Source: Acidimicrobiales bacterium
Lineage (GTDB): Bacteria > Actinomycetota > Acidimicrobiia > Acidimicrobiales > DATDAH01
Length of the DNA: 64,000 nt
Direction: 5' to 3'
Assembly: GCA_016794585.1 (NCBI GenBank)
Contig: JAEUJM010000013.1
Location: 248,001 to 312,000 of the forward strand
Part shown: positions 1 to 64,000 of the stretch, in pieces
How positions within the stretch are numbered: the stretch's first letter is position 1
Layout of the letters: the number at the start of each line of letters is the position of its first letter
The notes under the pieces: model-generated
What the model was told of the DNA's origin: nothing
Database searches by the model: none
Seen by the model: the letters and a program-made list of their open reading frames with translations, nothing else
Position numbers and translations under genes: made by a program

Positions 1-1161
1 GCGGCTCACCTGCAGCTCGTAGCCCTCCCGTCGCATCGCCTCGATGAGGACCGCGAGCTGGAGCTCACCGCGGCCCGCGACGTCGATCTGGTCGGGGGAC
101 TCGGTGGGGGCCAGCTTGATGGAGACGTTGCCGAGCACCTCCTTCTCGAGGCGGTCGATCAGGTGACGGGAGGTGAGGTACTTGCCGTCCTTGCCCGCGA
201 GGGGCGAGGTGTTGACGCCGAAGGTCATGCGCAGGACCGGCTCGTCGACGCTCAGACGGGGCAGGGCCACCGGGTTTTCGGGGCTGGCGATGGTGTCGCC
301 GATCTCGACCTCCGGGAACCCGGCCATGACGAACAGGTCGCCGGCGACCCGCTCCTCGACGTCGACGCGGCTGACGCCGGCGAAACCCATGAGCTGCGAG
401 AGCTTCCGGGTGACGGGGGCGTCGTCCACGTCGCCCAGCAACGTGACCGGCCGACGGGCGTCGAGGGTGCCCTGGATGACCCGGCCGATGGCCAGGCGAC
501 CCATGTACTCGGACGCGTCGAGGGTGGTGATGATGGCCTGGAGCGGTGCGGTCGGGTCCCCGGTGGCGGCCGGCACGGTGGAGACGATCGCCTCGAAGAG
601 CGCGGTCAGGTCGTCGTCGGGACCGGGCTGGCCCACGCCCTCCATCGAACGGCCGTCCCGGGCGATCGTGGAGACGATGGGGAACTCGATGTGGTGGTCG
701 GCGGCCTCGAGGTCGAAGAACAGCTGGTAGATCTCGTCGAGCACCTCGGCGGTCCGGGCGTCCGAGCGGTCGACCTTGTTCAACACCACCACCGCCGGCA
801 GGTGCGCGGCGAGCGCCTTCGAGAGCACGTAGCGGGTCTGGGGCAACGGCCCCTCGGCGGCGTCGACGAGCAGGACGACCCCGTCGACGAGTGCGAGCGC
901 CCGCTCGACCTCGCCGCCGAAGTCGGCGTGGCCCGGGGTGTCGACGAGGTTGATGCGCACGCCGTTCCACTCGACCGAGGCGGCCTTGGCGAGGATGGTG
1001 ATGCCCCGCTCGCGCTCCTGGTCGCCCGAGTCCATGACGCGCTCGGCGACCTTCTCGTGATCGGAGAAGACGCCCGTGGCGCGCAGCATCGCGTCGACGA
1101 GGGTGGTCTTGCCGTGGTCGACGTGGGCGACGAGCGCGACGTTTCGAAAGGTGGCAGTCAT
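1..1161 (-). CDS. typA: Translational GTPase TypA/BipA (C-terminus beyond left edge)
   Basis: Ribosome-associated GTPase of the EF-G superfamily that acts in ribosome assembly and stress adaptation. The first 387 codons are visible. The G1 loop HVDHGKTT (residues 13-20), the ERGITI switch, the DTPGHADF G3 motif and the NKVD G4 motif are all present, followed by the domain II beta-barrel ending in a [10 protein letters not shown] segment at the window edge. The rest of the C-terminal half, including the TypA-specific domain, lies outside. ATG at 1161 gives the canonical N-terminus [15 protein letters not shown]. TypA is separated from EF-G and LepA by the G-domain spacing and by this N-terminus; I am confident of the family. 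Confidence 0.96.
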
Positions 1162-1225
1162 TGGTGGTACGGGCGCGGAAAGGTGCAACGGAGGCCCAGC
1201 CGGGATCGGCTAGGGGCCGGTCAAC

Positions 1226-1438
1226 TCACTGAACCCAGAGCTCTCCGTCGTCGTCTTCGCGGTTTTCCTCGGCCAGGCACCACGAGGCGTGGTCGCGGCC
1301 CGGGTCTGCGCCACACTCGGCGCAGGGCTGTTCGTCTTTGATATCGAGCAGGCGATCGAAATCGAGTTCAGTTCGCTTGAGTGCTCGCGCTTCTTCGAAG
1401 CGACGGTGTCGACCCTTCTTCACGGGCCAGCTCCCCAT
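1226..1438 (-). CDS. Small Cys-containing protein of unknown function
   Basis: A 70-residue protein I do not recognise. It has a basic N-terminus (KKGRHRRFEEARALKR) and a short cysteine cluster, CAECGADPGRDHASWC (CxxC followed eleven residues later by another Cys), which could bind a metal. The C-terminus is acidic and ends in LWVQ. It lies between typA and the divergent alpha-glucosidase gene. A TAGAGT -10-like box sits 24 nt upstream of the ATG at 1438. The reading frame is supported by the separate -10 box and by the lack of another gene here; homology is not established. Confidence 0.6.
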   Translation of the reverse strand: MGSWPVKKGRHRRFEEARALKRTELDFDRLLDIKDEQPCAECGADPGRDHASWCLAEENREDDDGELWVQ

Positions 1439-1461
1439 TGAGGCCGCTGTTCGGACTGCTC

Positions 1462-1467
1462 ACTCTA
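1462..1467 (-). promoter_or_regulatory. -10 box of the small Cys protein gene
   Basis: TAGAGT on the minus strand, 24 nt upstream of the ATG at 1438. It fits the TANNNT pattern seen before many genes of this window and implies a short leader. No convincing -35 is visible. Confidence 0.4.
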
Positions 1468-1530
1468 GCGCCTGCACACCGCGCGACCACGCATCCGGGG
1501 CGACCGGTCCCCCGGACCTTCCCCACCCCC

Positions 1531-1536
1531 TAGCAT
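1531..1536 (+). promoter_or_regulatory. Leaderless-type -10 box of the alpha-glucosidase gene
   Basis: TAGCAT ends 7 nt before the ATG at 1544 and no Shine-Dalgarno sequence fits between. This is the spacing expected when transcription starts at the start codon. Confidence 0.55.
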
Positions 1537-1543
1537 CCCGCAG

Positions 1544-3085
1544 ATGGACGGGGACGAGCCGTGGTGGCGGTCGGCGGTGGTGTACCAGATCTACCCCCGG
1601 TCGTTCGCCGACAGCGATGGGGACGGGGTGGGCGATCTCCCCGGGATCACCGCCCGCCTCGACCACCTGGTGTGGTTGGGGGTCGACGCGCTGTGGTTGT
1701 CGCCGTTCTACCGCTCCCCAATGGCGGACTTCGGCTACGACGTGTCGGACTACTGCGACGTCGACCCCCTCTTCGGCACGCTGGACGACTTCGACGCACT
1801 CGTCGCCGGCGCGCACGACCGGGGACTCAAGGTCATCGTCGACTGGGTTCCGAACCACAGCTCCGATCAGCACCCGTGGTTCGTCGAGTCCCGCTCGGGC
1901 CGCGACAGCGCCAAGCGGGACTGGTACGTCTGGCGTGACCCCGCTCCTGACGGCGGTCCACCCAACAACTGGGTCGAGACCTGGGGTGGTGGCCCGGCGT
2001 GGACGTACGACGCCGCCTCGGGCCAGTACTACCTGCGCCTGTTCCTGCCCGAGCAACCCGATCTCAACTGGGAGAACCCCGAGGTCCGCGAGGCCATGGC
2101 CGACGTGGTCCGCTTCTGGCTGGACCGAGGGGTGGACGGCTTCCGCGTCGACGTGGTGCACGCACTGGGCAAGGACCCCGCCCTCCCGGACGACCCGGCC
2201 GAGCTGATCCCCATCCCCCACTCCGCGCTCAACAACGACCCCCGCACCCACGCGATCTTGCGCGACCTCCGGCGCCTCTTCGACGGCTACCCGGGCGATC
2301 GGGTCATGGTGGGCGAGGTCTACCTCCTCGACACCCACCTGGTCGCCGAGCACTACGGCAACGGCGACGAGCTCCACCTCGCCTTCAACTTCCCGCCGTT
2401 GTTCTGCCCTTGGGAGCGCGACGCCTGGCGCAGCCAGATCCAGCGGGCCGAGGCCGAGCTCGGCCCCCGGGGCGCCTGGCCCACCTGGGTCCTCTCCAAC
2501 CACGACAACGCGCGCCACCGCACCCGCTACGGCACGGAGGCACGGGCTCGCGCCGCGGCGGTGCTGCTGCTCACGCTGCGGGGCACCCCGTTCCTGTACG
2601 CGGGCGAGGAGCTGGGCCTCGAGGACGCGTTCGTCCCTCCCGAGCGCCAGGTCGATCCCGGGGGGCGTGACGGCTGCCGGGCGCCCATCCCGTGGGAGCG
2701 CGCCGCACCGCACGGCTGGGAGGGCAGCGAGCCCTGGCTCCCCTGGCCCCCCCGGCCCGACGAGGTGAGCGCCGAGCACCTGCTCGGCGACCCCGACTCG
2801 ATCCTGCACCTCTACCGCCGACTGCTCGCCGAGCGTCACCGCTCCCCCGCCCTCGCCGTTGGGTCCTGCACCCTGGTCGACGCCCCGGACGGCATCCTCG
2901 CCTTCGAGCGCACGGCCGACGACGTCGACGACCGACGCCTGGTGCTCGTGAACTTCACCGACGATGAGCGGGACGTGCCCGCACCCGGACGCGTGGTGGT
3001 GGCGTCCGACGGTGCCGGCGAGGGCGCTCCCTTCCGCGGCGCGCTCGGCCCATCGGGGGCGGTCGTGCTCGACCCCTCGGCCTGA
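1544..3085 (+). CDS. GH13 alpha-glucosidase (alpha-amylase family)
   Basis: Hydrolyses (or transglycosylates) alpha-glucosidic bonds of maltose, sucrose or isomaltose-like oligosaccharides, probably in the cytosol because there is no signal peptide. The 513-residue length is typical for this group. The (beta/alpha)8 barrel opens with VVYQIYPRSFADSDGDGVGD. The catalytic triad is Asp203 in GFRVDVVH (nucleophile), Glu258 in VGEVYL (acid/base) and Asp321 in LSNHDNAR. NHSSDQHPWF is the usual loop of oligo-1,6-glucosidase/alpha-glucosidase types. The C-terminal beta domain follows from about residue 440. The gene is probably read from its own leaderless promoter, and a TauE-type exporter gene begins 5 nt downstream. 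Substrate specificity cannot be fixed by eye. Confidence 0.93.
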   Translation: MDGDEPWWRSAVVYQIYPRSFADSDGDGVGDLPGITARLDHLVWLGVDALWLSPFYRSPMADFGYDVSDYCDVDPLFGTLDDFDALVAGAHDRGLKVIVDWVPNHSSDQHPWFVESRSGRDSAKRDWYVWRDPAPDGGPPNNWVETWGGGPAWTYDAASGQYYLRLFLPEQPDLNWENPEVREAMADVVRFWLDRGVDGFRVDVVHALGKDPALPDDPAELIPIPHSALNNDPRTHAILRDLRRLFDGYPGDRVMVGEVYLLDTHLVAEHYGNGDELHLAFNFPPLFCPWERDAWRSQIQRAEAELGPRGAWPTWVLSNHDNARHRTRYGTEARARAAAVLLLTLRGTPFLYAGEELGLEDAFVPPERQVDPGGRDGCRAPIPWERAAPHGWEGSEPWLPWPPRPDEVSAEHLLGDPDSILHLYRRLLAERHRSPALAVGSCTLVDAPDGILAFERTADDVDDRRLVLVNFTDDERDVPAPGRVVVASDGAGEGAPFRGALGPSGAVVLDPSA

Positions 3086-3090
3086 GCCCC

Positions 3091-3912
3091 GTGCCACCCG
3101 CCCTCGCCCTCGTCGCGCTCGCCATGGTGGCGGCCGGCCTGGGCGCGCTGGGCGGTCTGGGCGGCGCCGTGCTCCTCGTGCCGGTCCTCGTCCTCCTCGG
3201 CGTCGACCCGGTGGAGGCGGCACCGCTTGGCCTGCTCGTCGCCGGCGCCGGATCGCTCGCCGCCGCGGTCCCCCAGCTCGAGTCAGGGCTCGTCCACCAC
3301 CGCTTGGGCGTCACCATGGAGACGACCGCGTCGGTGGGCGTATTGGTGGGCGCCCTGGCCTCGGCGGCGCTGTCGGCCACGACACTGAGCCGCATCCTCG
3401 CGGTCGTCGCCCTCGCCTCCGCACTGGCGGCGGGCCGACGCAAGGGCATGCGCAACCTGCCGCAGCCCACCTTCGACGCGGAGGTGGCGGGCGAATGGCC
3501 CGGCACCCTCGCCGGGGCGTACCACGCCGACCACGGCGTCGTGCCCTACAGCGCCCGTCGCGTGCCCGCCGGCCTCGCCGCGATGGCCGGCGCCGGCCTC
3601 GTCTCCGGGCTGTCGGGCGTCGGCGGCGGCTTCATCAAGACCCCGGTCATGAGCGAGATCATGCACGTCCCGGTGAAGGTCTCCGCCGCCACCTCCACCT
3701 TCACCACCGGGTTCACGGCCGCCACCGGGCTGGTGATCTTCGCCGCGCAGGGCAGGGTCGACGTCGATGCGGTGGGCGCCGTCGTGGTCGGCGGGTTGCT
3801 CGGGGGCGCCCTCGGCGTCACCGCCCAGCGGCGCCTCTCCCCGCCGCGGGTGCGGGCGGCGATCAGCGTCCTGCTCGCGGTCGTGGCTGTGGTGTTGCTG
3901 GTGCGCTCGTGA
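3091..3912 (+). CDS. Sulfite exporter TauE/SafE family permease
   Basis: Integral membrane permease of the TauE/SafE (DUF81) family, whose members export or import small anions such as sulfite, sulfoacetate or thiosulfate. The 273-residue protein has the internal repeat typical of the family. Each half starts with a glycine-rich segment, LGGLGGAVLLVPVLVLLG near the N-terminus and GLSGVGGGFIKTPVM around residues 170-190. About eight hydrophobic helices are visible. It starts with GTG 5 nt after the alpha-glucosidase stop, so the genes are probably co-transcribed although a functional link is not obvious. Its stop overlaps the GTG of the next small membrane protein. Confidence 0.88.
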   Translation: MPPALALVALAMVAAGLGALGGLGGAVLLVPVLVLLGVDPVEAAPLGLLVAGAGSLAAAVPQLESGLVHHRLGVTMETTASVGVLVGALASAALSATTLSRILAVVALASALAAGRRKGMRNLPQPTFDAEVAGEWPGTLAGAYHADHGVVPYSARRVPAGLAAMAGAGLVSGLSGVGGGFIKTPVMSEIMHVPVKVSAATSTFTTGFTAATGLVIFAAQGRVDVDAVGAVVVGGLLGGALGVTAQRRLSPPRVRAAISVLLAVVAVVLLVRS

Positions 3913-4196
3913 CCGACGCCCCCCACGACCCTCGCGCCGGACGCCAGCGGCGCCTGGCCCGGTTCCTGCGCGTCGCCGCCTACGCCACCTTCGCCCTGGC
4001 GGCCGCTGCCCTCGTCCTACCCGGCGAAGCCCGCCGGGTGGCGGGCGCACTCGTCGTCGTCGTGCTCGTCGGCGTGCCGCTCGTGCGACTCGCCTGGCTG
4101 GGTCACCGTTGGCTGCGCAAGGGCGACCGCCGCTTCGCCGTGGTCGCCGCCGGGCTCGGCCTCATCATCCTCGCCGGATCGGTGCTCGGGCGGTAG
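3909..4196 (+). CDS. Small membrane protein, partner of TauE (DUF1634-like?)
   Basis: A 95-residue protein read from the GTG of a GTGA overlap with the TauE gene. After a charged N-terminus (HDPRAGRQRRLARFLR) it has three hydrophobic stretches: AYATFALAAAALVL, VAGALVVVVLVGVPLVRLAWL and FAVVAAGLGLIILAGSVLG. A short DUF1634-type membrane protein commonly follows TauE/SafE genes, and length, topology and coupling match that arrangement. I cannot confirm the family from motifs alone. A regulatory or assembly partner of the exporter is the simplest inference. Confidence 0.7.
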   Translation: MTDAPHDPRAGRQRRLARFLRVAAYATFALAAAALVLPGEARRVAGALVVVVLVGVPLVRLAWLGHRWLRKGDRRFAVVAAGLGLIILAGSVLGR

Positions 4197-4231
4197 ACGC
4201 CCGGGGCCGGATGCCCGAACACCGCGCCCGG

Positions 4232-5398
4232 CTACAGCGCCTCGTGCGAGCGGCGCTCCAGGAGGAGGCCGCCCTTGCCGTCGAAGGCCAGCGCGGCGCG
4301 GCCTTCGACGAGGTCCCGGATGGGGCCACCGGCCACCTCGGCGCGCCAGCCGTGGGCGAGGCGGGCGTCGGGATCGCCCCGCAGCAGCGCCTCGAGATCG
4401 GCGCGGGTGGCCAGGATCGTGGTGTCGATGCGCAGATCCCGGGCGAGCTGGCTCACCCACGCCGAGACCAGCCCGACCGCGGGCCGCAGCTCGCGGGCGA
4501 GCTCGGCCGGGGCGTCCTCACGGGGCGGCGGCGGGGGCCGCTCGAGGCCCTCGGCCACCGCGGCCAGGATCCCTTCGGCGGCCGCCCCGCGGGTGTGGCG
4601 GTCGTCGATGCCCCGCACCTTGCGCAGCTCGTCGACGCTGCGGGGCGCCCGCTGGGCCACGCCGACGAGGCCGAGATCGGGCATGACGAAGCGGACCGGC
4701 TGGTCGATGGTGGCGGCCCGCCGCTCGCGCCACGCCGCCAGGGACTGGGCGACGGCCAGCGTGCGGCCCCGGAGCTGGCGCACCTCCTTGATGCGACGCC
4801 AGGCGTCCGCCGGCTCACGCACCCACGGGTCGCTGGTGCGCAGACGCTCGCACTCGGTCTCGGCCCACGAGACCCGGCCCGCGTCGCCCAGCTGCGCCAG
4901 CAGCCGATCCTGCAGCTCGAACAGGTGGGCGACGTCGAGCGCGGCGTAGCGGCGCTGATCCTCGGAGAGCGGCCGTCGCAGCCAGTCGGTGAGCCGGTCG
5001 CCCTTCTCGAGTTTCAACCCGAGCTCGCGCTCGACCAGCGAGGCGAGCGACGGGGTGGACATCCCCACGAAGCCGGCGGCCAACTGCGTGTCGAACAGCC
5101 GGGCGGGCACCGTGCCGCAGGCGTGGTGGAGCACCTCGAGATCCTGGCCGGCGGCGTGCATGACCGCTACGCCTTGGCCGTCGAGGACCTTCGCCAACGG
5201 GCCGAGGTCGACGGCCAGTGGGTCGACGAGCACGAGACCGTCCGACCACGCGATCTGCACCAGCGCGAGCTTGGGGTAATAGGTGCGCTCGCGGTGGAAC
5301 TCGGTGTCGACCGCGTAGCGCGGCTCGTCCACCAGCTGGTCCAGCACCGCTCGCCACGCGGCGTCGTCGTCGACGAGGCCGAGGGCGGGACCGGTCAC
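4232..5398 (-). CDS. rnd: Ribonuclease D (DEDDy 3'-5' exonuclease with HRDC)
   Basis: 3'-5' exoribonuclease that trims structured RNA such as tRNA precursors. The DEDDy catalytic residues are all visible: Asp31 and Glu33 in VDTEF, Asp86 in HAAGQDLEVL, and Tyr151 with Asp155 in RRYAALDV. An HRDC-like region follows from about residue 200 (LRGRTLAVAQSLAAWRERRA) and a second helical domain to residue 388. The start is a GTG at 5398, 10 nt downstream of the rhodanese stop, so the two genes probably form a transcriptional unit. It converges with the TauE partner gene, leaving only about 35 nt between the stops. Confidence 0.95.
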   Translation of the reverse strand: MTGPALGLVDDDAAWRAVLDQLVDEPRYAVDTEFHRERTYYPKLALVQIAWSDGLVLVDPLAVDLGPLAKVLDGQGVAVMHAAGQDLEVLHHACGTVPARLFDTQLAAGFVGMSTPSLASLVERELGLKLEKGDRLTDWLRRPLSEDQRRYAALDVAHLFELQDRLLAQLGDAGRVSWAETECERLRTSDPWVREPADAWRRIKEVRQLRGRTLAVAQSLAAWRERRAATIDQPVRFVMPDLGLVGVAQRAPRSVDELRKVRGIDDRHTRGAAAEGILAAVAEGLERPPPPPREDAPAELARELRPAVGLVSAWVSQLARDLRIDTTILATRADLEALLRGDPDARLAHGWRAEVAGGPIRDLVEGRAALAFDGKGGLLLERRSHEAL

Positions 5399-5408
5399 GC
5401 GGGCCTAC

Positions 5409-5732
5409 TCAACCCGGCTCGATGCCGCTGGCGGTGGGATGACCCGCCTCGACCCACGCCAGGGTCCCTCCGGCCACGTTGGTGGCCTCGACGCCCTGGG
5501 CGCGGAGGAACTCGGCGACCTTGAGGCTCCGGCCACCCGAGCGGCAGATGATGAACACCTCGCCGCCGGCCGGCACCTCGTCCACGCGGTCCGCCAGCTC
5601 GCTCATGGGGAGGAGCTGTGCCCCGGGGACGTGCACCTCCTCGTACTCGGCCACCTCGCGCACGTCGACGAGGGGCACCTCACGTCGCTGCGCGAGCGTG
5701 TCGACGTCGATCTCGGGTACCTGCGCGTCCAC
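5409..5732 (-). CDS. Single-domain rhodanese-like protein
   Basis: A 107-residue cytosolic rhodanese domain that probably transfers sulfane sulfur as a Cys persulfide. The active-site loop CRSGGRS places the nucleophile at Cys63. The N-terminal LVDVREVAEYEEVHVPGA segment is the standard CH2A motif, and AQGVEATNVAGGTLAW is the C-terminal one. The start is GTG at 5732. It sits upstream of RNase D and downstream of mobA on the same strand; a link to molybdenum-cofactor sulfur chemistry is possible but unproven. Confidence 0.92.
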   Translation of the reverse strand: MDAQVPEIDVDTLAQRREVPLVDVREVAEYEEVHVPGAQLLPMSELADRVDEVPAGGEVFIICRSGGRSLKVAEFLRAQGVEATNVAGGTLAWVEAGHPTASGIEPG

Positions 5733-5795
5733 GACGGCCTCCGGGTGAGGGAACGAATCGGCCGGCGGTCGTCCGGCCCGCCGTGAGCGTACTGG

Positions 5796-6362
5796 TCACC
5801 CTCCCCGGGGGGGCAGATCCTCCGGGGTGTCGGCGTCGAGGAGCCAGGCCGGTTCGAGGTCGCCCACCTCGACTCCGGGCACCAGGGAGGCGGGACGTCG
5901 GAGCGAGCGCTCGCCGGCAGCGAACGCCTCGGCCCAATGGGCCCGACGGCTCCGCCGGTACGCGGCGTGCAGGAGCTGGCGCTGCCCCTGGCTCACGGGT
6001 GCGGCCCACGCGGCTCCCTCGTCGCCCGCCAGGGCGTCGACGACGGCGGCCACCCCGGCCGGCGCCGCGAACGGGAGGTCGCACGCGAGCACGGCCACGA
6101 GCTCCTCGGCGGCGGCGTCGAGCGCGGTCACCAGGCCCCCGAGCGGGCCGTCACCCGGATGGCGGTCCACCACCACGTCGAGACCGAGGGCGCGCAGGGC
6201 CGCGGCGTCACCGCCGACCACCAGGACCTCGGCCGCGCCGGCGTCGTGCAGTACGTCCGCGGTCCGGCGGGCCAGGGGCCGACCGTCGACGACGAGCAAC
6301 GCCTTGTCCGCTCCCATGCGACGGCTGGCGCCGCCGGCGAGGACGACGCCGGTGAAGCTCAG
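5796..6362 (-). CDS. mobA: Molybdenum cofactor guanylyltransferase
   Basis: Attaches GMP to molybdopterin to give the guanine dinucleotide form of Moco. The nucleotide-binding motif GVVLAGGASRRMGADKA is at the N-terminus, RHPGDGPLGGLVTALD follows, and ACDLPF is the metal-binding motif. With a CTG start the protein has 188 residues, the usual length. No ATG, GTG or TTG lies in frame near the expected N-terminus. The next upstream start (GTG 6512) would overlap the neighbouring gene by about 150 nt, and the next downstream ATG would delete the GTP-binding loop. CTG at 6362 overlaps the upstream stop as CTGA and gives MSFTGVVLAGG. No other Moco biosynthesis gene is in the window. Confidence 0.88.
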   Translation of the reverse strand: MSFTGVVLAGGASRRMGADKALLVVDGRPLARRTADVLHDAGAAEVLVVGGDAAALRALGLDVVVDRHPGDGPLGGLVTALDAAAEELVAVLACDLPFAAPAGVAAVVDALAGDEGAAWAAPVSQGQRQLLHAAYRRSRRAHWAEAFAAGERSLRRPASLVPGVEVGDLEPAWLLDADTPEDLPPRGG

Positions 6363-7594
6363 GCGATGCCTCCGTACACGGCGTCGGTGCCCCGCGACTC
6401 CCCGTGGTGGGCGACCGCGTGGGCGAGGTCGTCGAGGAAGCGGTCCGCAACGGCGGCGTGGCCGGGCGAGACCATCAGGTGCAAGCCGCCCTGCTGGCGG
6501 TCGAGCTTCCACCCGCGGTCGTCCATGACGTCGCCGATCGCGGCGATGTCGTCGGTCGACGACGAGAACTCGAACACGGACATGTCCGGGTCACCGGTGA
6601 CCGCGAGGCCGGGGAGGGCGCCGATCCCCTCTTGGAACGTGCGGGTGGTGTCGCGCACGAGGCCCGCCAGACGGAGGTAGCCCTCGAGGCCCAGGTAGCG
6701 GATGGCCGCCCAGGCGCCGGCGATGGGCGCCGCCGGACGCGTCCCCGCGGTGGTGGCCGACCCGTACAGACCGCCCGGCCAGTCGTCGAAGAGGAAGAAC
6801 TGGTGCTGGAGCAGGGCACGGTCCCGGTAGAGCACCACCGAGGCACCCTTGAACGTGTAGCCGTACTTGTGCACGTCGGCGGACAGCGAGGTCACCCCGG
6901 GCACCCGCAGGTCCCAGGGCGGCACCGGCTCGCCCAGGCGCTCCCAGAACGGGAGGAGCCACCCCCCGAGGCACGCGTCGACGTGGCAGAGCACCCCCCT
7001 CGACTCCGCCAGGGACGCGAGGTCGGCGATGGGGTCGATGACGCCGTACGGGTAGCACGGCGACGAGCCGACCACGAGTGCCGTGCGCGGCCCGATGGCG
7101 TCGGCCACCGCCTCCACGTCGAGGCGCAGGTCCGCGCCGACGGGCACCACGATGCGCTCGACGTCGAGGTAGTGGCATGCCTTCTCGAACGCCGGATGGG
7201 CGGTGTTCGCCGTGATGATCTGCGGCTCGGCGATCCCCCGGGCGGTCCGGGCGTGCTCGCGGGCCGTCTGGACCGCGAGGAAGATGCTCTCGGTGCCCCC
7301 GGAGGTCAGCGCCCCGGCGTTCGCGCTCCCGCCGAGCAGGTCGGCGGCCATGGCCACGATCTCCTGCTCCATGTTCAACAGGCTCGGGAACGCGAACGGG
7401 TTCAGCGCGTTCTCGTGGAGGTACAGCGCGGCGACGTCGTGCAGCACCGTCTCGAGACCCTCGTCGCCCACGTTGTAGACGAGGCTGAAGGCCTTCCCGC
7501 CGCGCCAGTCGAGGTCGTCCCCACGAGCGGAGCGGAGCTCGGCGAGGAGGTCGTCGGGCGAGGTGCCCTCGGCGGGGAACGCGGTGGCGGCCAT
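6359..7594 (-). CDS. PLP-dependent group II decarboxylase, sphingosine-1-phosphate-lyase-like
   Basis: Fold-type I PLP enzyme of 411 residues. The cofactor lysine is Lys243 in SADVHKYGYTFKGAS, and Asp206 in HVDACLGG is the residue expected to pair with the pyridine nitrogen. TSGGTESIFLAV (97-108) is the phosphate-binding turn. The HKYGYTFKGASVVLYR segment and the NTAHPAFEKACHYL helix are closer to sphingosine-1-phosphate lyase (retro-aldol cleavage) than to glutamate decarboxylase, so a C-C lyase on a phosphorylated amino alcohol is likely. A TAGATT box 6 nt upstream of the ATG suggests a leaderless mRNA. mobA is coupled downstream through a CTGA overlap. Confidence 0.88.
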   Translation of the reverse strand: MAATAFPAEGTSPDDLLAELRSARGDDLDWRGGKAFSLVYNVGDEGLETVLHDVAALYLHENALNPFAFPSLLNMEQEIVAMAADLLGGSANAGALTSGGTESIFLAVQTAREHARTARGIAEPQIITANTAHPAFEKACHYLDVERIVVPVGADLRLDVEAVADAIGPRTALVVGSSPCYPYGVIDPIADLASLAESRGVLCHVDACLGGWLLPFWERLGEPVPPWDLRVPGVTSLSADVHKYGYTFKGASVVLYRDRALLQHQFFLFDDWPGGLYGSATTAGTRPAAPIAGAWAAIRYLGLEGYLRLAGLVRDTTRTFQEGIGALPGLAVTGDPDMSVFEFSSSTDDIAAIGDVMDDRGWKLDRQQGGLHLMVSPGHAAVADRFLDDLAHAVAHHGESRGTDAVYGGIA

Positions 7595-7600
7595 GGCGAG

Positions 7601-7606
7601 AATCTA
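7601..7606 (-). promoter_or_regulatory. Leaderless-type -10 box of the S1P-lyase-like gene
   Basis: TAGATT on the minus strand ends 6 nt before the ATG at 7594. No Shine-Dalgarno sequence is present. Confidence 0.55.
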
Positions 7607-7627
7607 GGCCCGGGCGCCCGGACGCGA

Positions 7628-7662
7628 CGGCGCCCCGCCCCTGCGCGAGGGACGGGGCGCCG
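7628..7662 (-). terminator. Hairpin after the first secreted paralogue
   Basis: Perfect 10-bp GC stem (7628-7637 pairing with 7653-7662) about 17 nt after the stop at 7679. There is no clear T-tract on either side, which is common in GC-rich actinobacteria. Confidence 0.55.
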
Positions 7663-7678
7663 AAGACAGGTCGTCCGT

Positions 7679-8227
7679 TCAGCAGTCGACGGTGACCGTG
7701 AAGCCGTCCGTCTCGTCGGTGTCGGCCGCGGCACCGGCGCTGTTGTAGGTGCGCACGATCAGGTCGGTGGGCTCGAGGGCCGACCCCTCGACCGAGATCT
7801 CGCGGGAGCCGTTGACGATGCCGGCGCCGTTGTCGTTGATGGTGGCGGTCCAGCCGCAGTTGCCCACGGGCTCGGAGAACCGCACCCGGTACACGCCGGC
7901 CGAGTTGCGGAAGGCCGACTCGACGCCGCGGCCGCTGAGCAGGGCGGTGGCGATGCCGGCGTTGATCTTCGCCCAACGAGCCACCACGTTCGGCTTGAGG
8001 TCGTTGCGCCCGACGGTGCCGTTGGCGATGTCGGTGCCGGTGACGGCCCCGTTGATGATCGCCGCGCTGTTCACCGTGTTGGCCCCGGCGAGCGCCTCAG
8101 CGACACCGGTGCCGGACTCGGGCGCCTGTTGGGCCGAGGCGAGGCCACCGCCGAGGAGGGCGACGGCGATGACGGCGCCGGCTGCGGCGGAGGCCGCCTG
8201 GACGCCGAGGGAACGAAGCTTGGGCAT
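7679..8227 (-). CDS. Secreted protein with stalk-like N-terminal repeat, paralogue A
   Basis: A 182-residue exported protein. The signal peptide covers about residues 1-33 with cleavage near GLASAQQA. The mature N-terminus carries a repetitive segment (GVAEALAG, NTVNSAAI, NGAVTGTDI, ANGTVGRNDLKP) that resembles phage-tail or surface stalk repeats. A beta-rich C-terminal domain with two cysteines (Cys in VGNCGWTATI and the terminal Cys) may form a disulfide. Start ATG 8227 is fixed by the AGGAGA Shine-Dalgarno just upstream. It is a tandem paralogue of the next gene, sharing signal peptide region, repeat and C-terminal fold. Function unknown. Confidence 0.85.
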   Translation of the reverse strand: MPKLRSLGVQAASAAAGAVIAVALLGGGLASAQQAPESGTGVAEALAGANTVNSAAIINGAVTGTDIANGTVGRNDLKPNVVARWAKINAGIATALLSGRGVESAFRNSAGVYRVRFSEPVGNCGWTATINDNGAGIVNGSREISVEGSALEPTDLIVRTYNSAGAAADTDETDGFTVTVDC

Positions 8228-8283
8228 GGGTTCTCCTGGTTCGTGACGGCCGGTCGTGGCCGCCCTGCTCTGTGACATCGGGC

Positions 8284-8289
8284 ACTCTA
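8284..8289 (-). promoter_or_regulatory. -10 box upstream of secreted paralogue A
   Basis: TAGAGT about 56 nt upstream of the ATG at 8227. It lies between the hairpin of the upstream paralogue and this gene, so the two paralogues appear to be separate transcription units. Confidence 0.35.
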
Positions 8290-8351
8290 AGTGGTCGGGA
8301 CACCTCGTGCCCGTGCGCCCGCCCGTGGCGACCATCGTGGTCCCGGCGCGG

Positions 8352-8386
8352 CGGTGCCCGCCGACCGGAAGGGTCGGCAGGCACCG
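8352..8386 (-). terminator. Hairpin after secreted paralogue B
   Basis: Inverted repeat with a stem of about 15 bp, one mismatch and a five-base loop, located about 20 nt after the stop of the gene ending at 8407. No T-run follows. Confidence 0.6.
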
Positions 8387-8406
8387 TCTCGCGGATCAGG
8401 GCGGCG

Positions 8407-8970
8407 TCAGCCGCAGAAGGCGACGATGCTGAAGCCCTCGTCCTCCTCGGTGTCAGCGGGGCCACCGTTGGCGGCGAACGTGCGCACCCATGCGTTGTTG
8501 GGAAGGGTGTTCACGTTCTCGAGCTCGACCGAGATCTGCCCGGCACTGGAGATGCCGTCGTCGTTGTCCGAGCGGGTCGCGACCAGGGCGCAGTCCAGCA
8601 CCGAGCGGCTGAAGATCACGCGGTAGATGCCGGTGCCCTGGCGGTTGACCGTCGTGACGCCCTTGCCGTCGACCACGGCGACGGTGGTCGGACCGGCGTC
8701 CACGTGGGCCCACATGGGGGTGACGGTGGGCTTGATGTCGCCACGCCCGATGGTGCCGTTTGCGATGTCGGTGCCGGTGACCGAGCCGTTGACGATGGCG
8801 GCGCTGTTCACCGTGTTGGGACCGGCGAGGGCCTCGGCCACGCCGACGCCGGACTCCGGCGCCTCCTGGGCCAGGGCGAGGCCGCTACCGAAGAGGAGGG
8901 CGCCGCTGAGGACGCCCAGAACGGCGGCGGCGAAGGGCACGCCGAAGCGGCGCGAGGTGCTGGTGTTCAT
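8407..8970 (-). CDS. Secreted protein with stalk-like N-terminal repeat, paralogue B
   Basis: A 187-residue exported protein with a signal peptide (hydrophobic core AAAVLGVLSGALLFGSGLAL, cleavage near ALAQEAP). The mature start is nearly the same as in paralogue A: APESG, GVAEALAG, NTVNSAAI, NGSVTGTDI, ANGTIGRGDIKP. The C-terminal beta-rich domain is more divergent but again has two cysteines, in VLDCALVA and the terminal FCG. A CAGGAGCATCG ribosome-binding site precedes ATG 8970. Its own hairpin lies downstream. This is probably an abundant surface or matrix protein; function unknown. Confidence 0.85.
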   Translation of the reverse strand: MNTSTSRRFGVPFAAAVLGVLSGALLFGSGLALAQEAPESGVGVAEALAGPNTVNSAAIVNGSVTGTDIANGTIGRGDIKPTVTPMWAHVDAGPTTVAVVDGKGVTTVNRQGTGIYRVIFSRSVLDCALVATRSDNDDGISSAGQISVELENVNTLPNNAWVRTFAANGGPADTEEDEGFSIVAFCG

Positions 8971-9136
8971 CGATGCTCCTGGGGTTCGACGCGAGGACGG
9001 GATCCACCGCCCACGCGACGCCGGGGGGCCGGCGTCGAGGATCCTCAGCGCCGCAGCCGGGGGAGGCCAGGGTTCGAGGAGGGAGCCCAGGTGGGGCCCC
9101 GATGCCGACCTTAGCCAGGCGGGTGTATCCCTCCGG

Positions 9137-9571
9137 TCACACCAGCTCGGACGGAGGCCACGCGGGGTCGAGTTGGCGCAGGAACAGCGCGCAGCGCTCC
9201 TCCTCGTCCTGCTCGCCGATCACGCCGGCGCACCGGCGCAGGCCGTCGAGCGCCCGCAGGAAGCCACGGTTCTCCGGGTGCTCCCAGCGCACGTACCCCG
9301 AGCCTCGCCAGCCGTTCTGTCGCAAACGGTCCAGACCGCGGTGGTAGCCGACCCGGTAGGCCGCATAGGCCTCGATGGGGTCGCGGCCCAGGTCGCCGAG
9401 GCGCGCCCAGCCGTCGAGGAAGCGCGGGTGGTCGGCCACCAGCGCCGCCACCGCGGCGCGGCGCTCCCCTTCCGGCGCGGCCAGCGCGGCCACGAGGGCG
9501 TCGCGCAGCTCGGCGGGCTCGGGATCGAGCACGGTCTCGGGCGGGCCGTTGGTGAAGGAGACGTCGGACAC
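9137..9571 (-). CDS. DUF3151 family protein
   Basis: A 144-residue soluble protein of a family restricted to actinobacteria and uncharacterised. Recognisable family features are the helical N-terminal repeat (LVAALAAPEGERRAAVAALV), AYAAYRVGYHRGLDRLRQNGWRG and the WEHPENRGFLRALDGL segment. The start is a GTG at 9571 with the -10-like box TAGGTT six bases upstream and no ribosome-binding site, indicating a leaderless mRNA. The -10 box includes the stop codon of the patatin-like gene upstream. No membrane segment or catalytic motif is visible. Confidence 0.85.
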   Translation of the reverse strand: MSDVSFTNGPPETVLDPEPAELRDALVAALAAPEGERRAAVAALVADHPRFLDGWARLGDLGRDPIEAYAAYRVGYHRGLDRLRQNGWRGSGYVRWEHPENRGFLRALDGLRRCAGVIGEQDEEERCALFLRQLDPAWPPSELV

Positions 9572-9577
9572 GGGGCG

Positions 9578-9583
9578 AACCTA
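9578..9583 (-). promoter_or_regulatory. Leaderless-type -10 box of the DUF3151 gene
   Basis: TAGGTT ends 6 nt before the GTG at 9571. Its first three bases are the TAG stop of the upstream patatin-like gene, so the promoter is embedded in the end of that gene. Confidence 0.5.
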
Positions 9584-10549
9584 CCCGTCGGCGTCGGGTT
9601 TCGTCGTGGGGTCCACCGTTCCGGGCGATGCCGTCGCGGACGTCGTGGCGGCTGCGCCGGTCGACGTCGGATCGGGGCCCAGGGGCGCCGGTGGTGGCTT
9701 CGCTCCCCGGCGACCCCTCGCCGGTGCGGCGTCGAGGAGCCCGGCCGTGGCCGCGTAGGCCTGGGTGATGAGCTCGTCGCTGTGGCTGAAGTCGTTGTAC
9801 TTCAACCGGGGCGGCGAGCCGACCGGCAGCACGATCACGTTGACCCGGGTGGGCAGGGCGGCGAGGTCCTCGTGGTACCGGTGGCGCCGGGCGATCCAGT
9901 ACGCCTGGACCATCACGTCGTAGGGCCGCTTCGGATCGAGCCACGGGCGGTCGAGGGTGCCGACGTGCAGGACGTAGATGGTGCGGGCGCCGAGCTCGTG
10001 GGCCCTGGTGACCGGGATGTCGTTGACCACGGCGCCGTCCATGTAGCGGAGGTCGCCGATCTGGACGAGGGGGAAGATGCCGGGCAGGGCCGCCGACGCC
10101 ATGATCGGGTCGACCAGTGGGCCCGAGCTGAACCAGGCCTCCGCCGCGGGCTCGACCGCCGTGGCGACGCACTGGAACGGCACCTGGAGCGCCTCGAAGC
10201 GGTCCACGCCCAGGGCGTCGCTGACGAGGGCGCGCAGGCCCACGCTGTCGTGCACCGCCGGCCGGCGGCGGGCCAACATGAGCTGGGTCGGCAGCCAACT
10301 GCTCGGCATCACCGCGTCGTCGTCGATGCTGCGCCACAGGGCTTCGAGGCGGCCGATGCCCTCCGGAGTGGGGTCCGCGGCGTAGGCCGCACCGTTCAGG
10401 GCCCCGACCGAGCAGCCGAGCACCATGTCGGCGCGGATGTCCCGCTCGACCAGTGCCCGGAGCATGCCGACCTGGATCGCGCCGAGGTTTCCACCCCCGC
10501 TCAGGACGAAGGCGACCTTGCCGGTGCGCAGTCGCTCGAGCACGCCCAT
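9581..10549 (-). CDS. Patatin-like phospholipase/esterase
   Basis: A 322-residue serine esterase of the patatin family that hydrolyses acyl esters, probably on phospholipids. The oxyanion loop is SGGGNLGA (17-24), the nucleophile is Ser47 in GCSVG and the dyad partner is Asp171 in MDGAVVND. The catalytic domain ends near residue 280. A Pro/Thr/Ala-rich, probably disordered tail of about 45 residues follows (ARGRRGAKPPPAPLGPDPTS and beyond). There is no signal peptide. ATG 10549 lies 7 nt downstream of the pyruvate kinase stop, so the two are probably co-transcribed. Confidence 0.93.
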   Translation of the reverse strand: MGVLERLRTGKVAFVLSGGGNLGAIQVGMLRALVERDIRADMVLGCSVGALNGAAYAADPTPEGIGRLEALWRSIDDDAVMPSSWLPTQLMLARRRPAVHDSVGLRALVSDALGVDRFEALQVPFQCVATAVEPAAEAWFSSGPLVDPIMASAALPGIFPLVQIGDLRYMDGAVVNDIPVTRAHELGARTIYVLHVGTLDRPWLDPKRPYDVMVQAYWIARRHRYHEDLAALPTRVNVIVLPVGSPPRLKYNDFSHSDELITQAYAATAGLLDAAPARGRRGAKPPPAPLGPDPTSTGAAATTSATASPGTVDPTTKPDADG

Positions 10550-10556
10550 GGTCCGA

Positions 10557-11987
10557 TCAGGCGACGTGGACGAGCCGGAGCTGGTCGGTGGCGGTCGACC
10601 CGCCGTGGCTGCCGGCGAGGACGGCGACCGTGTCACCGGAGCGGATGTGGCCCCGGGCCCGGGCGATCTCGATGGCCGCCTCCACTTGGCTGTGCACGTC
10701 ACCGTGGTCGGGCAGGGGGATGGGGGTGGCGCCCCAGCTCAAGGTGAGCTGGCGCACGGTGCGCTCGTCGCCGGAGAACCCCAGGATCTTGGTCTGCGGC
10801 CGGAAGCGGGCGATGGCCCGCACGGTGAAGCCGCTGCGGGAGAGGCAGAGGATGGCCGAGGCGCGCACCTCGGTGGCCGCCCGCCACGCCGCCATGGTCA
10901 TGGCGTCGGTGACCTGGGCGTCGCCGGCGCCCTGCCCGCCGCTGTGCAGCTGGGAGAGCTGCGGTGCCCAGCCGGCGTAGTCGAACTCCTGGTCGGCACG
11001 GCCGGCGATGCGGGCCATGGTCCGCACGGTGCCCACCGGGTCGTGGCCGATGGCGGTCTCCCCGGACAGCATCACCGCGCTCGAACCATCGAACACCGCG
11101 TTGGCCACGTCCGAGGCCTCGGCCCGGGTCGGCGTGCCGGCGTGGATCATCGACTCGAGCATCTGGGTGGCGGTGATCACCGGGCGCCCCAGGGCGATGC
11201 ACTTGCGGATGATGCGCTTCTGGAGGTGGGGCAGCTCCTCGATGGGGAACTCGGCACCCAGGTCACCGCGGGCCACCATGATGGCCCCGGACTCGGCGAC
11301 GATCCCCTCCAGGTTGTCGACCGCGGCGCGGGTCTCGACCTTGGCGACGACGAGAGGGCCGCGAGGATGGGGTTCGGTCCCCACGCGGCGCACGTCGTGG
11401 GCGGAGCGCACGAAGGACACCGCGACGATGTCGACCCCCACCTCGACGAAGGCATCGAGCATGCGCAGATCGGCCGGCGTGGGGGTGGGCGTGCGCAGGC
11501 GATCGGACGGGACGTGGACCCCGGGGCGACCCTCGAGGTGGCCCCCGTGGTCGACCTCGACCGAGAGGGCGCCCCCGTCGCGCTCGCGCACGGCCACCAC
11601 GACCGAGCCGTCGCCGAACATCAGCGTGTCCCCCACCTGGACGTCGTCGAGGAGGCCCTCGTAATCGACCTCGACCACCTCGGCGCTCGAGCGGCCCGTC
11701 CCCGGCACCAGGCGGAGGCGCTGGCCCTCCGTCAGTTCGAGGCCGCCTTCGGGGAACGCGCCGGCCCGCACCTTGGGACCGGGCAGGTCGACGAGGATGC
11801 CGAGGGGCCGTCCGGCCGCCTCGGCGGCGGCGCGGAGGCGGAAGAACCGCTCGATCTGCAGGTCGAGCGTGTCGTGGGCGAGCCCCAGGCGGGCGACGTC
11901 CATCCCTGCTTCGACCATGCGCTGCATGACCGTGGGCGACTCGGACGCGGGCCCGATGGTGGCGACGATCTTGGTGCGACGGGCCAT
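10557..11987 (-). CDS. pyk: Pyruvate kinase, probably K+-independent type
   Basis: Final glycolytic enzyme, converting phosphoenolpyruvate and ADP to pyruvate and ATP. The 476-residue length is standard. Conserved landmarks are TKIVATIGPASESP, KVETRAAVDNLEGI, MVARGDLGAEFP, TATQMLESMI and ASDVANAVFDGSSAVMLSGETA. The GPKVRAG motif carries Lys where K+-dependent enzymes have Glu, which marks K+-independent pyruvate kinases. The usual RxNFSHG loop reads RLGLAHD, so the Asn and Ser ligands of the monovalent cation are also replaced. ATG 11987 has a TAGCGT box 8 nt upstream. The patatin-like gene follows directly. Confidence 0.95.
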   Translation of the reverse strand: MARRTKIVATIGPASESPTVMQRMVEAGMDVARLGLAHDTLDLQIERFFRLRAAAEAAGRPLGILVDLPGPKVRAGAFPEGGLELTEGQRLRLVPGTGRSSAEVVEVDYEGLLDDVQVGDTLMFGDGSVVVAVRERDGGALSVEVDHGGHLEGRPGVHVPSDRLRTPTPTPADLRMLDAFVEVGVDIVAVSFVRSAHDVRRVGTEPHPRGPLVVAKVETRAAVDNLEGIVAESGAIMVARGDLGAEFPIEELPHLQKRIIRKCIALGRPVITATQMLESMIHAGTPTRAEASDVANAVFDGSSAVMLSGETAIGHDPVGTVRTMARIAGRADQEFDYAGWAPQLSQLHSGGQGAGDAQVTDAMTMAAWRAATEVRASAILCLSRSGFTVRAIARFRPQTKILGFSGDERTVRQLTLSWGATPIPLPDHGDVHSQVEAAIEIARARGHIRSGDTVAVLAGSHGGSTATDQLRLVHVA

Positions 11988-11995
11988 GGCCCTCC

Positions 11996-12001
11996 ACGCT
12001 A
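11996..12001 (-). promoter_or_regulatory. Leaderless-type -10 box of pyk
   Basis: TAGCGT ends 8 nt before the ATG at 11987. A GGAGGG stretch also lies in the gap, so a short leader cannot be excluded. Confidence 0.5.
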
Positions 12002-12061
12002 GGGCGACGACCACGGCGATCGGGCCATGCTTTCGCCACGCTTCGGAGAGGACCGCGAGGA

Positions 12062-12667
12062 ATGCAGCTCTGGATGATCCGTCACGCCCTGCCCCTGCGG
12101 GTCGAGGGCGCGACCGGCGCAGCCGATCCCGGCCTGGCCGCCGAGGGCCACGACCAGGCCCGACGTCTCGCCGACTGGCTGCGAGGAGGTCCGATCGAGG
12201 CCGTGTGGTCGAGCCCGCTCCGCCGCGCACGCGAGACCGCGGCCCCGCTCGCCGCCGCCCTGGGCGTCGACGTCCTGGTCGACGACGACCTCGCCGAGTG
12301 GGACCGCGACGCCGACGCCTACATCCCCCTCGAGGAGCTGAAGGCCGAGGGGGACCCTCGCTACCAGGAGCTCGTCGACGGCACCTGGGCGGGCGAGGAC
12401 GAGGGCGCCGCGTTCGCGTCTCGCCTGCTCGCCGCGATGGACCGGATCGTCGCTGCCCACCCCGGCGGTGAGGTGGCGGTGGTGTGTCACGGCGGGGTCA
12501 TCAACGTCTACCTGGCCCACGTCCTCGGCCTCGGACAGGCCATGTTCTTCCACCCTGGCTACACGAGCGTCAGCCGGGTGCACGCCGCCCGCAGCGGCGC
12601 CCGCGGCATCGCCAGCATCAACGAGACGGGGCACCTGCACGAGCCGGCTCCGACCAGCATTCTCTAG
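12062..12667 (+). CDS. Histidine phosphatase family protein
   Basis: A 201-residue member of the phosphoglycerate-mutase-like superfamily. The catalytic His8 is in MIRHALPL (RH motif), SSPLRRARETA is the conserved phosphate-binding segment, Glu in LAEWDRD is the probable proton donor and the second His is in VVCHGGVINVYL. Substrates in this superfamily range from sugar phosphates to nucleotides or proteins and cannot be deduced. ATG 12062 has a GAGGA ribosome-binding site only 1-2 nt upstream. Its TAG stop shares a CTAG palindrome with the stop of the convergent gene. Confidence 0.88.
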   Translation: MQLWMIRHALPLRVEGATGAADPGLAAEGHDQARRLADWLRGGPIEAVWSSPLRRARETAAPLAAALGVDVLVDDDLAEWDRDADAYIPLEELKAEGDPRYQELVDGTWAGEDEGAAFASRLLAAMDRIVAAHPGGEVAVVCHGGVINVYLAHVLGLGQAMFFHPGYTSVSRVHAARSGARGIASINETGHLHEPAPTSIL

Positions 12668-13080
12668 GAGCGAGGGCGGGTCCAGCAGGTGGTGCGGGAC
12701 GGCGGCGGGACCTCCAGCGCCTCGGCGAGGCGGCGGTGCTCGAACCCGGGGAGGCGGGTGAGGCGGTCGATCACCCCGTGCTCGGCCGCGAGCCGGCTCG
12801 GCACGATGCAGCCGCGCACGTCGTCGACCGCGAGCACGATGAGGGCCCCGTCCTCGCGGTGCACCCCCGTGTCGGTGGTGATGACCTCGACCTCCACGAC
12901 GTCCCGCCAGGCCACCGACTCTCGTCGGCCGTCGGCCAGGCGGCGTTCCACCCCGTCGTCGTCCACCAGCAGGGCCGTCGTCGCGGCGGCTGCGGCACGG
13001 CGTTCGCGGGTCGACCGCAGCATGACGAGCAACCAGGTGAAGGCCAGGATCGACACGACGCCCATGACCAGGAACGCCAC
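12664..13080 (-). CDS. Small membrane-anchored protein of unknown function
   Basis: A 138-residue protein with one N-terminal membrane helix (VMGVVSILAFTWLLVML), a basic linker (RSTRERR) and a soluble domain of alternating strands (TTALLVDDDGVERRLADGR, ESVAWRDVVEVEVITTDTG, GALIVLAVDDVRGCIVPSR). The strand pattern is PH-like, as in small actinobacterial membrane proteins, but I cannot name a family. The start is GTG 13080, overlapping the stop region of the flavin reductase gene. The stop overlaps that of the convergent phosphatase by 4 nt. Confidence 0.7.
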   Translation of the reverse strand: MAFLVMGVVSILAFTWLLVMLRSTRERRAAAAATTALLVDDDGVERRLADGRRESVAWRDVVEVEVITTDTGVHREDGALIVLAVDDVRGCIVPSRLAAEHGVIDRLTRLPGFEHRRLAEALEVPPPSRTTCWTRPRS

Positions 13081-13676
13081 TACCCGGCCCCGTCCACCCC
13101 GCCCGCCCCGTCGTCGTCCGCGTTCTCGCCGAGGCGGGCGAGCAGCTCGTCGCGGATCGACACGCCGGGCTCGCGGGCCTTGTCCCCCGTCGCCCGCCAG
13201 CCCAGGCGAGAGCTGTACAGCAGGGGTGGCGCACCCAGCCGACCCTCCTGGACCGAGGTGACCCGGGCGAAGAAGAGGTCGTGGTCGAGCGGGCCGGCGC
13301 CCGGCAGTTCGGACACCCGATCGAGCACCTCGCAGTCGAGCCAGGCGATCGAGTCCGGCACCCCCACCCGTCCGTCGTCGACGGTCAACAGCTCGTCGGC
13401 GACGTAGCGGAACTTTCGGCCCGGATAGGAGAAGTACTGGGCCGCGCCGATCTGGTCGGCGGCCAGGATCGACACCGTGAAGCGCCCGGACCCCACGATC
13501 AGCGGGTGGGTGTCGTGCTTCGGCGACACCGACGCGAGCAGGATGGGCGCCTCGAACGAGACCTGGCAGACCCAGTGGGAGCAGTACGCCCGGGCCACGC
13601 CGTCGTGGACGGCCCCGACGACCTGCACGCCCTTGATCATCTGCCCGAGGCAGCGCTTGAGGCCCTGGTCGATCAT
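13080..13676 (-). CDS. Flavin reductase-like (FMN-binding split barrel) protein
   Basis: A 198-residue member of the flavin reductase-like family that binds FMN and typically supplies reduced flavin to a partner oxygenase. Visible family elements are AYCSHWVCQVSFEAPILLASVSP, the HDTHPLIVGSGRFTVSIL core and the DHDLFFARVTSVQ strand near the end. ATG 13676 overlaps the stop of the SirB1-type gene (ATGA). The C-terminal 20 residues (GENADDDGAGGVDGAG) are low-complexity. No partner monooxygenase lies in the window, so the physiological acceptor is unknown. Confidence 0.85.
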   Translation of the reverse strand: MIDQGLKRCLGQMIKGVQVVGAVHDGVARAYCSHWVCQVSFEAPILLASVSPKHDTHPLIVGSGRFTVSILAADQIGAAQYFSYPGRKFRYVADELLTVDDGRVGVPDSIAWLDCEVLDRVSELPGAGPLDHDLFFARVTSVQEGRLGAPPLLYSSRLGWRATGDKAREPGVSIRDELLARLGENADDDGAGGVDGAG

Positions 13677-14467
13677 CAGTTCAGCCTCGCCCGGTGGCGG
13701 GCGGCCGCCGAGCGGTCGGCGGCCGCGCCGTGATCCGTCGCCCCGTCGGCGACGGCATCGAGCACGTCGGCCGCAGCCGTGAACTGCCCGGCCGCGGCCA
13801 ACGCCTCCGCCAGCTCTCGCCGCTCGCCGGCGGTGGCTCCGGGGATGGCGGCGCGCAGGCGCAGCACGCCGACGAGGGCGGCTCGGGCCCCGGCGGCTCG
13901 ATGGACCGTGGCCAGGTTGGCCAGCACCCGCCGGAGGATGGCGCGCGACCCCACGGGATCCAGGTAGCGCTCGTCGAACGACGCCGCCGGGCCGTGGAGC
14001 GCCCGGAAGACCCGGGCGCAGCCGTCGGCATCGAGCACGGCGCCACGGAAGGGGTCGACGAACACCCCGGGGAGCACCTGGTCCCGCACGAGGAAGTGGC
14101 CGGGCATCCCCACCCCGACGAGGGGAACGCCGATCCGCCGCCCCACGACCATGGCCAGCACGGCCAGCGAGATCGGGATGCCCAGGCGCCGATCGAGCAC
14201 CTGGTCGAGGTACGAGTTGCGGGCGTCGTAGTAGTCGTCTCGGTTGCCCGTGAAGCCGAGGTCCACGAACAGGTACCGCACGAGCGCGTCGAGGGTGGGC
14301 GCCGGGCACCCTGCGGCGAGCTCGTCCAGTGTCCCGAGGTGGCGGTCGACGTCGACGCCGGGGTCGGCCTGCGCGGCGATGAGCAGCATGGCCTCGTCGA
14401 GGGGGAGCTCGGGCTCGGGCCCCCCGACCAGCCCGACGAAGCGATCCTCGGCCTCCACCCGCGTCAC
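13676..14467 (-). CDS. SirB1 family protein (transglutaminase-like fold)
   Basis: A 263-residue protein of the SirB1/Transglut_core2 family. The hallmark stretch is FVDLGFTGNRDDYYDARNSY (about 80-100), followed by RRLGIPISLAVLAMVVGRRI and GVGMPGHFLVRD. The usual catalytic Cys of transglutaminases is not present at the start of the core, as in SirB1 proteins generally. The C-terminal third is helical with Ala-rich TPR-like repeats. GTG 14467 makes a GTGA overlap with the MFS gene; a second GTG three codons later is possible. Biochemical role unknown. Confidence 0.88.
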   Translation of the reverse strand: MTRVEAEDRFVGLVGGPEPELPLDEAMLLIAAQADPGVDVDRHLGTLDELAAGCPAPTLDALVRYLFVDLGFTGNRDDYYDARNSYLDQVLDRRLGIPISLAVLAMVVGRRIGVPLVGVGMPGHFLVRDQVLPGVFVDPFRGAVLDADGCARVFRALHGPAASFDERYLDPVGSRAILRRVLANLATVHRAAGARAALVGVLRLRAAIPGATAGERRELAEALAAAGQFTAAADVLDAVADGATDHGAAADRSAAARHRARLN

Positions 14468-15681
14468 GGTACCGCCGGCGGTGGGCCCGGCGCGCGCCGG
14501 TGCAGGAGGCGCTGACCGGCCACCATGGCGCCGGCGGCGAGCAGCGAGCACACCGCCGTCGCCACCCAGGCGGGGCCGTAGGCGGCGCGGTCCACGATGG
14601 CGCCGAAGGCGAGCGGCCCGGCCAGCGCACCGATGTAGATGCCGGTCTGGGTGACCCCGGTGGCCGCGCCCGGCGTGTCCGGGTTGTCTCGCACCACCGC
14701 GAGGTTGAACAGGCCGGGCCATGCCCAGCCGGCCCCGAACGCGAGCGGGGTGGCCAGCACATAGGCCCCTGCGAGCCCCGTGGCGAAGGCGAGGAAGGCC
14801 ACACCCCCGCCGACCAGCATGAAGGCGACGACCCGCAGTTCGCCACCCGGGCGGCGATCGGCACGGAGGCCCGCCACGAGTCGCACCGCGATCCCGCACC
14901 CGCTGCCCACGGTGAGCAGCAGCCCGGCGGCGCCCTCGGCGATCCCGGCCTCGACCCCGCCGGACACGAGGAAGGCGGCGAGTGCACCTGCGGCGGCGGC
15001 ACCGAGGGCGCCGGCCACCGCCAGCACGACGAGCGGCAGGAGTGGGCGGTCCCCGATGCGGGGCCGGTCGGCCGCGGCCACGGGTGGGCGCCGCACATCG
15101 GGCAGCACGGCCAGCGCGGCCAGGCCCAACGCGGCACCGGCCACGAACGCCCAGCGCCAGCCGACCGTGAGCGCGAGGGCCGGAACGGCCAATCCGGCCA
15201 GCAGGGTCCCCATCGGGATGGCCGACTGCTTCGCACCGAGGGCGAGACCGAGTCGCCGTGGGGGCATCTCCTGGGCCAACAGGACGTTCACGGCCAGCTG
15301 GATCAGTGCGTTGACGACTCCGCCCAGGAGCAGCACGACCACGAGCGCGCCCCACGTGCGGGCGAGGGCCGCGATCGAGAGCTGGACCACGACGTTGGCG
15401 CACAGCCCGATGCGCAGGGCACGCCGGGCGCCCAGGCGCTCGGCGACGCGCCCGAGTACCGCAGAGCACAACGCGGAGGAGAGCCAGTAGGCGCTGATCG
15501 CCAGGCCGAGCCCGGCGGCGTCGAATCCGAGATCGTCGCGGAGCTGCACCGCCAGCGCGCCCACCAGGAAGGGGGGCAGGGCCGACGCCGTGGCCGCGCC
15601 CATGCCCGCGGCCAGGACACGAGCCGTCCGTCGCTTCGACGCCGGCCAACGGGTCCGACCGCCGTCGGTGAGCACCTCCAC
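14464..15681 (-). CDS. Major facilitator superfamily transporter
   Basis: A 405-residue membrane carrier with about twelve hydrophobic helices. The GRVAERLGARRALRIG loop between helices 2 and 3 matches the MFS signature, and VLLAQEMPPRRLGLALGAKQSA is the helix 4-5 region typical of nitrate/cyanate- and sugar-related MFS branches. RDNPDTPGAATGVTQTGIYIG is the second-half counterpart. Substrate unknown. GTG 15681 is preferred because a GGGAG sequence lies upstream; GTG 15675 is an alternative. It is divergent from the glycerophosphodiesterase gene, with 57 nt between the starts. Confidence 0.88.
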   Translation of the reverse strand: MEVLTDGGRTRWPASKRRTARVLAAGMGAATASALPPFLVGALAVQLRDDLGFDAAGLGLAISAYWLSSALCSAVLGRVAERLGARRALRIGLCANVVVQLSIAALARTWGALVVVLLLGGVVNALIQLAVNVLLAQEMPPRRLGLALGAKQSAIPMGTLLAGLAVPALALTVGWRWAFVAGAALGLAALAVLPDVRRPPVAAADRPRIGDRPLLPLVVLAVAGALGAAAAGALAAFLVSGGVEAGIAEGAAGLLLTVGSGCGIAVRLVAGLRADRRPGGELRVVAFMLVGGGVAFLAFATGLAGAYVLATPLAFGAGWAWPGLFNLAVVRDNPDTPGAATGVTQTGIYIGALAGPLAFGAIVDRAAYGPAWVATAVCSLLAAGAMVAGQRLLHRRAPGPPPAVP

Positions 15682-15724
15682 CGGACCAGGCTCCCACAGG
15701 GGCCGGCCCGTTCGATCCGCCGGG

Positions 15725-15730
15725 TAGCGT
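15725..15730 (+). promoter_or_regulatory. Leaderless-type -10 box of the glycerophosphodiesterase gene
   Basis: TAGCGT ends 8 nt before the ATG at 15739. No ribosome-binding site fits in the gap. Confidence 0.55.
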
Positions 15731-15738
15731 CGGGCGCG

Positions 15739-16500
15739 ATGGCGAGCCGATGGCCCTTCCTCGACCACCCCGGGCCGTTGGCCTTCGCCCACCGCGGCGG
15801 GGCGAGCGACGCACCGGAGAACACCATGCCCGCGTTCGCGCGGGCCGTCGAGCTCGGCTATCGCTACATCGAGACCGACGTCCACGTCACGGCGGACGGC
15901 GTGCTGTTGGCCTTCCACGACGACGTGCTCGACCGGGTCACCGACCGCACCGGCGTCGTGGCCGAACTGCCCTGGTCGGAGGTCGGGGCGGCCCGCGTCG
16001 ACGGCACCGAGCCCATCCCCCGGCTCGAGGACCTCCTGGGCACCTGGCCCGACCTCCGCATCAACATCGACCCCAAGCACGACGGCGCGGTGGGCCCGCT
16101 GGCCGATGCCATCGAGCGCACGGGCGCCATCGACCGGGTGTGCGTGGGCTCGTTCTCCGACCGCCGCCTCGCCCGGTTGCGCCAGCGGCTCGGGGCCCGT
16201 CTGTGCTGGTCCCACGGGCCCGCAGGCATCCTCCGGGCCCGCATGGGAAGCGTCGGCGTCCCGGTCGGCGCCCTGCACGCCGCCTGCGTCCAGGTCCCGG
16301 TCCGCCAGGGACGCCTGACCATCGTCGACGAGCGCTTCGTGCGCTTCGTCCACCGCCGTGGCCTCCAGGTGCACGTCTGGACCATCGACGACGCCACCGA
16401 GATGGAGCGCCTCCTCGACCTCGGGGTCGACGGCATCATGACCGATCGGCCGGGGGTCCTGCGCGAGGTGCTCGAACGACGTGGGGAGTGGGTCGCCTGA
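15739..16500 (+). CDS. Glycerophosphodiester phosphodiesterase
   Basis: A 253-residue cytosolic GDPD enzyme that splits glycerophosphodiesters into glycerol-3-phosphate and an alcohol. The catalytic residues are in place: HRGG (His18, Arg19), PENT (Glu27), ETDVHVTADG (Glu45, Asp47) and FHDD (His60). VWTIDDATEMERLLDLGVDGIMTDRP is the typical C-terminal barrel end. There is no signal peptide, so it probably recycles phospholipid headgroups inside the cell. The stop codon overlaps the ATG of the acyl-CoA synthetase by one base (TGATG), suggesting a phospholipid-turnover or fatty-acid reuse operon. Confidence 0.94.
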   Translation: MASRWPFLDHPGPLAFAHRGGASDAPENTMPAFARAVELGYRYIETDVHVTADGVLLAFHDDVLDRVTDRTGVVAELPWSEVGAARVDGTEPIPRLEDLLGTWPDLRINIDPKHDGAVGPLADAIERTGAIDRVCVGSFSDRRLARLRQRLGARLCWSHGPAGILRARMGSVGVPVGALHAACVQVPVRQGRLTIVDERFVRFVHRRGLQVHVWTIDDATEMERLLDLGVDGIMTDRPGVLREVLERRGEWVA

Positions 16501-17996
16501 TGGAGCTGCCCCTCACCCCCCTCGACTTCCTCGCCCGCGCCCGCACCCTGTTCCCCGACCGCATCGGGGTGATCGACGGCGACCGGCGCGACACCTACGC
16601 GGGGTTCGCCGACCGGTGCGATCGTCTCGCCCTCGGGCTCCAGCGGGACCTCGGGGTGACCGCCGGCGACCGGGTCGCCTGGCTCGGCGGCAACACCCAC
16701 GAGCTCCTCGAGGCGTACTTCGGCGTGCTCCTCGCCGGCGCCGTGCTGGTACCGCTCAACATCCGCCTCGCCGGTGCCGAGGTCGCCGACCTGCTCGACG
16801 ACTGCGCCCCCACGGTGCTGTTCCGCCATCCCGACCAGCCCGACCCCCCGCACCCCGTCCGCCAGATCGTGCTCGGAGACGAGCACGAGGCGCTCCTGGC
16901 GGCGCAGCCCACGGGACGGCCGGTGACGCCCCCGATCGACGAGCGGGCCGCAGCCGAGATCTTCTACACCAGCGGCACGACCGGCACCCCGAAGGGAGCG
17001 GTGCTCACCCACCGCAGCCTCTATCTCCACGCGGTGCACTCGGCCCTGACCAACGCCATCTCCGGCGACGACGTCATCTTGCACACCATCCCGCTGTTCC
17101 ACGTCAACGGCTGGGGCACGCCGCACTACGTGACCGGTCTGGGCGGTGTGCACGTCCTGCTCCCCCGCTTCGACGCCGGCGAGGTACTGCGCCTCATCGC
17201 CGAGGAGGGGGTCACCCGGCTCTTCCTGGTCCCCGCCATGGCCACCGCGCTCCTCGAGCATCCGGACCTCGGCCGCCGCTCCTACCCGACGCTGCGACAG
17301 ATCTCGGTCGGCGGTGCCCCGCTCGGCCCCGAGCTGCTGGGCGAGCTCGAGGCGCGTCTCGGCTGCCCGTGCATCTGCGGCTACGGGATGACCGAGTCGG
17401 CGCCCACCCTGACCCGTGCCCTCGACAAGCCGGGAGAGGCCTCCGACCCTCGCCGCCGCGCCACCACCGGCCTTCCCATCATGGGGGTCGAGCTCTCGGT
17501 GGTCGACGAGGACGGCACCGAGGTGGCCCACGACGGACGCGCCCGAGGAGAGGTCCGGGCCCGCTCCAACCACGTGATGGAGGGCTACTGGCAGGCCCCG
17601 GAGGCCACCGCCGAGGTGCTGCGCGACGGATGGCTCCACACCGGCGACGTGGCCACCGTCGACCCCGACGGCTACCTCACCATCGTCGACCGCACCAAGG
17701 ACGTCATCATCTCCGGCGGCGAGAACATCTCCAGCGTCGAGGTCGAGAAGGCGCTGACCGCCCACCCCGCGGTGCTCGAGGCCGCCGTCATCGGCGTGCC
17801 CGACGAGCGGTGGGGCGAGGTGCCGAAGGGCTTCGTGGTGCTGCGAGCCGGGCGGGACGCCACGCCCGCCGAGCTCCGGGAGTTCGTCCGGGCCCGCCTC
17901 GCCCACTTCAAGGCGCCCCGCGAGATCGAGGTGTGCCCCGATCTGCCCAAGAGCGGCACCGGCAAGATCCGCAAGGACCACCTGCGCCGACGCTGA
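16500..17996 (+). CDS. AMP-dependent acyl-CoA synthetase/ligase (FadD-type)
   Basis: A 498-residue adenylate-forming enzyme that activates a carboxylic acid with ATP and CoA. The core motifs are YTSGTTGTPKGAVLTHR (P-loop-like A3), GYGMTES (A5), HTGDVATVD (A7), DRTKDVIISGGENISS (hinge A8) and the catalytic Lys of GTGKIRKDHL near the C-terminus. Length and motif spellings fit medium- or long-chain fatty-acyl ligases. It starts within the stop of the glycerophosphodiesterase gene, so they are translationally coupled. A strong hairpin at 18070 ends the unit. Confidence 0.92.
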   Translation: MELPLTPLDFLARARTLFPDRIGVIDGDRRDTYAGFADRCDRLALGLQRDLGVTAGDRVAWLGGNTHELLEAYFGVLLAGAVLVPLNIRLAGAEVADLLDDCAPTVLFRHPDQPDPPHPVRQIVLGDEHEALLAAQPTGRPVTPPIDERAAAEIFYTSGTTGTPKGAVLTHRSLYLHAVHSALTNAISGDDVILHTIPLFHVNGWGTPHYVTGLGGVHVLLPRFDAGEVLRLIAEEGVTRLFLVPAMATALLEHPDLGRRSYPTLRQISVGGAPLGPELLGELEARLGCPCICGYGMTESAPTLTRALDKPGEASDPRRRATTGLPIMGVELSVVDEDGTEVAHDGRARGEVRARSNHVMEGYWQAPEATAEVLRDGWLHTGDVATVDPDGYLTIVDRTKDVIISGGENISSVEVEKALTAHPAVLEAAVIGVPDERWGEVPKGFVVLRAGRDATPAELREFVRARLAHFKAPREIEVCPDLPKSGTGKIRKDHLRRR

Positions 17997-18069
17997 GGTC
18001 GGCCGGGACCTGGTGCGGGTGGGCCGGCGCCGACCCGACCTGATCAGGTCAGGGGCGTGCGGTAACGCG

Positions 18070-18099
18070 AACCAGCCGCCCCGTCAGGGGCGGCTGGTT
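18070..18099. terminator. Perfect GC hairpin between convergent genes
   Basis: A 13-bp perfect stem (AACCAGCCGCCCC and its complement) with a four-base GTCA loop. It lies between the stop of the acyl-CoA synthetase (17996) and that of the LAXTG protein (18119), so it can act on both strands. The plus side is followed by a modestly T-rich stretch (TTCGTCGTTCGGTT). Confidence 0.85.
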
Positions 18100-18118
18100 C
18101 GTCGTTCGGTTGGAAGGA

Positions 18119-18706
18119 TCAGGCGGTCGTCTTGGCGAAGCGACGACGGGCGCCGAACACGGCGGCCCCGCCGAGCACCACCAGCGCAGCGCCCACACCG
18201 ACGAGCGTGCCGGTGTTGTTCGAGCCGGTGCGGGCGAGGTTGGTCACCTCGTTGCCCACCACCTCGAAGCCGAGGACCCGGCAGAGCGCCTCGCCACCGG
18301 TGTCGGTACCGCACACCTCGAGGCCACAGTCACCGGCCGGCACGTCGGGCACGACGTACGAGAAGGTGAAGGTCGTCCCGGTGGACGGGCCTTCGAAGAC
18401 CACGGTCGGGCCACACGAGAGGGTGGCCGTGACGGTCGAGCCGGCGGCGTAGCCGTGCACGGTGCAGGTGACGGTGTCGCCCACGGCGGCACTGGCCGGC
18501 GAGCAGCCGTCGTCCGAGCCGGTCGACGCGGCGATGTAGGCGTCGATGTCGAAGTTGCCCTGGTCGTCCACGAACTGCGACGGATCCTGGTCCTCCTGGT
18601 CACCGGCCTGGGCCGAGGCCGGGCCGAGGGTGGCGAGCAGCAGCATGCCGCTCAGGAACAGCCCACCCAGGACTGCACGAAGGATGTTGCGCATGGAACT
18701 CGTCAC
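18119..18706 (-). CDS. Secreted LAXTG-anchored cell-wall protein
   Basis: A 195-residue precursor. The signal peptide hydrophobic core is VLGGLFLSGMLLLATLGPAS with cleavage near ASAQAGD, followed by an acidic linker. Next comes an Ig-like beta domain with six cysteines (GCSP, TVTC, TLSCG, DCGLEVC and LCRV), probably disulfide-bonded. The C-terminus has the sorting signal LARTG, a hydrophobic helix (TLVGVGAALVVLGGAAVF) and GARRRF. LAXTG is the motif of class E sortases; no sortase gene is in the window. GTG 18706 is chosen because GGGAGG sits 6 nt upstream; ATG 18694 is the alternative. Confidence 0.88.
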   Translation of the reverse strand: MTSSMRNILRAVLGGLFLSGMLLLATLGPASAQAGDQEDQDPSQFVDDQGNFDIDAYIAASTGSDDGCSPASAAVGDTVTCTVHGYAAGSTVTATLSCGPTVVFEGPSTGTTFTFSYVVPDVPAGDCGLEVCGTDTGGEALCRVLGFEVVGNEVTNLARTGSNNTGTLVGVGAALVVLGGAAVFGARRRFAKTTA

Positions 18707-18739
18707 GGATGTCCTCCCAAGACAGATGAACGAGAGACT

Positions 18740-18745
18740 GTTATA
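18740..18745 (-). promoter_or_regulatory. -10 box of the LAXTG protein gene
   Basis: TATAAC on the minus strand, about 34 nt upstream of GTG 18706 and followed by a GGGAGG ribosome-binding site at 18713-18718. The box overlaps the TAA stop of the upstream membrane protein gene. Confidence 0.5.
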
Positions 18746-20642
18746 GCACGCCAGTCGGCACAGACGTGGATTCTCGTGAGGACCGTCGCCACGCGGCGGC
18801 CACGGCCACGAGCCACACGACGTCGCCGACCAGCACGAGGAGGGCGGGCCAGTACCAGAGCGGGCCCTCGCCGGCTGGCAGCCGGAGGCGTCCGTCGGCC
18901 CCCACGGCGGCGGGCTCGGTCCCCCGCAGCCATCCCGTGGCCCCCGGGCGGGACCACGTGGCCGCACCCGAGGAGGCCAGGTCGACGAGGGGCGCCACGG
19001 GCCCGCTCGCCTCCAGCACCTCGCCGTCGTCGGCAACCACCTCGCCCTGCCAGCCCGTCACCTCGAACAGTTCGAGGGTGGGGCCGTCCACCACCCGACG
19101 CAGGTCGGGATCGTCTCGGAGCGAGAGGTAGGTCTGCCAGTCGATGTCGTGCTGGAGCACGACCCAGCGGACCCCGAGGTCGGCGAGCCGTCGGCCCACC
19201 GGCTCGCCGGCCCGGACGCGGAGGGCGAGCAGGTCCATCGCCGCCTCGCGCCCGTCGGCGCGCTCCTGGGCGGGGTCGTCCAGGTTCGGGTCCGAGGCCA
19301 CCAGCACGTCGCCCCCGAGGTAGAGCGGCATGACGTCGTTGACGCGGCGACCACCGGCGACGTTCAGGTTGAAGTACTGCGCCCACGGCAGCGACACGAC
19401 CGAGCCCCCGCCGTCCCGGATCACCTCGCGGGCCTCTGCCCACTCGTCGGGGATGCGCACGGCCTCCAGCTGACCGCCCGCGCCCCAGAGCCCTGGCACG
19501 GCCAGCCAGACCGCCGCGACCACCGGGAGGGCCAACCAGGCCGCCCGCCGGGCACCCGTCACGCCGCCGGCCAGGCGACGCGCGCCAAGGGCCGCCGCCG
19601 GCGCCATCCACACCAGGTAGAGCGGGAGCAGCCGCTGCCCCTCGCGCAGGGGTGCGCCCACCGGTGTCGCCGCGACGCGGCCGAACACGGTGTCCAGCCC
19701 GGGCAGGGCGCTGGCGAGGGCGACGCCCACGGCCAGGGCCGCCAGCCACCCCGCGGGCCGGCGCCAGGCCCCCGGCAGCGCCTGGTGGCCGAGGACGGCC
19801 AGCACCAGGAGCGCCCCACCGAGCAATGCCACCCCCAGCTGACCGTGTCCCACCTGGAAGGTGTCCTGCCAGAACCCGTGACCGGCGAGGAGCCGGAACG
19901 GCCCCCCGAGGCCGGGCGCGCGGGTGGCGAAGTCGTCGCCGGCGGCGAGGCGCACCCCCTGGCGGAACACGACGAGCCCGGGCACCAGCCAGAGCAGTTG
20001 GCCCACGAGCACCGCCCCGGCGACGCGACCGACCCGGCGGGTGGGACCGTCGGCGATCACGCCGGCGCCGGCCGCGAGCAGGGCGAAGATCCCGCCGCCG
20101 ATGCCGCAGGCACCGAGCGCGGCGGCGGCCAGCAGCGTGCGGGCGATGGAGGCCGACGGCCGCAGGAGGTGGGGCAGGCACCACGGCAGCGCCGCCGCGG
20201 CCAGCGCCACGCCCAGGTAGCCGGTGGCCACCCGCGTCACGAGGAACGGGCCGGCCGCGTAGAGGAGGCCGCCGGCGAGGCGGGTGGGCACGCCACGGTC
20301 GCCCACGAGGCGTTGGGCACCGACGAAGGCGACCGCGAAGGTCCCCACCAGCACGACCTTGGCGACGGCGGCGCCGTCCACGAGGACCGATGCCCAGGCG
20401 AGCGGCACCATGAACGGGAGACGGCGGGGCAGCTCCGGGCCGAGGCCCCAGACCCCTTGCGGGACGGGGATCTCCGGGGTCAGGACGAGGTCGAGGTTGA
20501 ACAACGCCCCTGGGGCCAGGGCCGGGCCGAGCACGAGGAGGCCGAGCACCGTCCCCGCCACCCACGGCCACCATCCGCCGACCGCACCGACCGCACCTTC
20601 CGCGTCGGCGGGCCGAGGCCCGTCAGCCGGGACGGAGGGCAC
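18741..20642 (-). CDS. Large polytopic membrane protein, GT-C glycosyltransferase-like
   Basis: A 633-residue protein with about eleven to thirteen hydrophobic helices in the first two thirds, then a soluble domain of about 200 residues and a final membrane helix (WYWPALLVLVGDVVWLVAVAAAW). The first external loop has an acidic residue in FNLDLVLTPEIPVPQG (Asp51), a position where GT-C enzymes have their catalytic Asp. The soluble part (WAEAREVIRDGGGSVVSLPW and LGVRWVVLQHDIDW) resembles the segment after the membrane domain of the AftD-like proteins of this window. GTG 20642 overlaps the flippase stop by about 20 nt. Family assignment is tentative. Confidence 0.72.
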   Translation of the reverse strand: MPSVPADGPRPADAEGAVGAVGGWWPWVAGTVLGLLVLGPALAPGALFNLDLVLTPEIPVPQGVWGLGPELPRRLPFMVPLAWASVLVDGAAVAKVVLVGTFAVAFVGAQRLVGDRGVPTRLAGGLLYAAGPFLVTRVATGYLGVALAAAALPWCLPHLLRPSASIARTLLAAAALGACGIGGGIFALLAAGAGVIADGPTRRVGRVAGAVLVGQLLWLVPGLVVFRQGVRLAAGDDFATRAPGLGGPFRLLAGHGFWQDTFQVGHGQLGVALLGGALLVLAVLGHQALPGAWRRPAGWLAALAVGVALASALPGLDTVFGRVAATPVGAPLREGQRLLPLYLVWMAPAAALGARRLAGGVTGARRAAWLALPVVAAVWLAVPGLWGAGGQLEAVRIPDEWAEAREVIRDGGGSVVSLPWAQYFNLNVAGGRRVNDVMPLYLGGDVLVASDPNLDDPAQERADGREAAMDLLALRVRAGEPVGRRLADLGVRWVVLQHDIDWQTYLSLRDDPDLRRVVDGPTLELFEVTGWQGEVVADDGEVLEASGPVAPLVDLASSGAATWSRPGATGWLRGTEPAAVGADGRLRLPAGEGPLWYWPALLVLVGDVVWLVAVAAAWRRSSRESTSVPTGVL

Positions 20643-21981
20643 CGGACGAGGCGGGCTCGTCGCTGTCGGGCGCCTCGAGCCAGGCGGCGTCCGAGGCCAG
20701 CGACCGCGAGCCGGAGCGGCGGGACGTCACGACGATCGCCGTCACCGCAGCGATCGAGTTGCCGATCAGCCACGCCTGCGCGGCACCCCGGATGCCGTCG
20801 TCACCGACGAGGAGGACGGCGGGCAGGAGGATGCCGGCCGCGAGCGTGACCGAGATGATGACGATGGCGTGCACGTCCTCGACGACCCGCGCCTTGGTCA
20901 GGCAGATCGAGGTGATGGCCCATCCCACGCCCGCGAGCACGAGGGTGGGGAGGATGTCGGCGGCATCGGCGTAGTCGTCACCGTAGATGAGGGTCACGAT
21001 CTGGCTCCCGAAGCGACCGGCCACCGCCACCACCGCCATGAAGCCGAGGGCCAGCCCGAGGGCGAGCCGGACCTGGCGCCGCAGGTCGGCGCCCCCCTTG
21101 CCACCCTCGACAAGGAGCACCTGCCCGAGGGTGTGCGGGACCAGGAAGATCACGGTCGTGATGCTGAAGGCGACGTACCACGCCGCGTACTGGGGCGACG
21201 AGACCTCGACGGCGACGATCAGGGGAAGGGCGAACGTGGGGGCCTGCACCGCGAGGATGCCCAGGTAGTTCACCGAGGAGTAGCGCAGCCCCGCCCGCCA
21301 GGACGGGGGCAGCGGGCCGAGAAGCCGCGGCGAGCGGCGTCGGGCCATCAGGACGCCGACACCGACGAAGCCCGACAGTGCCGGGATCCCGACCACGACG
21401 AGGAACAGCCACAGCGCGTCGTCGGCGAGGGGGCGCACCAGGACCAGCACGAAACGGACGATCCCGACCACGGCCACGCGGGCGAAGACCCAGCCCCACC
21501 GGCGGAGGGCCATGAGCCGGACCTCGAGCAGGATCGCGCACGACATGCCGAACACGACGGTGAAGAAGATGAGGAAGCCGGCCGGCCCGCCCCACTGGAG
21601 GAGCGTGTCGGCCATGGACTGGGGCAGGAAGACGACGAACAGCGCCGTGCCGAGCAGCGACGACGCGCCCGTGTAGACGATCGACCAGTTGAACAGGACG
21701 GTCGACGGGGCGCCGTCGTCGGGCGCGTAGCGAGCGACCGCGACCGGCAGCCCCATGTTGGTGAGGTAGTTGATGAAGAGGACCCCGGTGAACAGCGCCG
21801 AGGCGCGCCCGACGTCGGTCTTGGTGTCGAGCTGGGTGGCGATCAGCCAGAACGCGAAGCCGAAGAACGCGTTGGCCGCCACGCTGGCGAGCAGCCAGAA
21901 CGAGCCCCGGAGGAGGTGCCCGTGCTCACCGACGAGCGCGTCGGGTCGCCGGAGGCGGCCCCGGCGCCCGGCGCCGATCAC
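20623..21981 (-). CDS. Polysaccharide flippase (Wzx/MATE-like)
   Basis: A 452-residue protein with about twelve to fourteen membrane helices, of the oligosaccharide flippase/polysaccharide biosynthesis family. Such proteins move lipid-linked glycans to the outer face of the membrane. Typical features are LLRGSFWLLASVAANAFFGF at the start, the DVGRASALFTGVLFINYLTNMGLPVAVARY helices 2-3 and the cytoplasmic YGDDYADAADILPTLVLAG loop. GTG 21981 is used; CTG 22020, which overlaps the methyltransferase stop as CTGA, would add 13 residues and is equally possible. It follows the methyltransferase directly and precedes the GT-C-like gene. Confidence 0.85.
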   Translation of the reverse strand: MIGAGRRGRLRRPDALVGEHGHLLRGSFWLLASVAANAFFGFAFWLIATQLDTKTDVGRASALFTGVLFINYLTNMGLPVAVARYAPDDGAPSTVLFNWSIVYTGASSLLGTALFVVFLPQSMADTLLQWGGPAGFLIFFTVVFGMSCAILLEVRLMALRRWGWVFARVAVVGIVRFVLVLVRPLADDALWLFLVVVGIPALSGFVGVGVLMARRRSPRLLGPLPPSWRAGLRYSSVNYLGILAVQAPTFALPLIVAVEVSSPQYAAWYVAFSITTVIFLVPHTLGQVLLVEGGKGGADLRRQVRLALGLALGFMAVVAVAGRFGSQIVTLIYGDDYADAADILPTLVLAGVGWAITSICLTKARVVEDVHAIVIISVTLAAGILLPAVLLVGDDGIRGAAQAWLIGNSIAAVTAIVVTSRRSGSRSLASDAAWLEAPDSDEPASSGALRPG

Positions 21982-22016
21982 CGACGCGGGTTCGGGGTCC
22001 GAGCCACCGGCCCCGC

Positions 22017-22823
22017 TCAGTGGGGCCAGACCTGGTCGCGGTGACCGAGCAGGCGGGCGACCGAGTCGAGCTTCGCGAGGATGAGGGCCTTGATCACGAC
22101 GTTGCGGGCGAACCACGGCAGCTGCGCGGCCTGGGAGAGGGCGTTGCGCCCCCGGTCGGCGAGGTCGAGGCGCTCGCACCGGTAGGCCGTCATCGACGTG
22201 GTGCGGCCGAGGTACCGGAAGCGCCCGCTGAAGAAGAGGGTGGCCATGATGGCCAGGGTGACGCCGACGGAGCTGAAGGAGTCGTGGATGAGCAAGGTCC
22301 CGCCGTCGGCGACACGATCGCCCCATCGGCGGATGTCGTCGCGGGCGGGTGCGTACCGGTGGGCGCCGTCGATGTAGAGCAGGTCGATGGGGCCTTCGAC
22401 CGCGTCCAGGGCCTCCTGGCTCGGGCGCCGCACGTGGCGCACGCGGTCGGCGACGCCGGCGTCGGCGAGGTTGGCGTGGAAGGCCTCGTTGTCCCGCTGG
22501 CCCTCTTCGGGGACGGCCTTGATCTGCTGCGGGCCGCGGTCGTTGCCGCCGTGCGGGTCGATCGCCACCACCTCGACGCCGGCGGCCGCGGCGCTGGCCA
22601 GGACGATGGCCGACCGGCCGCGGTAGCTGCCGATCTCGACCACGGTGGCGGGCGGGCGCAGGACCGAGGCCCGGTCCCACAGCCAACGGGCCTGGGCGGG
22701 GGTCATCCACCCCTCGACGTGGGCGACCGAGGCGAGCACGTCCGAAAAGCGGCGCGGGGGCGCGGCTTCGGCGGGCTCGTCGGGCACCGAGGTGGCGGGG
22801 ACGGAGACGGCGTCGTTGCTCAT
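22017..22823 (-). CDS. Class I SAM-dependent methyltransferase (CmcI/Methyltransf_24-like)
   Basis: A 268-residue methyltransferase. Motif I is VVEIGSYRGRSAIVLASAAA, motif II holds the acidic residue of VVAIDPHGG, and LLYIDGAHRYAPARDDIRRW is the metal/ligand-binding region typical of CmcI-like and O-methyltransferase-like enzymes. TLLIHDSFSSVGVTLAIMAT follows. It probably methylates a sugar or a lipid-linked glycan, judging from its flippase neighbour. ATG 22823 is preferred; an upstream in-frame GTG would add a Pro-rich leader. It is divergent from the LamG-like gene. Confidence 0.87.
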   Translation of the reverse strand: MSNDAVSVPATSVPDEPAEAAPPRRFSDVLASVAHVEGWMTPAQARWLWDRASVLRPPATVVEIGSYRGRSAIVLASAAAAGVEVVAIDPHGGNDRGPQQIKAVPEEGQRDNEAFHANLADAGVADRVRHVRRPSQEALDAVEGPIDLLYIDGAHRYAPARDDIRRWGDRVADGGTLLIHDSFSSVGVTLAIMATLFFSGRFRYLGRTTSMTAYRCERLDLADRGRNALSQAAQLPWFARNVVIKALILAKLDSVARLLGHRDQVWPH

Positions 22824-22929
22824 GGGCGAGGTGGCGATGACCGGGGCAGGGGGCAGGTGCGGTCCGGGGCCGATCGGCGCGTCGCGCCGATCGGGCGACA
22901 CCGCCGCCGTCCGGGCGCGTGGACCAACC

Positions 22930-22935
22930 TAGGAT
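22930..22935 (+). promoter_or_regulatory. Leaderless-type -10 box of the seven-gene envelope operon
   Basis: TAGGAT ends 9 nt before the GTG at 22945, without a ribosome-binding site. It is the only candidate promoter for the 13.7-kb chain of overlapping genes up to 36630. Confidence 0.55.
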
Positions 22936-22944
22936 AGACCCACT

Positions 22945-23970
22945 GTGACTTCGAACCAGACCGAGGCCGACGACGAGGCCACCGACACCCACCCCGATGC
23001 CGACCAGGACGACGCGCTCGAGCGCGCCGACGAGACGACACCGGACGACGACGGAGACCCGCCCGAGGCGACGAGCGCGACCGACGCCGAGCCCGACGAC
23101 ACCGCCGACACCGCCGACACGGGCGCCACTGGCGACCAGGGCGAGGACGCCGTCGGTGCCCCGGCGCTCGGCGACGAGGAGGAGGACGACGATGGCGAAG
23201 GCCCGAGCCGGGTGGTGCTGCTGGTCGGCGCCGCCGTGGCGTTCGTGGCCATCGCCATCGTGGGGATCCTGATCGCGAGCGGCGGAGGCGACAGCGGCGG
23301 GGGCGGCGACGACGCCGGCCCGGCGCCCGCCGACGCCCGCACCGACGTCGGCATCTTCGGGACCATCGACCAGTTCGACCGTCCCGACTCGGCCACCAGC
23401 ATGGGCGACTTCGCGCCGGGCCGGCCGTGGACCGCGGACGCAGGCACGTGGGGCATCGACGGAGGTGAGGCGTACCTCGTCCAGAGCGGCGAGTTCCGCA
23501 ACCACTCGGTCATCGGCCTGGGACAGGGCGACGGCGGCGCGCAGGTGCGCCTCGACAAGGTGGTGAACGGCGCCGGACTCGTGTTCCGGTACGTCGGGCC
23601 CTACAACTACTGGGCCGTCGTGGCCGTGCCCGACGTCGCGACCTGGAACATCATCAAGGTGACCGACGGCAACCAGGAGGTCGTCGGCAACACCGGCCAG
23701 TCGCCCACCAGCGACGGCAGCACCGTCGGTGTCCGCCTCCGGGGCGACACCATCGACGTGATCGTCAACGGCCGCATCCGCAAGACCATCGTCGACGACT
23801 TCCAGGTCGACGCCGGCAAGGTCGGCATCACGGCTCGTGGTCCGGAGTCGGGGGACGCCCGCTTCGACGACTTCGTGGCGGGCCTACCCGGTGGCGTGCC
23901 CCTCACCGGCGGCGGGGGCAACGGGGGGAACGGCGCGGGGGGCTCGTCGACGACGACCTCGGCACCGTGA
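22945..23970 (+). CDS. Membrane-anchored LamG/concanavalin-like protein with acidic cytoplasmic tail
   Basis: A 341-residue single-pass protein. Residues 1-90 are extremely acidic and Thr/Ala-rich and are probably a disordered cytoplasmic tail. A membrane helix follows (VVLLVGAAVAFVAIAIVGILIA), then a Gly/Ser linker and an external jelly-roll domain of about 190 residues (FDRPDSATSMGDF, VRLDKVVNGAGLVFRYVGPY, NYWAVVAVPDVATWNIIKV, DTIDVIVNGRIRKTIVDDF). This strand order fits LamG/DUF1080-type carbohydrate-binding folds. The tail is Gly/Ser/Thr-rich. It is the first gene of an overlapping operon with acyltransferases and AftD-like enzymes, so a glycan-binding or scaffold role is likely. Confidence 0.8.
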   Translation: MTSNQTEADDEATDTHPDADQDDALERADETTPDDDGDPPEATSATDAEPDDTADTADTGATGDQGEDAVGAPALGDEEEDDDGEGPSRVVLLVGAAVAFVAIAIVGILIASGGGDSGGGGDDAGPAPADARTDVGIFGTIDQFDRPDSATSMGDFAPGRPWTADAGTWGIDGGEAYLVQSGEFRNHSVIGLGQGDGGAQVRLDKVVNGAGLVFRYVGPYNYWAVVAVPDVATWNIIKVTDGNQEVVGNTGQSPTSDGSTVGVRLRGDTIDVIVNGRIRKTIVDDFQVDAGKVGITARGPESGDARFDDFVAGLPGGVPLTGGGGNGGNGAGGSSTTTSAP

Positions 23971-25247
23971 CCCCGTCGGGCGCCGCCGCGCCCCGGACGG
24001 AGCCCGACCGCTTCTTCCCCGGGATCGACGGTCTGCGCGCCGCGGCGGCCCTGCTGGTCCTCGTCTTCCACGTCGCCGAGCGAGCCGGGCTGAACCGGGG
24101 CGACACCACTTCGTGGGTGGCGGACTACACCAGCCAGTTCGGCCGCCTCGGCGTGTCGATCTTCTTCGCCATCTCCGGCTTCCTGCTCTACCGCCCGTTC
24201 GTGGCTGCCCACCTCGCCGACCGGCCCGGCCCGGCGCTCGGCGGGTACTTCCGTCGCCGCTTCCTGCGCATCTTCCCCGCCTACTGGCTGGCACTGGTGG
24301 GCTACCTGCTCCTGGCGTCGCCGGAGCTCCGGGACTCGATCCGCGACCACCTGCTCCTGCGGGTGTCGCTGCTCCAGGGCTGGTCGGACACCCTCGCCCT
24401 GTCCGGCGTGAGCGTGGCCTGGACGCTCACCATCGAGCTCACCTTCTACCTCGTGCTCCCGCTGTACGCCTGGCTGGTGCGCCGCCTCGCACGGTCCCTC
24501 GGGCGGGGCCAGGCCATGACCGCCGAACTGCTGGGCCTCGGGGCGTTCTACCTCCTCGGGCTCGCCGGCCGTTGGCTGCTCGCCGACAAGGTGCTCCCCA
24601 TCGGCGGCCTGGCGCCGTGGATGGACCTGTTCGCGATGGGCATGGTCATCGCGGTGTACCGCGCCCGCCAGCGCGAGGGCGGGGGAACCCCGGCGGTGTT
24701 CAAGTACCTGGGTCGCTACCCGGTGCTCGGGCTGGTCCTGGCCCTCGAGCTCGTCTGGGTGGTGGCGCAGCTCGACGTGCCCCGGGGATTCCAGCCCAAG
24801 TCGTTGGGCGACGAGTACGCCCGCCACTTCCTGTACGGCTTCGTCGGCTTCGCGCTGCTGGCCCCCTTGGTGTTCGGCAACCAGGCCAAGGGCGCCTACC
24901 GACGCGTCCTGTGCTGGCGGCCGGTGCGCTGGACGGGTGAGGTCTCCTACGGGGTGTACCTGTGGCACGTGCTGGTGCTGTACCTGCTGACCGAGGGCCT
25001 CCGTCCCGAGCAGGTGGACTTCTGGCCCGTACTCGGCGCCACCTTCGCCATCACCCTGGTGATCGCCTCGGCGAGCTTCGTGCTGCTCGAACGCCCGATG
25101 CAGCGCCTCCAGCTCCACCGCCTGGTCCCGCGCTCGAGCCGAGCCGCGCCGCCCGAGCCCGGGTCCGAGCCGTCCGAACCGCCCGAGCCCCCCGCGCCCA
25201 CGCCGCCGGAGGCGACGACCTCCCCCAGCGGCGGCCCCCCGCCGTGA
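23967..25247 (+). CDS. Acyltransferase-3 family membrane protein (first of two)
   Basis: A 426-residue integral membrane acyltransferase (AT3 family), the group that O-acetylates or O-acylates cell-surface sugars. The signature FFPGIDGLRAAAALLVLVFHVAE has the conserved Arg and the catalytic His in VFHVAE. FFAISGFLLYRPF and FLRIFPAYWLAL are further family motifs, and VSYGVYLWHVLVLY near the end is the last helix pair. About ten helices are visible. The C-terminal 45 residues are Pro/Glu-rich. GTG 23967 overlaps the upstream stop by 4 nt, and the next AT3 gene overlaps its own stop by 4 nt. Confidence 0.9.
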   Translation: MTPSGAAAPRTEPDRFFPGIDGLRAAAALLVLVFHVAERAGLNRGDTTSWVADYTSQFGRLGVSIFFAISGFLLYRPFVAAHLADRPGPALGGYFRRRFLRIFPAYWLALVGYLLLASPELRDSIRDHLLLRVSLLQGWSDTLALSGVSVAWTLTIELTFYLVLPLYAWLVRRLARSLGRGQAMTAELLGLGAFYLLGLAGRWLLADKVLPIGGLAPWMDLFAMGMVIAVYRARQREGGGTPAVFKYLGRYPVLGLVLALELVWVVAQLDVPRGFQPKSLGDEYARHFLYGFVGFALLAPLVFGNQAKGAYRRVLCWRPVRWTGEVSYGVYLWHVLVLYLLTEGLRPEQVDFWPVLGATFAITLVIASASFVLLERPMQRLQLHRLVPRSSRAAPPEPGSEPSEPPEPPAPTPPEATTSPSGGPPP

Positions 25248-26476
25248 GCCTGCTCGCCCCGCTCAAGTTCAGCCCTGCGGGCCGCTACGCCCCGCTCGAC
25301 GGCTACCGCGCCCTCGCCTGCCTGATGATCGTGGTGACCCACTGCGCCGAGGGCCTCCGGGTCGTCGAGGACCACCCCGTGCTCGGGGCCAACTTCCTCG
25401 GGTACTTCGCCGTCGTCGTCTTCTTCACGATGTCGGGGTTCCTCGTCTACAAGCCGTTCGTCGACCGCCACCTGGCCGGGCGCCCGGCGCCCGCCACCGG
25501 TCGCTTCCTGTGGCAACGCATGCTGCGCATCTACCCCCTGTACTGGGTGGTGGTCACGGTGTACTTCCTCCAGGGCAACCAGAACGTCCCGGGCCTGTGG
25601 GGGTACGTCCGCGTCTACCTGCTGTTGCAGATCTACCGCCCCGACACCTTCGGCCGGGGCATCCTCGCCGCATGGACGCTCGCGGTGGACATCAGCTTCT
25701 ACCTGGTCGTCCCCCTCCTGGCCCTCGCCGCCCGCAAGGTGGCCCACCACATCGGCTCGTCCAAGCGGGCCCGCCTCCAGGGCGAGATCGTGGTGGTCCT
25801 TCTGTTCGCGCTCCTCGGCCCCGTGTGGCGCTGCTTCTGGCTCCTGCAGGGCACGACGAGGCTCGTCGACCTCTGGCTCCCTTCCCAGGCCGACTTCTTC
25901 GGGCTGGGCATGGCCTTCGCACTCGTGCTCTCGTGGGTGCAGGCCGGCGGGACCGCGCCCGACCCGATGCGCTGGCTCGGTCGCTGGCCCGCCGTGTGCT
26001 TCGCCGCCGCGGTCGCTTCGTTCTTCGTCCTCGGCCAGCTCGACCTGCCGCTGGCGAAGATCAACCCCATCGACGCCTTCAAGCTCACGCCCGCCGACCA
26101 GATGGCGCGGTACTTCCTGTACCTCGTCGCCGCCTTCTTCCTCTTCGTGCCGGCCCTGCTCGGTCCACGGGGCGCGGCCTCTTCCCGCTTCTTCGGTAGT
26201 AGACCCCTCCGGGTCATGAGCGAGCTGAGCTACGGCCTCTACCTGTGGCACATGCTGTTCCTCATCCACGCCGCCGACTGGCTGGGAGGCAAGGACGTGG
26301 CCGGGTTCTGGCCCACGCTCTACATCGCGCTGGTGCTGTCGATGCTGGCGTCGCTCGTCACCTACCTGACCGTCGAGCGCCCCACGGCCCGACTCCGCAA
26401 CATCGGCCTGCCCACCCTCCCGAAGAGACCCGGGCCCGGCCCGCGCCGCACCACCTCCGTCCGGCCCACGGCATGA
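25244..26476 (+). CDS. Acyltransferase-3 family membrane protein (second of two)
   Basis: A 410-residue paralogue of the preceding gene. Signature elements are YAPLDGYRALACLMIVVTHCAEG with the conserved Arg and His, VVFFTMSGFLVYKPFVDRHL, RMLRIYPLYWVVV and SELSYGLYLWHMLFLIHAAD. It again has about ten membrane helices and a short basic tail. It probably transfers an acyl group from a cytoplasmic donor to a surface glycan. Two adjacent AT3 enzymes suggest two acylation positions or two acyl groups. GTG 25244 overlaps the upstream stop (GTGA) and its own TGA overlaps the ATG of the AftD-like gene. Confidence 0.9.
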   Translation: MSLLAPLKFSPAGRYAPLDGYRALACLMIVVTHCAEGLRVVEDHPVLGANFLGYFAVVVFFTMSGFLVYKPFVDRHLAGRPAPATGRFLWQRMLRIYPLYWVVVTVYFLQGNQNVPGLWGYVRVYLLLQIYRPDTFGRGILAAWTLAVDISFYLVVPLLALAARKVAHHIGSSKRARLQGEIVVVLLFALLGPVWRCFWLLQGTTRLVDLWLPSQADFFGLGMAFALVLSWVQAGGTAPDPMRWLGRWPAVCFAAAVASFFVLGQLDLPLAKINPIDAFKLTPADQMARYFLYLVAAFFLFVPALLGPRGAASSRFFGSRPLRVMSELSYGLYLWHMLFLIHAADWLGGKDVAGFWPTLYIALVLSMLASLVTYLTVERPTARLRNIGLPTLPKRPGPGPRRTTSVRPTA

Positions 26477-29400
26477 CCCCGCCGTCGGCCACGGGCCCGC
26501 GCTCCGACGCGCCTCCGTCGAGCTCGGTGGGGTGGACCCTCCCGGCGGTGACCCGCGAGCGCCTGTGGCCCACCGGGGTCCTGTTCAGCCTGCTCGCGCT
26601 CGCCGCCACGTTCTCCAACGAGCCCGGACGCTACGTGGGGGACAACCGCTTCGAGCAGTACTGGGGCCCCTTGGGACGCCTGCTGCGGGAGACGTCCCTC
26701 TGGGACGGGACCCGCGGGCTCGGCCGGGTCGGCGAGGAGTGGTGGCCGGCCAGCTACCCCATCGCGGTGCTCCGCGGCCTCGGCCTGTCCGCGCCGGTGA
26801 GCGAGCACGTGTGGCACGCCGCCGTCCTCGTGGTGGCGGGACTGGGCATGGTCGCGCTGCTGCGGGTGTTCCTCGGCCGCGTGGGCCCGGCGGCGGTGCT
26901 CGCGGGCCTCATCTACGCCTTCAACCCGTTCACCGCGACCTTCCTGCTGCCCTCGGTGCTCTTCTGGAACTACGCCATCGCTCCCTGGGTGCTGGTCATG
27001 TTCCTGCGCGGCGTCGACAACCCCCGACCGTGGCGATGGGCCGCCGGGTTCGCGCTCCTGTTGTTCTCCGCCGGCAACGCAGACACGCCCGGCACGTTCT
27101 TCGCCGTGCTGTGGATCGTCCCCGCCGCCGTCTGGGTCGTGCACGTCGACCGGCGGGCCACCTGGCGCGAGGTGGCGGCCTGGCTGCTCAAGGCCGCGCT
27201 CCTGTCCCTCCTCACGTGCGCCGCCGCCATCGCCAAGACGATGCTCGGCAGCGACCCGCTCGCCCAGCGCCTCCAGTTCACCGAGCTGCCCGAGCGGGTC
27301 AACGAGACGTCGTCCTGGGCCGAGTCGTGGCGCGGGCTCGGCTTCTGGCTCAGCTACTTCAGCGACGCCTCCGGCGCGGAGCGGCTGCCCGGCGGCACCT
27401 ACTACTACGAGACGGCGCTGGGCGTCCTGATCACCTTCGTGGCGCCCGTCACCGCCGCGGTCGTGCTCTGGAAGTCACGGTGGCGGGCACGGGCGCTCTT
27501 CGGCGGCATCGCCCTGTTGAGCCTGGTGTGGATGGTCGGCTCGTACCCACCGGACGACCCGGCGCCGTCGGGCTGGCTGCTCCTGCGCGCGTACGACGCC
27601 GTGCCCGGCCTGGCCTCCCTCCGCAACACCTACAAGGCCGGGTCGGGCCTGCTCATCGGCGTCGCCGCCCTGGTGGGGGTCGGCGTCGCCATCGCCACCC
27701 CGCGCCTCGAGCGTCGGGGCCCCGGTTGGCGGGCACTCCCCGGTGCCGTGGCCGTCCTGGTCGTGGCGGCAGCCTCCCTGCCCTTCTGGAACGGCGGCCT
27801 CTACCCCGACCGCGCCACGTTCACCGAGGTGCCCGGCTACTGGGAGGAGGCCCTCGAGCACCTCGACGGCCGGGCCGGCTCGGGGCGCGTCCTCGTGCTG
27901 CCGGGGACCACCAAGACGACCTACCGCTGGGGCGAGCCGGGTGACGACATCTTCGACACCTCCCTGCGCCGCCACCCGAACGTCGTCTCCAACGCGTTCC
28001 CGCTGAGCGGCCCCCAGGCCGCGGACCTCGTCGATGCCCTCGAGGCCCGGATCGCCGAGGGCACGCTCGGCCCAGGCGAGCTCGCACCCGTCCTCGACGC
28101 GCTCGGCGTCGACCGCGTCGTGATCCGCAACGACCTCGACTGGGAGGCCTCGCAGGTCGTGCGCCCCGCCGACCTCGACCTCTTCCGCGACGACGAGGGG
28201 CTCCGCCTGGATCGCACGTTCGGCGAGCCGGGCGAGTCGGTCACCGCCGAGTCCGACACCTCGTTCACCGCGGGCCGCGAGCGCAACCTGCCTCCCGTGG
28301 AGGTCTACGCCGTCGAGGGGGCACCCGACACCGACGTCCCGCCTGGACTGGCGCGGCCCGACGTCGCCCCGCTGGTGCTCTCCGGCGACGGTGGGGGCTG
28401 GCTGCTCGCCGCCCAGGAAGGGCTGCTCGATGACGAGCGCCCCGTGGTGTACACCGGCGATCAATCGCCCGCCGAGCTGGCCCGGGCTCTCGAGTCGGGG
28501 TCGCCCCTCGTGGTCACCGACACCAACCGCCGCCGACTCACCCGTATCCGCGGCGCCGTCCCCACGCAGTCGCACACCCTCAGCGAGGGCCAGGACCTCG
28601 ACCAGCCCGCGCAGGACCTGTTCGGCACCGAGGGCAGCCAGTCGGTGGCCGAGTTCCGCGATGCCACCGCGATCGAGGCCTCGTCCTCCGGAACGCGGAT
28701 CACCGGCTTCCAACCGTGGCTCCAGCCCGCCAACGCGTTCGACGGCAACTACACGACCAGCTGGCTGACCGGTGGGCTCGAGGACCCGGTCGGGGCCTAC
28801 CTCCGGGTCGACTTCCGCCAACCGGAGACCATCGACCGGCTCTCGCTGCTGCCCTTCCTCCCCAGCGACGCCGGCCGGCGGGTCACCGAGGTCAGCCTCC
28901 ACTTCTCCACCGGCGAGCCCATCGACGTCCAGCTCGAGGAGGGCGGGACGACCGAGGTCACGTTTCCGGCCCGCACCACCGAGTTCCTGGAGCTCCGCAT
29001 CGAGGACGTGAGCCGCGCCGGCACGGCGGCCGTGGGGTTCCGCGAGATCGCGGTGCCGGGGATCGACCTGACCGAGGTCATCGCCGTGCCCGACGACGTG
29101 GCGCGCGCCGCAGAGGGCGAGCCCGCACTGCAGGCCGCCCTCGCCACGGCGCCCCTGCGCTTCCTCTTCGACCGCGTGCAGGGCACGGGCCCCCAGGACG
29201 AGGAGCTCGTCATCCGTCGCAGCCTCCGGCTGGCCGCACCCCGCTCGGTCACCCTCGGCGGTCACCTCCAGCTCGACATCGCCACCACGGACCTCGAGCT
29301 GGACCGCTTCCTCTCCGGGTTCCGCGACGACGGCGTGTCGGCCTACGGGTCGACGCGGGCCCGGGGGGACCTCGAGAACCGGGGCCTCCACGCAGTGGAC

Positions 29401-30369
29401 GGCGACCCTGCCACCGCCTGGGCCGCGCCGGCTCGTGCCGGCGAGGAGCTGACCGTGCGCTTCCCGACCCGGCCGGTGAGCCGGGTCCAGGTGACCAGCG
29501 CGGCCGACGCCGACAGCACGCCGGTCGACGAGGTGCGGATCCTGGTCGGAGGCCGTGAGGAGGCCCTCGAGCTCGCCAGCGAGCCCGGCTGCGACGAGAC
29601 CCAGGCGGCCTGCGACCGCGTCGGCACGCTCGAGGTCCCGGCCACCGCCGTGGACAAGGTCGTGGTGCAACTCGCCGGGGTCGAGGCCACCGGCGCCGAT
29701 GCCGGACGGCCGGCCCGCATCACCGAGGTCGCCATCAGCGACGGGTCCGACGAGCCCGTGCAGGTCGACGCTCCCGCAGCCGACGCCTGCAACGACACGA
29801 GCGTGACCGTCGACGCCCGCCCCGTCGCCTTCCGCCTCGCGGACGGCGACCTCGACCGTGCGCTGGCCGGCGAGCGCGTGCCCTTCACCGGGTGCGAGGA
29901 CATCCCCCTCGCCGAGGGGCGCCACACCGTGGGCACGGCGGACGCGATCGTCGACGACCTCTCACTCGCGAGCGGGACGGTCGACGAGGTCACGCCCTCG
30001 CCGGCGCCCACCGTCGAGGTGCTCGAGCGGGGCGCCGGCCACCTGCGGCTGCGCGTCGACAGCGAGGGGGATGCCCTCGTGTCGACGGGACAGTCCTTCG
30101 ACGAGGGCTGGCGCGCGACCGTCGACGGGAACGGCCTCGGCCCACCCCGCGCCGTGGAAACGCTCACCACGTGGTCGCTCCCTGCCGGCACCCACGTGGT
30201 CGACCTGACCTACGCTCCCGAACGGACCTTCCGTGGCGCGCTGCTCGCCACCGTCGTCGGGCTGGTCCTCTGCGCAGCCATCGTCCTGCGCCCGGTGCTG
30301 CGGGCCCGCCCCCGCCCCGCCTCCCCCGCCGACGCCTCCCGCCGACCCTCCCCCACCCCGCCGACGTGA
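26473..30369 (+). CDS. AftD-like giant GT-C arabinofuranosyltransferase family protein 1
   Basis: A 1298-residue membrane protein of the DUF3367/alpha-(1->3)-arabinofuranosyltransferase (AftD-like) type. About eleven to thirteen helices fill residues 30-450. The first loop has YVGDNRFEQYW (Asp57) in place of the DTKLDL motif of its sisters. A large external part holds two discoidin-like (F5/8 type C) modules, one around NAFDGNYTTSW (about 754) and one around HAVDGDPATAW (about 973). A conserved QSFDEGWRATVDG module follows near 1207, then a single C-terminal helix (ALLATVVGLVLCAAIVL). It lacks the extra C-terminal membrane helices of its sister at 32458. Overlaps both neighbours by 4 nt. Confidence 0.82.
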   Translation: MTPPSATGPRSDAPPSSSVGWTLPAVTRERLWPTGVLFSLLALAATFSNEPGRYVGDNRFEQYWGPLGRLLRETSLWDGTRGLGRVGEEWWPASYPIAVLRGLGLSAPVSEHVWHAAVLVVAGLGMVALLRVFLGRVGPAAVLAGLIYAFNPFTATFLLPSVLFWNYAIAPWVLVMFLRGVDNPRPWRWAAGFALLLFSAGNADTPGTFFAVLWIVPAAVWVVHVDRRATWREVAAWLLKAALLSLLTCAAAIAKTMLGSDPLAQRLQFTELPERVNETSSWAESWRGLGFWLSYFSDASGAERLPGGTYYYETALGVLITFVAPVTAAVVLWKSRWRARALFGGIALLSLVWMVGSYPPDDPAPSGWLLLRAYDAVPGLASLRNTYKAGSGLLIGVAALVGVGVAIATPRLERRGPGWRALPGAVAVLVVAAASLPFWNGGLYPDRATFTEVPGYWEEALEHLDGRAGSGRVLVLPGTTKTTYRWGEPGDDIFDTSLRRHPNVVSNAFPLSGPQAADLVDALEARIAEGTLGPGELAPVLDALGVDRVVIRNDLDWEASQVVRPADLDLFRDDEGLRLDRTFGEPGESVTAESDTSFTAGRERNLPPVEVYAVEGAPDTDVPPGLARPDVAPLVLSGDGGGWLLAAQEGLLDDERPVVYTGDQSPAELARALESGSPLVVTDTNRRRLTRIRGAVPTQSHTLSEGQDLDQPAQDLFGTEGSQSVAEFRDATAIEASSSGTRITGFQPWLQPANAFDGNYTTSWLTGGLEDPVGAYLRVDFRQPETIDRLSLLPFLPSDAGRRVTEVSLHFSTGEPIDVQLEEGGTTEVTFPARTTEFLELRIEDVSRAGTAAVGFREIAVPGIDLTEVIAVPDDVARAAEGEPALQAALATAPLRFLFDRVQGTGPQDEELVIRRSLRLAAPRSVTLGGHLQLDIATTDLELDRFLSGFRDDGVSAYGSTRARGDLENRGLHAVDGDPATAWAAPARAGEELTVRFPTRPVSRVQVTSAADADSTPVDEVRILVGGREEALELASEPGCDETQAACDRVGTLEVPATAVDKVVVQLAGVEATGADAGRPARITEVAISDGSDEPVQVDAPAADACNDTSVTVDARPVAFRLADGDLDRALAGERVPFTGCEDIPLAEGRHTVGTADAIVDDLSLASGTVDEVTPSPAPTVEVLERGAGHLRLRVDSEGDALVSTGQSFDEGWRATVDGNGLGPPRAVETLTTWSLPAGTHVVDLTYAPERTFRGALLATVVGLVLCAAIVLRPVLRARPRPASPADASRRPSPTPPT

Positions 30370-31712
30370 CCACCGCCCCCCGATTCGACCTCGACCCGCC
30401 CGCCGACGAGGCGCGGGACACGCCCCCCGGACCGCTCACCGCGGCCGTGGTCGTCGGCGGCGGCTTCGTGATCGGCGGGCCGTTCGGCCTGCTCGTTGCG
30501 GTGCTGGCCCTCGTGGTCTGGCACCGCCAGCCCCGCTGGCTGGGCGGACTGCTCGTCGGCCTGCTGGTCCTGGCCGCCCTCGGCTCCGTGGTCGGCGCCT
30601 GGCCCGGCCCGGACAGCCTCCGCCAGAGCTTCGCCGACGACCGCTCGTGGGGAGCCGCCGCCGGCCTCGGCGCCGGGGTGGCCCTCCTCGTGGCCGTCGC
30701 CCGGGCGGCCAGGGCCGACCGGGCGACGGGACCGACCCTGGCGGCGCCCCCCCGACGGGCCGACCTCGCCACGCGCGTCGGGCCCTGGCTCCCCGTCGCC
30801 GGGATCGCCGTCGTCGCCGGAGCGGTCTCCCTCGTGCTCGCCCCCGACGCGCTCGCGGCCGGCGGGCGCTCCGCCGCTGAGGCGCTCCGGGCCGGGAGCG
30901 GACTGGGACGGGCTCCGGCAGACCACCACCCGCCCCTCGCACTCGTCGTGGCGGCCGTGTTCCCGTCGGGCCTCGCGCTCGTCCAAGCGGTCCTCAGCGG
31001 CGCCACCTCGGTCGCGACCGTCTTCCTCGGCACGCGCCTCGGCGGCCGACGCACCGGACTGGCGGCCGGCGCCGTCGCTGCGGCCCTGCCCCTCGTGTGG
31101 GGCCTGAACCTCTCCGGCGCCCTCGCCGGGCTCCTCGTCGTCACGGCCCTGCTGCTGGCCTGGCCGGATCGCCTCACGGTCGCCCGGGCCTCGACCGCCG
31201 GCGTCGTACTGGTCGCCGCGGCCCTCGCCCGCCCCGAAGCCCTGCTCGTGCTCGCGGTCGTCATCGCCTGGGTGGCCGCCTGGCCGGATCGCCGTCCCGA
31301 CGCCGCCACGACGCTGGCCGCGCTGGTCGGCTGGGCGGCCGGTGCACTGCTCCTGGCGGCGGTGGCCCTGCAGGATCAGACCGGCGTCTGGTGGCCGGCA
31401 CGCCCCGGCCCGGCGCTCGTGCTCGACGGCGCCGCGGGCGCCGTCGCACTGGCCATCACCCTCGTCGCCGTCGTCCTCGCCGCGGACGAGCTCCGGTGGC
31501 GCGCCACGACCCACCGCCTCTCGTGGGGCCGTCACCTGCCCTGGCTGGCCCTCCCGGCCCTCGCCGCGGTCGTGGGTCTGCTCGCTCCGGTCTGGCACCG
31601 GGACCTGACCTTCGCGCTGGGGCCCCTCGTGGCCGTGGCCGCGGCCGCGCGGCTGACCCGCCTGTGGACGGCCCGTGCGCCCGAAGCGGCGCCGGCGGAG
31701 GCCCGAGCGTGA
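30366..31712 (+). CDS. Polytopic membrane protein, PMT/GT39-like
   Basis: A 448-residue protein with about eleven hydrophobic helices. The N-terminal helix pair (LTAAVVVGGGFVIGGPFGLL) resembles the C-terminal helices of the AftD-like protein at 32458 (AAFVLGGPLALF). The second half looks like a degenerate GT39/PMT domain: ADHHPPLALVV (residues 185-195) corresponds to the HPPL loop of ArnT/PMT enzymes, and ALARPEALLVL to the usual helix after it. The acidic first-loop motif is not clear, so activity is uncertain. It is read from a GTGA overlap with AftD-like 1 and is followed by a sulfotransferase-like gene. Confidence 0.72.
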   Translation: MTTAPRFDLDPPADEARDTPPGPLTAAVVVGGGFVIGGPFGLLVAVLALVVWHRQPRWLGGLLVGLLVLAALGSVVGAWPGPDSLRQSFADDRSWGAAAGLGAGVALLVAVARAARADRATGPTLAAPPRRADLATRVGPWLPVAGIAVVAGAVSLVLAPDALAAGGRSAAEALRAGSGLGRAPADHHPPLALVVAAVFPSGLALVQAVLSGATSVATVFLGTRLGGRRTGLAAGAVAAALPLVWGLNLSGALAGLLVVTALLLAWPDRLTVARASTAGVVLVAAALARPEALLVLAVVIAWVAAWPDRRPDAATTLAALVGWAAGALLLAAVALQDQTGVWWPARPGPALVLDGAAGAVALAITLVAVVLAADELRWRATTHRLSWGRHLPWLALPALAAVVGLLAPVWHRDLTFALGPLVAVAAAARLTRLWTARAPEAAPAEARA

Positions 31713-32461
31713 GCGGGGCCACCCCCTACACCCCCCCGTCGGGCCCGCGGGTGCAGGCCAAGCGCGTGGTGCGCCGCGCCCACGAGCTGCTCGGCGACGC
31801 CCCGGTCTTCCTGCCGCTTCAGCGCCGACTGACGCCCGAGAGCGCACGCGATCGGGCCATCACCGAGCGCACGCAACTCGTGATCGAGGGGTTCCCCCGA
31901 TCGGGCAACACCTTCGCGTCCAAGGCGTTCGCCCTCAGCCAACAACGTCCCGTGGTCGTGGCCAGCCACGTGCACCTCCCGGCACAGGTGAAGCTCGCCG
32001 TCCGACGCCACGTGCCCACCATGGTGCTGGTGCGCGATCCCGTCGACGCCGCGGTGTCGATGGCCATCGCCGACCCGCATCACCGCGTCGAGCACCTGGT
32101 GCGGTACTGGACGCACTATCACCTCGAGGTGCAGCCGCTGCTCGACGAGGTCCTGCTGGTCACCTTCGAGGAGGCGACCACCGACTTCGGCCTGGTGGTG
32201 GACCGTCTCAACGCCCGCTTCGGCACCAGCTTCGACCGCTTCGACCACACCCCGGAGCACGTCCGCCAGGTCTTCGACGCCATCGACGACAAGCAGCGGG
32301 TGGTGCACGGCGACGCCCGCTACAAGGAGGCAGTGGCCCGGCCCGACGCCAGCCGCGCCGAGGCCCGTGCCGCGCTCTCCGCCCGGCTCGCCCGGCCCGA
32401 GGCCGCAGCGCTCGTCGAGCTGGCCCGGGCCCTGCACACCGCGCTGGTGGGCGACCGGTGA
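31709..32461 (+). CDS. Sulfotransferase family protein
   Basis: A 250-residue protein of the PAPS-dependent sulfotransferase superfamily, expected in the cytosol or at the membrane. The 5'-phosphosulfate-binding loop is EGFPRSGNTFASKAF (GFPRSGNT at 61-68). The 3'-phosphate-binding motif is VLVRDPVDAAVSMAI with Arg109 and Ser117. Both binding motifs are intact. There is no signal peptide or membrane helix. Its place between two AftD-like genes with 4-nt overlaps on both sides suggests sulfation of a glycan precursor or lipid carrier, but the substrate is unknown. Confidence 0.85.
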   Translation: MSGATPYTPPSGPRVQAKRVVRRAHELLGDAPVFLPLQRRLTPESARDRAITERTQLVIEGFPRSGNTFASKAFALSQQRPVVVASHVHLPAQVKLAVRRHVPTMVLVRDPVDAAVSMAIADPHHRVEHLVRYWTHYHLEVQPLLDEVLLVTFEEATTDFGLVVDRLNARFGTSFDRFDHTPEHVRQVFDAIDDKQRVVHGDARYKEAVARPDASRAEARAALSARLARPEAAALVELARALHTALVGDR

Positions 32462-35400
32462 GGGACCGCCTCGCGGCCTGGACCCGCCGGCGCGCCCAGC
32501 CGCTGGTGGTGTCGGCGATCGTGGTGGTCGGCTGCTTCCTCCAGGCGCCAGGGCGGCTGGTGCGCGACACCAAGCTCGACCTCGTCATCGACCCGGTCGG
32601 CTTCCTCGCGCGCACGCTGCACCTCTGGGACCCCTCCGCCTCGTTCGGCCAGCTCCAGAACCAGGCCGTGGGCTACCTCTTCCCGATCGGCCCGTACTTC
32701 GCCATCGGCCACACCCTCGGCATCCCGGGGTGGGTGCTCCAGCGGGTGTGGTTCGCCGCGCTCCTCCTCGTCGGCCTGTGGGGGGCGCTTCGGGTGCTCG
32801 AGGCCATGGGCATCGGGCGGCCGGGGTCCCGGGTCCTGGGCGCCACGGCCTACGGGCTCAGCCCGTCCATCCTCACCCTCGTCGGCTTCCAGTCGGGCGC
32901 CGAGCTCCCCCACGCGCTGCTGCCCTGGGCCCTCCTGCCCCTGGTCATCGGCGCCCGGCGGGGCACACCCCGTCGGGCCGCCGCGCTCTCGGGGCTCGCC
33001 ATCGTCGCCATGGGCGGGGTCAACGCCGCGGCCACCGCCGCCGTGCTGGTCCTTCCCGCGCTCTGGCTCCTCACCCGCCGCGCGGGCCCGCGCCGGCGGG
33101 CGCTGATGGGGTGGTGGGCCCTCTCGGTCGTCCTGGCCACCACGTGGTGGGGGGTGGCCCTGGTGCTCCAGGGAAAATACGGCCTGCCCTTCGCGGACTT
33201 CACGGAGACCGCGTCCATCACCACCAACACGACCTCCGCCGTGGAGGTCCTCCGCGGCACCAGCAACTGGGTGGGCTACCTGGTCGTGGGCGGCCGCCCA
33301 TGGCTCCAGGGGGCGTGGTCGCTCATCACCCTGCCCGCCGCGGTCGTCGCCACCGCGCTCATCACCGCGCTGGGCCTGGGCGGCCTCGCCCGCAAGGATC
33401 TCCCCGAGCGCACGTTCTGGGCGGTCACCGTCGCGGTCGCGGCGACGATCATGGCCGCGGGGTACGCCGGCCCCTTCGGCGGCGGCGCCGCCGACCCCGT
33501 CCGGGACCTCCTCGACGGCCCCCTGGCCGCGTTCCGCAACCTCCACAAGTTCAGCCCCGTGGTCGCTCTTCCGCTCGCCGCCGGCCTCGCCCACAGCAGC
33601 ACCCGCCTCGCGGTCTGGGCTCGGCGGGCCTGGGAGCGGGGCGACCGACGGACCCCGGTGTGGGCCCGGCCGGTGGCCGCCGGCATGGCCCTCGTCCTGC
33701 TCGGCGTGGCCGCGTTCCCGGTGATCTCCGGGCGGGTCGCGACCCTCGGCTCCTTCGAGGACGTGCCGGGGTACTGGCGGGAGACCGCGGACTGGCTCAA
33801 CGAGAACAGCGACGGCGAGCGCACCCTCGTGCTCCCCGGCGCGTCGTTCGGTGAGTACGAGTGGGGCCGCACCTTCAACGAGCCCCTCCAGCCCCTCGCC
33901 GACGATCCGTGGGCGGTCCGGGACCTCATCCCGCTCGGCTCGGTCGGCGCCGTCCGTCTGCTCGACGGGGTGGAGGACCTCCTGACCACCGGCACCCGGT
34001 CGCCGGCGCTCGCCCCCTACCTCGCGCGCGCGGGCGTCCGGTACGTCGTCGTGCGCAACGACCTCGACGTGCGACGCGTCACGGCGCCCCGCCCGCAGAT
34101 CGTGCGCTCCGTCCTGGCCGACACCCCCGGGATCGAGCGGGTGGCCGCCTTCGGGCCCGAGGTCGAGCCGCTCGCCCTCACGACCCGCCTCGTGCCCGAC
34201 GTGTCCACCGCCGCCACCGAGACGCTCCAGGCCGTCGAGGTGTACGAGGTGACCCCGGAGACGGCGCGGATCACGACCTACCCGACCGACGGCACCCAGG
34301 TCGTCAGCGGCGGGCCCGAGGCCCTGCTCCCGGTCCAGGAGGCCGACACGCTCGAGGGGCGGGCCACGGTGCTCTCCGGCGACGAGCGCGACCCGCTGGG
34401 CGACGACGACCGCTGGGTGCTCACCGACGACCTCGGTCACCGCGACGTCAACTTCGGCCGCGTGCACACGAACGCGTCCTACGTGCTGACGCCGGACGAG
34501 GAGTCGCCGAACACGGGGCGGCGCCCCCACGACCGCCTCGTCGTACCGGGCATCGAGCACCAGACCACGGCCCGCAACCGCGGCGCCGCCGAGATCTCCG
34601 CGTCGTCGTACGCCCTCGGACTCGCCCGCCTCCCCGAGGCCCAACCCTTCGCCGCCTTCGACGGCGACCCCGCCACGGTCTGGCGCCCGTCGCGCACGGG
34701 CAGCGCCGTCGGCCAGTGGGTCGAGCTCCGCCTCGACGAACCCATCGACGTCGAGAGCATCGGCGTCGAGATCCCGCCCGCGCGCGTGGGTCGCGGTCGG
34801 GTGTCCCGGGTGCTCGTGACCACCGACGCCGGCCGACGCGAGAGCAACCTCGCCGCGAGCGCAGGCGCCAACGGGGTCTCGCTCCCCCCTGGCGAGACGC
34901 GCACGATCCGCCTCACCGTCACCGACGTGCAGGGCGGCACCAACGCCCTCGAAGGGCCGGGCATCAGCGAGGTCACCATCCCGGGTCTCGAGGTCCAACG
35001 ACCGCTGGTCACGCCCGCGGACCGCCCCGAGGCCCTCGAGGGCTCGGAGGCGCCGCTGATCGTGCTCGAGCGCGACCGCGCCGACCCGTTCGACCTGACC
35101 CGCCACGACGAGGAGGTGGGCATGCGGCGCGTGATCCGCCTCCCCGAAGGGGCCACGTTCAACCTGTCGGGCACCGCCGCACCCGTCGCGGGCGACGGCC
35201 TCGTCCGCCTGGTCGACTCCCTCGGCACCGCCGGCGAGCTCGACATCGTCACTACCTCGACCTGGGGTGGCCTGCCCAACTTCTCGGCTCGCCGCCTCAT
35301 CGACGGCGACCCCGACACGTCCTGGATCTCCGACCCTTCCAACCCGGTGCCGAGCGTGACGCTGCGCTGGGACGAGCCGCGGACCCTCGACGAGGTGCGC

Positions 35401-36630
35401 CTGACCGCCACCGGGCCGCCCACCGAGCAACCCAGCGAGCTTCGCCTCGAGAGCCCCGCCGGGGACCGCGACGTCGTGATCGGCGGAGCCGGCGGAGGCG
35501 GGTTCCGACCGCTCACCACCGACGAGGTGACCATCACGTTCCCCACGTCGGTGGATCCCCTCTCCAACGCGACCCGGGCGGTGGGGCTCGCCGAGCTGCG
35601 TTTTCCCGCCCTCGACGACCTGGCGCGGCCCACGCTCGACGCCGACGCGGCCTTCACCCGCCCGTGTGGGGAGGGCCCGCAGGTGACCATCGACGAACAG
35701 GTCGTAGAGACGTCGCTGTCCGGCACGGTCCGCGACCTGCTGGAGGCCAACCCCCTCGAGCTCGAGGCCTGCGGCGCACCAGTCGCACTCGGCACCGGCC
35801 GCCACGAGCTCGACGCGCCACGGGACGACCTGTTCGACCCCGCCCGCCTCGTCCTCGAAGCCCCCACCGAAGCGGACACCGCCGCCTTCGACGTGACCGC
35901 GGCGACCGCCGACGGCCCCACGCGCGTGGTGGCCGAGGATGAGTGGGGCCGGGTCCGGCGCTCCGTGGTCGTGGCCCCGGGCGAGGAGGTGTACCTCACC
36001 GTGGCCGAGAACTTCAACGAGGGGTGGTCGGCCACGCTGGGCGGCCGGGACCTCGAGCCCGTGCGCATCGACGGGTGGCGCCAGGGGTGGGTCGTGCCCG
36101 AGGGCGAGGGCGGGACGGTGACGATGGAGTTCGCCCCGGACCGGGCCTACCAGGTCGGCCTGGCCCTCGGCGCGGTCTTCGTGGTGGTGCTCTTCCTGCT
36201 CGCGTTCGTCCGGTCCCGGCCGGGCCGCGCCCGACCCGCCGTCGACGGGCGCACCCTGCCGCCCCTGGTGGTCGTCCTGCTGGCGCTCGGTGCCGCTTTC
36301 GTGCTCGGAGGGCCCCTCGCACTGTTCGTGCCGCTCCTGCTCCTGCTCCCGGGCCGGGACGACTCGCTCCCGTTCCTCGCCGCGCTCGCCTATCTGGGCG
36401 CCGGCGTCCTCGTGGCCGTCAATGCCGGTCCGGGCGGAAACGCCTTCGGGGCCGCCACCCAGATCCTGGCGGTCGAGGCCATCGCGGCCGTGGTGATCAG
36501 CCTGGTCCCGCCGACCTGGCCGCCCCTGCCGTGGTTGCGGTCGCCGGCCGAGGCCGACGAGCGACCAGCAGCACCGACAGACCGAACGGAAGCGGCACCA
36601 GGCGCAGCAGCCAGCGCTCCACCGTCGTGA
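32458..36630 (+). CDS. AftD-like giant GT-C arabinofuranosyltransferase family protein 2
   Basis: A 1390-residue protein and the most canonical AftD/DUF3367 member here. The first external loop carries RDTKLDLVIDPVGFLAR (Asp37, Asp41), followed by FGQLQNQAVGYLFPIGPYF. About twelve membrane helices reach residue 430. The external part has discoidin-like modules around AAFDGDPATVW (732) and RLIDGDPDTSW (946) and the module ENFNEGWSATLGG (1183). Four more C-terminal helices follow, including FVLGGPLAL at 1281-1289. Known AftD adds alpha-1,3-arabinofuranose to envelope arabinan; here the sugar is unknown. The last 134 nt overlap the convergent GT2-methyltransferase gene. Confidence 0.88.
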   Translation: MRDRLAAWTRRRAQPLVVSAIVVVGCFLQAPGRLVRDTKLDLVIDPVGFLARTLHLWDPSASFGQLQNQAVGYLFPIGPYFAIGHTLGIPGWVLQRVWFAALLLVGLWGALRVLEAMGIGRPGSRVLGATAYGLSPSILTLVGFQSGAELPHALLPWALLPLVIGARRGTPRRAAALSGLAIVAMGGVNAAATAAVLVLPALWLLTRRAGPRRRALMGWWALSVVLATTWWGVALVLQGKYGLPFADFTETASITTNTTSAVEVLRGTSNWVGYLVVGGRPWLQGAWSLITLPAAVVATALITALGLGGLARKDLPERTFWAVTVAVAATIMAAGYAGPFGGGAADPVRDLLDGPLAAFRNLHKFSPVVALPLAAGLAHSSTRLAVWARRAWERGDRRTPVWARPVAAGMALVLLGVAAFPVISGRVATLGSFEDVPGYWRETADWLNENSDGERTLVLPGASFGEYEWGRTFNEPLQPLADDPWAVRDLIPLGSVGAVRLLDGVEDLLTTGTRSPALAPYLARAGVRYVVVRNDLDVRRVTAPRPQIVRSVLADTPGIERVAAFGPEVEPLALTTRLVPDVSTAATETLQAVEVYEVTPETARITTYPTDGTQVVSGGPEALLPVQEADTLEGRATVLSGDERDPLGDDDRWVLTDDLGHRDVNFGRVHTNASYVLTPDEESPNTGRRPHDRLVVPGIEHQTTARNRGAAEISASSYALGLARLPEAQPFAAFDGDPATVWRPSRTGSAVGQWVELRLDEPIDVESIGVEIPPARVGRGRVSRVLVTTDAGRRESNLAASAGANGVSLPPGETRTIRLTVTDVQGGTNALEGPGISEVTIPGLEVQRPLVTPADRPEALEGSEAPLIVLERDRADPFDLTRHDEEVGMRRVIRLPEGATFNLSGTAAPVAGDGLVRLVDSLGTAGELDIVTTSTWGGLPNFSARRLIDGDPDTSWISDPSNPVPSVTLRWDEPRTLDEVRLTATGPPTEQPSELRLESPAGDRDVVIGGAGGGGFRPLTTDEVTITFPTSVDPLSNATRAVGLAELRFPALDDLARPTLDADAAFTRPCGEGPQVTIDEQVVETSLSGTVRDLLEANPLELEACGAPVALGTGRHELDAPRDDLFDPARLVLEAPTEADTAAFDVTAATADGPTRVVAEDEWGRVRRSVVVAPGEEVYLTVAENFNEGWSATLGGRDLEPVRIDGWRQGWVVPEGEGGTVTMEFAPDRAYQVGLALGAVFVVVLFLLAFVRSRPGRARPAVDGRTLPPLVVVLLALGAAFVLGGPLALFVPLLLLLPGRDDSLPFLAALAYLGAGVLVAVNAGPGGNAFGAATQILAVEAIAAVVISLVPPTWPPLPWLRSPAEADERPAAPTDRTEAAPGAAASAPPS

Positions 36631-38041
36631 GCGCAACGAGCACGCGGTTGACCGACGGGCTCACGAAGCTCGCCTCCTCCTGATCGCCCCGCACGAGCAA
36701 CTTGAGCGGCGTCTTCCTCAGCAGGAACGCCAGTGGGGCAAGCCAGGAGTGGAAGTATGTCACGCGGAGACATTCCAGGCCGGCGTCCTCGGCCACCCGT
36801 CGCAGACGGGGGGCGGTGTAGCGGCGGCGGTGGCCGAGGGTCACGTCGTGGTCGCTCCACGCCCATTCGTAGGCCGGCACGGCCAGGAGCAGCACACCCC
36901 CCGGGCGCACGACCCGGCCGAGCTCGACGAGGGCGGCGACGTCGTCGTCGAGGTGCTCGAGCACGTCGAGGCTCGTGAGCAACCCGGCGCCGGCGTCGGG
37001 GAACGGGAGGTGCTCGGCGGTCGCCAGCACCGGGCCGGCCCCGGGCCCCACGAGGGTGGCCGCCCGCTCCGCGGCCAGCAGGCTGAGGTCCGTTCCGACG
37101 ACCCGCCCGTAGCGGGCGGCCAACGCCTCGAGCACGGCCCCCGTCCCGCACCCCACGTCGATGGCGAGACCACCGCGGTCGGCGCCCGCCCGCGCCGCCT
37201 CCTGGAGCACCAGGGAGCGCTTCGCCCGGAACCACCAGTGGTCGCGCTCGGTGTCCGCCATCACCGCGTACTTCTCGGGGGCCATGGCCGTGGCCTCGTG
37301 GTCCCCCGGGGGCAGGTGGCGGGGGCGGCTCGGACCGAGGGCCCGGCGGATGCGCACGGCGTCGACGAACGACCGGGCCCCGCTGCCCATGCCGACCCGA
37401 CTGCCCTCGACGTGCCCCCACGCGATGGGCATCTCCGCCACCGTGAGGCCGGCCTGACGGGCCCGAGCCAACACCTCGATGTCGAACGCGAACCCTTGGG
37501 TGCGCAGCGGACTGAACACCGTGCGGCCGGCGGCCGCGGTGAAGCCCTTGAGCCCGCACTGCGTGTCCTTGCTGTCGGTGAGGCCGAGTCCGCGCAGGAA
37601 CCCGTTGTACGCACGACCCATCGCGACCCGGTGACGGGGTGCGGCGACGGTGATCACGCTGTCGGGGTGCGAGCGCGTGGCCACGACGACGTCGTCGGGC
37701 CCCGCCTCCACCCGCCGGAAGCAGGCCTCGATGTCGGCGGTGTCGGTCGCCAGGTCGGCGTCGGCGAACGCGACGCTCGCGCCCTGCGCCGCCAGCACCC
37801 CGGCGCGCACCGCCGCGCCCTTGCCCTGGTTCACCCCGAGCTCGAGCACGCTGACGGTGAGCCCCAACTCGCCCGCCACGGACTTCGCGATGGCCGGGGT
37901 GTCGTCGTCGCTGCCGTCGTCGACCAGGAGCACCTCGGTCGACGGGTCGTTCAGCCCCGACGCCGCCAGGGCCGCCAGCGTGGACCCGATGCGGGACGCC
38001 TCGCGGTACATCGGGATCACGAGGGTGCGGGCCGGGGGCAT
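36497..38041 (-). CDS. Fused GT2 glycosyltransferase and SAM-dependent methyltransferase
   Basis: A 514-residue two-domain protein. Residues 5-235 are a GT2/dolichyl-phosphate-mannose-synthase-like domain (LVIPMYREASRIGSTLAAL, LLVDDGSDDDT, FADADLATD as the DxD site and QCGLKGFTAAAGR). A short linker leads to a class I methyltransferase from about 255 (ERDHWWFRAKRSLVL, motif I AIDVGCGTGAVLEAL, TSLDVLEHLDDDVAAL). The protein probably makes a polyprenyl-phosphate sugar and methylates a sugar or lipid. The frame is continuous with no sign of an internal stop. ATG 38041 follows a TACTAT box by 9 nt. It is divergent from the GT4 gene. Confidence 0.9.
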   Translation of the reverse strand: MPPARTLVIPMYREASRIGSTLAALAASGLNDPSTEVLLVDDGSDDDTPAIAKSVAGELGLTVSVLELGVNQGKGAAVRAGVLAAQGASVAFADADLATDTADIEACFRRVEAGPDDVVVATRSHPDSVITVAAPRHRVAMGRAYNGFLRGLGLTDSKDTQCGLKGFTAAAGRTVFSPLRTQGFAFDIEVLARARQAGLTVAEMPIAWGHVEGSRVGMGSGARSFVDAVRIRRALGPSRPRHLPPGDHEATAMAPEKYAVMADTERDHWWFRAKRSLVLQEAARAGADRGGLAIDVGCGTGAVLEALAARYGRVVGTDLSLLAAERAATLVGPGAGPVLATAEHLPFPDAGAGLLTSLDVLEHLDDDVAALVELGRVVRPGGVLLLAVPAYEWAWSDHDVTLGHRRRYTAPRLRRVAEDAGLECLRVTYFHSWLAPLAFLLRKTPLKLLVRGDQEEASFVSPSVNRVLVALTTVERWLLRLVPLPFGLSVLLVARRPRPATATTAGAARSAGPG

Positions 38042-38050
38042 GCCTCGGCG

Positions 38051-38056
38051 ATAGTA
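38051..38056 (-). promoter_or_regulatory. Leaderless-type -10 box of the GT2-methyltransferase gene
   Basis: TACTAT ends 9 nt before the ATG at 38041. Only 20 nt separate the two divergent start codons, so this gene almost certainly has no leader. The promoter of the GT4 gene must lie within the neighbouring coding sequence or has a different form. Confidence 0.5.
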
Positions 38057-38061
38057 GAAGA

Positions 38062-39252
38062 GTGACCGACCCCCAGCCTGGCTCCTCTGAGCGCCTCGCC
38101 GTCCTCGCCGAGTCCGGCGACATGCGCCGCGTCCACCTCGTGGCCTGGCGCGACCGCGAGGATCCCGAGGGCGGCGGGTCCGAGGAGCACGCCGCGCAGC
38201 TCGCCCGCCACTGGGCCGACGCCGGGCTCGAGGTCACCCTGCACACCGGGCGGGTGGCGGGCCTGCCCGGCACCACGAACCGGGAGGGCTACCGGGTGGT
38301 CCGCGGTGGCGGGCACCTGAGCGTGTTCCCGCGCACGATCCAATGGGAGTGGAGCGGCCGGGCCGGGCCACGCGACGGCCTGCTCGACATCTTCCACGGC
38401 GTGCCCTTCTTCTCCCCGCTGTGGGCCCGCGGGCCCCGTGTCGGCTTCGTCCACCACGTCCACCTCGGCACGTGGTCCCACCGCATGCCTCCCGGCATGG
38501 CGCAGGTGGGCTACCTCCAGGAGCGGGTCGCCGTGCCGCTGGTCTACCGCCGGGCCACGCTGGTCACCCCGTCGCGCTCCACCCGCCAGGAGCTCGTGGA
38601 GAAGCTCGGGATGCGCCACGCCGACATCCGGGTCGCCCCCAACGGCGTCGACGAGCGGTTCCGGCCCGGCGGCGAGCGCTCGCCCACACCGCTCGTGCTC
38701 GCGGTCGGCCGCCTGGTCCCCCACAAGGGCTTCGACGTCGCGCTGCGCGCCATCGCCCGGTGCCGGCCATCGCGACCCGACCTGCGTTGCGTGGTCGTGG
38801 GGGACGGACCGGCACGTGGCGATCTCGAGCGGCTCGCCCACGAACTGGGCATGGACGACTGGATCGAGTTCCGGGGACGGGTCGACGACGACGCCCTGGT
38901 CGCCGCGTACCAGGAGGCGTGGGTGGTGGCCAACGCCTCGCTGCAGGAGGGGTGGGGCCTCACCCTCACCGAGGCCGGTGCGTGTGCGACCCCTGCGGTG
39001 GCGACACGCATCCCCGGTCACACCGAGGCGGTCGACGACGGCAACGGAGGCCTGCTCGTCGACGGCGAGCAGGAGATGGCCGCGGCGATCGGACGCGTGC
39101 TCGACGATCCCGACCTCCGCGCCGCGTTGAGCACCGGGGCCCGTCGCCACGCCGCCCAGTTCACCTGGGCCGCCAGCGCCGAGACCGTGCTCCGAGCGCT
39201 CGTGGACGACGCCCACAAGCGCCGCCGCGGCCACCCGACCCACCGGGCCTGA
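38062..39252 (+). CDS. GT4 family glycosyltransferase
   Basis: A 396-residue retaining glycosyltransferase with the GT-B fold, acting on nucleotide sugars in the cytosol. The N-terminal domain has EDPEGGGSEEHAAQLARHWA, the usual donor-loop start of family GT4. The C-terminal domain shows LVLAVGRLVPHKGFDVAL, VVGDGPARGDLERLA and the E(x7)E-type motif SLQEGWGLTLTEAGACATP, followed by IPGHTEAVDDGNGGLLVD. GTG 38062 is the start. Donor and acceptor are unknown; its neighbours suggest an early step in assembly of the envelope glycan. Confidence 0.92.
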   Translation: MTDPQPGSSERLAVLAESGDMRRVHLVAWRDREDPEGGGSEEHAAQLARHWADAGLEVTLHTGRVAGLPGTTNREGYRVVRGGGHLSVFPRTIQWEWSGRAGPRDGLLDIFHGVPFFSPLWARGPRVGFVHHVHLGTWSHRMPPGMAQVGYLQERVAVPLVYRRATLVTPSRSTRQELVEKLGMRHADIRVAPNGVDERFRPGGERSPTPLVLAVGRLVPHKGFDVALRAIARCRPSRPDLRCVVVGDGPARGDLERLAHELGMDDWIEFRGRVDDDALVAAYQEAWVVANASLQEGWGLTLTEAGACATPAVATRIPGHTEAVDDGNGGLLVDGEQEMAAAIGRVLDDPDLRAALSTGARRHAAQFTWAASAETVLRALVDDAHKRRRGHPTHRA

Positions 39253-39499
39253 ACCCACCGGGGTCGCCGAGCGATCGCCACCGCCTCAAGGCCGGGGGTG
39301 CGCGGGCCGACGGGAGGGGGTCGGCGACGGTGCCTCGCACCTCGCCCCCGTCCTTCCCGCCCACCACGAAGAGCCCGTCCTGCGCCGCCACCGCACCCGC
39401 CTGCTCGCCACGGCCCTCACCGTCGCGACGACCGTCACCTCCCTCACGCGCGGGGCGGCCGCCCAGGAGGACCCGGGGAGCGACGCGTCGCCCGTCGCC

Positions 39500-40543
39500 A
39501 TGGAGATCTCACCGGCGCTGGCCGACGTGCCCGTGGTGAGCGGGGAGTTCCTGGCCCTCGACGCCGCCCTCCAGGCCGCCCGGGCCACGCGCGAGCGGGC
39601 CACCGCCGATCTGGCCGAGCTCCGTCCGGCGAAGGCCCAGCTCGAGGAGCGGGTCGTCCGGGCCCACGCCGCCCACCATCGGGCGACCAAGCGCCTGGCC
39701 TACATCGAAGCTGCCATCGACGCACTGGCGGTGGCGAGCTACACCGGGAGCGGCGCGCCCCCGGTCCCCCTCCTCGACCCGGCCGAGGCCAACGCCCGCC
39801 AGCAGCGCGCGGTGCTCACCGAGACCGTGAGCGACGCCCAGGTCGAGGATCGGGACGTGGCCGCGGCCGAGCGCGACAGCGCCATCCGGGAGGTCGGCCT
39901 CAGCGAGGCCCTCCTGGCCAACGTGATCGGGCGCATCGAGGAGGCGACGGCCCTCGAGGCCCAGGCTGCCCGGGACGAGATCGAGCTCGCTCCCCGCGTC
40001 GCCGCCGCCCGCGTGCTCGCGCCGGTGCAGGGGGTCGACTTCCCCCTGGTGGCGCTCGACGCGTACTACCGCGGCGCCCAGACCCTCGCCGCCGAGGACC
40101 CTGCCTGCGGGGTGCGCTGGTGGGCGCTCGCCGGCATCTCCCGGGTCGAGGGCCGCCACGGCACCTACGGCGGCGCACAGCTCGAGGCCGACGGCGACGT
40201 CACCCGCCACATCATCGGCATCCCCCTCCCGGCCATCGGTGAGACGGACGGGGGCCTGCTCGACGGCGACCCGACGGTCGACCACGCCGTGGGGCCCATG
40301 CAGTTCATCCCGTCGACCTGGGCGCGCTGGGGCCGCGACGGCAACGGCGACGGCGTGGCCAACCCGCAGAACCTGTACGACGCCGCGCTCTCCGCCGCCG
40401 CCTACCTGTGCGCGAGCGGCCCCGGCCTGGACGGCGACGCCGGCCTGCGGCGGGCCTACTTCAGCTACAACCACTCGGACGCGTACGTCGCCCAGGTGCT
40501 CGGCCACGCCCGCGAGTACCAGCAGTCCGTCCCGCTGGACTGA
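39500..40543 (+). CDS. Lytic transglycosylase-like protein with coiled-coil N-domain
   Basis: Cleaves peptidoglycan outside the membrane. From ATG 39500 it has 347 residues. Residues 20-170 form a long coiled coil (RATADLAELRPAKAQLEERV and so on). The catalytic domain has Glu217 in AGISRVEGRHGTYGG and the motif GPMQFIPSTWARWG, followed by NPQNLYDAALSAAAYLC. The frame is open upstream and encodes a good signal peptide, LRRHRTRLLATALTVATTVT then a GAAAQ cleavage site, starting from CTG 39380, so the true start is probably there (387 residues). No ATG, GTG or TTG is in frame between. The coiled coil resembles divisome-linked hydrolases. Confidence 0.85.
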   Translation: MEISPALADVPVVSGEFLALDAALQAARATRERATADLAELRPAKAQLEERVVRAHAAHHRATKRLAYIEAAIDALAVASYTGSGAPPVPLLDPAEANARQQRAVLTETVSDAQVEDRDVAAAERDSAIREVGLSEALLANVIGRIEEATALEAQAARDEIELAPRVAAARVLAPVQGVDFPLVALDAYYRGAQTLAAEDPACGVRWWALAGISRVEGRHGTYGGAQLEADGDVTRHIIGIPLPAIGETDGGLLDGDPTVDHAVGPMQFIPSTWARWGRDGNGDGVANPQNLYDAALSAAAYLCASGPGLDGDAGLRRAYFSYNHSDAYVAQVLGHAREYQQSVPLD

Positions 40544-40654
40544 GCACGACCGGGTGGGGGTGCGGGCGAAGGCGGCCTGCGTCCGCGGCTCGCCGCAAGC
40601 CTGCTACGTTGCGCGGTCTCGGCTGTGTCGACCGTCACAGTGCACGAACCGGGT

Positions 40655-40660
40655 TATGGT
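40655..40660 (+). promoter_or_regulatory. Possible -10 box of the peptide-transporter operon
   Basis: TATGGT lies about 37 nt upstream of GTG 40697, which has an AGGGGGGAC ribosome-binding site. A TCGACC sequence at a -35-like distance is weak support. Confidence 0.35.
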
Positions 40661-40696
40661 CCCGGGCGCCGTACCAACGAACCCAGGGGGGACATC

Positions 40697-42409
40697 GTGT
40701 TGATCCGCTCGACGCACTGGCGTCGTCTGCTTGCCCTACTCGTCGCCGTGCTGCTCGTGGGCGCGGCCTGTGGTGGAGGCGGTGACGACGGCGACGGCGG
40801 CGACGACAGCGCCGCCAACGTGGCCACCAGCACGACCAACCCCGACGCCAACGCCGAGCCCGTCACCGGCGGCACGCTCCGCTACGGCATCGAGGCCGAC
40901 ACGTCGTCTCCCTGGACCCCCGCCAACATGGTGTGCGCCATCTCGTGCCACATGATCGCCCACTCCATCTACGACCCGCTGACACTGGCCAACGCCGACG
41001 GCGAGGTGCAGCCCAACCTGCTCGAGTCGTTCGACCACAACGACGACTACTCGGTGTGGACGCTGGTGGCCCGCGAAGGCATCACCTTCCACGACGGCAC
41101 CCCGTTCGACGCCGACGCCATCGCCTTCAACATCGAGGCCGACAAGGCCAGCCCGCTCACGGGCAAGGCCTTCGCCTACATCGACACCGTCGAGTCCGAC
41201 GGCGACATGACCGTCACGGTCACCGCCAAGGGCCCCTGGGTGTCGTTCCCCGCCTTCCTGACCGGCCAACTCGGCTACCAGGCCTCCCCCACCTGGCTCC
41301 AGGCGGTCGAAGCTGGCACCGCCCAGGCCGACGAGCCCGTCGGCACCGGCGCCTTCGTGTTCGAGTCCTACGAGCCGGGCGGCGTGTTCGCCGCCACGGC
41401 CAACCCCGACTACTGGCGCACCGACGCCGAAGGTCGGCCCCTGCCCTACCTCGACGCCATCGAGTACGTGATCCAGGAGCAGGACCAGACCCGCTTCAAT
41501 TCGCTGGTCTCGGGTGAGACGAACATCATGCACACCTCCAACGGCGACACCACGAACCGCATCGCCACCGAGGTCGAGAACGGCACCGTCGAGGCCGACC
41601 AGATCACCAACAACCTCGAGACCGGCTACGTCCTGTTGAACGTGGGCGACGAGAGCCTGCCCACCAGCGACGTCCGCGTGCGCCAGGCCCTGGCCTACGG
41701 CTTCGACTACGAGACCCGGCTCCAGGCCCGCTCGGGTGGCGTGCCCGAGATCGCCAACGGCCCGTTCCCCCCGGGGACCCCCGGCTACCTCGAGGACACC
41801 GGTTTCCCGACCTACGACCCCGACAAGGCGCGTGAGCTCGTCGAGGAGTACGAGGCCGAGAACGGCCCCATCGAGATCGCCTACAAGACCACCACCGACG
41901 AGTTCAACCTCGTCACCGCCCAGCTCTACCAGCAGTTCTGGGAGGACATCGGCATCGACGTCACCCTCGACCAGATCCAGCAGGGATCGTTCATCGGCCT
42001 CGCCCTCACCGGCGACTTCGAGGCCTTCGGCTGGCGCAACCACGCCGGCTTCGACCCCGACCAGCAGAACATCTGGTGGAACTCCGAGAACGGCAACCCG
42101 CCGCCGGACTTCGGCCTGAACTTCGGCCGCATCCGCGACGACGTCATCGACGAGAACCTCGACATCATCCGCACCAACCCGGATGCCGCGGCCCGTACCG
42201 AGGCGGCCGAAGCCATCAACCGCCGCTTCGCGGAGCAGGTGTACAACATCTGGTTCGAGTGGCCCATCTGGACCATCGGGCACAGCCCCACGGTGCACAA
42301 CGTGCTGGGCGGCATCACCGAGGAGGGCGACCCCGTCCTCGACGTGCTGGGCATCGGCGGCGCCCACCAGGTCAGCCAGATCTGGATCGACGAGTCGTCC
42401 GGGAACTGA
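40697..42409 (+). CDS. Peptide/nickel ABC transporter substrate-binding lipoprotein 1
   Basis: A 570-residue family 5 solute-binding protein for an Opp/Dpp-type importer. The signal peptide RRLLALLVAVLLVGAAC has its lipobox Cys at 24, followed by a Gly/Asp-rich spacer. Family elements are GGTLRYGIEADTSSPWTPAN, the ITFHDGTPFDADAIAFN motif and PVGTGAFVFESYEPGG. A CAISC pair of cysteines lies near residue 80. GTG 40697 is preferred because of the Gly-rich ribosome-binding site. The permease genes follow after 39 nt. It is a paralogue, of exactly the same length, of the receptor at 46638. Confidence 0.93.
   Translation: MLIRSTHWRRLLALLVAVLLVGAACGGGGDDGDGGDDSAANVATSTTNPDANAEPVTGGTLRYGIEADTSSPWTPANMVCAISCHMIAHSIYDPLTLANADGEVQPNLLESFDHNDDYSVWTLVAREGITFHDGTPFDADAIAFNIEADKASPLTGKAFAYIDTVESDGDMTVTVTAKGPWVSFPAFLTGQLGYQASPTWLQAVEAGTAQADEPVGTGAFVFESYEPGGVFAATANPDYWRTDAEGRPLPYLDAIEYVIQEQDQTRFNSLVSGETNIMHTSNGDTTNRIATEVENGTVEADQITNNLETGYVLLNVGDESLPTSDVRVRQALAYGFDYETRLQARSGGVPEIANGPFPPGTPGYLEDTGFPTYDPDKARELVEEYEAENGPIEIAYKTTTDEFNLVTAQLYQQFWEDIGIDVTLDQIQQGSFIGLALTGDFEAFGWRNHAGFDPDQQNIWWNSENGNPPPDFGLNFGRIRDDVIDENLDIIRTNPDAAARTEAAEAINRRFAEQVYNIWFEWPIWTIGHSPTVHNVLGGITEEGDPVLDVLGIGGAHQVSQIWIDESSGN
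41315..41382 (+). repeat. 68-bp near-identical block shared by the two receptor genes (copy 1)
   Basis: Inside receptor gene 1. It differs at one position from the copy at 47271-47338, in the same reading frame. The surrounding sequence is clearly diverged. Confidence 0.8.
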
Positions 42410-42448
42410 GCGACCGGAGGTGAGGAGCGAGCGAGCAGGAGTGGACCC

Positions 42449-43387
42449 ATGCGCTACGTAGGCGCGAAGGCGGTGCAACTGGTGGCGGTGCTGTTGATCG
42501 TCACGTTCCTCACCTTCATGCTCATCAACCTGCTCCCCGGAGGCCCCGAAGCCGCCATCCTCGGCTTCGGGGCCGACGAGGAGTCGATCGCCGCCCTCCA
42601 GGAGGACCTGAACCTCGACGACCCCATCCCCGTGCGCTACGTGCGGTGGCTGGGCGACGCGGTCCAGGGAGACCTGGGAGAGTCCTACGTCAACGGGTCA
42701 TCGGTGTCCGAGCTCCTGTCGGCCCGCCTCCCGGTGACCATCTCGCTGATGGTCTACGCCATGTTCCTGGCCCTGCTGGTGGCCGTGCCCCTCGGTATCG
42801 CCACCGCCTGGAAGGCCGACACCGCCTTCGACAAGATCACGGGCACGGTCAGCTTCGGGCTCCTGTCGGTGCCCAACTTCATCATGGCCACCCTGCTCGT
42901 CTACCTCTTCGCCATCAACCTCGACTGGTTCCCGGCCACGGTGAAGGAGGGCGAGGAGAACCCCTACACGTTGTTCCTCCCGGCGCTCTCGCTCGCCCTC
43001 GGCCAGATCGCCGTGTTCCTGCGCCTCCTGCGCACCGACATGATCGCCACGTTGCAGGAGGACTACATCGGCGTGGCCAAGGCCAAGGGCATGACCAACC
43101 GGCGCATCCTGTTCCGCCACGCCTTCCGGCCCTCGAGCTTCTCGCTGCTCACCGTCGCGGCCATCACCATCGGCAACCTCATCGGTGGCACGGTGATCAT
43201 CGAGCAGATCTTCGCCATCAACGGCATCGGCAAGTTGATCGTCACGTCGATCTTCACCCGCGACTACCTCGTGGTGCAGGGCGTCGTGGTGATCATCGCT
43301 GCGGGGTTCGTGATCATCAACTTCGCGGTCGACCTGATCTACGCCCTCCTGGACCCGAGGATCCGCCATGCCCGCGCCATCGCCTGA
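42449..43387 (+). CDS. ABC transporter permease, DppB/OppB type
   Basis: A 312-residue inner-membrane permease with about six helices. The N-terminal helix pair (VAVLLIVTFLTFMLINLLPGG) and the EAA-like loop DYIGVAKAKGMTNRRILFRHAFRPS are diagnostic for the Opp/Dpp/Nik family. It forms a heterodimer with the next permease and is energised by the two downstream ATPases. The ATG is preceded by an AGGAGT ribosome-binding site. The end overlaps the start of the second permease by 20 nt. Confidence 0.95.
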   Translation: MRYVGAKAVQLVAVLLIVTFLTFMLINLLPGGPEAAILGFGADEESIAALQEDLNLDDPIPVRYVRWLGDAVQGDLGESYVNGSSVSELLSARLPVTISLMVYAMFLALLVAVPLGIATAWKADTAFDKITGTVSFGLLSVPNFIMATLLVYLFAINLDWFPATVKEGEENPYTLFLPALSLALGQIAVFLRLLRTDMIATLQEDYIGVAKAKGMTNRRILFRHAFRPSSFSLLTVAAITIGNLIGGTVIIEQIFAINGIGKLIVTSIFTRDYLVVQGVVVIIAAGFVIINFAVDLIYALLDPRIRHARAIA

Positions 43388-44390
43388 GCCCCACGACGCC
43401 CCGTCGCTCTCCGAGCGCCCGGGTGCCGACCTGATCACCGAGGCCGCCGGCGAGCTGCGCTTCGACGCGGTCACGGCCGACGTCACCGCGGACGAGGCCC
43501 GCGGCCAGCTCCAGGAGCGCAAGCTCGGCGTCGGCTTCTGGATCGCCGCGGCCTGGCTGGGGTTCCTCACCACCCTCGCGGTGCTGGCGCCCTGGCTGCC
43601 GTTCATCGAGGACCCCAACGACATCGACGCGCTGGCCCTGCGCCAACCGCCGGCCTGGCAGGAGGGCGGCAGCTGGAACGGCTCGCTCTCGTCCACGTTC
43701 CACCTCCTCGGGGCGGACGACCTCGGCCGCGACCTCCTCGCCCGGGTGGTCTGGGGGGCGAGGGTCTCGTTGTTCATCGGCGTCGCCGCCGTCGTCCTCG
43801 GCTTCCTCATCGGCGGCACGATCGGGCTGACCGCGGGCTACTTCCGAGGCCGGTTCGAGAAGATCTTCATGTCGGCGATGGACATCATGTTGGCCTTCCC
43901 TGCGCTGATCCTGGCCCTGGCCATCGTGACCTTCCTCAGCGAGCCCGGATCGCAGGACGCCAGCCTGGGCACCATCACCCTCACGCTGACCATCCTCGCC
44001 ATCCCCGCGCTGGCCCGCATCACGCGGGCCAGCACGCTCACCTTCGCCCAACGCGAGTTCGTGCAGGCGGCCCGCACGCTCGGCGCCAAGAACGGGCGCA
44101 TCATCATCCGCGAGATCCTGCCCAACGTCATCCCGCCGATGGTCTCGTTCTCGCTCATCGCGGTGGCCATCGTCATCGTGGCCGAAGGGGGGCTCAGCTT
44201 CCTCGGCCTCAGCGTCTCGGCCCCCACCGCAACCTGGGGGAACATGATCAACGAGGGCCGTACGGCCCTCGAGATCGCCCCGTGGATCGCCTTCGTGCCC
44301 TGCCTCGTCATGTTCTTCACCCTGCTGGCCCTCAACTACGCCGGCGACCAACTGCGGCGACGCTTCGACGTGAAGGAGGTGCGCCTCTGA
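43368..44390 (+). CDS. ABC transporter permease, DppC/OppC type
   Basis: A 340-residue permease with an extended, charged N-terminus of about 50 residues and six helices. The OppC-type segments [27 protein letters not shown], the EAA loop [29 protein letters not shown] and [20 protein letters not shown] are clear. It pairs with the DppB-type permease. The ATG at 43368 lies within the end of that gene, and the stop overlaps the ATG of the first ATPase (TGATG). Confidence 0.95.
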
Positions 44391-45523
44391 TGGCCCGCAA
44401 GAAGGTCGTCCTCACCAGCCCCTCCGCCGCCGGCGACCGACGCGACGGCCCGCTCCTCGAGGTCGAGGACCTGCGCACCCACTTCCTCACCCCGGCCGGT
44501 CCGGTGCGGGCCGTGGACGGAGTGAGCTTCACCCTCCAGCGGGGCGAGACCCTGGGCGTCGTGGGCGAGTCCGGATCGGGCAAGACCGTCCTGTCCCGGT
44601 CGATCATGGGCCTGCTCCCCTCCCGCAACGTCGTGCGCCAGGGGGCGATCCGCTACCAGGGCCACTCCATCTCGGACTACACCCAGGACCAGATGCGCAG
44701 CGTCTGGGGCACCGAGATGGGCATGATCTTCCAGGACCCGATGACCTCGCTGAACCCGGTCATGAAGATCGGCAACCAGATCACCGAATCGCTCCGCTAC
44801 CACCTCGACATGGACAAGGGCGAGGCGCGGGAGACCGCGGTCGCGCTGCTCACCTCGGTGGGCATCCCCGAGCCCGCCCAGCGCTTCGACGAGTACCCCC
44901 ACCAGCTCTCCGGAGGCATGCGCCAGCGGGTGATGATCGCGGTGTCCCTCGCCTGCGGCCCCCGCCTGCTCTTCGCCGACGAGCCCACCACGGCCCTCGA
45001 CGTCACGGTGCAGGCCCAGATCCTCGACCTGCTCCAGGCCCAGCAGACCGAGCGCCACATGGCCATCATCCTGGTGACCCACGACCTCGGCGTCGTCGCC
45101 GGGCGCACCAACCACATCGCGGTCATGTACGCCGGGAAGGTGGTCGAGAAGGCCCCCACCAGCGTGCTGTTCTCCGAGATGCGCATGCCCTACACGGAGG
45201 CGCTGCTCAACTCGATCCCGAAGCTCGAGGACCGCAGCCACACGCGGCTGCGCATCATCGGCGGCCGCCCACCCGATCTCATCAACCCGCCCAAGGGCTG
45301 CAACTTCAGCCCGCGCTGCCCCTACGCCCAGCCCAAGTGCCACGAGGAGGAGCCCCCGCTGGTGCCCGCCGAGACCCCCGGCCACGAGTACGCCTGCTGG
45401 TTCCCCGTCGGCACCCCCGAGGGACGCAAGGCCCTGGCCGACAACGTGGAGGCCGGCGTCCCCGCCGCGCTGCTCGCCACCGGCGGCGGCGACGCCTCCG
45501 TGCTCGACCAGGTGGGCGCCTGA
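44390..45523 (+). CDS. ABC transporter ATPase, OppD/DppD type
   Basis: A 377-residue ATP-binding subunit. The Walker A motif is GESGSGKT, the signature is LSGGMRQRV, Walker B is [14 protein letters not shown] and the switch His is in LVTHDLGVV. The C-terminal oligopeptide-transporter domain has the cysteine cluster [15 protein letters not shown] and YACWFP, typical of OppD/OppF. The N-terminal [20 protein letters not shown] extension of about 20 residues is not conserved. The start overlaps the permease stop by 1 nt and the stop overlaps the second ATPase. Confidence 0.95.
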
Positions 45524-46572
45524 TGGCCGGCAGCGGGACCGCCCACCTCCGCTCGCCCGGCGACGCCCTGCTGCGGGTCGAGCACCTGCTCGTCGAGTTC
45601 CCCGTCGGCCGCTCGGGGCTCAAGGTCAACGCCGTCACCGACCTGAGCCTCGACATCGCCGAGGGCGAGACGGTCGGCCTCGTCGGCGAGTCGGGCTGCG
45701 GCAAGTCCACCACCGGGCGGGCCATCATGCAGTTCCCCAAGCCGACCGGCGGCTCGGTGCTCTTCGACGGCACCGAGCTCACCTCCCTCACCGGCGAGCA
45801 GCTGCGCCGCACCCGCACGCAGATGCAGATGATCTTCCAGGACCCGATCTCGTCGCTGAACCCCCGGCGCACGATCGGCGAGATCGTGGGCGAGCCCCTC
45901 ACCATCTGGAAGCGGGGCACGCCCGCGGAGCGCGAGGCACGCGTCGACGAGGTCCTCGACGCGGTCGGCCTCGACCCGGCGGTGGCCAAGCCGAAGCGCC
46001 CCCACGAGTTCTCCGGTGGCCAGTGCCAGCGCATCGCCATCGCCCGCGCCCTCGTGCTCGAGCCGAAGATGGTCATCTGCGACGAGCCCGTCTCGGCCCT
46101 CGACGTGTCGGTCCAGGCCCAGATCCTGAACCTCCTCGAGGACATGAAGAAGCGCTACCAGCTCACGCTGGTGTTCATCGCCCACGACCTCGCCGTCGTC
46201 AAGAACGTGAGCGACCGGGTGGCGGTCATGTACCTCGGCAAGATGTGCGAGGTGGCCCCGCCCGACCGCCTCTACGCGGCGCCCGCCCATCCGTACACGG
46301 ACGCGCTGCTCAACTCCATCCCGGTCCCCGACCCCACCCGACTCCCCGACCCGGCGGGGCGGCTCCAGGGCGAGATCCCCTCACCGGTCACCCCGCCGAG
46401 CGGCTGTCGCTTCCGCACCCGGTGCCCACTGGCACAGGCGCGCTGTGCCGAGGAGGAGCCGCAGATGCGCAAGGTCGAGGGCGACCACTACGTGGCCTGC
46501 CACTTCCCCCTCGTCGACGTCCCGGGCGGTGCGGACGCCGACGAGGCCGTGCCCGTGGGCACACCCGCATGA
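45523..46572 (+). CDS. ABC transporter ATPase, OppF/DppF type
   Basis: A 349-residue ATP-binding subunit. Walker A is GESGCGKSTTGRAI, the signature is FSGGQCQRIAIARAL (Cys in place of the usual Gln or Arg), Walker B is MVICDEPVSALDVS, and the switch His is in FIAHDLAVV. The C-terminal domain has GCRFRTRCPLAQARC and YVACHFP. ATG 45523 overlaps the OppD-type stop. With the two permeases it completes the importer; a second receptor gene follows 65 nt downstream. Confidence 0.95.
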   Translation: MAGSGTAHLRSPGDALLRVEHLLVEFPVGRSGLKVNAVTDLSLDIAEGETVGLVGESGCGKSTTGRAIMQFPKPTGGSVLFDGTELTSLTGEQLRRTRTQMQMIFQDPISSLNPRRTIGEIVGEPLTIWKRGTPAEREARVDEVLDAVGLDPAVAKPKRPHEFSGGQCQRIAIARALVLEPKMVICDEPVSALDVSVQAQILNLLEDMKKRYQLTLVFIAHDLAVVKNVSDRVAVMYLGKMCEVAPPDRLYAAPAHPYTDALLNSIPVPDPTRLPDPAGRLQGEIPSPVTPPSGCRFRTRCPLAQARCAEEEPQMRKVEGDHYVACHFPLVDVPGGADADEAVPVGTPA

Positions 46573-46637
46573 CCGTCCCCACCCCCTGAGCACCCCCTTT
46601 CGCCCTGCTTTCGCCGACCGCCAGGAGACTCATCGCC

Positions 46638-48350
46638 GTGTCGACCACCACTCGCCTCCGCCCCGCCCGGCTCCTGCCCGTGCTCTTCGCCCTCGCGCTG
46701 CTCGCGGCGGCGTGCGGAGGGAGCGGCAGCAGCAACGAGTCGTCGAGCGGGGACAACTCGTCCGACGACACGGTGGTGCTCGGCCAGACCGAGCTCGAGC
46801 CCGACACCGCCGAGCCGCAGTACGGCGGCAGCGTCACCTACGGGATCGAGGCCGACACCTCCAACCCCTGGACCCCCCAGCAGGTGCTCTGCGCCATCAG
46901 CTGCTCGGAGATCCTGCGCTCGGTGTACGACCCCATCGCCGAGATCGGCGAGGACGGCACCGTGCAGCCCGTGCTGGCCGAGTCCATCGAGCACAACGAG
47001 GACTACACCGTCTGGACGGTCAAGGTGCGTGAGGGCATCACCTTCCACGACGGCACCCCCCTCACCTCCGAGGACCTCAAGATCAACTCCGACAAGGTGA
47101 AGACCAGCCCGACGCTCGCGCTGGCGACCAAGGACCTCGAGTCCACCGAGGTCATCGACGAGTACACGATCCAGTACAACCTCAACCGACCCTGGACCTC
47201 GTTCGACTACGTGTTCACCACCCAGGTCGGCTTCGTGGCCTCCGGCGACTGGCTCGAGGCGGTCGACGCCGGCACCGCCCAGGCCGACGAGCCCGTGGGC
47301 ACCGGCGCCTTCGTGTTCGAGTCCTACGAGCCGGGCGGCAGCTTCGTGGCCACCGCCAACCCGGACTACTGGCGCACCGACGCCGAGGGCCGCCAGCTCC
47401 CCTACCTCGATCAGATCGAGTTCAAGGTGCTCGAGGACGTGCAGTCCCGCCAGGCCGCCCTGGAGTCCGGCCAGATCGACCTCATGCACACCTCGAACTT
47501 CGACACCATCGCCCGGCTGCGGGGCCAAGCCGAGTCCGGCGAGATCGACCTGATCGAGAACTCGAACAACGCCGAGACCGGCTACCTGATGCTCAACGTC
47601 GGTGACCCCGAGTCCGACCTCGCCGACGTGCGCGTGCGCCGGGCCATCGCCAACGCCATCGACTACGACACCGTCAACCAGGCGCGGTCGGCGGGCATCG
47701 CCCGCATCGCCAACGGCCCGTTCCCCCCGGGCACCGAGGGCTACCTCGAGGACACCGGGTACCCGACCTACAACCCCGAGCGGGCGCGTGAGCTCGTCGA
47801 CGAGTACGAGGCCGAGAACGGCCCCATCGAGCTCGGCATCCGCACCACCGGCGACCAGGCCAACCTGTTGACCGTCCAGCTCTTCCAGCAGATGCTCGAC
47901 GAGGTCGGCATGGACGTGGACATCGACCAGCAGGAGCAGGGCGAGCTCGTCCTCTCGGCCGCGAAGGGCGAGTTCGAGATCTTCCTCTACCGCAACCTGT
48001 CCACCCAGGACCCCGACCAGAACAACGTGTTCTGGGGCTCCGACACCTCCGGGCCCGTGGGCTCGCTGGCCATCAACTTCGGGCGCATCGAGGACCCGGT
48101 GATCGACGAGAACCTCGACATCATCCGCGAGAGCGACGACCCCGAGGAGCGCACCGCCGCCGCCGAGGCCATCAACCGCCGCTTCGCCCGCCAGGTCTAC
48201 AACGTGTGGCTCAACTGGACCGAGTGGGCCATCGCCAGCCAGCCCGACGTCCACCAGATCGCCACGGGCTACGCGCTGCCCGACGGCGGCGAGAACATGG
48301 GCATGCGCACCGGCACCCACCAGGTGTCGCAGATCTGGGTCGAGCAGTAG
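46638..48350 (+). CDS. Peptide/nickel ABC transporter substrate-binding lipoprotein 2
   Basis: A 570-residue family 5 receptor and paralogue of the one at 40697. The signal peptide ARLLPVLFALALLAAAC has its lipid-attachment Cys at 26, followed by a Ser/Asn/Asp-rich linker. GGSVTYGIEADTSNPWTPQQ, ITFHDGTPLTSEDLKIN and PVGTGAFVFESYEPGG match the sister. CAISC is again present. GTG 46638 has a CAGGAGACTCATC ribosome-binding site. Ligand-site regions differ more than the flanks, so the two receptors may serve one transporter with different ligands. Confidence 0.93.
   Translation: MSTTTRLRPARLLPVLFALALLAAACGGSGSSNESSSGDNSSDDTVVLGQTELEPDTAEPQYGGSVTYGIEADTSNPWTPQQVLCAISCSEILRSVYDPIAEIGEDGTVQPVLAESIEHNEDYTVWTVKVREGITFHDGTPLTSEDLKINSDKVKTSPTLALATKDLESTEVIDEYTIQYNLNRPWTSFDYVFTTQVGFVASGDWLEAVDAGTAQADEPVGTGAFVFESYEPGGSFVATANPDYWRTDAEGRQLPYLDQIEFKVLEDVQSRQAALESGQIDLMHTSNFDTIARLRGQAESGEIDLIENSNNAETGYLMLNVGDPESDLADVRVRRAIANAIDYDTVNQARSAGIARIANGPFPPGTEGYLEDTGYPTYNPERARELVDEYEAENGPIELGIRTTGDQANLLTVQLFQQMLDEVGMDVDIDQQEQGELVLSAAKGEFEIFLYRNLSTQDPDQNNVFWGSDTSGPVGSLAINFGRIEDPVIDENLDIIRESDDPEERTAAAEAINRRFARQVYNVWLNWTEWAIASQPDVHQIATGYALPDGGENMGMRTGTHQVSQIWVEQ
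47271..47338 (+). repeat. 68-bp near-identical block shared by the two receptor genes (copy 2)
   Basis: Same position in receptor gene 2 as the copy at 41315-41382, with one mismatch. It points to recent duplication or gene conversion. Confidence 0.8.
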
Positions 48351-48418
48351 CCACGTAGGAGGGGACCGGCGGGCCGTTGAGTTCGGCTCCGTCGCCGGGG
48401 AGGTGCCACGATGGTCCG

Positions 48419-48895
48419 ATGGCTACCCCCCCTGCGATGGAGATCGACCTCGACGCCGTGTACCAGGTGTCGATCAGCACCCCGAAGGGGGAGCTGCTCC
48501 TCGAGCTCGACCCCCAACTGGCGCCCACCACGGTCAACCACTTCGTGGTCAACGCCCGCAACGGCTTCTACGACGGCCTGACCTTCCACCGCGTCGTCCC
48601 CGAGTTCGTCATCCAGGGCGGTGACCCCGAGGGCACCGGCCGCGGCGGGCCCGGCTACCGCTTCGCCGACGAGCCCGTCAAGGGCGAGTACACCCTGGGT
48701 GCCGTGGCCATGGCCAACGCGGGCCCCGACACGAACGGCTCGCAGTTCTTCATCTGCATCGACGACTGCACCCGCAAGCTCCAGCCGCTCTACAACCTGT
48801 TCGGCTACGTGGTCGACGGCATCGAGGTGGCCCAGGCCGTCACCGTCGGCGACACCATGGACTCGGTGACGGTGACCCAGCGGGCACGCGACTGA
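48419..48895 (+). CDS. Peptidyl-prolyl cis-trans isomerase, cyclophilin type
   Basis: A 158-residue cytosolic cyclophilin that catalyses proline isomerisation. The catalytic and binding segments are FHRVVPEFVIQGGDPEGTG (with the catalytic Arg), AMANAGPDTNGSQFFI and the LYNLFGYVVDGIEVAQAV strand. The N-terminal Ile/Val-rich strand ISTPKGELLLELDP is typical. ATG 48419 is preferred; an upstream start would add 14 unrelated residues. It may be co-transcribed with the following acyl-CoA synthetase gene, which starts 11 nt after its stop. Confidence 0.93.
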   Translation: MATPPAMEIDLDAVYQVSISTPKGELLLELDPQLAPTTVNHFVVNARNGFYDGLTFHRVVPEFVIQGGDPEGTGRGGPGYRFADEPVKGEYTLGAVAMANAGPDTNGSQFFICIDDCTRKLQPLYNLFGYVVDGIEVAQAVTVGDTMDSVTVTQRARD

Positions 48896-48906
48896 CCGCA
48901 CCGCAC

Positions 48907-50586
48907 GTGGAGTTCAACATCGCGGCCCTGCACGAGGCCATCGCCACCGCGGTCCCCGACCGCGAGTGCATCGTGTTCCGCGACCGGCGGCTCAGCTGGG
49001 CCGAGGTCACCGACCGCACCCGGCGGCTGGCCGCGGTGCTGGCGGCCCACGGCCTCGGCGTCCGTCGCGAGGCCGACACGACCGCGCCCTGGGAGTGCCC
49101 CCAGGACACCGTGGCGCTGTACCTCCACAACGGCAACGAGTACCTCGAGGGCATGCTCGGGGCCTACAAGGCCCGCACCGCGCCCTTCAACGTCAACTAC
49201 CGCTACGTCGCCGAGGAGCTGTCCTACCTGCTCCGCGACGCTCGGCCCGGTGCCGTGCTGTTCCACGCGTCCTTCGCTCCCACGATCGCCGAGGTGCTCG
49301 GCGACCTCGACGAGACGCCGTTGCTGCTCCAGGTCGACGACGGCTCGGGCACGGCCCTGCTGCCCGGGGCGCTCGCGTACGAGACCGCCCTCGCCTCCGC
49401 CGACCCCGACCTCGACCCCGACCTCGTGGCGTCGTGGTCCCCCGACGACCGCTACGTGCTGTACACCGGCGGCACCACGGGGATGCCGAAGGGGGTGCTC
49501 TGGCGCCAGGGGGACTTCCTCCCCGCGGCCTTGGCGTTCCGGCGTCGGGACGGCGAGGAGTTCCCGAGCGTGGCCGAGGTGGTCGAGACCGCCCTCACGG
49601 GCGCCCGCCTGCGGGCGCTCCCCGCGGCGCCGTTCATGCACGGCGCCGCCCACTGGAACGCCCTCAGCGCCTGGCTGGCCGGCGGCACCATCGTCGTCCA
49701 GGACCATCCCCACCACCTCGACCCCGCCGACGTGTTCGCCACCTGCGAGCGCGAGCAGGTCACCTCGCTGCTCATCGTCGGTGACGCCTTCGCCCGTCCC
49801 CTCGTCGACGAGCTGCGGCGGCGACCGTACGACCTCGGGACCCTGCGCTTCCTGCTCACCGGCGGGGCCATCCTGAGCGCCTCGACGAAGGCCGAGATCC
49901 TCGACCTGCTCCCGGGCGTGACCATCGTCGACATCCTCGGGTCGTCCGAGTCCGGCCGCCAGGGAGTCACCTCGACCAGCGCCTCGAGCGGGGAGGGCTC
50001 CACGACGGGGCGCTTCGCCCCGACCGGCACGGCCGCCATCGTGAGCGAGGACCTGACGCAGGTGCTCGACGCCGACGACCACCGTGAGGGCTGGCTGGCC
50101 CAGCGGGGCCGGGTGCCCCTCGGCTACCTGGGCGATCCCGACAAGAGCGCCGCCACGTTCCCCACCATCGACGGCGAGCGCTACGCCGTGCCCGGGGACC
50201 GGGCCCGCTACGGCGAGGACGGGCTGATCGAGCTCTACGGCCGGGAGTCGGTCACCATCAACTCGGGTGGGGAGAAGATCTTCGCCGAGGAGGTCGAGCA
50301 CGCCGTCAAGTCACATCCGCAGGTGTTCGACGCCGTGGTGGTGGGCCGCCCGAGCGAGCGTTGGGGCCAGGAGGTCGTCGCCCTCGTGCGCCTCCGCGAC
50401 GGTGCGTCCGTGGACGACGACGAACTGCTCGAGGCCTGTGGGCACCACATCGCCCGCTACAAGCTCCCCAAGGCGATCCTGCGCCTCGACCACATCGAGC
50501 GCAGCCCGAGCGGCAAGGCGGACTACCGCTGGGCCACGAGGGTGGCCACGGGCGCCCCCACGAGCGCCGAGGGATCGAACCCCTGA
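48907..50586 (+). CDS. AMP-dependent acyl-CoA synthetase (second)
   Basis: A 559-residue adenylate-forming ligase. Motifs are YTGGTTGMPKGVLWRQGDFL (A3), DILGSSESGRQG (A5 region), PGDRARYGEDGLIELYGRE (A7/A8) and the C-terminal Lys of SPSGKADYRW. The YTGG variant and WRQGD spelling resemble actinobacterial FadD proteins acting on branched, steroid-derived or other unusual acids. This is a distinct subgroup from the synthetase at 16500. GTG 48907 is the start, and the stop overlaps the next gene as CTGA. Confidence 0.92.
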   Translation: MEFNIAALHEAIATAVPDRECIVFRDRRLSWAEVTDRTRRLAAVLAAHGLGVRREADTTAPWECPQDTVALYLHNGNEYLEGMLGAYKARTAPFNVNYRYVAEELSYLLRDARPGAVLFHASFAPTIAEVLGDLDETPLLLQVDDGSGTALLPGALAYETALASADPDLDPDLVASWSPDDRYVLYTGGTTGMPKGVLWRQGDFLPAALAFRRRDGEEFPSVAEVVETALTGARLRALPAAPFMHGAAHWNALSAWLAGGTIVVQDHPHHLDPADVFATCEREQVTSLLIVGDAFARPLVDELRRRPYDLGTLRFLLTGGAILSASTKAEILDLLPGVTIVDILGSSESGRQGVTSTSASSGEGSTTGRFAPTGTAAIVSEDLTQVLDADDHREGWLAQRGRVPLGYLGDPDKSAATFPTIDGERYAVPGDRARYGEDGLIELYGRESVTINSGGEKIFAEEVEHAVKSHPQVFDAVVVGRPSERWGQEVVALVRLRDGASVDDDELLEACGHHIARYKLPKAILRLDHIERSPSGKADYRWATRVATGAPTSAEGSNP

Positions 50587-51512
50587 GCGATCGGGCGCTC
50601 ACGCGCACCATCACCCTCGACGCGCCGGTCGACCTCGGGCTGACTCTCTCGCCACTGCGGCGAGGGCGCTACGACCCGGCATGCCAGCTGGGCTCGGCCG
50701 GGTTCTGGCGCGCCACGCGCACGCCGGACGGGCCCGCCACCCTGGCCGTGGTCGGGCGTGACGGCCGCAGCCGCACCAACAGCGCGGTGTTCGATGCGAA
50801 GGCCTGGGGCCCGGGCGCCGATTGGGCCCTCGACCGGGCACCGGCCCTGCTGGGCGCCGCCGACGACCCCTCGTCGTTCCACACCGATCATCCGCTGATC
50901 GCCCGTCTGCACCGCCGCTTCACGGGTCTGCGCATCAGCCGCTGCAACGCGGTCTACGAGACCCTGATCCCGACGGTGCTGGAGCAGAAGGTGACGGGCT
51001 TCGAGAGCCGTCGGGCCTACCGTCAACTGATCCAGAAGCTGGGCGAAGCCGCGCCGGGACCGAGCGGACTGCTCCTGCCCCCCGACCCGGGCACGTTGGC
51101 AGGGACGCCGTACTACGACCTCCACGTGCTCGGCGTGGAGCGCAAGCGCGCCGACACCCTGCGCCGGGTGGCCGCCAACGCCCACCTCCTCGAGCGCCTG
51201 CTGGAGCGTCCCTCGATCGAGGCCCAGAACGAGCTGGCCCGGGTGCGCGGCATCGGCCCCTGGAGCGCCGGCGAGGTGGCCTTCATCGCCTTCGGCGACC
51301 CCGATGCGGTGAGCGTGGGCGACTACCACATCCCGCACCAGGTCGCCTTCGCCCTCGCCGGGGAGGAGCGGGCGACCGATGAGCGCATGCTCGAGCTCCT
51401 CGAGCCCTTCCGGGGCCACCGGGGCCGCGTGGTCCGCCTCATCACCGCGGCCCGGCTCGGCCCCGAGCGCAAGGGGCCCCGCATGGGCCCCAACGACTTC
51501 CGGGACCGCTGA
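50583..51512 (+). CDS. DNA-3-methyladenine glycosylase (AlkA-like, HhH)
   Basis: Base-excision repair enzyme that removes alkylated purines. Starting at CTG 50583 it has 309 residues. The N-terminal region has an AlkA-type barrel-like fold (TITLDAPVDLGLTLSPL). The helix-hairpin-helix is ELARVRGIGPWSAGEV, followed by GDPDAVSVGDYHIP, where the Asp is the expected catalytic residue. LIPTVLEQKVTGFESRRAYRQL is also diagnostic. No ATG, GTG or TTG is in frame near the N-terminus. CTG overlaps the synthetase stop (CTGA) and gives MSDRALTRTITLD. Confidence 0.88.
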   Translation: MSDRALTRTITLDAPVDLGLTLSPLRRGRYDPACQLGSAGFWRATRTPDGPATLAVVGRDGRSRTNSAVFDAKAWGPGADWALDRAPALLGAADDPSSFHTDHPLIARLHRRFTGLRISRCNAVYETLIPTVLEQKVTGFESRRAYRQLIQKLGEAAPGPSGLLLPPDPGTLAGTPYYDLHVLGVERKRADTLRRVAANAHLLERLLERPSIEAQNELARVRGIGPWSAGEVAFIAFGDPDAVSVGDYHIPHQVAFALAGEERATDERMLELLEPFRGHRGRVVRLITAARLGPERKGPRMGPNDFRDR

Positions 51513-51517
51513 CGGAG

Positions 51518-51526
51518 TTATCCACA
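51518..51526 (+). promoter_or_regulatory. Perfect DnaA-box sequence
   Basis: TTATCCACA matches the E. coli DnaA-box consensus exactly and lies between the glycosylase stop and the small-protein gene at 51591. It is single, so this is not an origin. It could be a DnaA-responsive regulatory site or chance. Confidence 0.4.
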
Positions 51527-51590
51527 GGTTTCGGGGGCTATCGATGCACAGGCCGGCCGTCGTACCGTCGACGGAGGAGGACGACGGCCC

Positions 51591-51812
51591 ATGATCCAGA
51601 GCAACCAGTCGAGCTACGAAGTGACCCTGACCGACCGCTCCGTCGAGCGCATCGACGGCGCCGATGCGTACCAGCAGGAAGGCCAGATGACCACGTTCTT
51701 CCGCCGTGACGGCGGGCGGGCGGTGGTCGACTCGTGGGCCACGCGCATCGCCAGCTTCCGCACCTCGGACATCCTCATCATCCGGCGCGCCACGGCCGAG
51801 CCCGCCGCCTGA
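51591..51812 (+). CDS. Small protein of unknown function
   Basis: A 73-residue soluble protein. It begins with MIQSNQSSYEVTLTDRSVER and ends in SFRTSDILIIRRATAEPAA, with mixed beta strands and no Cys or membrane segment. I do not recognise the family. A strong GGAGGAGG ribosome-binding site and a TACCGT -10-like box 22 nt upstream support it as a gene. The DnaA-box-like sequence lies 65 nt upstream. Confidence 0.68.
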   Translation: MIQSNQSSYEVTLTDRSVERIDGADAYQQEGQMTTFFRRDGGRAVVDSWATRIASFRTSDILIIRRATAEPAA

Positions 51813-51903
51813 GCACCCCTCGGACGCCCGCGCCTGCGGTTGGGGCCGGAGGGGGCCGTGGTAGGTTCTCTCGGCCCCGTCCCGCCCGGTGGCCGCCTCC
51901 CGA

Positions 51904-53178
51904 ATGACCTCCACCGCCACCGAGACCACCGACGACGACGCGCCCCTCGGCGACGACGGCGACCGCGACCACGACGGTCCGATCACCGTCGAGGACGAGC
52001 GCGGCGAGGAGAAGCGGGCCTGGCGTCGGGCCATGGTCAAGGGCCTCTTCGCCTACGTCGTGTCGCGCATCATGGTGCTCGCCGGCACCGGCATCGTGGC
52101 CGCCCAACGGGGCGTCGACGCCAACGTCGAGGGCGTGGCCCGCCCCGAGGGCGCCCAGACCTTCATCGTCCAGGTCCTCGATTCGTGGGACGGCAACTGG
52201 TACATGGAGATCGTGCGGGGCGGCTACCCGCAGCGCATCCCCGAGAACATCACGTACTTCCAGATCGAGGCGCGGGCGGCCTTCTTCCCGCTCTACCCCG
52301 CCCTCGTGGGCCTCTTCGACCGCATCCTGCCCGGCAGCGAGGTCTTCGCCGGCATCTTCGTCAACGCCCTGTTGGGAGCGGTCGTCGTGCTCATGGTGGG
52401 CCTGCTCGCGCGCACCGTGTTCGGCATCAAGCCCGCCGAGCGGACCATGGTGTTGATGGCCATGTTCCCCGGGGCCTTCGTGCTCAGCTTCGCCTACAGC
52501 GAAGCGCTCCTGATCGCGCTCGCCGCCGCGTGCCTGCTGTTCCTGTACAAGCGCCAATGGCTGTTGGCGGGCATCTTCGCCGCCCTCGCCACCGCGACGC
52601 GCCCCAACGGCGTGGCCCTCGTGGCCGCCTGTGGGGTGGCCGCCCTCATCGCCATCTGGCAGGACCGCGAGTGGCGCTCGCTCATCGCCCCCGCGCTCGC
52701 CCCGCTCGGCTTCATCGCCTTCCAGTGGTACCTGCGGGTCCACACCGACGAGAACTGGGCCTGGTTCCGGGTGCAGACCGAGGCCTGGGCCGAGGGCACC
52801 AGCTTCGGCGCCACCGCCCTCCAGGACACGTTCGGGTTCCTCACCCATCCCCTGAACTCCCCCACCGACGTGCTCACCACCACGTCGCTGTTCGCCATGT
52901 TCGCCCTGCTCTACACGGCGTGGAAGAAGCGGCTGCCGTGGCCGATGGTCGCCTATGTGGCCGTCGTCCTGGCGCTGATGCTCATCCCCGAGACGGTCAC
53001 CGCCCGGCCCCGCTTCGTCTACACCGCCTTCCCGCTCTTCCTCTCGGCCGGCGCGTGGTGGCCCGAGGACGACGAGACCAGCTGGGCCCACGACGGCTGG
53101 ACGCTGCTGATCGCGCTCTGCGCCGCCGGGCTGGTGACGCTCACCGCCCTCTACGGGGTCTACGGCGCGATCCCGTGA
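51904..53178 (+). CDS. PIG-V/GT76-like mannosyltransferase
   Basis: A 424-residue membrane glycosyltransferase of the GT-C type. After a disordered acidic N-terminus (about 35 residues) there are about nine helices. The external loop DSWDGNWYMEIVRGGYP with Asp96 and AFFPLYPALVGL is the PIG-V signature. FPGAFVLSFAYSEALLIAL is the second family segment, and ATATRPNGVALV a third. It probably uses a polyprenyl-phosphate sugar outside the membrane. ATG 51904 is chosen; an in-frame GTG at 51889 is the alternative. Its stop overlaps the third AftD-like gene by 4 nt. Confidence 0.87.
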   Translation: MTSTATETTDDDAPLGDDGDRDHDGPITVEDERGEEKRAWRRAMVKGLFAYVVSRIMVLAGTGIVAAQRGVDANVEGVARPEGAQTFIVQVLDSWDGNWYMEIVRGGYPQRIPENITYFQIEARAAFFPLYPALVGLFDRILPGSEVFAGIFVNALLGAVVVLMVGLLARTVFGIKPAERTMVLMAMFPGAFVLSFAYSEALLIALAAACLLFLYKRQWLLAGIFAALATATRPNGVALVAACGVAALIAIWQDREWRSLIAPALAPLGFIAFQWYLRVHTDENWAWFRVQTEAWAEGTSFGATALQDTFGFLTHPLNSPTDVLTTTSLFAMFALLYTAWKKRLPWPMVAYVAVVLALMLIPETVTARPRFVYTAFPLFLSAGAWWPEDDETSWAHDGWTLLIALCAAGLVTLTALYGVYGAIP

Positions 53179-56100
53179 TCGCGGGCCGCCGTCGCTCCGC
53201 GCTCGAGCTCGCGGGCCTGGCGCTGCTCGCCTACGTCCCCGCCCTCACCGCCGCGCCGGGGCGCATCCCGGCGGACACCAAGCTCTACCTCTACCTCGAC
53301 CCCGGGCGACAGATGGGCGACGCCCTGTGGTCGTTCGACACCCGCCAGTTCGCCGGGTGGGTCCCGCACCAGATCATCGGGTACCTCTGGCCCAGCGGGC
53401 CGTTCTACTGGCTGTTCGAGCGGGTGGGCGTGCCCGACTGGATCGCCCACCGGCTCTGGCTGGGCACCATCTTGTTCGCGGCCGGCGCCGGCCTGCGCTG
53501 GTGCGCGCGGCGCCTGGGCCTCGCCCCCACCGCCGCGCTCGTCGCCGCCGTGGTGTACCAGCTGTCGCCGTACGTGCTGCCGTACCTCTCGCGCACCTCG
53601 GTGCTGCTCCTGCCGTGGGCCGCCCTGGGGTGGCTGGTGGGGCTCACCATCGGCGCCGCCACCCGCGCGCCCACCGGTCGGTCCCCCGGACGCGACGCCG
53701 CCCTCTTCGCCCTCGTCGTCGCCACCGTCGGGGGCATCAACGCCACCGCCCTCTTGATGATCGCGCCGGTGCCGCTCCTGTGGCTGATCGACGCCGCCGC
53801 CCGTGACGTCATCTCGTGGCGGCGAGCCGGGCGCACGGTCGTCACGCTCGGCGGCCTCAGCCTGGCGGTGTCGCTGTGGTGGATGACGGCACTCGCCGTG
53901 CAGGCCCGATACGGCGCCGCCGCGCTCTCCTTCAGCGAGACCCTCGAAGCGGTCTCGTCCACCGCGGTGAGCACGGAGGTGCTGCGGGGCCTGGGGTACT
54001 GGCTCTTCTACGTCGGCGACCCGGTCACCGCGGCCACGACGGCGTCCCGGGCGTACCAGGAGAGCCCCCTCCTGCTCGCCATGGGCTTCGCCCTCGTCCT
54101 GGTGGGAGTGACCGGGCTGGTGGTGGTGCGCTGGTCCCAGCGTCGCTTCGCGGCCCTCTGCCTCGCCGCCGGGGTCCTGCTCGCCGTCGGCGCCTACCCC
54201 ATCGACGACCCCTCCCCCCTCGGCTCCGCCCTGGCGGGCTCCTCCCGGTCGACCCTCGTGCTCGCACTGCGCTCGAGCACCCGTGCCGTTCCGATGGCGG
54301 TGTTCGCGCTGGCGCTCGGCGCCGGTGCGCTGGTCACCGCGTTGGCCCGCCACCGCGCCCGGCTGGGCGCGCTGGCCGGCGCCGCCGTCGTCGTGCTGGC
54401 CGTCCTGAACCTGCCGCCGGCGTGGACCGGGCGCTTCGTGGACCCCGACCTCGACCGCCCCCAGGACGTCCCGTCGTGGTGGACCGAGGCCGGCCGTGAC
54501 CTCGACGCGATGCCCGACGGGTACCGCGTCCTGCAGGTCCCGGGGATGGAGTTCTCGACCTACCGGTGGGGCCACACCGTCGATCCTGTGCTTCCGGGCG
54601 TGAGCGAACGTCCGCTCGTCACCCGCGACCTCCTGCCCCTCGGCAGCCCGGCCGCGATGGACACCCTGTACGCCCTCGACGACCGCTTCCAGGCGGGCGT
54701 GGCCGAGCGGGCCGCCATCGGACCCGTGGCCCGCCTGCTCGGGGCCGACACCGTCCTGGTCACGCCCGAGACGGCCTTCGAGCGCTACCAGACCCCCCGC
54801 CCCGAGCCCACGTGGTCCCTCCTCGGCAACGGCGGCGAGGCGGCTGACGGCCTGGGGGTGCCGGTCCCCTACGGGGACGCCGCCCCCAACCTGGCGCCCA
54901 CGGCCCCGGCGGCCGCGGCGATGGTCGACGAGGAGGCGCTCGCGCTCGAGGCCGAGGGCACGCTGGGCGAGGCCGTGCCCCCGCTCGCGCTGATCCCCGT
55001 CGAGGACCCCGAGCCCATCGTGCGCGCCGGCGTCGGCACCGTGGTCGTGTCCGGCAGCGGGGACGGCGTGGTCGACGCCGCCGCCGCCGGGCTCGTCGAC
55101 GGCCACCGCACGATCCGTTACGCCGCCGCCACCGACGACCTGGACGCGGCCGTCGACGAGGCCGACCTGGTGGTGGCCACCGACAGCAACCGCGTGCGGG
55201 CCCGCCAGTGGCGGGGCAGCCAGGACGTCTGGGGCTTCACCGAGGACGGCGAGCACGACGGCCTGCTCGAGGAGGACGCCGCCGACCACCGCCTCGAGGT
55301 GTTCCCCGACGAGGGCGAGGCGAACGTGACCACGGCGCACCAGGTGGGGCCGCTCCGCGCAACGGCGAGCGCCTACGGCGAGCCCAACGCGTACCGCCCC
55401 GAGGTGCGGGCGGCCATGGCGATCGACGGCGACCCGGCCACGGCCTGGGTGGTCGCCGACCGGGCCGACCCGCTCGGCCAGCGCCTGCGCATCGACGCCG
55501 ACGAGCCCGTGGACGCGTTCACCGTGCTCCAGGCCCGGATCCCCCACGCCTCCCGTTGGATCACCGAGGTGCGCCTCACGACGTCCTCGGGAGAGGATCG
55601 CACCATCCCCCTCACCGAGGCGTCCCGGACGGGTGAGGGCCAGCCCGTCGCCTTGGAGGCGCCCGCCGACTGGTGGCAGCTCGAGATCACCGGCACGAAC
55701 GTCGCGCCTGCCGCGGCCTACCCCAACCAGGGACCCGTCGGCTTCGCCGAGGTGACGACCGCGCTCGGCCCCACCCAGGAGGTCGTCGAGCTGCCCACGG
55801 ACGTGCTCGAGGCCGCCGGCCCCGACACCCCGCTCGCCCTCGTCCTGACCCGCCTGCGCACCGATCCCCTCGACCGCTGGCGGGGCGACCCCGAGCGGAC
55901 GCTGACCCGTTCCTTCACCCTCGGGGCACCCCAGGAGCTGGCGGTCGCCACGACGGGACGCCTCGATCGGCGGGCGTCGGACGTCGTCCTCGCCGACCTC
56001 TTCGGGGTGCGGACCGCCACCAGCAGCGAGCACCTGGCCGGCGACCCCGCCGCCGGGGGCTGGGCCGCGGTCGACGGCGACCCCGACACCGCCTGGCTGA

Positions 56101-57446
56101 CGCCGTTCGCCGTCGGGGCCGGGCCCACGCTGACCGTCCCCACCTCGGGGCGCCTCGGCGAGCTCGAGCTCGAGATCGCCCGCGGCAACCACGTCGCGGC
56201 CGTCTCCGAGGTCGAGCTCTCCCGGGGTGGGGTCCACGAGACCGTGCCCCTCGACCCCGCCGCCGCCGACGGGACGACCCGCATCGACCCCGGGGCGCTG
56301 GCCGACGAGGACGGGCCGCTCACCGTGACCATCACGGGCACCAAGGGCGCCACGACCGTGGACCGCCGCTACGGAGAGGTCACCCTCCTTCCCAGCGGGA
56401 TCGCCGAGTTGGCGGGCCCCGGTCTGGCCGCCGACCCCCTCCCGGGGCGCCTCGACACGGGCTGTCGTGACGACCTCCTGTCGGTCGACGGCGAGCCGGT
56501 CCCCCTGCGCTTCCGGGGCACCACCGAGGCCGCGTTCGCCGGTGACCCCCTCGACGTCACCCGGTGCGGCCCCGCGGCCGGCGAGCGCCTCGCCCTCGAC
56601 GCCGGCACCCACGAGGTGGCGAGCACCCCAGGCGCCACGACGGGCCTCGACGTCGACCGGGTGGTGTTGACCAACGAGGCCGCTGAGCAGGCCGTGGCCG
56701 CGCCGATCCCGGCCGCACCCGAGGTCACCGCCGAAGGCGGACGAGCCCATCAGACCGTCACCGTCGGACCCTGCCCCGAGGGCTGCTGGCTCGATCAGGG
56801 CGTGGGCTGGAACCCCGGTTGGAGCGCTACCGCCGACGGCCGGTCGCTCGGCGAGCCCGAGCTCGTCAGCGGCGGCATGAACGGGTGGTTCCTCCCCGCC
56901 TCGGATCAGCCCACCACCGTCGAGCTGCAGTGGCGACCACAACGCTGGACGTGGGGCGCCTTGGCCCTGTCCCTCGCGGCATTCGTCGCCTGCATCGTGC
57001 TCGTGGTGATCGACCGCCGCCGCCCGGCCACCGACGGCTCCCCCGCCGACGAGGACCGACCGCCCCTCGCCTGGCCGTGGGAGCGCGACCGGCGCCGCCA
57101 CCACGTCGTCTGGGCCGTCGCCACCGTGACCGCGACGCTGGTGGTGGCCCCGGTGTGGGGCCTCGTCGTCCTCGCGGTCTCGCTCCCCCTCGTCTGGGTA
57201 CGGCGCTCGCGTCTGGTGGCCGCAGCCGGTCTGGCGGGCCTCGCCCTCGTGACCTCGGCCGTGGTCGTGCGCCAGGCCCGCCTGGACAGCCTGGCCGGCT
57301 TCGGCTGGGTCTCCACGGTGGCCGCCGCCCACCGCCCGGCGCTTGCCATGGTGGTGCTGGTGGTCGCGGCCACCCTCCCGGGCGTCGATCGCGCGACCGC
57401 TAGCCTCCCGGGGTCCCCTTCCGAGCCAGGAGGCGAGCCCGGGTGA
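53175..57446 (+). CDS. AftD-like giant GT-C arabinofuranosyltransferase family protein 3
   Basis: A 1423-residue protein. The first external loop is RIPADTKLYLYLDPGRQM (Asp34), followed by HQIIGYLWPSGPFYWLF, matching the AftD/DUF3367 pattern. About twelve helices end near residue 430. Discoidin-like modules lie around AIDGDPATAW (748) and AVDGDPDTAW (964). The module GWNPGWSATADG is near 1208 with two cysteines just before (GPCPEGCWLDQ). Four or five C-terminal helices follow. Same architecture as the sister at 32458, but sequence is well diverged. GTG 53175 overlaps the PIG-V-like gene, and the stop overlaps the GT39-like gene, each by 4 nt. Confidence 0.87.
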   Translation: MIAGRRRSALELAGLALLAYVPALTAAPGRIPADTKLYLYLDPGRQMGDALWSFDTRQFAGWVPHQIIGYLWPSGPFYWLFERVGVPDWIAHRLWLGTILFAAGAGLRWCARRLGLAPTAALVAAVVYQLSPYVLPYLSRTSVLLLPWAALGWLVGLTIGAATRAPTGRSPGRDAALFALVVATVGGINATALLMIAPVPLLWLIDAAARDVISWRRAGRTVVTLGGLSLAVSLWWMTALAVQARYGAAALSFSETLEAVSSTAVSTEVLRGLGYWLFYVGDPVTAATTASRAYQESPLLLAMGFALVLVGVTGLVVVRWSQRRFAALCLAAGVLLAVGAYPIDDPSPLGSALAGSSRSTLVLALRSSTRAVPMAVFALALGAGALVTALARHRARLGALAGAAVVVLAVLNLPPAWTGRFVDPDLDRPQDVPSWWTEAGRDLDAMPDGYRVLQVPGMEFSTYRWGHTVDPVLPGVSERPLVTRDLLPLGSPAAMDTLYALDDRFQAGVAERAAIGPVARLLGADTVLVTPETAFERYQTPRPEPTWSLLGNGGEAADGLGVPVPYGDAAPNLAPTAPAAAAMVDEEALALEAEGTLGEAVPPLALIPVEDPEPIVRAGVGTVVVSGSGDGVVDAAAAGLVDGHRTIRYAAATDDLDAAVDEADLVVATDSNRVRARQWRGSQDVWGFTEDGEHDGLLEEDAADHRLEVFPDEGEANVTTAHQVGPLRATASAYGEPNAYRPEVRAAMAIDGDPATAWVVADRADPLGQRLRIDADEPVDAFTVLQARIPHASRWITEVRLTTSSGEDRTIPLTEASRTGEGQPVALEAPADWWQLEITGTNVAPAAAYPNQGPVGFAEVTTALGPTQEVVELPTDVLEAAGPDTPLALVLTRLRTDPLDRWRGDPERTLTRSFTLGAPQELAVATTGRLDRRASDVVLADLFGVRTATSSEHLAGDPAAGGWAAVDGDPDTAWLTPFAVGAGPTLTVPTSGRLGELELEIARGNHVAAVSEVELSRGGVHETVPLDPAAADGTTRIDPGALADEDGPLTVTITGTKGATTVDRRYGEVTLLPSGIAELAGPGLAADPLPGRLDTGCRDDLLSVDGEPVPLRFRGTTEAAFAGDPLDVTRCGPAAGERLALDAGTHEVASTPGATTGLDVDRVVLTNEAAEQAVAAPIPAAPEVTAEGGRAHQTVTVGPCPEGCWLDQGVGWNPGWSATADGRSLGEPELVSGGMNGWFLPASDQPTTVELQWRPQRWTWGALALSLAAFVACIVLVVIDRRRPATDGSPADEDRPPLAWPWERDRRRHHVVWAVATVTATLVVAPVWGLVVLAVSLPLVWVRRSRLVAAAGLAGLALVTSAVVVRQARLDSLAGFGWVSTVAAAHRPALAMVVLVVAATLPGVDRATASLPGSPSEPGGEPG

Positions 57447-58894
57447 GCGACCGGACCGCGAGCAGCACCGTCGACGTCGACCCGTCCGACGAGGGCCACG
57501 AGCCCGGCCGTCCCGACCTCCCAGGCGTGCCGTCCGGCCGGTCCGACGAGCACGACGACCTGCCCCGAGGCCGCTTCTTCCGGTGGCTGGTGGTCATCGC
57601 CTTGGGCGCCCTCGTGGCGCGGGTGGCCTACATCCTCGTGTTCAAGCGGGACGAGCCGGCCATCGGCGATGCCATCTACTACGCCAACCAGGCCATCCGC
57701 CTCGCCGAGGGGCGGGGCTTCGTACACCCCTTCGACGGTGGCCCGGCCGCGGACCATCCGCCCCTCACCGCCCTCACCATGGCCCCCGTGGCCTGGGTGT
57801 TCGGCACCAGCCTCCTGGCCCAGCGCCTCGCGATGGCCGTGATCGGCACCCTCACGGTGGCGGGCATCGGGATCCTGGGGCGCACCGTGAGCGGCCGAGG
57901 TCGCGTCGGCCTGCTCGCCGCCGGACTCGCCGCGGTCTATCCCAACCTCTGGCTCAACGACGGCGTGGTCATGTCGGAGTCCATCGCCACCCTCACCATC
58001 GTCGGGGTGTTCCTCACGCTCTACCGGGCGCAGGGTCGCTACACGGTGGGGCGGCTCGCGGTGATCGGGGCGCTCTGCGGGGTGGCCATCCTCGCCCGGG
58101 CCGAGTCCGCCTTCCTCCTTCCCTTCGTGGTCCTGCCCACGGTCTGGTTCACGGGCGATCGCTCCCGTTGGCAGCGGCTCGGCGTGGTGGCCGTGGCCGG
58201 GGTGTGCGCCGTGGCGGTCGTCGTGCCGTGGAGCGCGTACAATATCACCCGCTTCGAGAAGCCCGTGCTGCTGTCCACCAACGACGGCCTCACCATCCTG
58301 GGCGCCAACTGCGACACCACCTACTACGGCGACGGGGTGGGGCTCTGGTCGTTCGCCTGCCCCTTCACGGTGCCGATCACCACGCCACCGCCGGTGCACG
58401 AGGGCTGCGTGCCCGAGCCCGACGACGCCTGGTCCTGCGCCGACCAGTCGGAGGTGGCGGCCGCCTTCCGCACGGCGGGCATCGACTACGTCCTCAACCA
58501 CAAGCAGCGCTTCCCGATCGTGGCCGCGGCCCGTGTCGGGCGCATCTGGGGGGTCTACGCGCCCGGCCAGATGGTGGCCTACAGCGAGGGAGACCTCGCC
58601 ACCACGGGCGAGGGCCGCGAGGGCTGGGCGTCGTGGTGGGGCTGGGTGATGTGGTGGGCGATGGTCCCCGCGTCGGTCTACGGCGCGGTCCTGCTGCACC
58701 GTCGAGGCCGCATGGTCCTGCCCCTGGTGATGACCGCGGTGGTCATCACCGTGACCGCGGTCGCCTTCTACGGGCTGGTGCGGTTCCGGGTCCCGGCCGA
58801 GGTGGCCGTCGTGGTCCTCGCCGCCGCCGCCCTCGATGCCGTCCTCCGGCGGCGCCGGGAGGGTCAGGAGGCCGGTAGCGTGGCGCCCTCATGA
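57443..58894 (+). CDS. GT39/ArnT-like membrane glycosyltransferase
   Basis: A 483-residue GT-C enzyme expected to transfer a sugar from a polyprenyl phosphate outside the membrane. It has a disordered acidic N-terminus (1-40), then about ten to eleven helices. AIGDAIYYANQAIRL (Asp76) is the first-loop motif, and DHPPLTALTMAP (104-115) the second. AILARAESAFLLP is the family helix. External cysteines in NCDTTYYGDG, SFACPF, HEGCVPEP and WSCADQ probably form disulfides. A paralogue with the same four-Cys pattern is at 62722. 4-nt overlaps on both sides. Confidence 0.88.
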   Translation: MSDRTASSTVDVDPSDEGHEPGRPDLPGVPSGRSDEHDDLPRGRFFRWLVVIALGALVARVAYILVFKRDEPAIGDAIYYANQAIRLAEGRGFVHPFDGGPAADHPPLTALTMAPVAWVFGTSLLAQRLAMAVIGTLTVAGIGILGRTVSGRGRVGLLAAGLAAVYPNLWLNDGVVMSESIATLTIVGVFLTLYRAQGRYTVGRLAVIGALCGVAILARAESAFLLPFVVLPTVWFTGDRSRWQRLGVVAVAGVCAVAVVVPWSAYNITRFEKPVLLSTNDGLTILGANCDTTYYGDGVGLWSFACPFTVPITTPPPVHEGCVPEPDDAWSCADQSEVAAAFRTAGIDYVLNHKQRFPIVAAARVGRIWGVYAPGQMVAYSEGDLATTGEGREGWASWWGWVMWWAMVPASVYGAVLLHRRGRMVLPLVMTAVVITVTAVAFYGLVRFRVPAEVAVVVLAAAALDAVLRRRREGQEAGSVAPS

Positions 58895-59655
58895 CCACTC
58901 GAGGGCCGGCGGAGCTGCTGTTCATCATCCCCGCCTTCAACGAGGAGGAGGCCCTCCCCGGCGTGCTCGCGGAGCTGGCCCAGGCCTACCCGGACGCCGA
59001 CGTCGTGGTCATCGACGACGGTTCGTCGGACCGCACGGCGGCGGTGGCCCGCGCCGGCGGTGCCGTCGTCCTCCAGCTCCCCTACAACCTCGGCATCGGC
59101 GGCGCCCTGCGCACCGGGTTCCGCTACGCCGTGCGCAAGGGCTACCCGCGCGGCGTGCAGTTCGACGCCGACGGCCAGCACCACCCGGACGAGGTGCCCG
59201 CCCTCCTCGCCGGGCTCGACGCCGGCGCCGACATGGTGGTCGGGAGCCGCTTCGTCGACGGCCGCCCGCCGGGCTACCACGTCGGCCGCCTCCGCAAGGC
59301 CGCCATGGGCGTCCTCACCGTGACCATGCGCCGGATCGCCGGGAAGGACTTCAGCGACACCAGCTCGGGCTTCCGGGCCTTCTCCCGGCCCGTGCTCGAG
59401 TTCTTCGCCGACACCTACCCGGCCGAGTACATGGAGTCGGTCGAGGCCCTGTTCTCGACGGTGCGGGCCGGCTACGAGGTGGTCGAGGTGCCCGTCACCA
59501 TGCGCAACCGTGAGCTGGGCGCGCCGTCCAACCGCACCTGGCGCCTCGTGTACCACTACCTGCGGCTGTTCGTCGTGCTCCTCGCCGCCGCACCCCGGTC
59601 CCGTCGGCCGAGCCCGCCGCCGGCCGACAGCGCGGCGCCGGAGGCGACGGCGTGA
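58891..59655 (+). CDS. GT2 family glycosyltransferase (polyprenyl-phosphate sugar synthase-like)
   Basis: A 254-residue inverting glycosyltransferase with the GT-A fold. LFIIPAFNEEEALPGVLAEL, VVIDDGSSDRTAAVARAGG and QFDADGQHHPDEVP (DxD site) are clear, followed by GKDFSDTSSGFRAFSRPVLE. It probably loads a sugar onto a polyprenyl phosphate for the membrane GT-C enzymes. A DUF2304 gene directly follows, as is common for this type. ATG 58891 overlaps the upstream stop (ATGA), and its own stop overlaps the DUF2304 start. Confidence 0.92.
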   Translation: MTTRGPAELLFIIPAFNEEEALPGVLAELAQAYPDADVVVIDDGSSDRTAAVARAGGAVVLQLPYNLGIGGALRTGFRYAVRKGYPRGVQFDADGQHHPDEVPALLAGLDAGADMVVGSRFVDGRPPGYHVGRLRKAAMGVLTVTMRRIAGKDFSDTSSGFRAFSRPVLEFFADTYPAEYMESVEALFSTVRAGYEVVEVPVTMRNRELGAPSNRTWRLVYHYLRLFVVLLAAAPRSRRPSPPPADSAAPEATA

Positions 59656-60074
59656 TCCTCCGGGTGGCACTGTTCCTGGGTGGAGAAGACCCGACACAGC
59701 CGGTCGACGACGTCCACGCCATGAGCATCGGCGGGCGGATCCTCGTCGCCGTCCTGACGGCCCTGACCCTGCTGTTCCTGCTGCGTCTCGTGCGCCGGGG
59801 TCAGCTGCGCGGCAAGTACGCCCTGCTCTGGCTCGGCGTCGGCGCCGCCATGGTGGGCTTCGCCATCTATCCGGACGTCCTCGTGCCCATCAGCGACGTC
59901 GTGGGCATCAGCTACGAGCCGGCCATCATCTTCATGGCCGCGATCGCCTTCCTGTTCGTGGTGATCGTGCACTTCTCCTACGAGCTCAGCCGCCTGGAGG
60001 ACCGCACCCGCACCCTCGCCGAGGAGCTGGCCCTGCTCCGCGCCGAGACCCAGGAGCCCGACCCCGAGCCCTGA
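59652..60074 (+). CDS. DUF2304 family membrane protein
   Basis: A 140-residue protein with three membrane helices: GGRILVAVLTALTLLFLLRLV, LLWLGVGAAMVGFAIYPDVL and AIIFMAAIAFLFVVIVHFSY. A charged coiled tail (SRLEDRTRTLAEELALLRAE) follows. DUF2304 proteins typically accompany GT2 polyprenyl-phosphate sugar synthases, as here, and may anchor them. GTG 59652 gives a 4-nt overlap; ATG 59721 would start at the first helix and is the alternative. It ends the second chain of overlapping genes. Confidence 0.85.
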   Translation: MILRVALFLGGEDPTQPVDDVHAMSIGGRILVAVLTALTLLFLLRLVRRGQLRGKYALLWLGVGAAMVGFAIYPDVLVPISDVVGISYEPAIIFMAAIAFLFVVIVHFSYELSRLEDRTRTLAEELALLRAETQEPDPEP

Positions 60075-60094
60075 GGCGATCGCCGGCGCGAGGC

Positions 60095-60916
60095 TCAGGC
60101 GGCGCGGTCCGCTGCGGGCCGGGACTCGACGATGAGGCCGTCGGCCACGAAGGGTGCCCAGCCCTTGCCGATGCTGCGCTCGAGGAAGAGCACGAAGCGC
60201 CCGGCGAGGCCGAGGACGCGGCCGGACAGGCCCTGGCCCTTGGCCTGCTTCACCGCGGGCACGTAGGTGGCGGTGCGGACGTGCTCCCAGCCGTGGCGGG
60301 CGAGCAGGTTGGTGAGGGTGCGCCAGCTGAACAGCACGACGTGGTCGGGGTGGTTGATCTCGGCGCCGGCCATGGCCGCGAAGCCGTTGAGCAGGCCGGA
60401 CGCGTTGGGAGTGGTCAGCACGAGGGTGCCGCCGGGCGCCAGCAGGCCGTGGAGGCCGTCGAGGAAGGAGCCGGGGTCGTCGAGGTGCTCGATGACCTCG
60501 CCGGCGATGAGCAGCTCGGCGGGCTCGATGCCGAGCGAGGCCAACATGTCGGGCTGGCGCCCGTCGGCCACATAGGCCTCGTAGCCCCGGGCCTTGGCCC
60601 GCTCGACCCCGGCCTCGTCGACGTCGATGCCCACGATCGAGGTCGCCACCGCGGCCAGGTGCTCGTGCAACCACGTGCCCGTGGCCGCCTGCATGTCCTC
60701 GTAGCCCGCGTCCACGAAGCCGACGTGGATCACCCGCTTGCCCCGGGCCAGGCCCGACACGTAGTCGATGCGGTTGACCACCTTCGCCTCGGGCAGGCGG
60801 TGCACCATCTCCAGCTGAGCCTCCTGCTTTGCGCCTCCTTCGTCGGCGCCCCTTCGGGATCCGACTCGGGTGCCCGGAGCCGCTCCGCTCCGCTCCGCAG
60901 CGTTGCTGTCTGGCAT
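60095..60916 (-). CDS. Class I SAM-dependent methyltransferase
   Basis: A 273-residue methyltransferase of the Methyltransf_23/UbiG-like type. Motif I is unusual, VIHVGFVDAGYEDMQAATG, with a long insertion before the acidic motif IVGIDVDEAGVERAKARG. AGEVIEHLDDPGSFLDGL is the standard motif between II and III. LFSWRTLTNLLARHGWEHV follows. A short low-complexity N-terminus precedes it. ATG 60916 overlaps the deacetylase stop by one base (TGATG). Presumably it methylates a sugar of the envelope glycan. Confidence 0.86.
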   Translation of the reverse strand: MPDSNAAERSGAAPGTRVGSRRGADEGGAKQEAQLEMVHRLPEAKVVNRIDYVSGLARGKRVIHVGFVDAGYEDMQAATGTWLHEHLAAVATSIVGIDVDEAGVERAKARGYEAYVADGRQPDMLASLGIEPAELLIAGEVIEHLDDPGSFLDGLHGLLAPGGTLVLTTPNASGLLNGFAAMAGAEINHPDHVVLFSWRTLTNLLARHGWEHVRTATYVPAVKQAKGQGLSGRVLGLAGRFVLFLERSIGKGWAPFVADGLIVESRPAADRAA

Positions 60917-61779
60917 CACATCACTCCTGGTAGGACGTGGGCGCCGGCGGGGTCGGCGGTGTGCAACAGCTCGCACAGGGGCGGGCCGGCGCCGTCGGCG
61001 AAGAGCTTGTCGAGCTTGTCGAACATCGTGCGCCGGCCGATCCACAGCAGGCGGCTGCCGAGGCGGCCGGTGCCCGGCACCACCCAGAACGGCTCCTCGG
61101 TGTCGAAGTCGTAGGGGTGGCAGTAGGTGAGGGGGGCCGGGCCCCCGCCGTTGAGGCGCCAGGTCAGCTTCACCAGGGGCCACGGCAGGACCCGCAGGTA
61201 CACGCCGCCCATGTACGGCGCCGCCACCGGGCCCAGCTTGGCGATGGGGCACGGCAGCTCGACCAGGCCGCTCGGCCAGGTGAACGGGTCACGGGGCAGG
61301 CCCGGGAAGCCGTGCAGCGGGCTGCGGGCGGGCAGGACGCTCGACGAGTAGGTGAAGCCGAGCTCGGTGAGGATGTCGGGGACCCAGGCCGTCTCGCGCA
61401 CCAGCGAGAAGGTGGGGGCGCGGTAGCCGACGATGGGTGCGCCGGTGAGGCTCTCCAGCAGCTCCTTGCCGCGACGGGTCTCCTCGGTGAAGCGTTCCGG
61501 GGACAGCTCCGTGAGCGGGGTGTGGTCCCACGAGTGCAGGCCGACCTCGTGGCCGGCGGCGACCGCCTCGGTGACGAGCTCGGGGTGGGCGACGGCGGTC
61601 GTCCCCACCACGAAGACGGTGCCGCGGATCCCGCGGTCGGCGAGCCAGGCGTAGACGCGCCGCGTCACCTCCGGATAGCTGGTGTCTTCGGAGGGATCGG
61701 GCCGGTGGGGCTCGATGTCGAAGCTGAAGGTCACCGGAGCGCGGTCGCCGCCCCGCGACCGCGCGGTGTCAGTAGGCAT
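60916..61779 (-). CDS. Polysaccharide deacetylase (NodB-like)
   Basis: A 287-residue zinc-dependent deacetylase of the NodB/CE4 family. Motif 1 is FSFDIEPH (Asp21), motif 2 is HSWDH with the two metal-binding His residues, motif 3 is YRAPTFS and motif 5 lies in CHPYDFD. The SFDIEP spelling resembles the DUF3473-associated, exopolysaccharide-linked branch. No signal peptide is visible, so deacetylation probably occurs on cytosolic lipid-linked intermediates. ATG 61779 lies within the end of the GNAT gene, an 11-nt overlap. Confidence 0.9.
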   Translation of the reverse strand: MPTDTARSRGGDRAPVTFSFDIEPHRPDPSEDTSYPEVTRRVYAWLADRGIRGTVFVVGTTAVAHPELVTEAVAAGHEVGLHSWDHTPLTELSPERFTEETRRGKELLESLTGAPIVGYRAPTFSLVRETAWVPDILTELGFTYSSSVLPARSPLHGFPGLPRDPFTWPSGLVELPCPIAKLGPVAAPYMGGVYLRVLPWPLVKLTWRLNGGGPAPLTYCHPYDFDTEEPFWVVPGTGRLGSRLLWIGRRTMFDKLDKLFADGAGPPLCELLHTADPAGAHVLPGVM

Positions 61780-62725
61780 CGAAGTCGAGGAACTCGTAGG
61801 TGTCGAGGGTGAAGGTCTCCTGCGGGACCTCGTCGGACAGGCTACGGAACAACAGGTTCAACGGGGCGGGCTGGAGCCGCCGGGGCGGACGCACACCCCG
61901 CACGCGCACGTGCACGTTGAAGCCGGCGTAGACCGCCGCCGGCGCGCGGTGGTAGCGGCAGGCGGCGGCGATCGCGCCGCGGGAGGACACCGTCTCGCCG
62001 TCGGCGAGGGGCCGCCGGGGCAGGAACTTGAGGATCACCGCGAAGGGCAGGCCGAGGAAGCGGTGCTCGACCGAGACCACGAGCAGGTCGTCGCTGACGT
62101 GCACGACGTAGTCGCCACGGGGCTGGCCGAGGCGCCACCGCAGCTGCTCGGGCGTCCAGGCCTGGGTCCACCCCGATGCCGCGTGCTGGTCGACGCCGCC
62201 CGCGAGGTCGGCGAACTCGTCCGACGCCAGCCAGGCCTCGTCCACGGCGCGGCTCTCGAAGCCCTTGGTCGAGCCCAGCGGCGGCAGCACCCGCACCGGG
62301 AGGGGCCCCAGGAAGCGGTAGCCGAGGTACTTCAGGGCGCCCGGCGTCGACTTCTCGTTGGGCACCGCCAGGATCCCCTTGGCGCCCTGCACCCGGGCCC
62401 GCTCGTAGATGCGGTGGCCGATCTGCACGAAGTAGCCCTTGCGCTGGGCCCCCGAGCGGGTGACGGCGTTGAGCGAGAAGCACACGAAGGCAGGACCGCC
62501 GGCGTTGCGCCAGCGCTGCGGGATGAGGGCGTAGTGGGCCATGCGCCGGCCCTCCTCGTCGACCCCCTCGTAGATGCCGCCGCCCTCGGGGTTCCGGTCG
62601 TAGAGCCACTCGAGGTAGTCGGGGCCGTCGAAGCGCTTGTCGGGCAGCTCGGCGTTGAGCAGCTCGGTGTTGCGGGCGTGCTCCTCCGCCACGGGGCGCG
62701 TCACGTCGTCTGCTGCGTCGGTCAT
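61769..62725 (-). CDS. GNAT-type acetyltransferase in a glycan cluster
   Basis: A 318-residue protein. Residues 15-160 match a GNAT fold: ELPDKRFDGPDYLEWLYDRN, MAHYALIPQRW, FSLNAVTRSGAQRKGYFVQI with an acetyl-CoA-binding-like GAQRKG stretch, and ILAVPNEKSTPGALKYLGYR. The C-terminal part (LRWRLGQPRGDYVVHV and on) is a second GNAT-like half. Proteins like this are common in polysaccharide clusters. It is probably a sugar or peptide N-acyltransferase. ATG 62725 overlaps the GT39 stop by 4 nt. Confidence 0.78.
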   Translation of the reverse strand: MTDAADDVTRPVAEEHARNTELLNAELPDKRFDGPDYLEWLYDRNPEGGGIYEGVDEEGRRMAHYALIPQRWRNAGGPAFVCFSLNAVTRSGAQRKGYFVQIGHRIYERARVQGAKGILAVPNEKSTPGALKYLGYRFLGPLPVRVLPPLGSTKGFESRAVDEAWLASDEFADLAGGVDQHAASGWTQAWTPEQLRWRLGQPRGDYVVHVSDDLLVVSVEHRFLGLPFAVILKFLPRRPLADGETVSSRGAIAAACRYHRAPAAVYAGFNVHVRVRGVRPPRRLQPAPLNLLFRSLSDEVPQETFTLDTYEFLDFDAY

Positions 62726-64000
62726 CGGTCCACCTCGGTCTCCGGACCTCCATCTTGGCCGCTGGGGTCCCGTCGACGGGAGAGGAGGGCGCCGATCCCG
62801 ACGCCCGCGGCCACCACGAGGGCGACGTCGGCCGGGATGCGGTAGCGGGTGGTGCCGAAGGCGAGGGCCGCCGTGACGGTGATCACGAGCATGGGCGCCA
62901 CCAGGGGGATGAGGGTGACCCGGCGCCGGTACAGGCAGACCGCGCCCCACACCGCGGCGGGCCAGAGCAGGTAGTAGAGCACCAGCCCGGCCTGGGAGGC
63001 GCGCTCGCCACGGCCCTCGAGCTGGTCGTTGAAGCGCACGTTCTGGTCGGGGCGGTACAGGTCCCACATCCGGCCCACACGGGCCACCATGACCACCGGG
63101 AGCCGGGAGGTGTGGTCGGCGATGTAGGCGGCGGCCTGGTCGCGGGCGATGAGCTCGCGCTCGGACTCGTCGTAGACGGCGCGATCCTGGAGCGACGCCT
63201 GCACCCGCTCTAACTGCTCGGGGTCGGCGAAGCACCCCGCCTCGAGCCCGATCCGCTCGCACATGCGGCGCTGCGTGGCCGACGGCACGGTCGCGAGGTC
63301 GAAGCACTCGCCGTAGTACCCGAGGTTGTCGCCGAAGTACGTCTGGTCGCAGCTGGCCGTGTTGAGCACTGCGCCGGCGCCCGTGGAGACGTACACCGGC
63401 TCCTCGAAGCGGGAGAGGTTCCAGAGCACCCAGGGCGACACGAGGACGACGGCGGCGAGGCCGCTCACGCCCAGTCGCACGAAGCGGTCCCGCCAGCGCA
63501 GGTCGGTGGCCCGCAGCGCCAGGGGCAGCACCAGGAACACGCCGAGGAGCGCAGACTCGGCGCGCGTCAGCGTGGCCAGCCCGACGGCGAGCCCCAGCCA
63601 GACGGCGTTGGCCGTCGTCGGGTCCCGCCAGAAGCGGTAGGCCACCAGCAGGACGATGGCCGCGACACCGGCGAACACCGACTCGGTCTGGAGCAGCAGG
63701 TCGTTCACCCAGAACATCGGGTAGACCGCCGCGATCGCCCCTGCGGCCAGACCCGCCCGGCGCCCTCCGATGCGCTGCGCCGCCATCGCGATGAGCAGCA
63801 CGGAGACCACGCCCAGCACCCCGGAGAAGAGCCGGTGGGCCGTGATGCTCGTCAGCCCGAGCGACGAGGCGAGCCCGAGCAGCAAGGGGTACAGCGGCGG
63901 CTTCTGGGCGCTGGCCACGGCCTCCCCGGTGGACCGCAGCCACAGCGGGTCGACGAACCAGTGGCCCTCGGCGATGGCCTTGCCCTGGAGGTGGACGTAG
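62722..64000 (-). CDS. GT39/ArnT-like membrane glycosyltransferase (N-terminus beyond right edge)
   Basis: C-terminal 425 or so residues of a GT-C enzyme; the start is outside. The visible N-terminus, YVHLQGKAIAEGHWFVDPLW, and SAQKPPLYPLLLGLASSL are the standard loop and HPPL-equivalent of this group. Family helix ATLTRAESALLGVFLVLP follows. The external loop has cysteines in NTASCDQTYFGDN, GECFDL, RRMCERIG and EAGCFADP, the same pattern as the paralogue at 57443. It runs opposite to it. Ten or so helices are visible. Upstream it continues past the window edge. Confidence 0.87.
   Translation of the reverse strand, partial: YVHLQGKAIAEGHWFVDPLWLRSTGEAVASAQKPPLYPLLLGLASSLGLTSITAHRLFSGVLGVVSVLLIAMAAQRIGGRRAGLAAGAIAAVYPMFWVNDLLLQTESVFAGVAAIVLLVAYRFWRDPTTANAVWLGLAVGLATLTRAESALLGVFLVLPLALRATDLRWRDRFVRLGVSGLAAVVLVSPWVLWNLSRFEEPVYVSTGAGAVLNTASCDQTYFGDNLGYYGECFDLATVPSATQRRMCERIGLEAGCFADPEQLERVQASLQDRAVYDESERELIARDQAAAYIADHTSRLPVVMVARVGRMWDLYRPDQNVRFNDQLEGRGERASQAGLVLYYLLWPAAVWGAVCLYRRRVTLIPLVAPMLVITVTAALAFGTTRYRIPADVALVVAAGVGIGALLSRRRDPSGQDGGPETEVDR

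Follow-up and report, generated by a model that had tools for sequence, protein, structure and literature searches.

Our results favour, with moderate confidence, the reading that this region is the Acidimicrobiales form of the actinobacterial AftD envelope-glycan locus, enlarged by a PAPS-dependent sulfotransferase, an AftD paralogue and a polyprenyl-phosphate sugar synthase, and working as proposed below. The core of the AftD envelope-glycan locus is formed by AftD, an Acyl_transf_3 protein, an MmpA-like protein, a GT4 glycosyltransferase and an MtrP-like methyltransferase. The first-pass annotation had presented the region as a candidate undescribed system, which holds only in part, because the corynebacterial aftD-tmaT-mmpA-mtrP locus has the same core (PMC8698533, PMC7775120).

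Gene organization of the locus

According to the gene calls, positions 22945-36630 of the window (the whole stretch of 64,000 nucleotides that was analysed) are occupied by a single run of seven genes on the forward strand, with 4-bp overlaps throughout; in the analysis of these overlaps, the start of AftD1 (26473) was chosen by hand. The run opens with a protein anchored by one transmembrane helix (22945-23970), with an acidic N-terminus and an extracytoplasmic C-terminal domain, which matches no family, so its earlier description as a sugar-binding surface protein found no backing; its homologues lie near MmpA-like or AftD genes in loci L181 (40%) and L042 (30%). It is followed by two membrane acyltransferases of the Acyl_transf_3 family, as previously annotated (23967-25247 and 25244-26476; PF01757, 117 and 105 bits), the first of which belongs to the superfamily of TmaT, and by AftD1 (26473-30369), a divergent AftD-like GT-C enzyme with carbohydrate-binding modules. 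The fifth gene (30366-31712) encodes a protein with eleven predicted transmembrane helices, for which we found neither a Pfam or NCBIfam match that would support the proposed GT39-like identity, nor a homologue in any fetched locus. The run ends with the sulfotransferase (31709-32461) and with AftD2 (32458-36630), a canonical AftD arabinofuranosyltransferase-type GT-C enzyme.

Downstream, a reverse-strand gene (36497-38041) encodes a fusion protein that combines a GT2 domain of the polyprenyl-phosphate sugar synthase type with an MtrP-like methyltransferase domain, in agreement with the first reading of the sequence, and is followed by a forward-strand GT4 gene (38062-39252). Upstream, and all on the reverse strand, are genes for a Methyltransf_24 methyltransferase (22017-22901; PF13578, 84 bits), whose homologues in Amycolatopsis, Blastococcus and Umezawaea are neighbours of AftD; a candidate flippase of the MOP superfamily (Wzx/MurJ-like; 20623-21981); an MmpA-family membrane protein (18741-20549); and a small protein with two transmembrane helices that is conserved near MmpA-like genes (18119-18694; homologues in L042, L131 and L137). 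The flippase had been anticipated, although it was placed within the region starting at 22945. The MmpA-like gene had been overlooked, as had a third AftD-type gene (AftD3, 53175-57446) and a fourth (AftD4) just beyond the window. Several PMT_2-type GT-C genes also occur near the locus, and an Rfam search of the window retrieved no match.

AftD proteins belong to three clades

Both AftD proteins of the run largely exceed the PF11847 cut-off of 26 bits (241 bits for AftD1 and 768 for AftD2). AftD2 also carries a CBM_AftD domain (50 bits), shows long-range similarity to the structure of AftD from Mycobacterium abscessus (6wbx; 567 bits) and retains the motif DTKLDL in its first loop; the corresponding score of AftD1 is 138 bits. 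In the tree, AftD2 falls within the canonical AftD clade (support 100/100) together with a mycobacterial AftD, which itself scores 1783 bits against the M. abscessus protein, whereas AftD1, AftD3 and AftD4 fall outside it, with AftD1 forming a separate clade. Thus, AftD2 and the AftD of M. abscessus (6w98/6wbx) have in common a GT-C core with carbohydrate-binding modules, but here there are four AftD-type genes in three clades.

The first-pass annotation had regarded AftD as an enzyme of mycolic-acid bacteria. We discarded this restriction, since canonical AftD genes occur in Streptomyces, Micromonospora, Actinoplanes, Amycolatopsis and Acidimicrobiia; a search of a limited paper collection retrieved no publication on DUF3367/AftD outside mycolate bacteria.

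The core gene set is conserved across Actinomycetota

In Corynebacterium glutamicum, the genes are ordered as cg3161 (AftD), cg3163 (TmaT), cg3165 (MmpA), cg3166 (glycosyltransferase) and cg3168 (MtrP) (PMC7775120). As in this aftD-tmaT-lmcA-mmpA-GT-mtrP locus (cg3161-cg3168; Rv0226c/Rv0227c region), homologues of AftD, Acyl_transf_3, MmpA, GT4 and the MtrP-like methyltransferase lie here in one neighbourhood, although with a sulfotransferase, a second AftD, a MOP flippase and a GT2 added, and with the methyltransferase fused to the GT2. The role ascribed to the tmaT-mmpA-mtrP genes is the acetylation and transport of trehalose mycolates.

The MmpA-like protein is the best match to MmpA in the genome and aligns with NF053599 over nearly its full length (159 bits, E 1.3e-46); since the cut-off is 210 bits, we consider it a homologue and do not file it as an equivalog. 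This contrasts with the report that homologues of MmpA are restricted to corynebacteria and mycobacteria (PMC8698533). Likewise, the first acyltransferase matches the mycobacterial protein in the tmaT position (32%, 100 bits), and the GT4 matches the one between mmpA and mtrP in mycobacteria (34%, 169 bits), which is not matched by two other GT4s of the genome. The methyltransferase part of the GT2 fusion shows only 30% identity to proteins in the MtrP position, which counts against our preferred explanation.

We examined 56 AftD loci from public genomes, each of at least 20 kb, and found a GT4 in all 56, an MtrP-like methyltransferase in 52 and an MmpA-like protein in 22, with control proteins giving 0 to 12. 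AftD, Acyl_transf_3, MmpA, GT4 and methyltransferase genes occur together in two mycobacterial genomes and in genome G498, and the methyltransferases of these sets share 45-58% identity with that of an AftD locus from the Acidimicrobiales. The methyltransferase is fused to a GT4 in loci L034, L036 and L131, and to a GT2 in the window; these fusions tie together the sugar-transfer and methylation steps.

For the candidate flippase, which has no Pfam match, the structural model (pLDDT 50) is too weak to carry the identification alone; nevertheless, its fold matches are almost only with the MOP superfamily (MurJ, WzxE and MATE), and a homologue (36%) sits between AftD1 and the sulfotransferase in locus L132.

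Sugar donor and acceptor

The genome encodes the pathway for decaprenyl-phosphoryl-arabinose (DPA), with DPPR synthase (NF008978, 359 bits), DprE1 (NF053785, 602 bits) and DprE2 (NF053786, 346 bits) all above their NCBIfam equivalog cut-offs (207, 500 and 250 bits, respectively). These genes lie on a separate contig, C40, and do not adjoin AftD as we had considered; they are beside a capsule-type cluster, next to a WbaP-like transferase and a UDP-sugar dehydrogenase. We found no match in the genome to Emb (PF14896, Arabino_trans_C; the C. glutamicum control matched) or to Glf (PF03275; controls matched), and none to AftA (PF12249) in 298 genomes of the order, this one included. Hence, the idea that classical arabinan genes such as emb and aftA are lacking is correct for the window, but not when extended to all such genes in the organism. 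The complete arabinogalactan pathway is, as judged from these profile searches, absent from the genome, and a mycobacterial-type arabinogalactan is unlikely as the acceptor because Glf and Emb are missing. The proposal of a glycan different from classical arabinogalactan agrees with these absences, although the classical donor pathway is present. Acidimicrobiales are not known for mycolic acids, a further difference from the corynebacterial and mycobacterial setting.

The similarity of AftD2 to mycobacterial AftD suggests that it probably transfers arabinofuranosyl residues from DPA. The association of this donor with canonical AftD is loose, since DprE1 is over the cut-off in 16 of the 27 genomes of the order with an AftD2-clade gene versus 103 of the other 271 (Fisher p 0.04), so that the donor of AftD may differ in some species. 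It is accordingly conceivable, but rather unlikely, that the AftD-like enzymes of this locus use polyprenyl-phosphate hexoses from neighbouring GT2s; the glycan would then consist of hexoses, and the DPA pathway encoded on C40, with its capsule-type neighbours, would serve an unrelated capsule. A GT2 of the polyprenyl-phosphate sugar synthase type does adjoin AftD in many Acidimicrobiales, and DprE1 over the cut-off is missing from 11 of the 27 AftD2-clade genomes; against this, AftD2 resembles M. abscessus AftD along its length, the DTKLDL motif included, the three DPA genes are all present, and a GT2 occurs near AftD in only three of the 56 loci, mostly from Streptomyces and Pseudonocardiales.

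It is unlikely, too, that the acceptor is a phosphatidylinositol-anchored mannan, to which the locus would add arabinose, sulfate and acyl groups to yield a lipoarabinomannan-like lipoglycan. Passages of PMC8972800 cite AftD as acting on LAM in mycobacteria and place the LM/LAM gene lmcA in the same corynebacterial locus, and the PMT_2-type genes nearby would fit; however, no PimA, MptA or MptB gene was recognised within the window.

The gene set described here also has a parallel in the extracytoplasmic three-component systems for pentofuranose (PPPRS, MATE flippase and GT136; PMC11127046), which likewise comprise a synthase of the polyprenyl-phospho-pentofuranose donor, a MOP-type flippase and a GT-C enzyme with a carbohydrate-binding module. 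Here, though, the GT-C enzyme is AftD instead of GT136, there are DprE1/DprE2 epimerisation genes, and the donor genes lie outside the locus.

A rare but recurrent sulfotransferase

The sulfotransferase misses the PF00685 cut-off (20.4 versus 22 bits), but it keeps the PAPS motifs GFPRSGNTF (5'-phosphosulfate loop) and RDPVDAAVS (3'-phosphate motif), which are conserved in most homologues; moreover, its model (pLDDT 82) retrieves sulfotransferases in all 50 PDB matches listed, with probability 1.00 and TM scores of only about 0.4. Sulfation by this protein is thus a prediction from motifs and fold, for which an APS kinase encoded in the genome could supply PAPS.

Although rare, with 11 positive genomes among the 298 of the order, the sulfotransferase is a recurrent part of AftD loci: homologues lie within AftD/MmpA loci in six of eight genomes examined, and in locus L134 the gene overlaps aftD. 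In L133 and L135, it is doubtful whether the homologue belongs to an AftD locus; that of L133 is a distant one, in an apparent EPS cluster. An AftD locus is also present in a cultured relative, Aquihabitans sp. G128, but the stretch retrieved from it showed no sulfotransferase. A GT2-sulfotransferase fusion in genome G204 was set aside as strong fusion evidence, because its P-loop is degenerate (GFRLSES) and Pfam finds only the GT2. The association of sulfotransferase, acyltransferase and methyltransferase genes with AftD, noted in the first reading, is confirmed, and that of the sulfotransferase recurs in other genomes. That this is an ordinary, strain-variable exopolysaccharide cluster, where the sulfotransferase and AftD are neighbours by chance, would agree with the rarity of the gene and with L133, but is improbable given the recurrence in six of eight genomes (a rough model of random placement gives about 1e-9), the overlap in L134 and the conservation of the core across the phylum.

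Proposed pathway and meaning of the locus

From this gene content we infer the reactions of an AftD-extended glycan pathway, with its donor, acceptor and order of steps. In the cytosol, the GT4 and the GT2 would make lipid-linked sugars; the fused MtrP-like domain would methylate these, and the sulfotransferase, which needs cytosolic PAPS, would sulfate them. The MOP flippase would carry the methylated and sulfated product to the outer side of the membrane. There, AftD2 and AftD1 would bind the chain through their carbohydrate-binding modules and extend it with sugars taken from polyprenyl-phosphate donors; the sugar is most likely arabinofuranose, supplied by the DPA of the C40 enzymes. The two Acyl_transf_3 proteins would acylate the product, with the MmpA-like and the anchored proteins possibly assisting.

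Rv0226c (MmpA) is reported as essential in M. tuberculosis, and the precise role of MtrP is unsettled (PMC8698533). Published descriptions of the cluster are confined to the tuberculosis group; its presence in a distantly related actinobacterium, with a sulfotransferase inserted, suggests an older origin and a more general function than the published one in mycolic-acid transport. We would tentatively extend this, as a possibility short of an expectation, to the tmaT-mmpA-mtrP-aftD locus having arisen not for mycolic-acid transport but as an old actinobacterial machinery for assembling and decorating an envelope glycan that AftD extends, where sulfation was added in particular lineages and the mycolate role in Corynebacterineae is secondary; the GT4-MtrP fusions suggest that MtrP may methylate the product of the GT4. 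In all, the occurrence of this gene set next to AftD elsewhere in the Actinomycetota, together with its GT4-methyltransferase fusions and a recurrent sulfotransferase, offers a testable alternative role for MmpA and MtrP, and leads us to predict a sulfated and possibly arabinosylated glycan in an order that has received little study.

Gene content of the locus

The glycan locus of the window is a sulfotransferase-bearing variant of the actinobacterial AftD locus. Its core is a single run of seven plus-strand genes with 4-bp overlaps throughout (22945-36630), as delimited by a codon-usage gene call; the operon seen in the first-pass annotation is real. The run opens with a gene at 22945-23970, known from the same gene call, and continues with two Acyl_transf_3 genes assigned by Pfam (23967-25247 and 25244-26476) and with AftD1 (26473-30369), which combines an AftD GT-C domain with carbohydrate-binding modules (Pfam, 241 bits). 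The fifth gene (30366-31712) encodes a protein with 11 predicted transmembrane helices, for which Pfam and NCBIfam profiles gave no family; it is followed by the sulfotransferase (31709-32461) and by AftD2 (32458-36630), with the same type of domains as AftD1 and a Pfam score of 768 bits. A GT2-methyltransferase fusion (36497-38041) is convergent to AftD2, and a GT4 gene (38062-39252) comes next. Upstream of the run, the minus strand encodes a methyltransferase, a MOP-like flippase, putatively assigned from a low-confidence structure model, and an MmpA-family protein, whose match to NF053599 (159 bits, E 1e-46) is under the cut-off of 210 bits. The operon neighbouring the glycan locus (40748-48350) encodes an ABC transporter of oligopeptide type, including two SBP_bac_5 binding proteins.

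The Pfam match of the sulfotransferase is weak. Both PAPS motifs are kept, and its structure model (pLDDT 82) retrieved only sulfotransferases among the 50 PDB matches listed in a fold search. The genome also encodes an APS kinase. A search of 298 genomes of the order found the sulfotransferase in 11. Among eight homologues with fetched surroundings, six (in stretches L130, L131, L132, L134, L136 and L137) are surrounded by AftD, MmpA-like, GT4, GT2 or methyltransferase genes of such an AftD locus; in L134, the sulfotransferase gene overlaps the end of aftD.

Conservation of the AftD locus across Actinomycetota

Canonical AftD is common in Actinomycetota beyond the mycolate group, and its surroundings are conserved. 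Outside this group, a GT4 gene was found at 10 kb or less from canonical AftD in all 56 loci. At the same distance, 52 of the loci have an MtrP-like methyltransferase and 22 an MmpA-like protein, compared with 0 to 12 loci for control proteins of the same genome. The same gene set surrounds AftD in genomes G660, G438 and G498, whose locus methyltransferases show 45–58% identity with that of an Acidimicrobiales locus. Judged by their MmpA scores, G660 and G438 are mycobacteria, and a score of 1783 bits between the AftD proteins of G438 and M. abscessus is a second sign of mycobacterial identity. The GT4 of the window matches that of the mycobacterial locus (34%, 169 bits), whereas two other GT4s of the window's genome gave no match to it at all.

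This conserved set is the corynebacterial cg3161-cg3168 locus, encoding AftD, TmaT, MmpA, a glycosyltransferase and MtrP (PMC7775120). MmpA is partly similar to the N-terminus of AftD, and its homologues were stated to be absent outside corynebacteria and mycobacteria (PMC8698533). The initial view of an undescribed system for a sulfated and acylated envelope glycan holds only in part, because the gene set matches an actinobacterial AftD locus already described as the corynebacterial tmaT-mmpA-mtrP locus, to which the version in the window adds a sulfotransferase.

Arabinan and decaprenyl-phosphoryl-arabinose genes

The source genome (5.49 Mb) is 98% complete. Profile searches found neither Emb nor Glf in it, and no AftA in any of the 298 genomes of the order, which bears out the earlier suggestion that the locus does not belong to a classical arabinogalactan pathway. 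Genes for decaprenyl-phosphoryl-arabinose (DPA) synthesis are present, with DprE2, a UDP-sugar dehydrogenase, DPPR synthase and DprE1 grouped on another contig, C40; DPPR synthase, DprE1 and DprE2 each exceed their curated cut-offs, and the C40 DprE1 aligns end to end with the mycobacterial enzyme. The association between AftD and the DPA genes is loose: DprE1 passed its cut-off in 16 of 27 genomes of the AftD2 clade, taken by hand count as those with PF11847 above 400 bits, versus 103 of 271 others (p 0.04).

In the alignment of DprE1 (L011:10771-12132), alanine stands at the position of the benzothiazinone-binding cysteine of the mycobacterial GWNICVD motif. A heparinase II/III-like protein, a GT4 and a WbaP-like sugar transferase adjoin the DPA genes in the fashion of a capsule cluster (L011:7656-15945).

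AftD paralogues

The genome contains four AftD-type genes, all on C13, the contig carrying the window. In a phylogenetic tree, AftD2 falls in the canonical clade together with a mycobacterial AftD. Two further clades contain, respectively, AftD1 and the pair AftD3 (53175-57446) and AftD4, the latter being a separate Acidimicrobiales clade. AftD3 is part of a second tight GT-C cluster with 4-bp overlaps (51904-60074), composed of a PMT_2-type protein, AftD3, a PMT_2 protein, a PpgS-like GT2 and a DUF2304 protein. AftD4 (L006:1882-7430) is located directly after the window and is followed by a GDSL-like protein.

Proposed mechanism

Single proteins joining GT4 and methyltransferase recur in AftD/MmpA loci (L131:7415-9325, L034:3666-5546 and L036:13744-15690). 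Together with the window's own fusion of GT2 and methyltransferase, they suggest that the products of these cytosolic glycosyltransferases are the targets of methylation. Since PAPS is cytosolic, sulfation should also take place in the cytosol. In mycobacterial arabinan synthesis, AftD-type enzymes work outside, on polyprenyl-phosphate donors (PMC11127046). From the fusions, the location of PAPS and this outside action, a likely order of events can be proposed, in which the glycan would be assembled, methylated and sulfated in the cytosol, the product would then be flipped across the membrane, and extension by AftD, plus acylation, would be extracytoplasmic.
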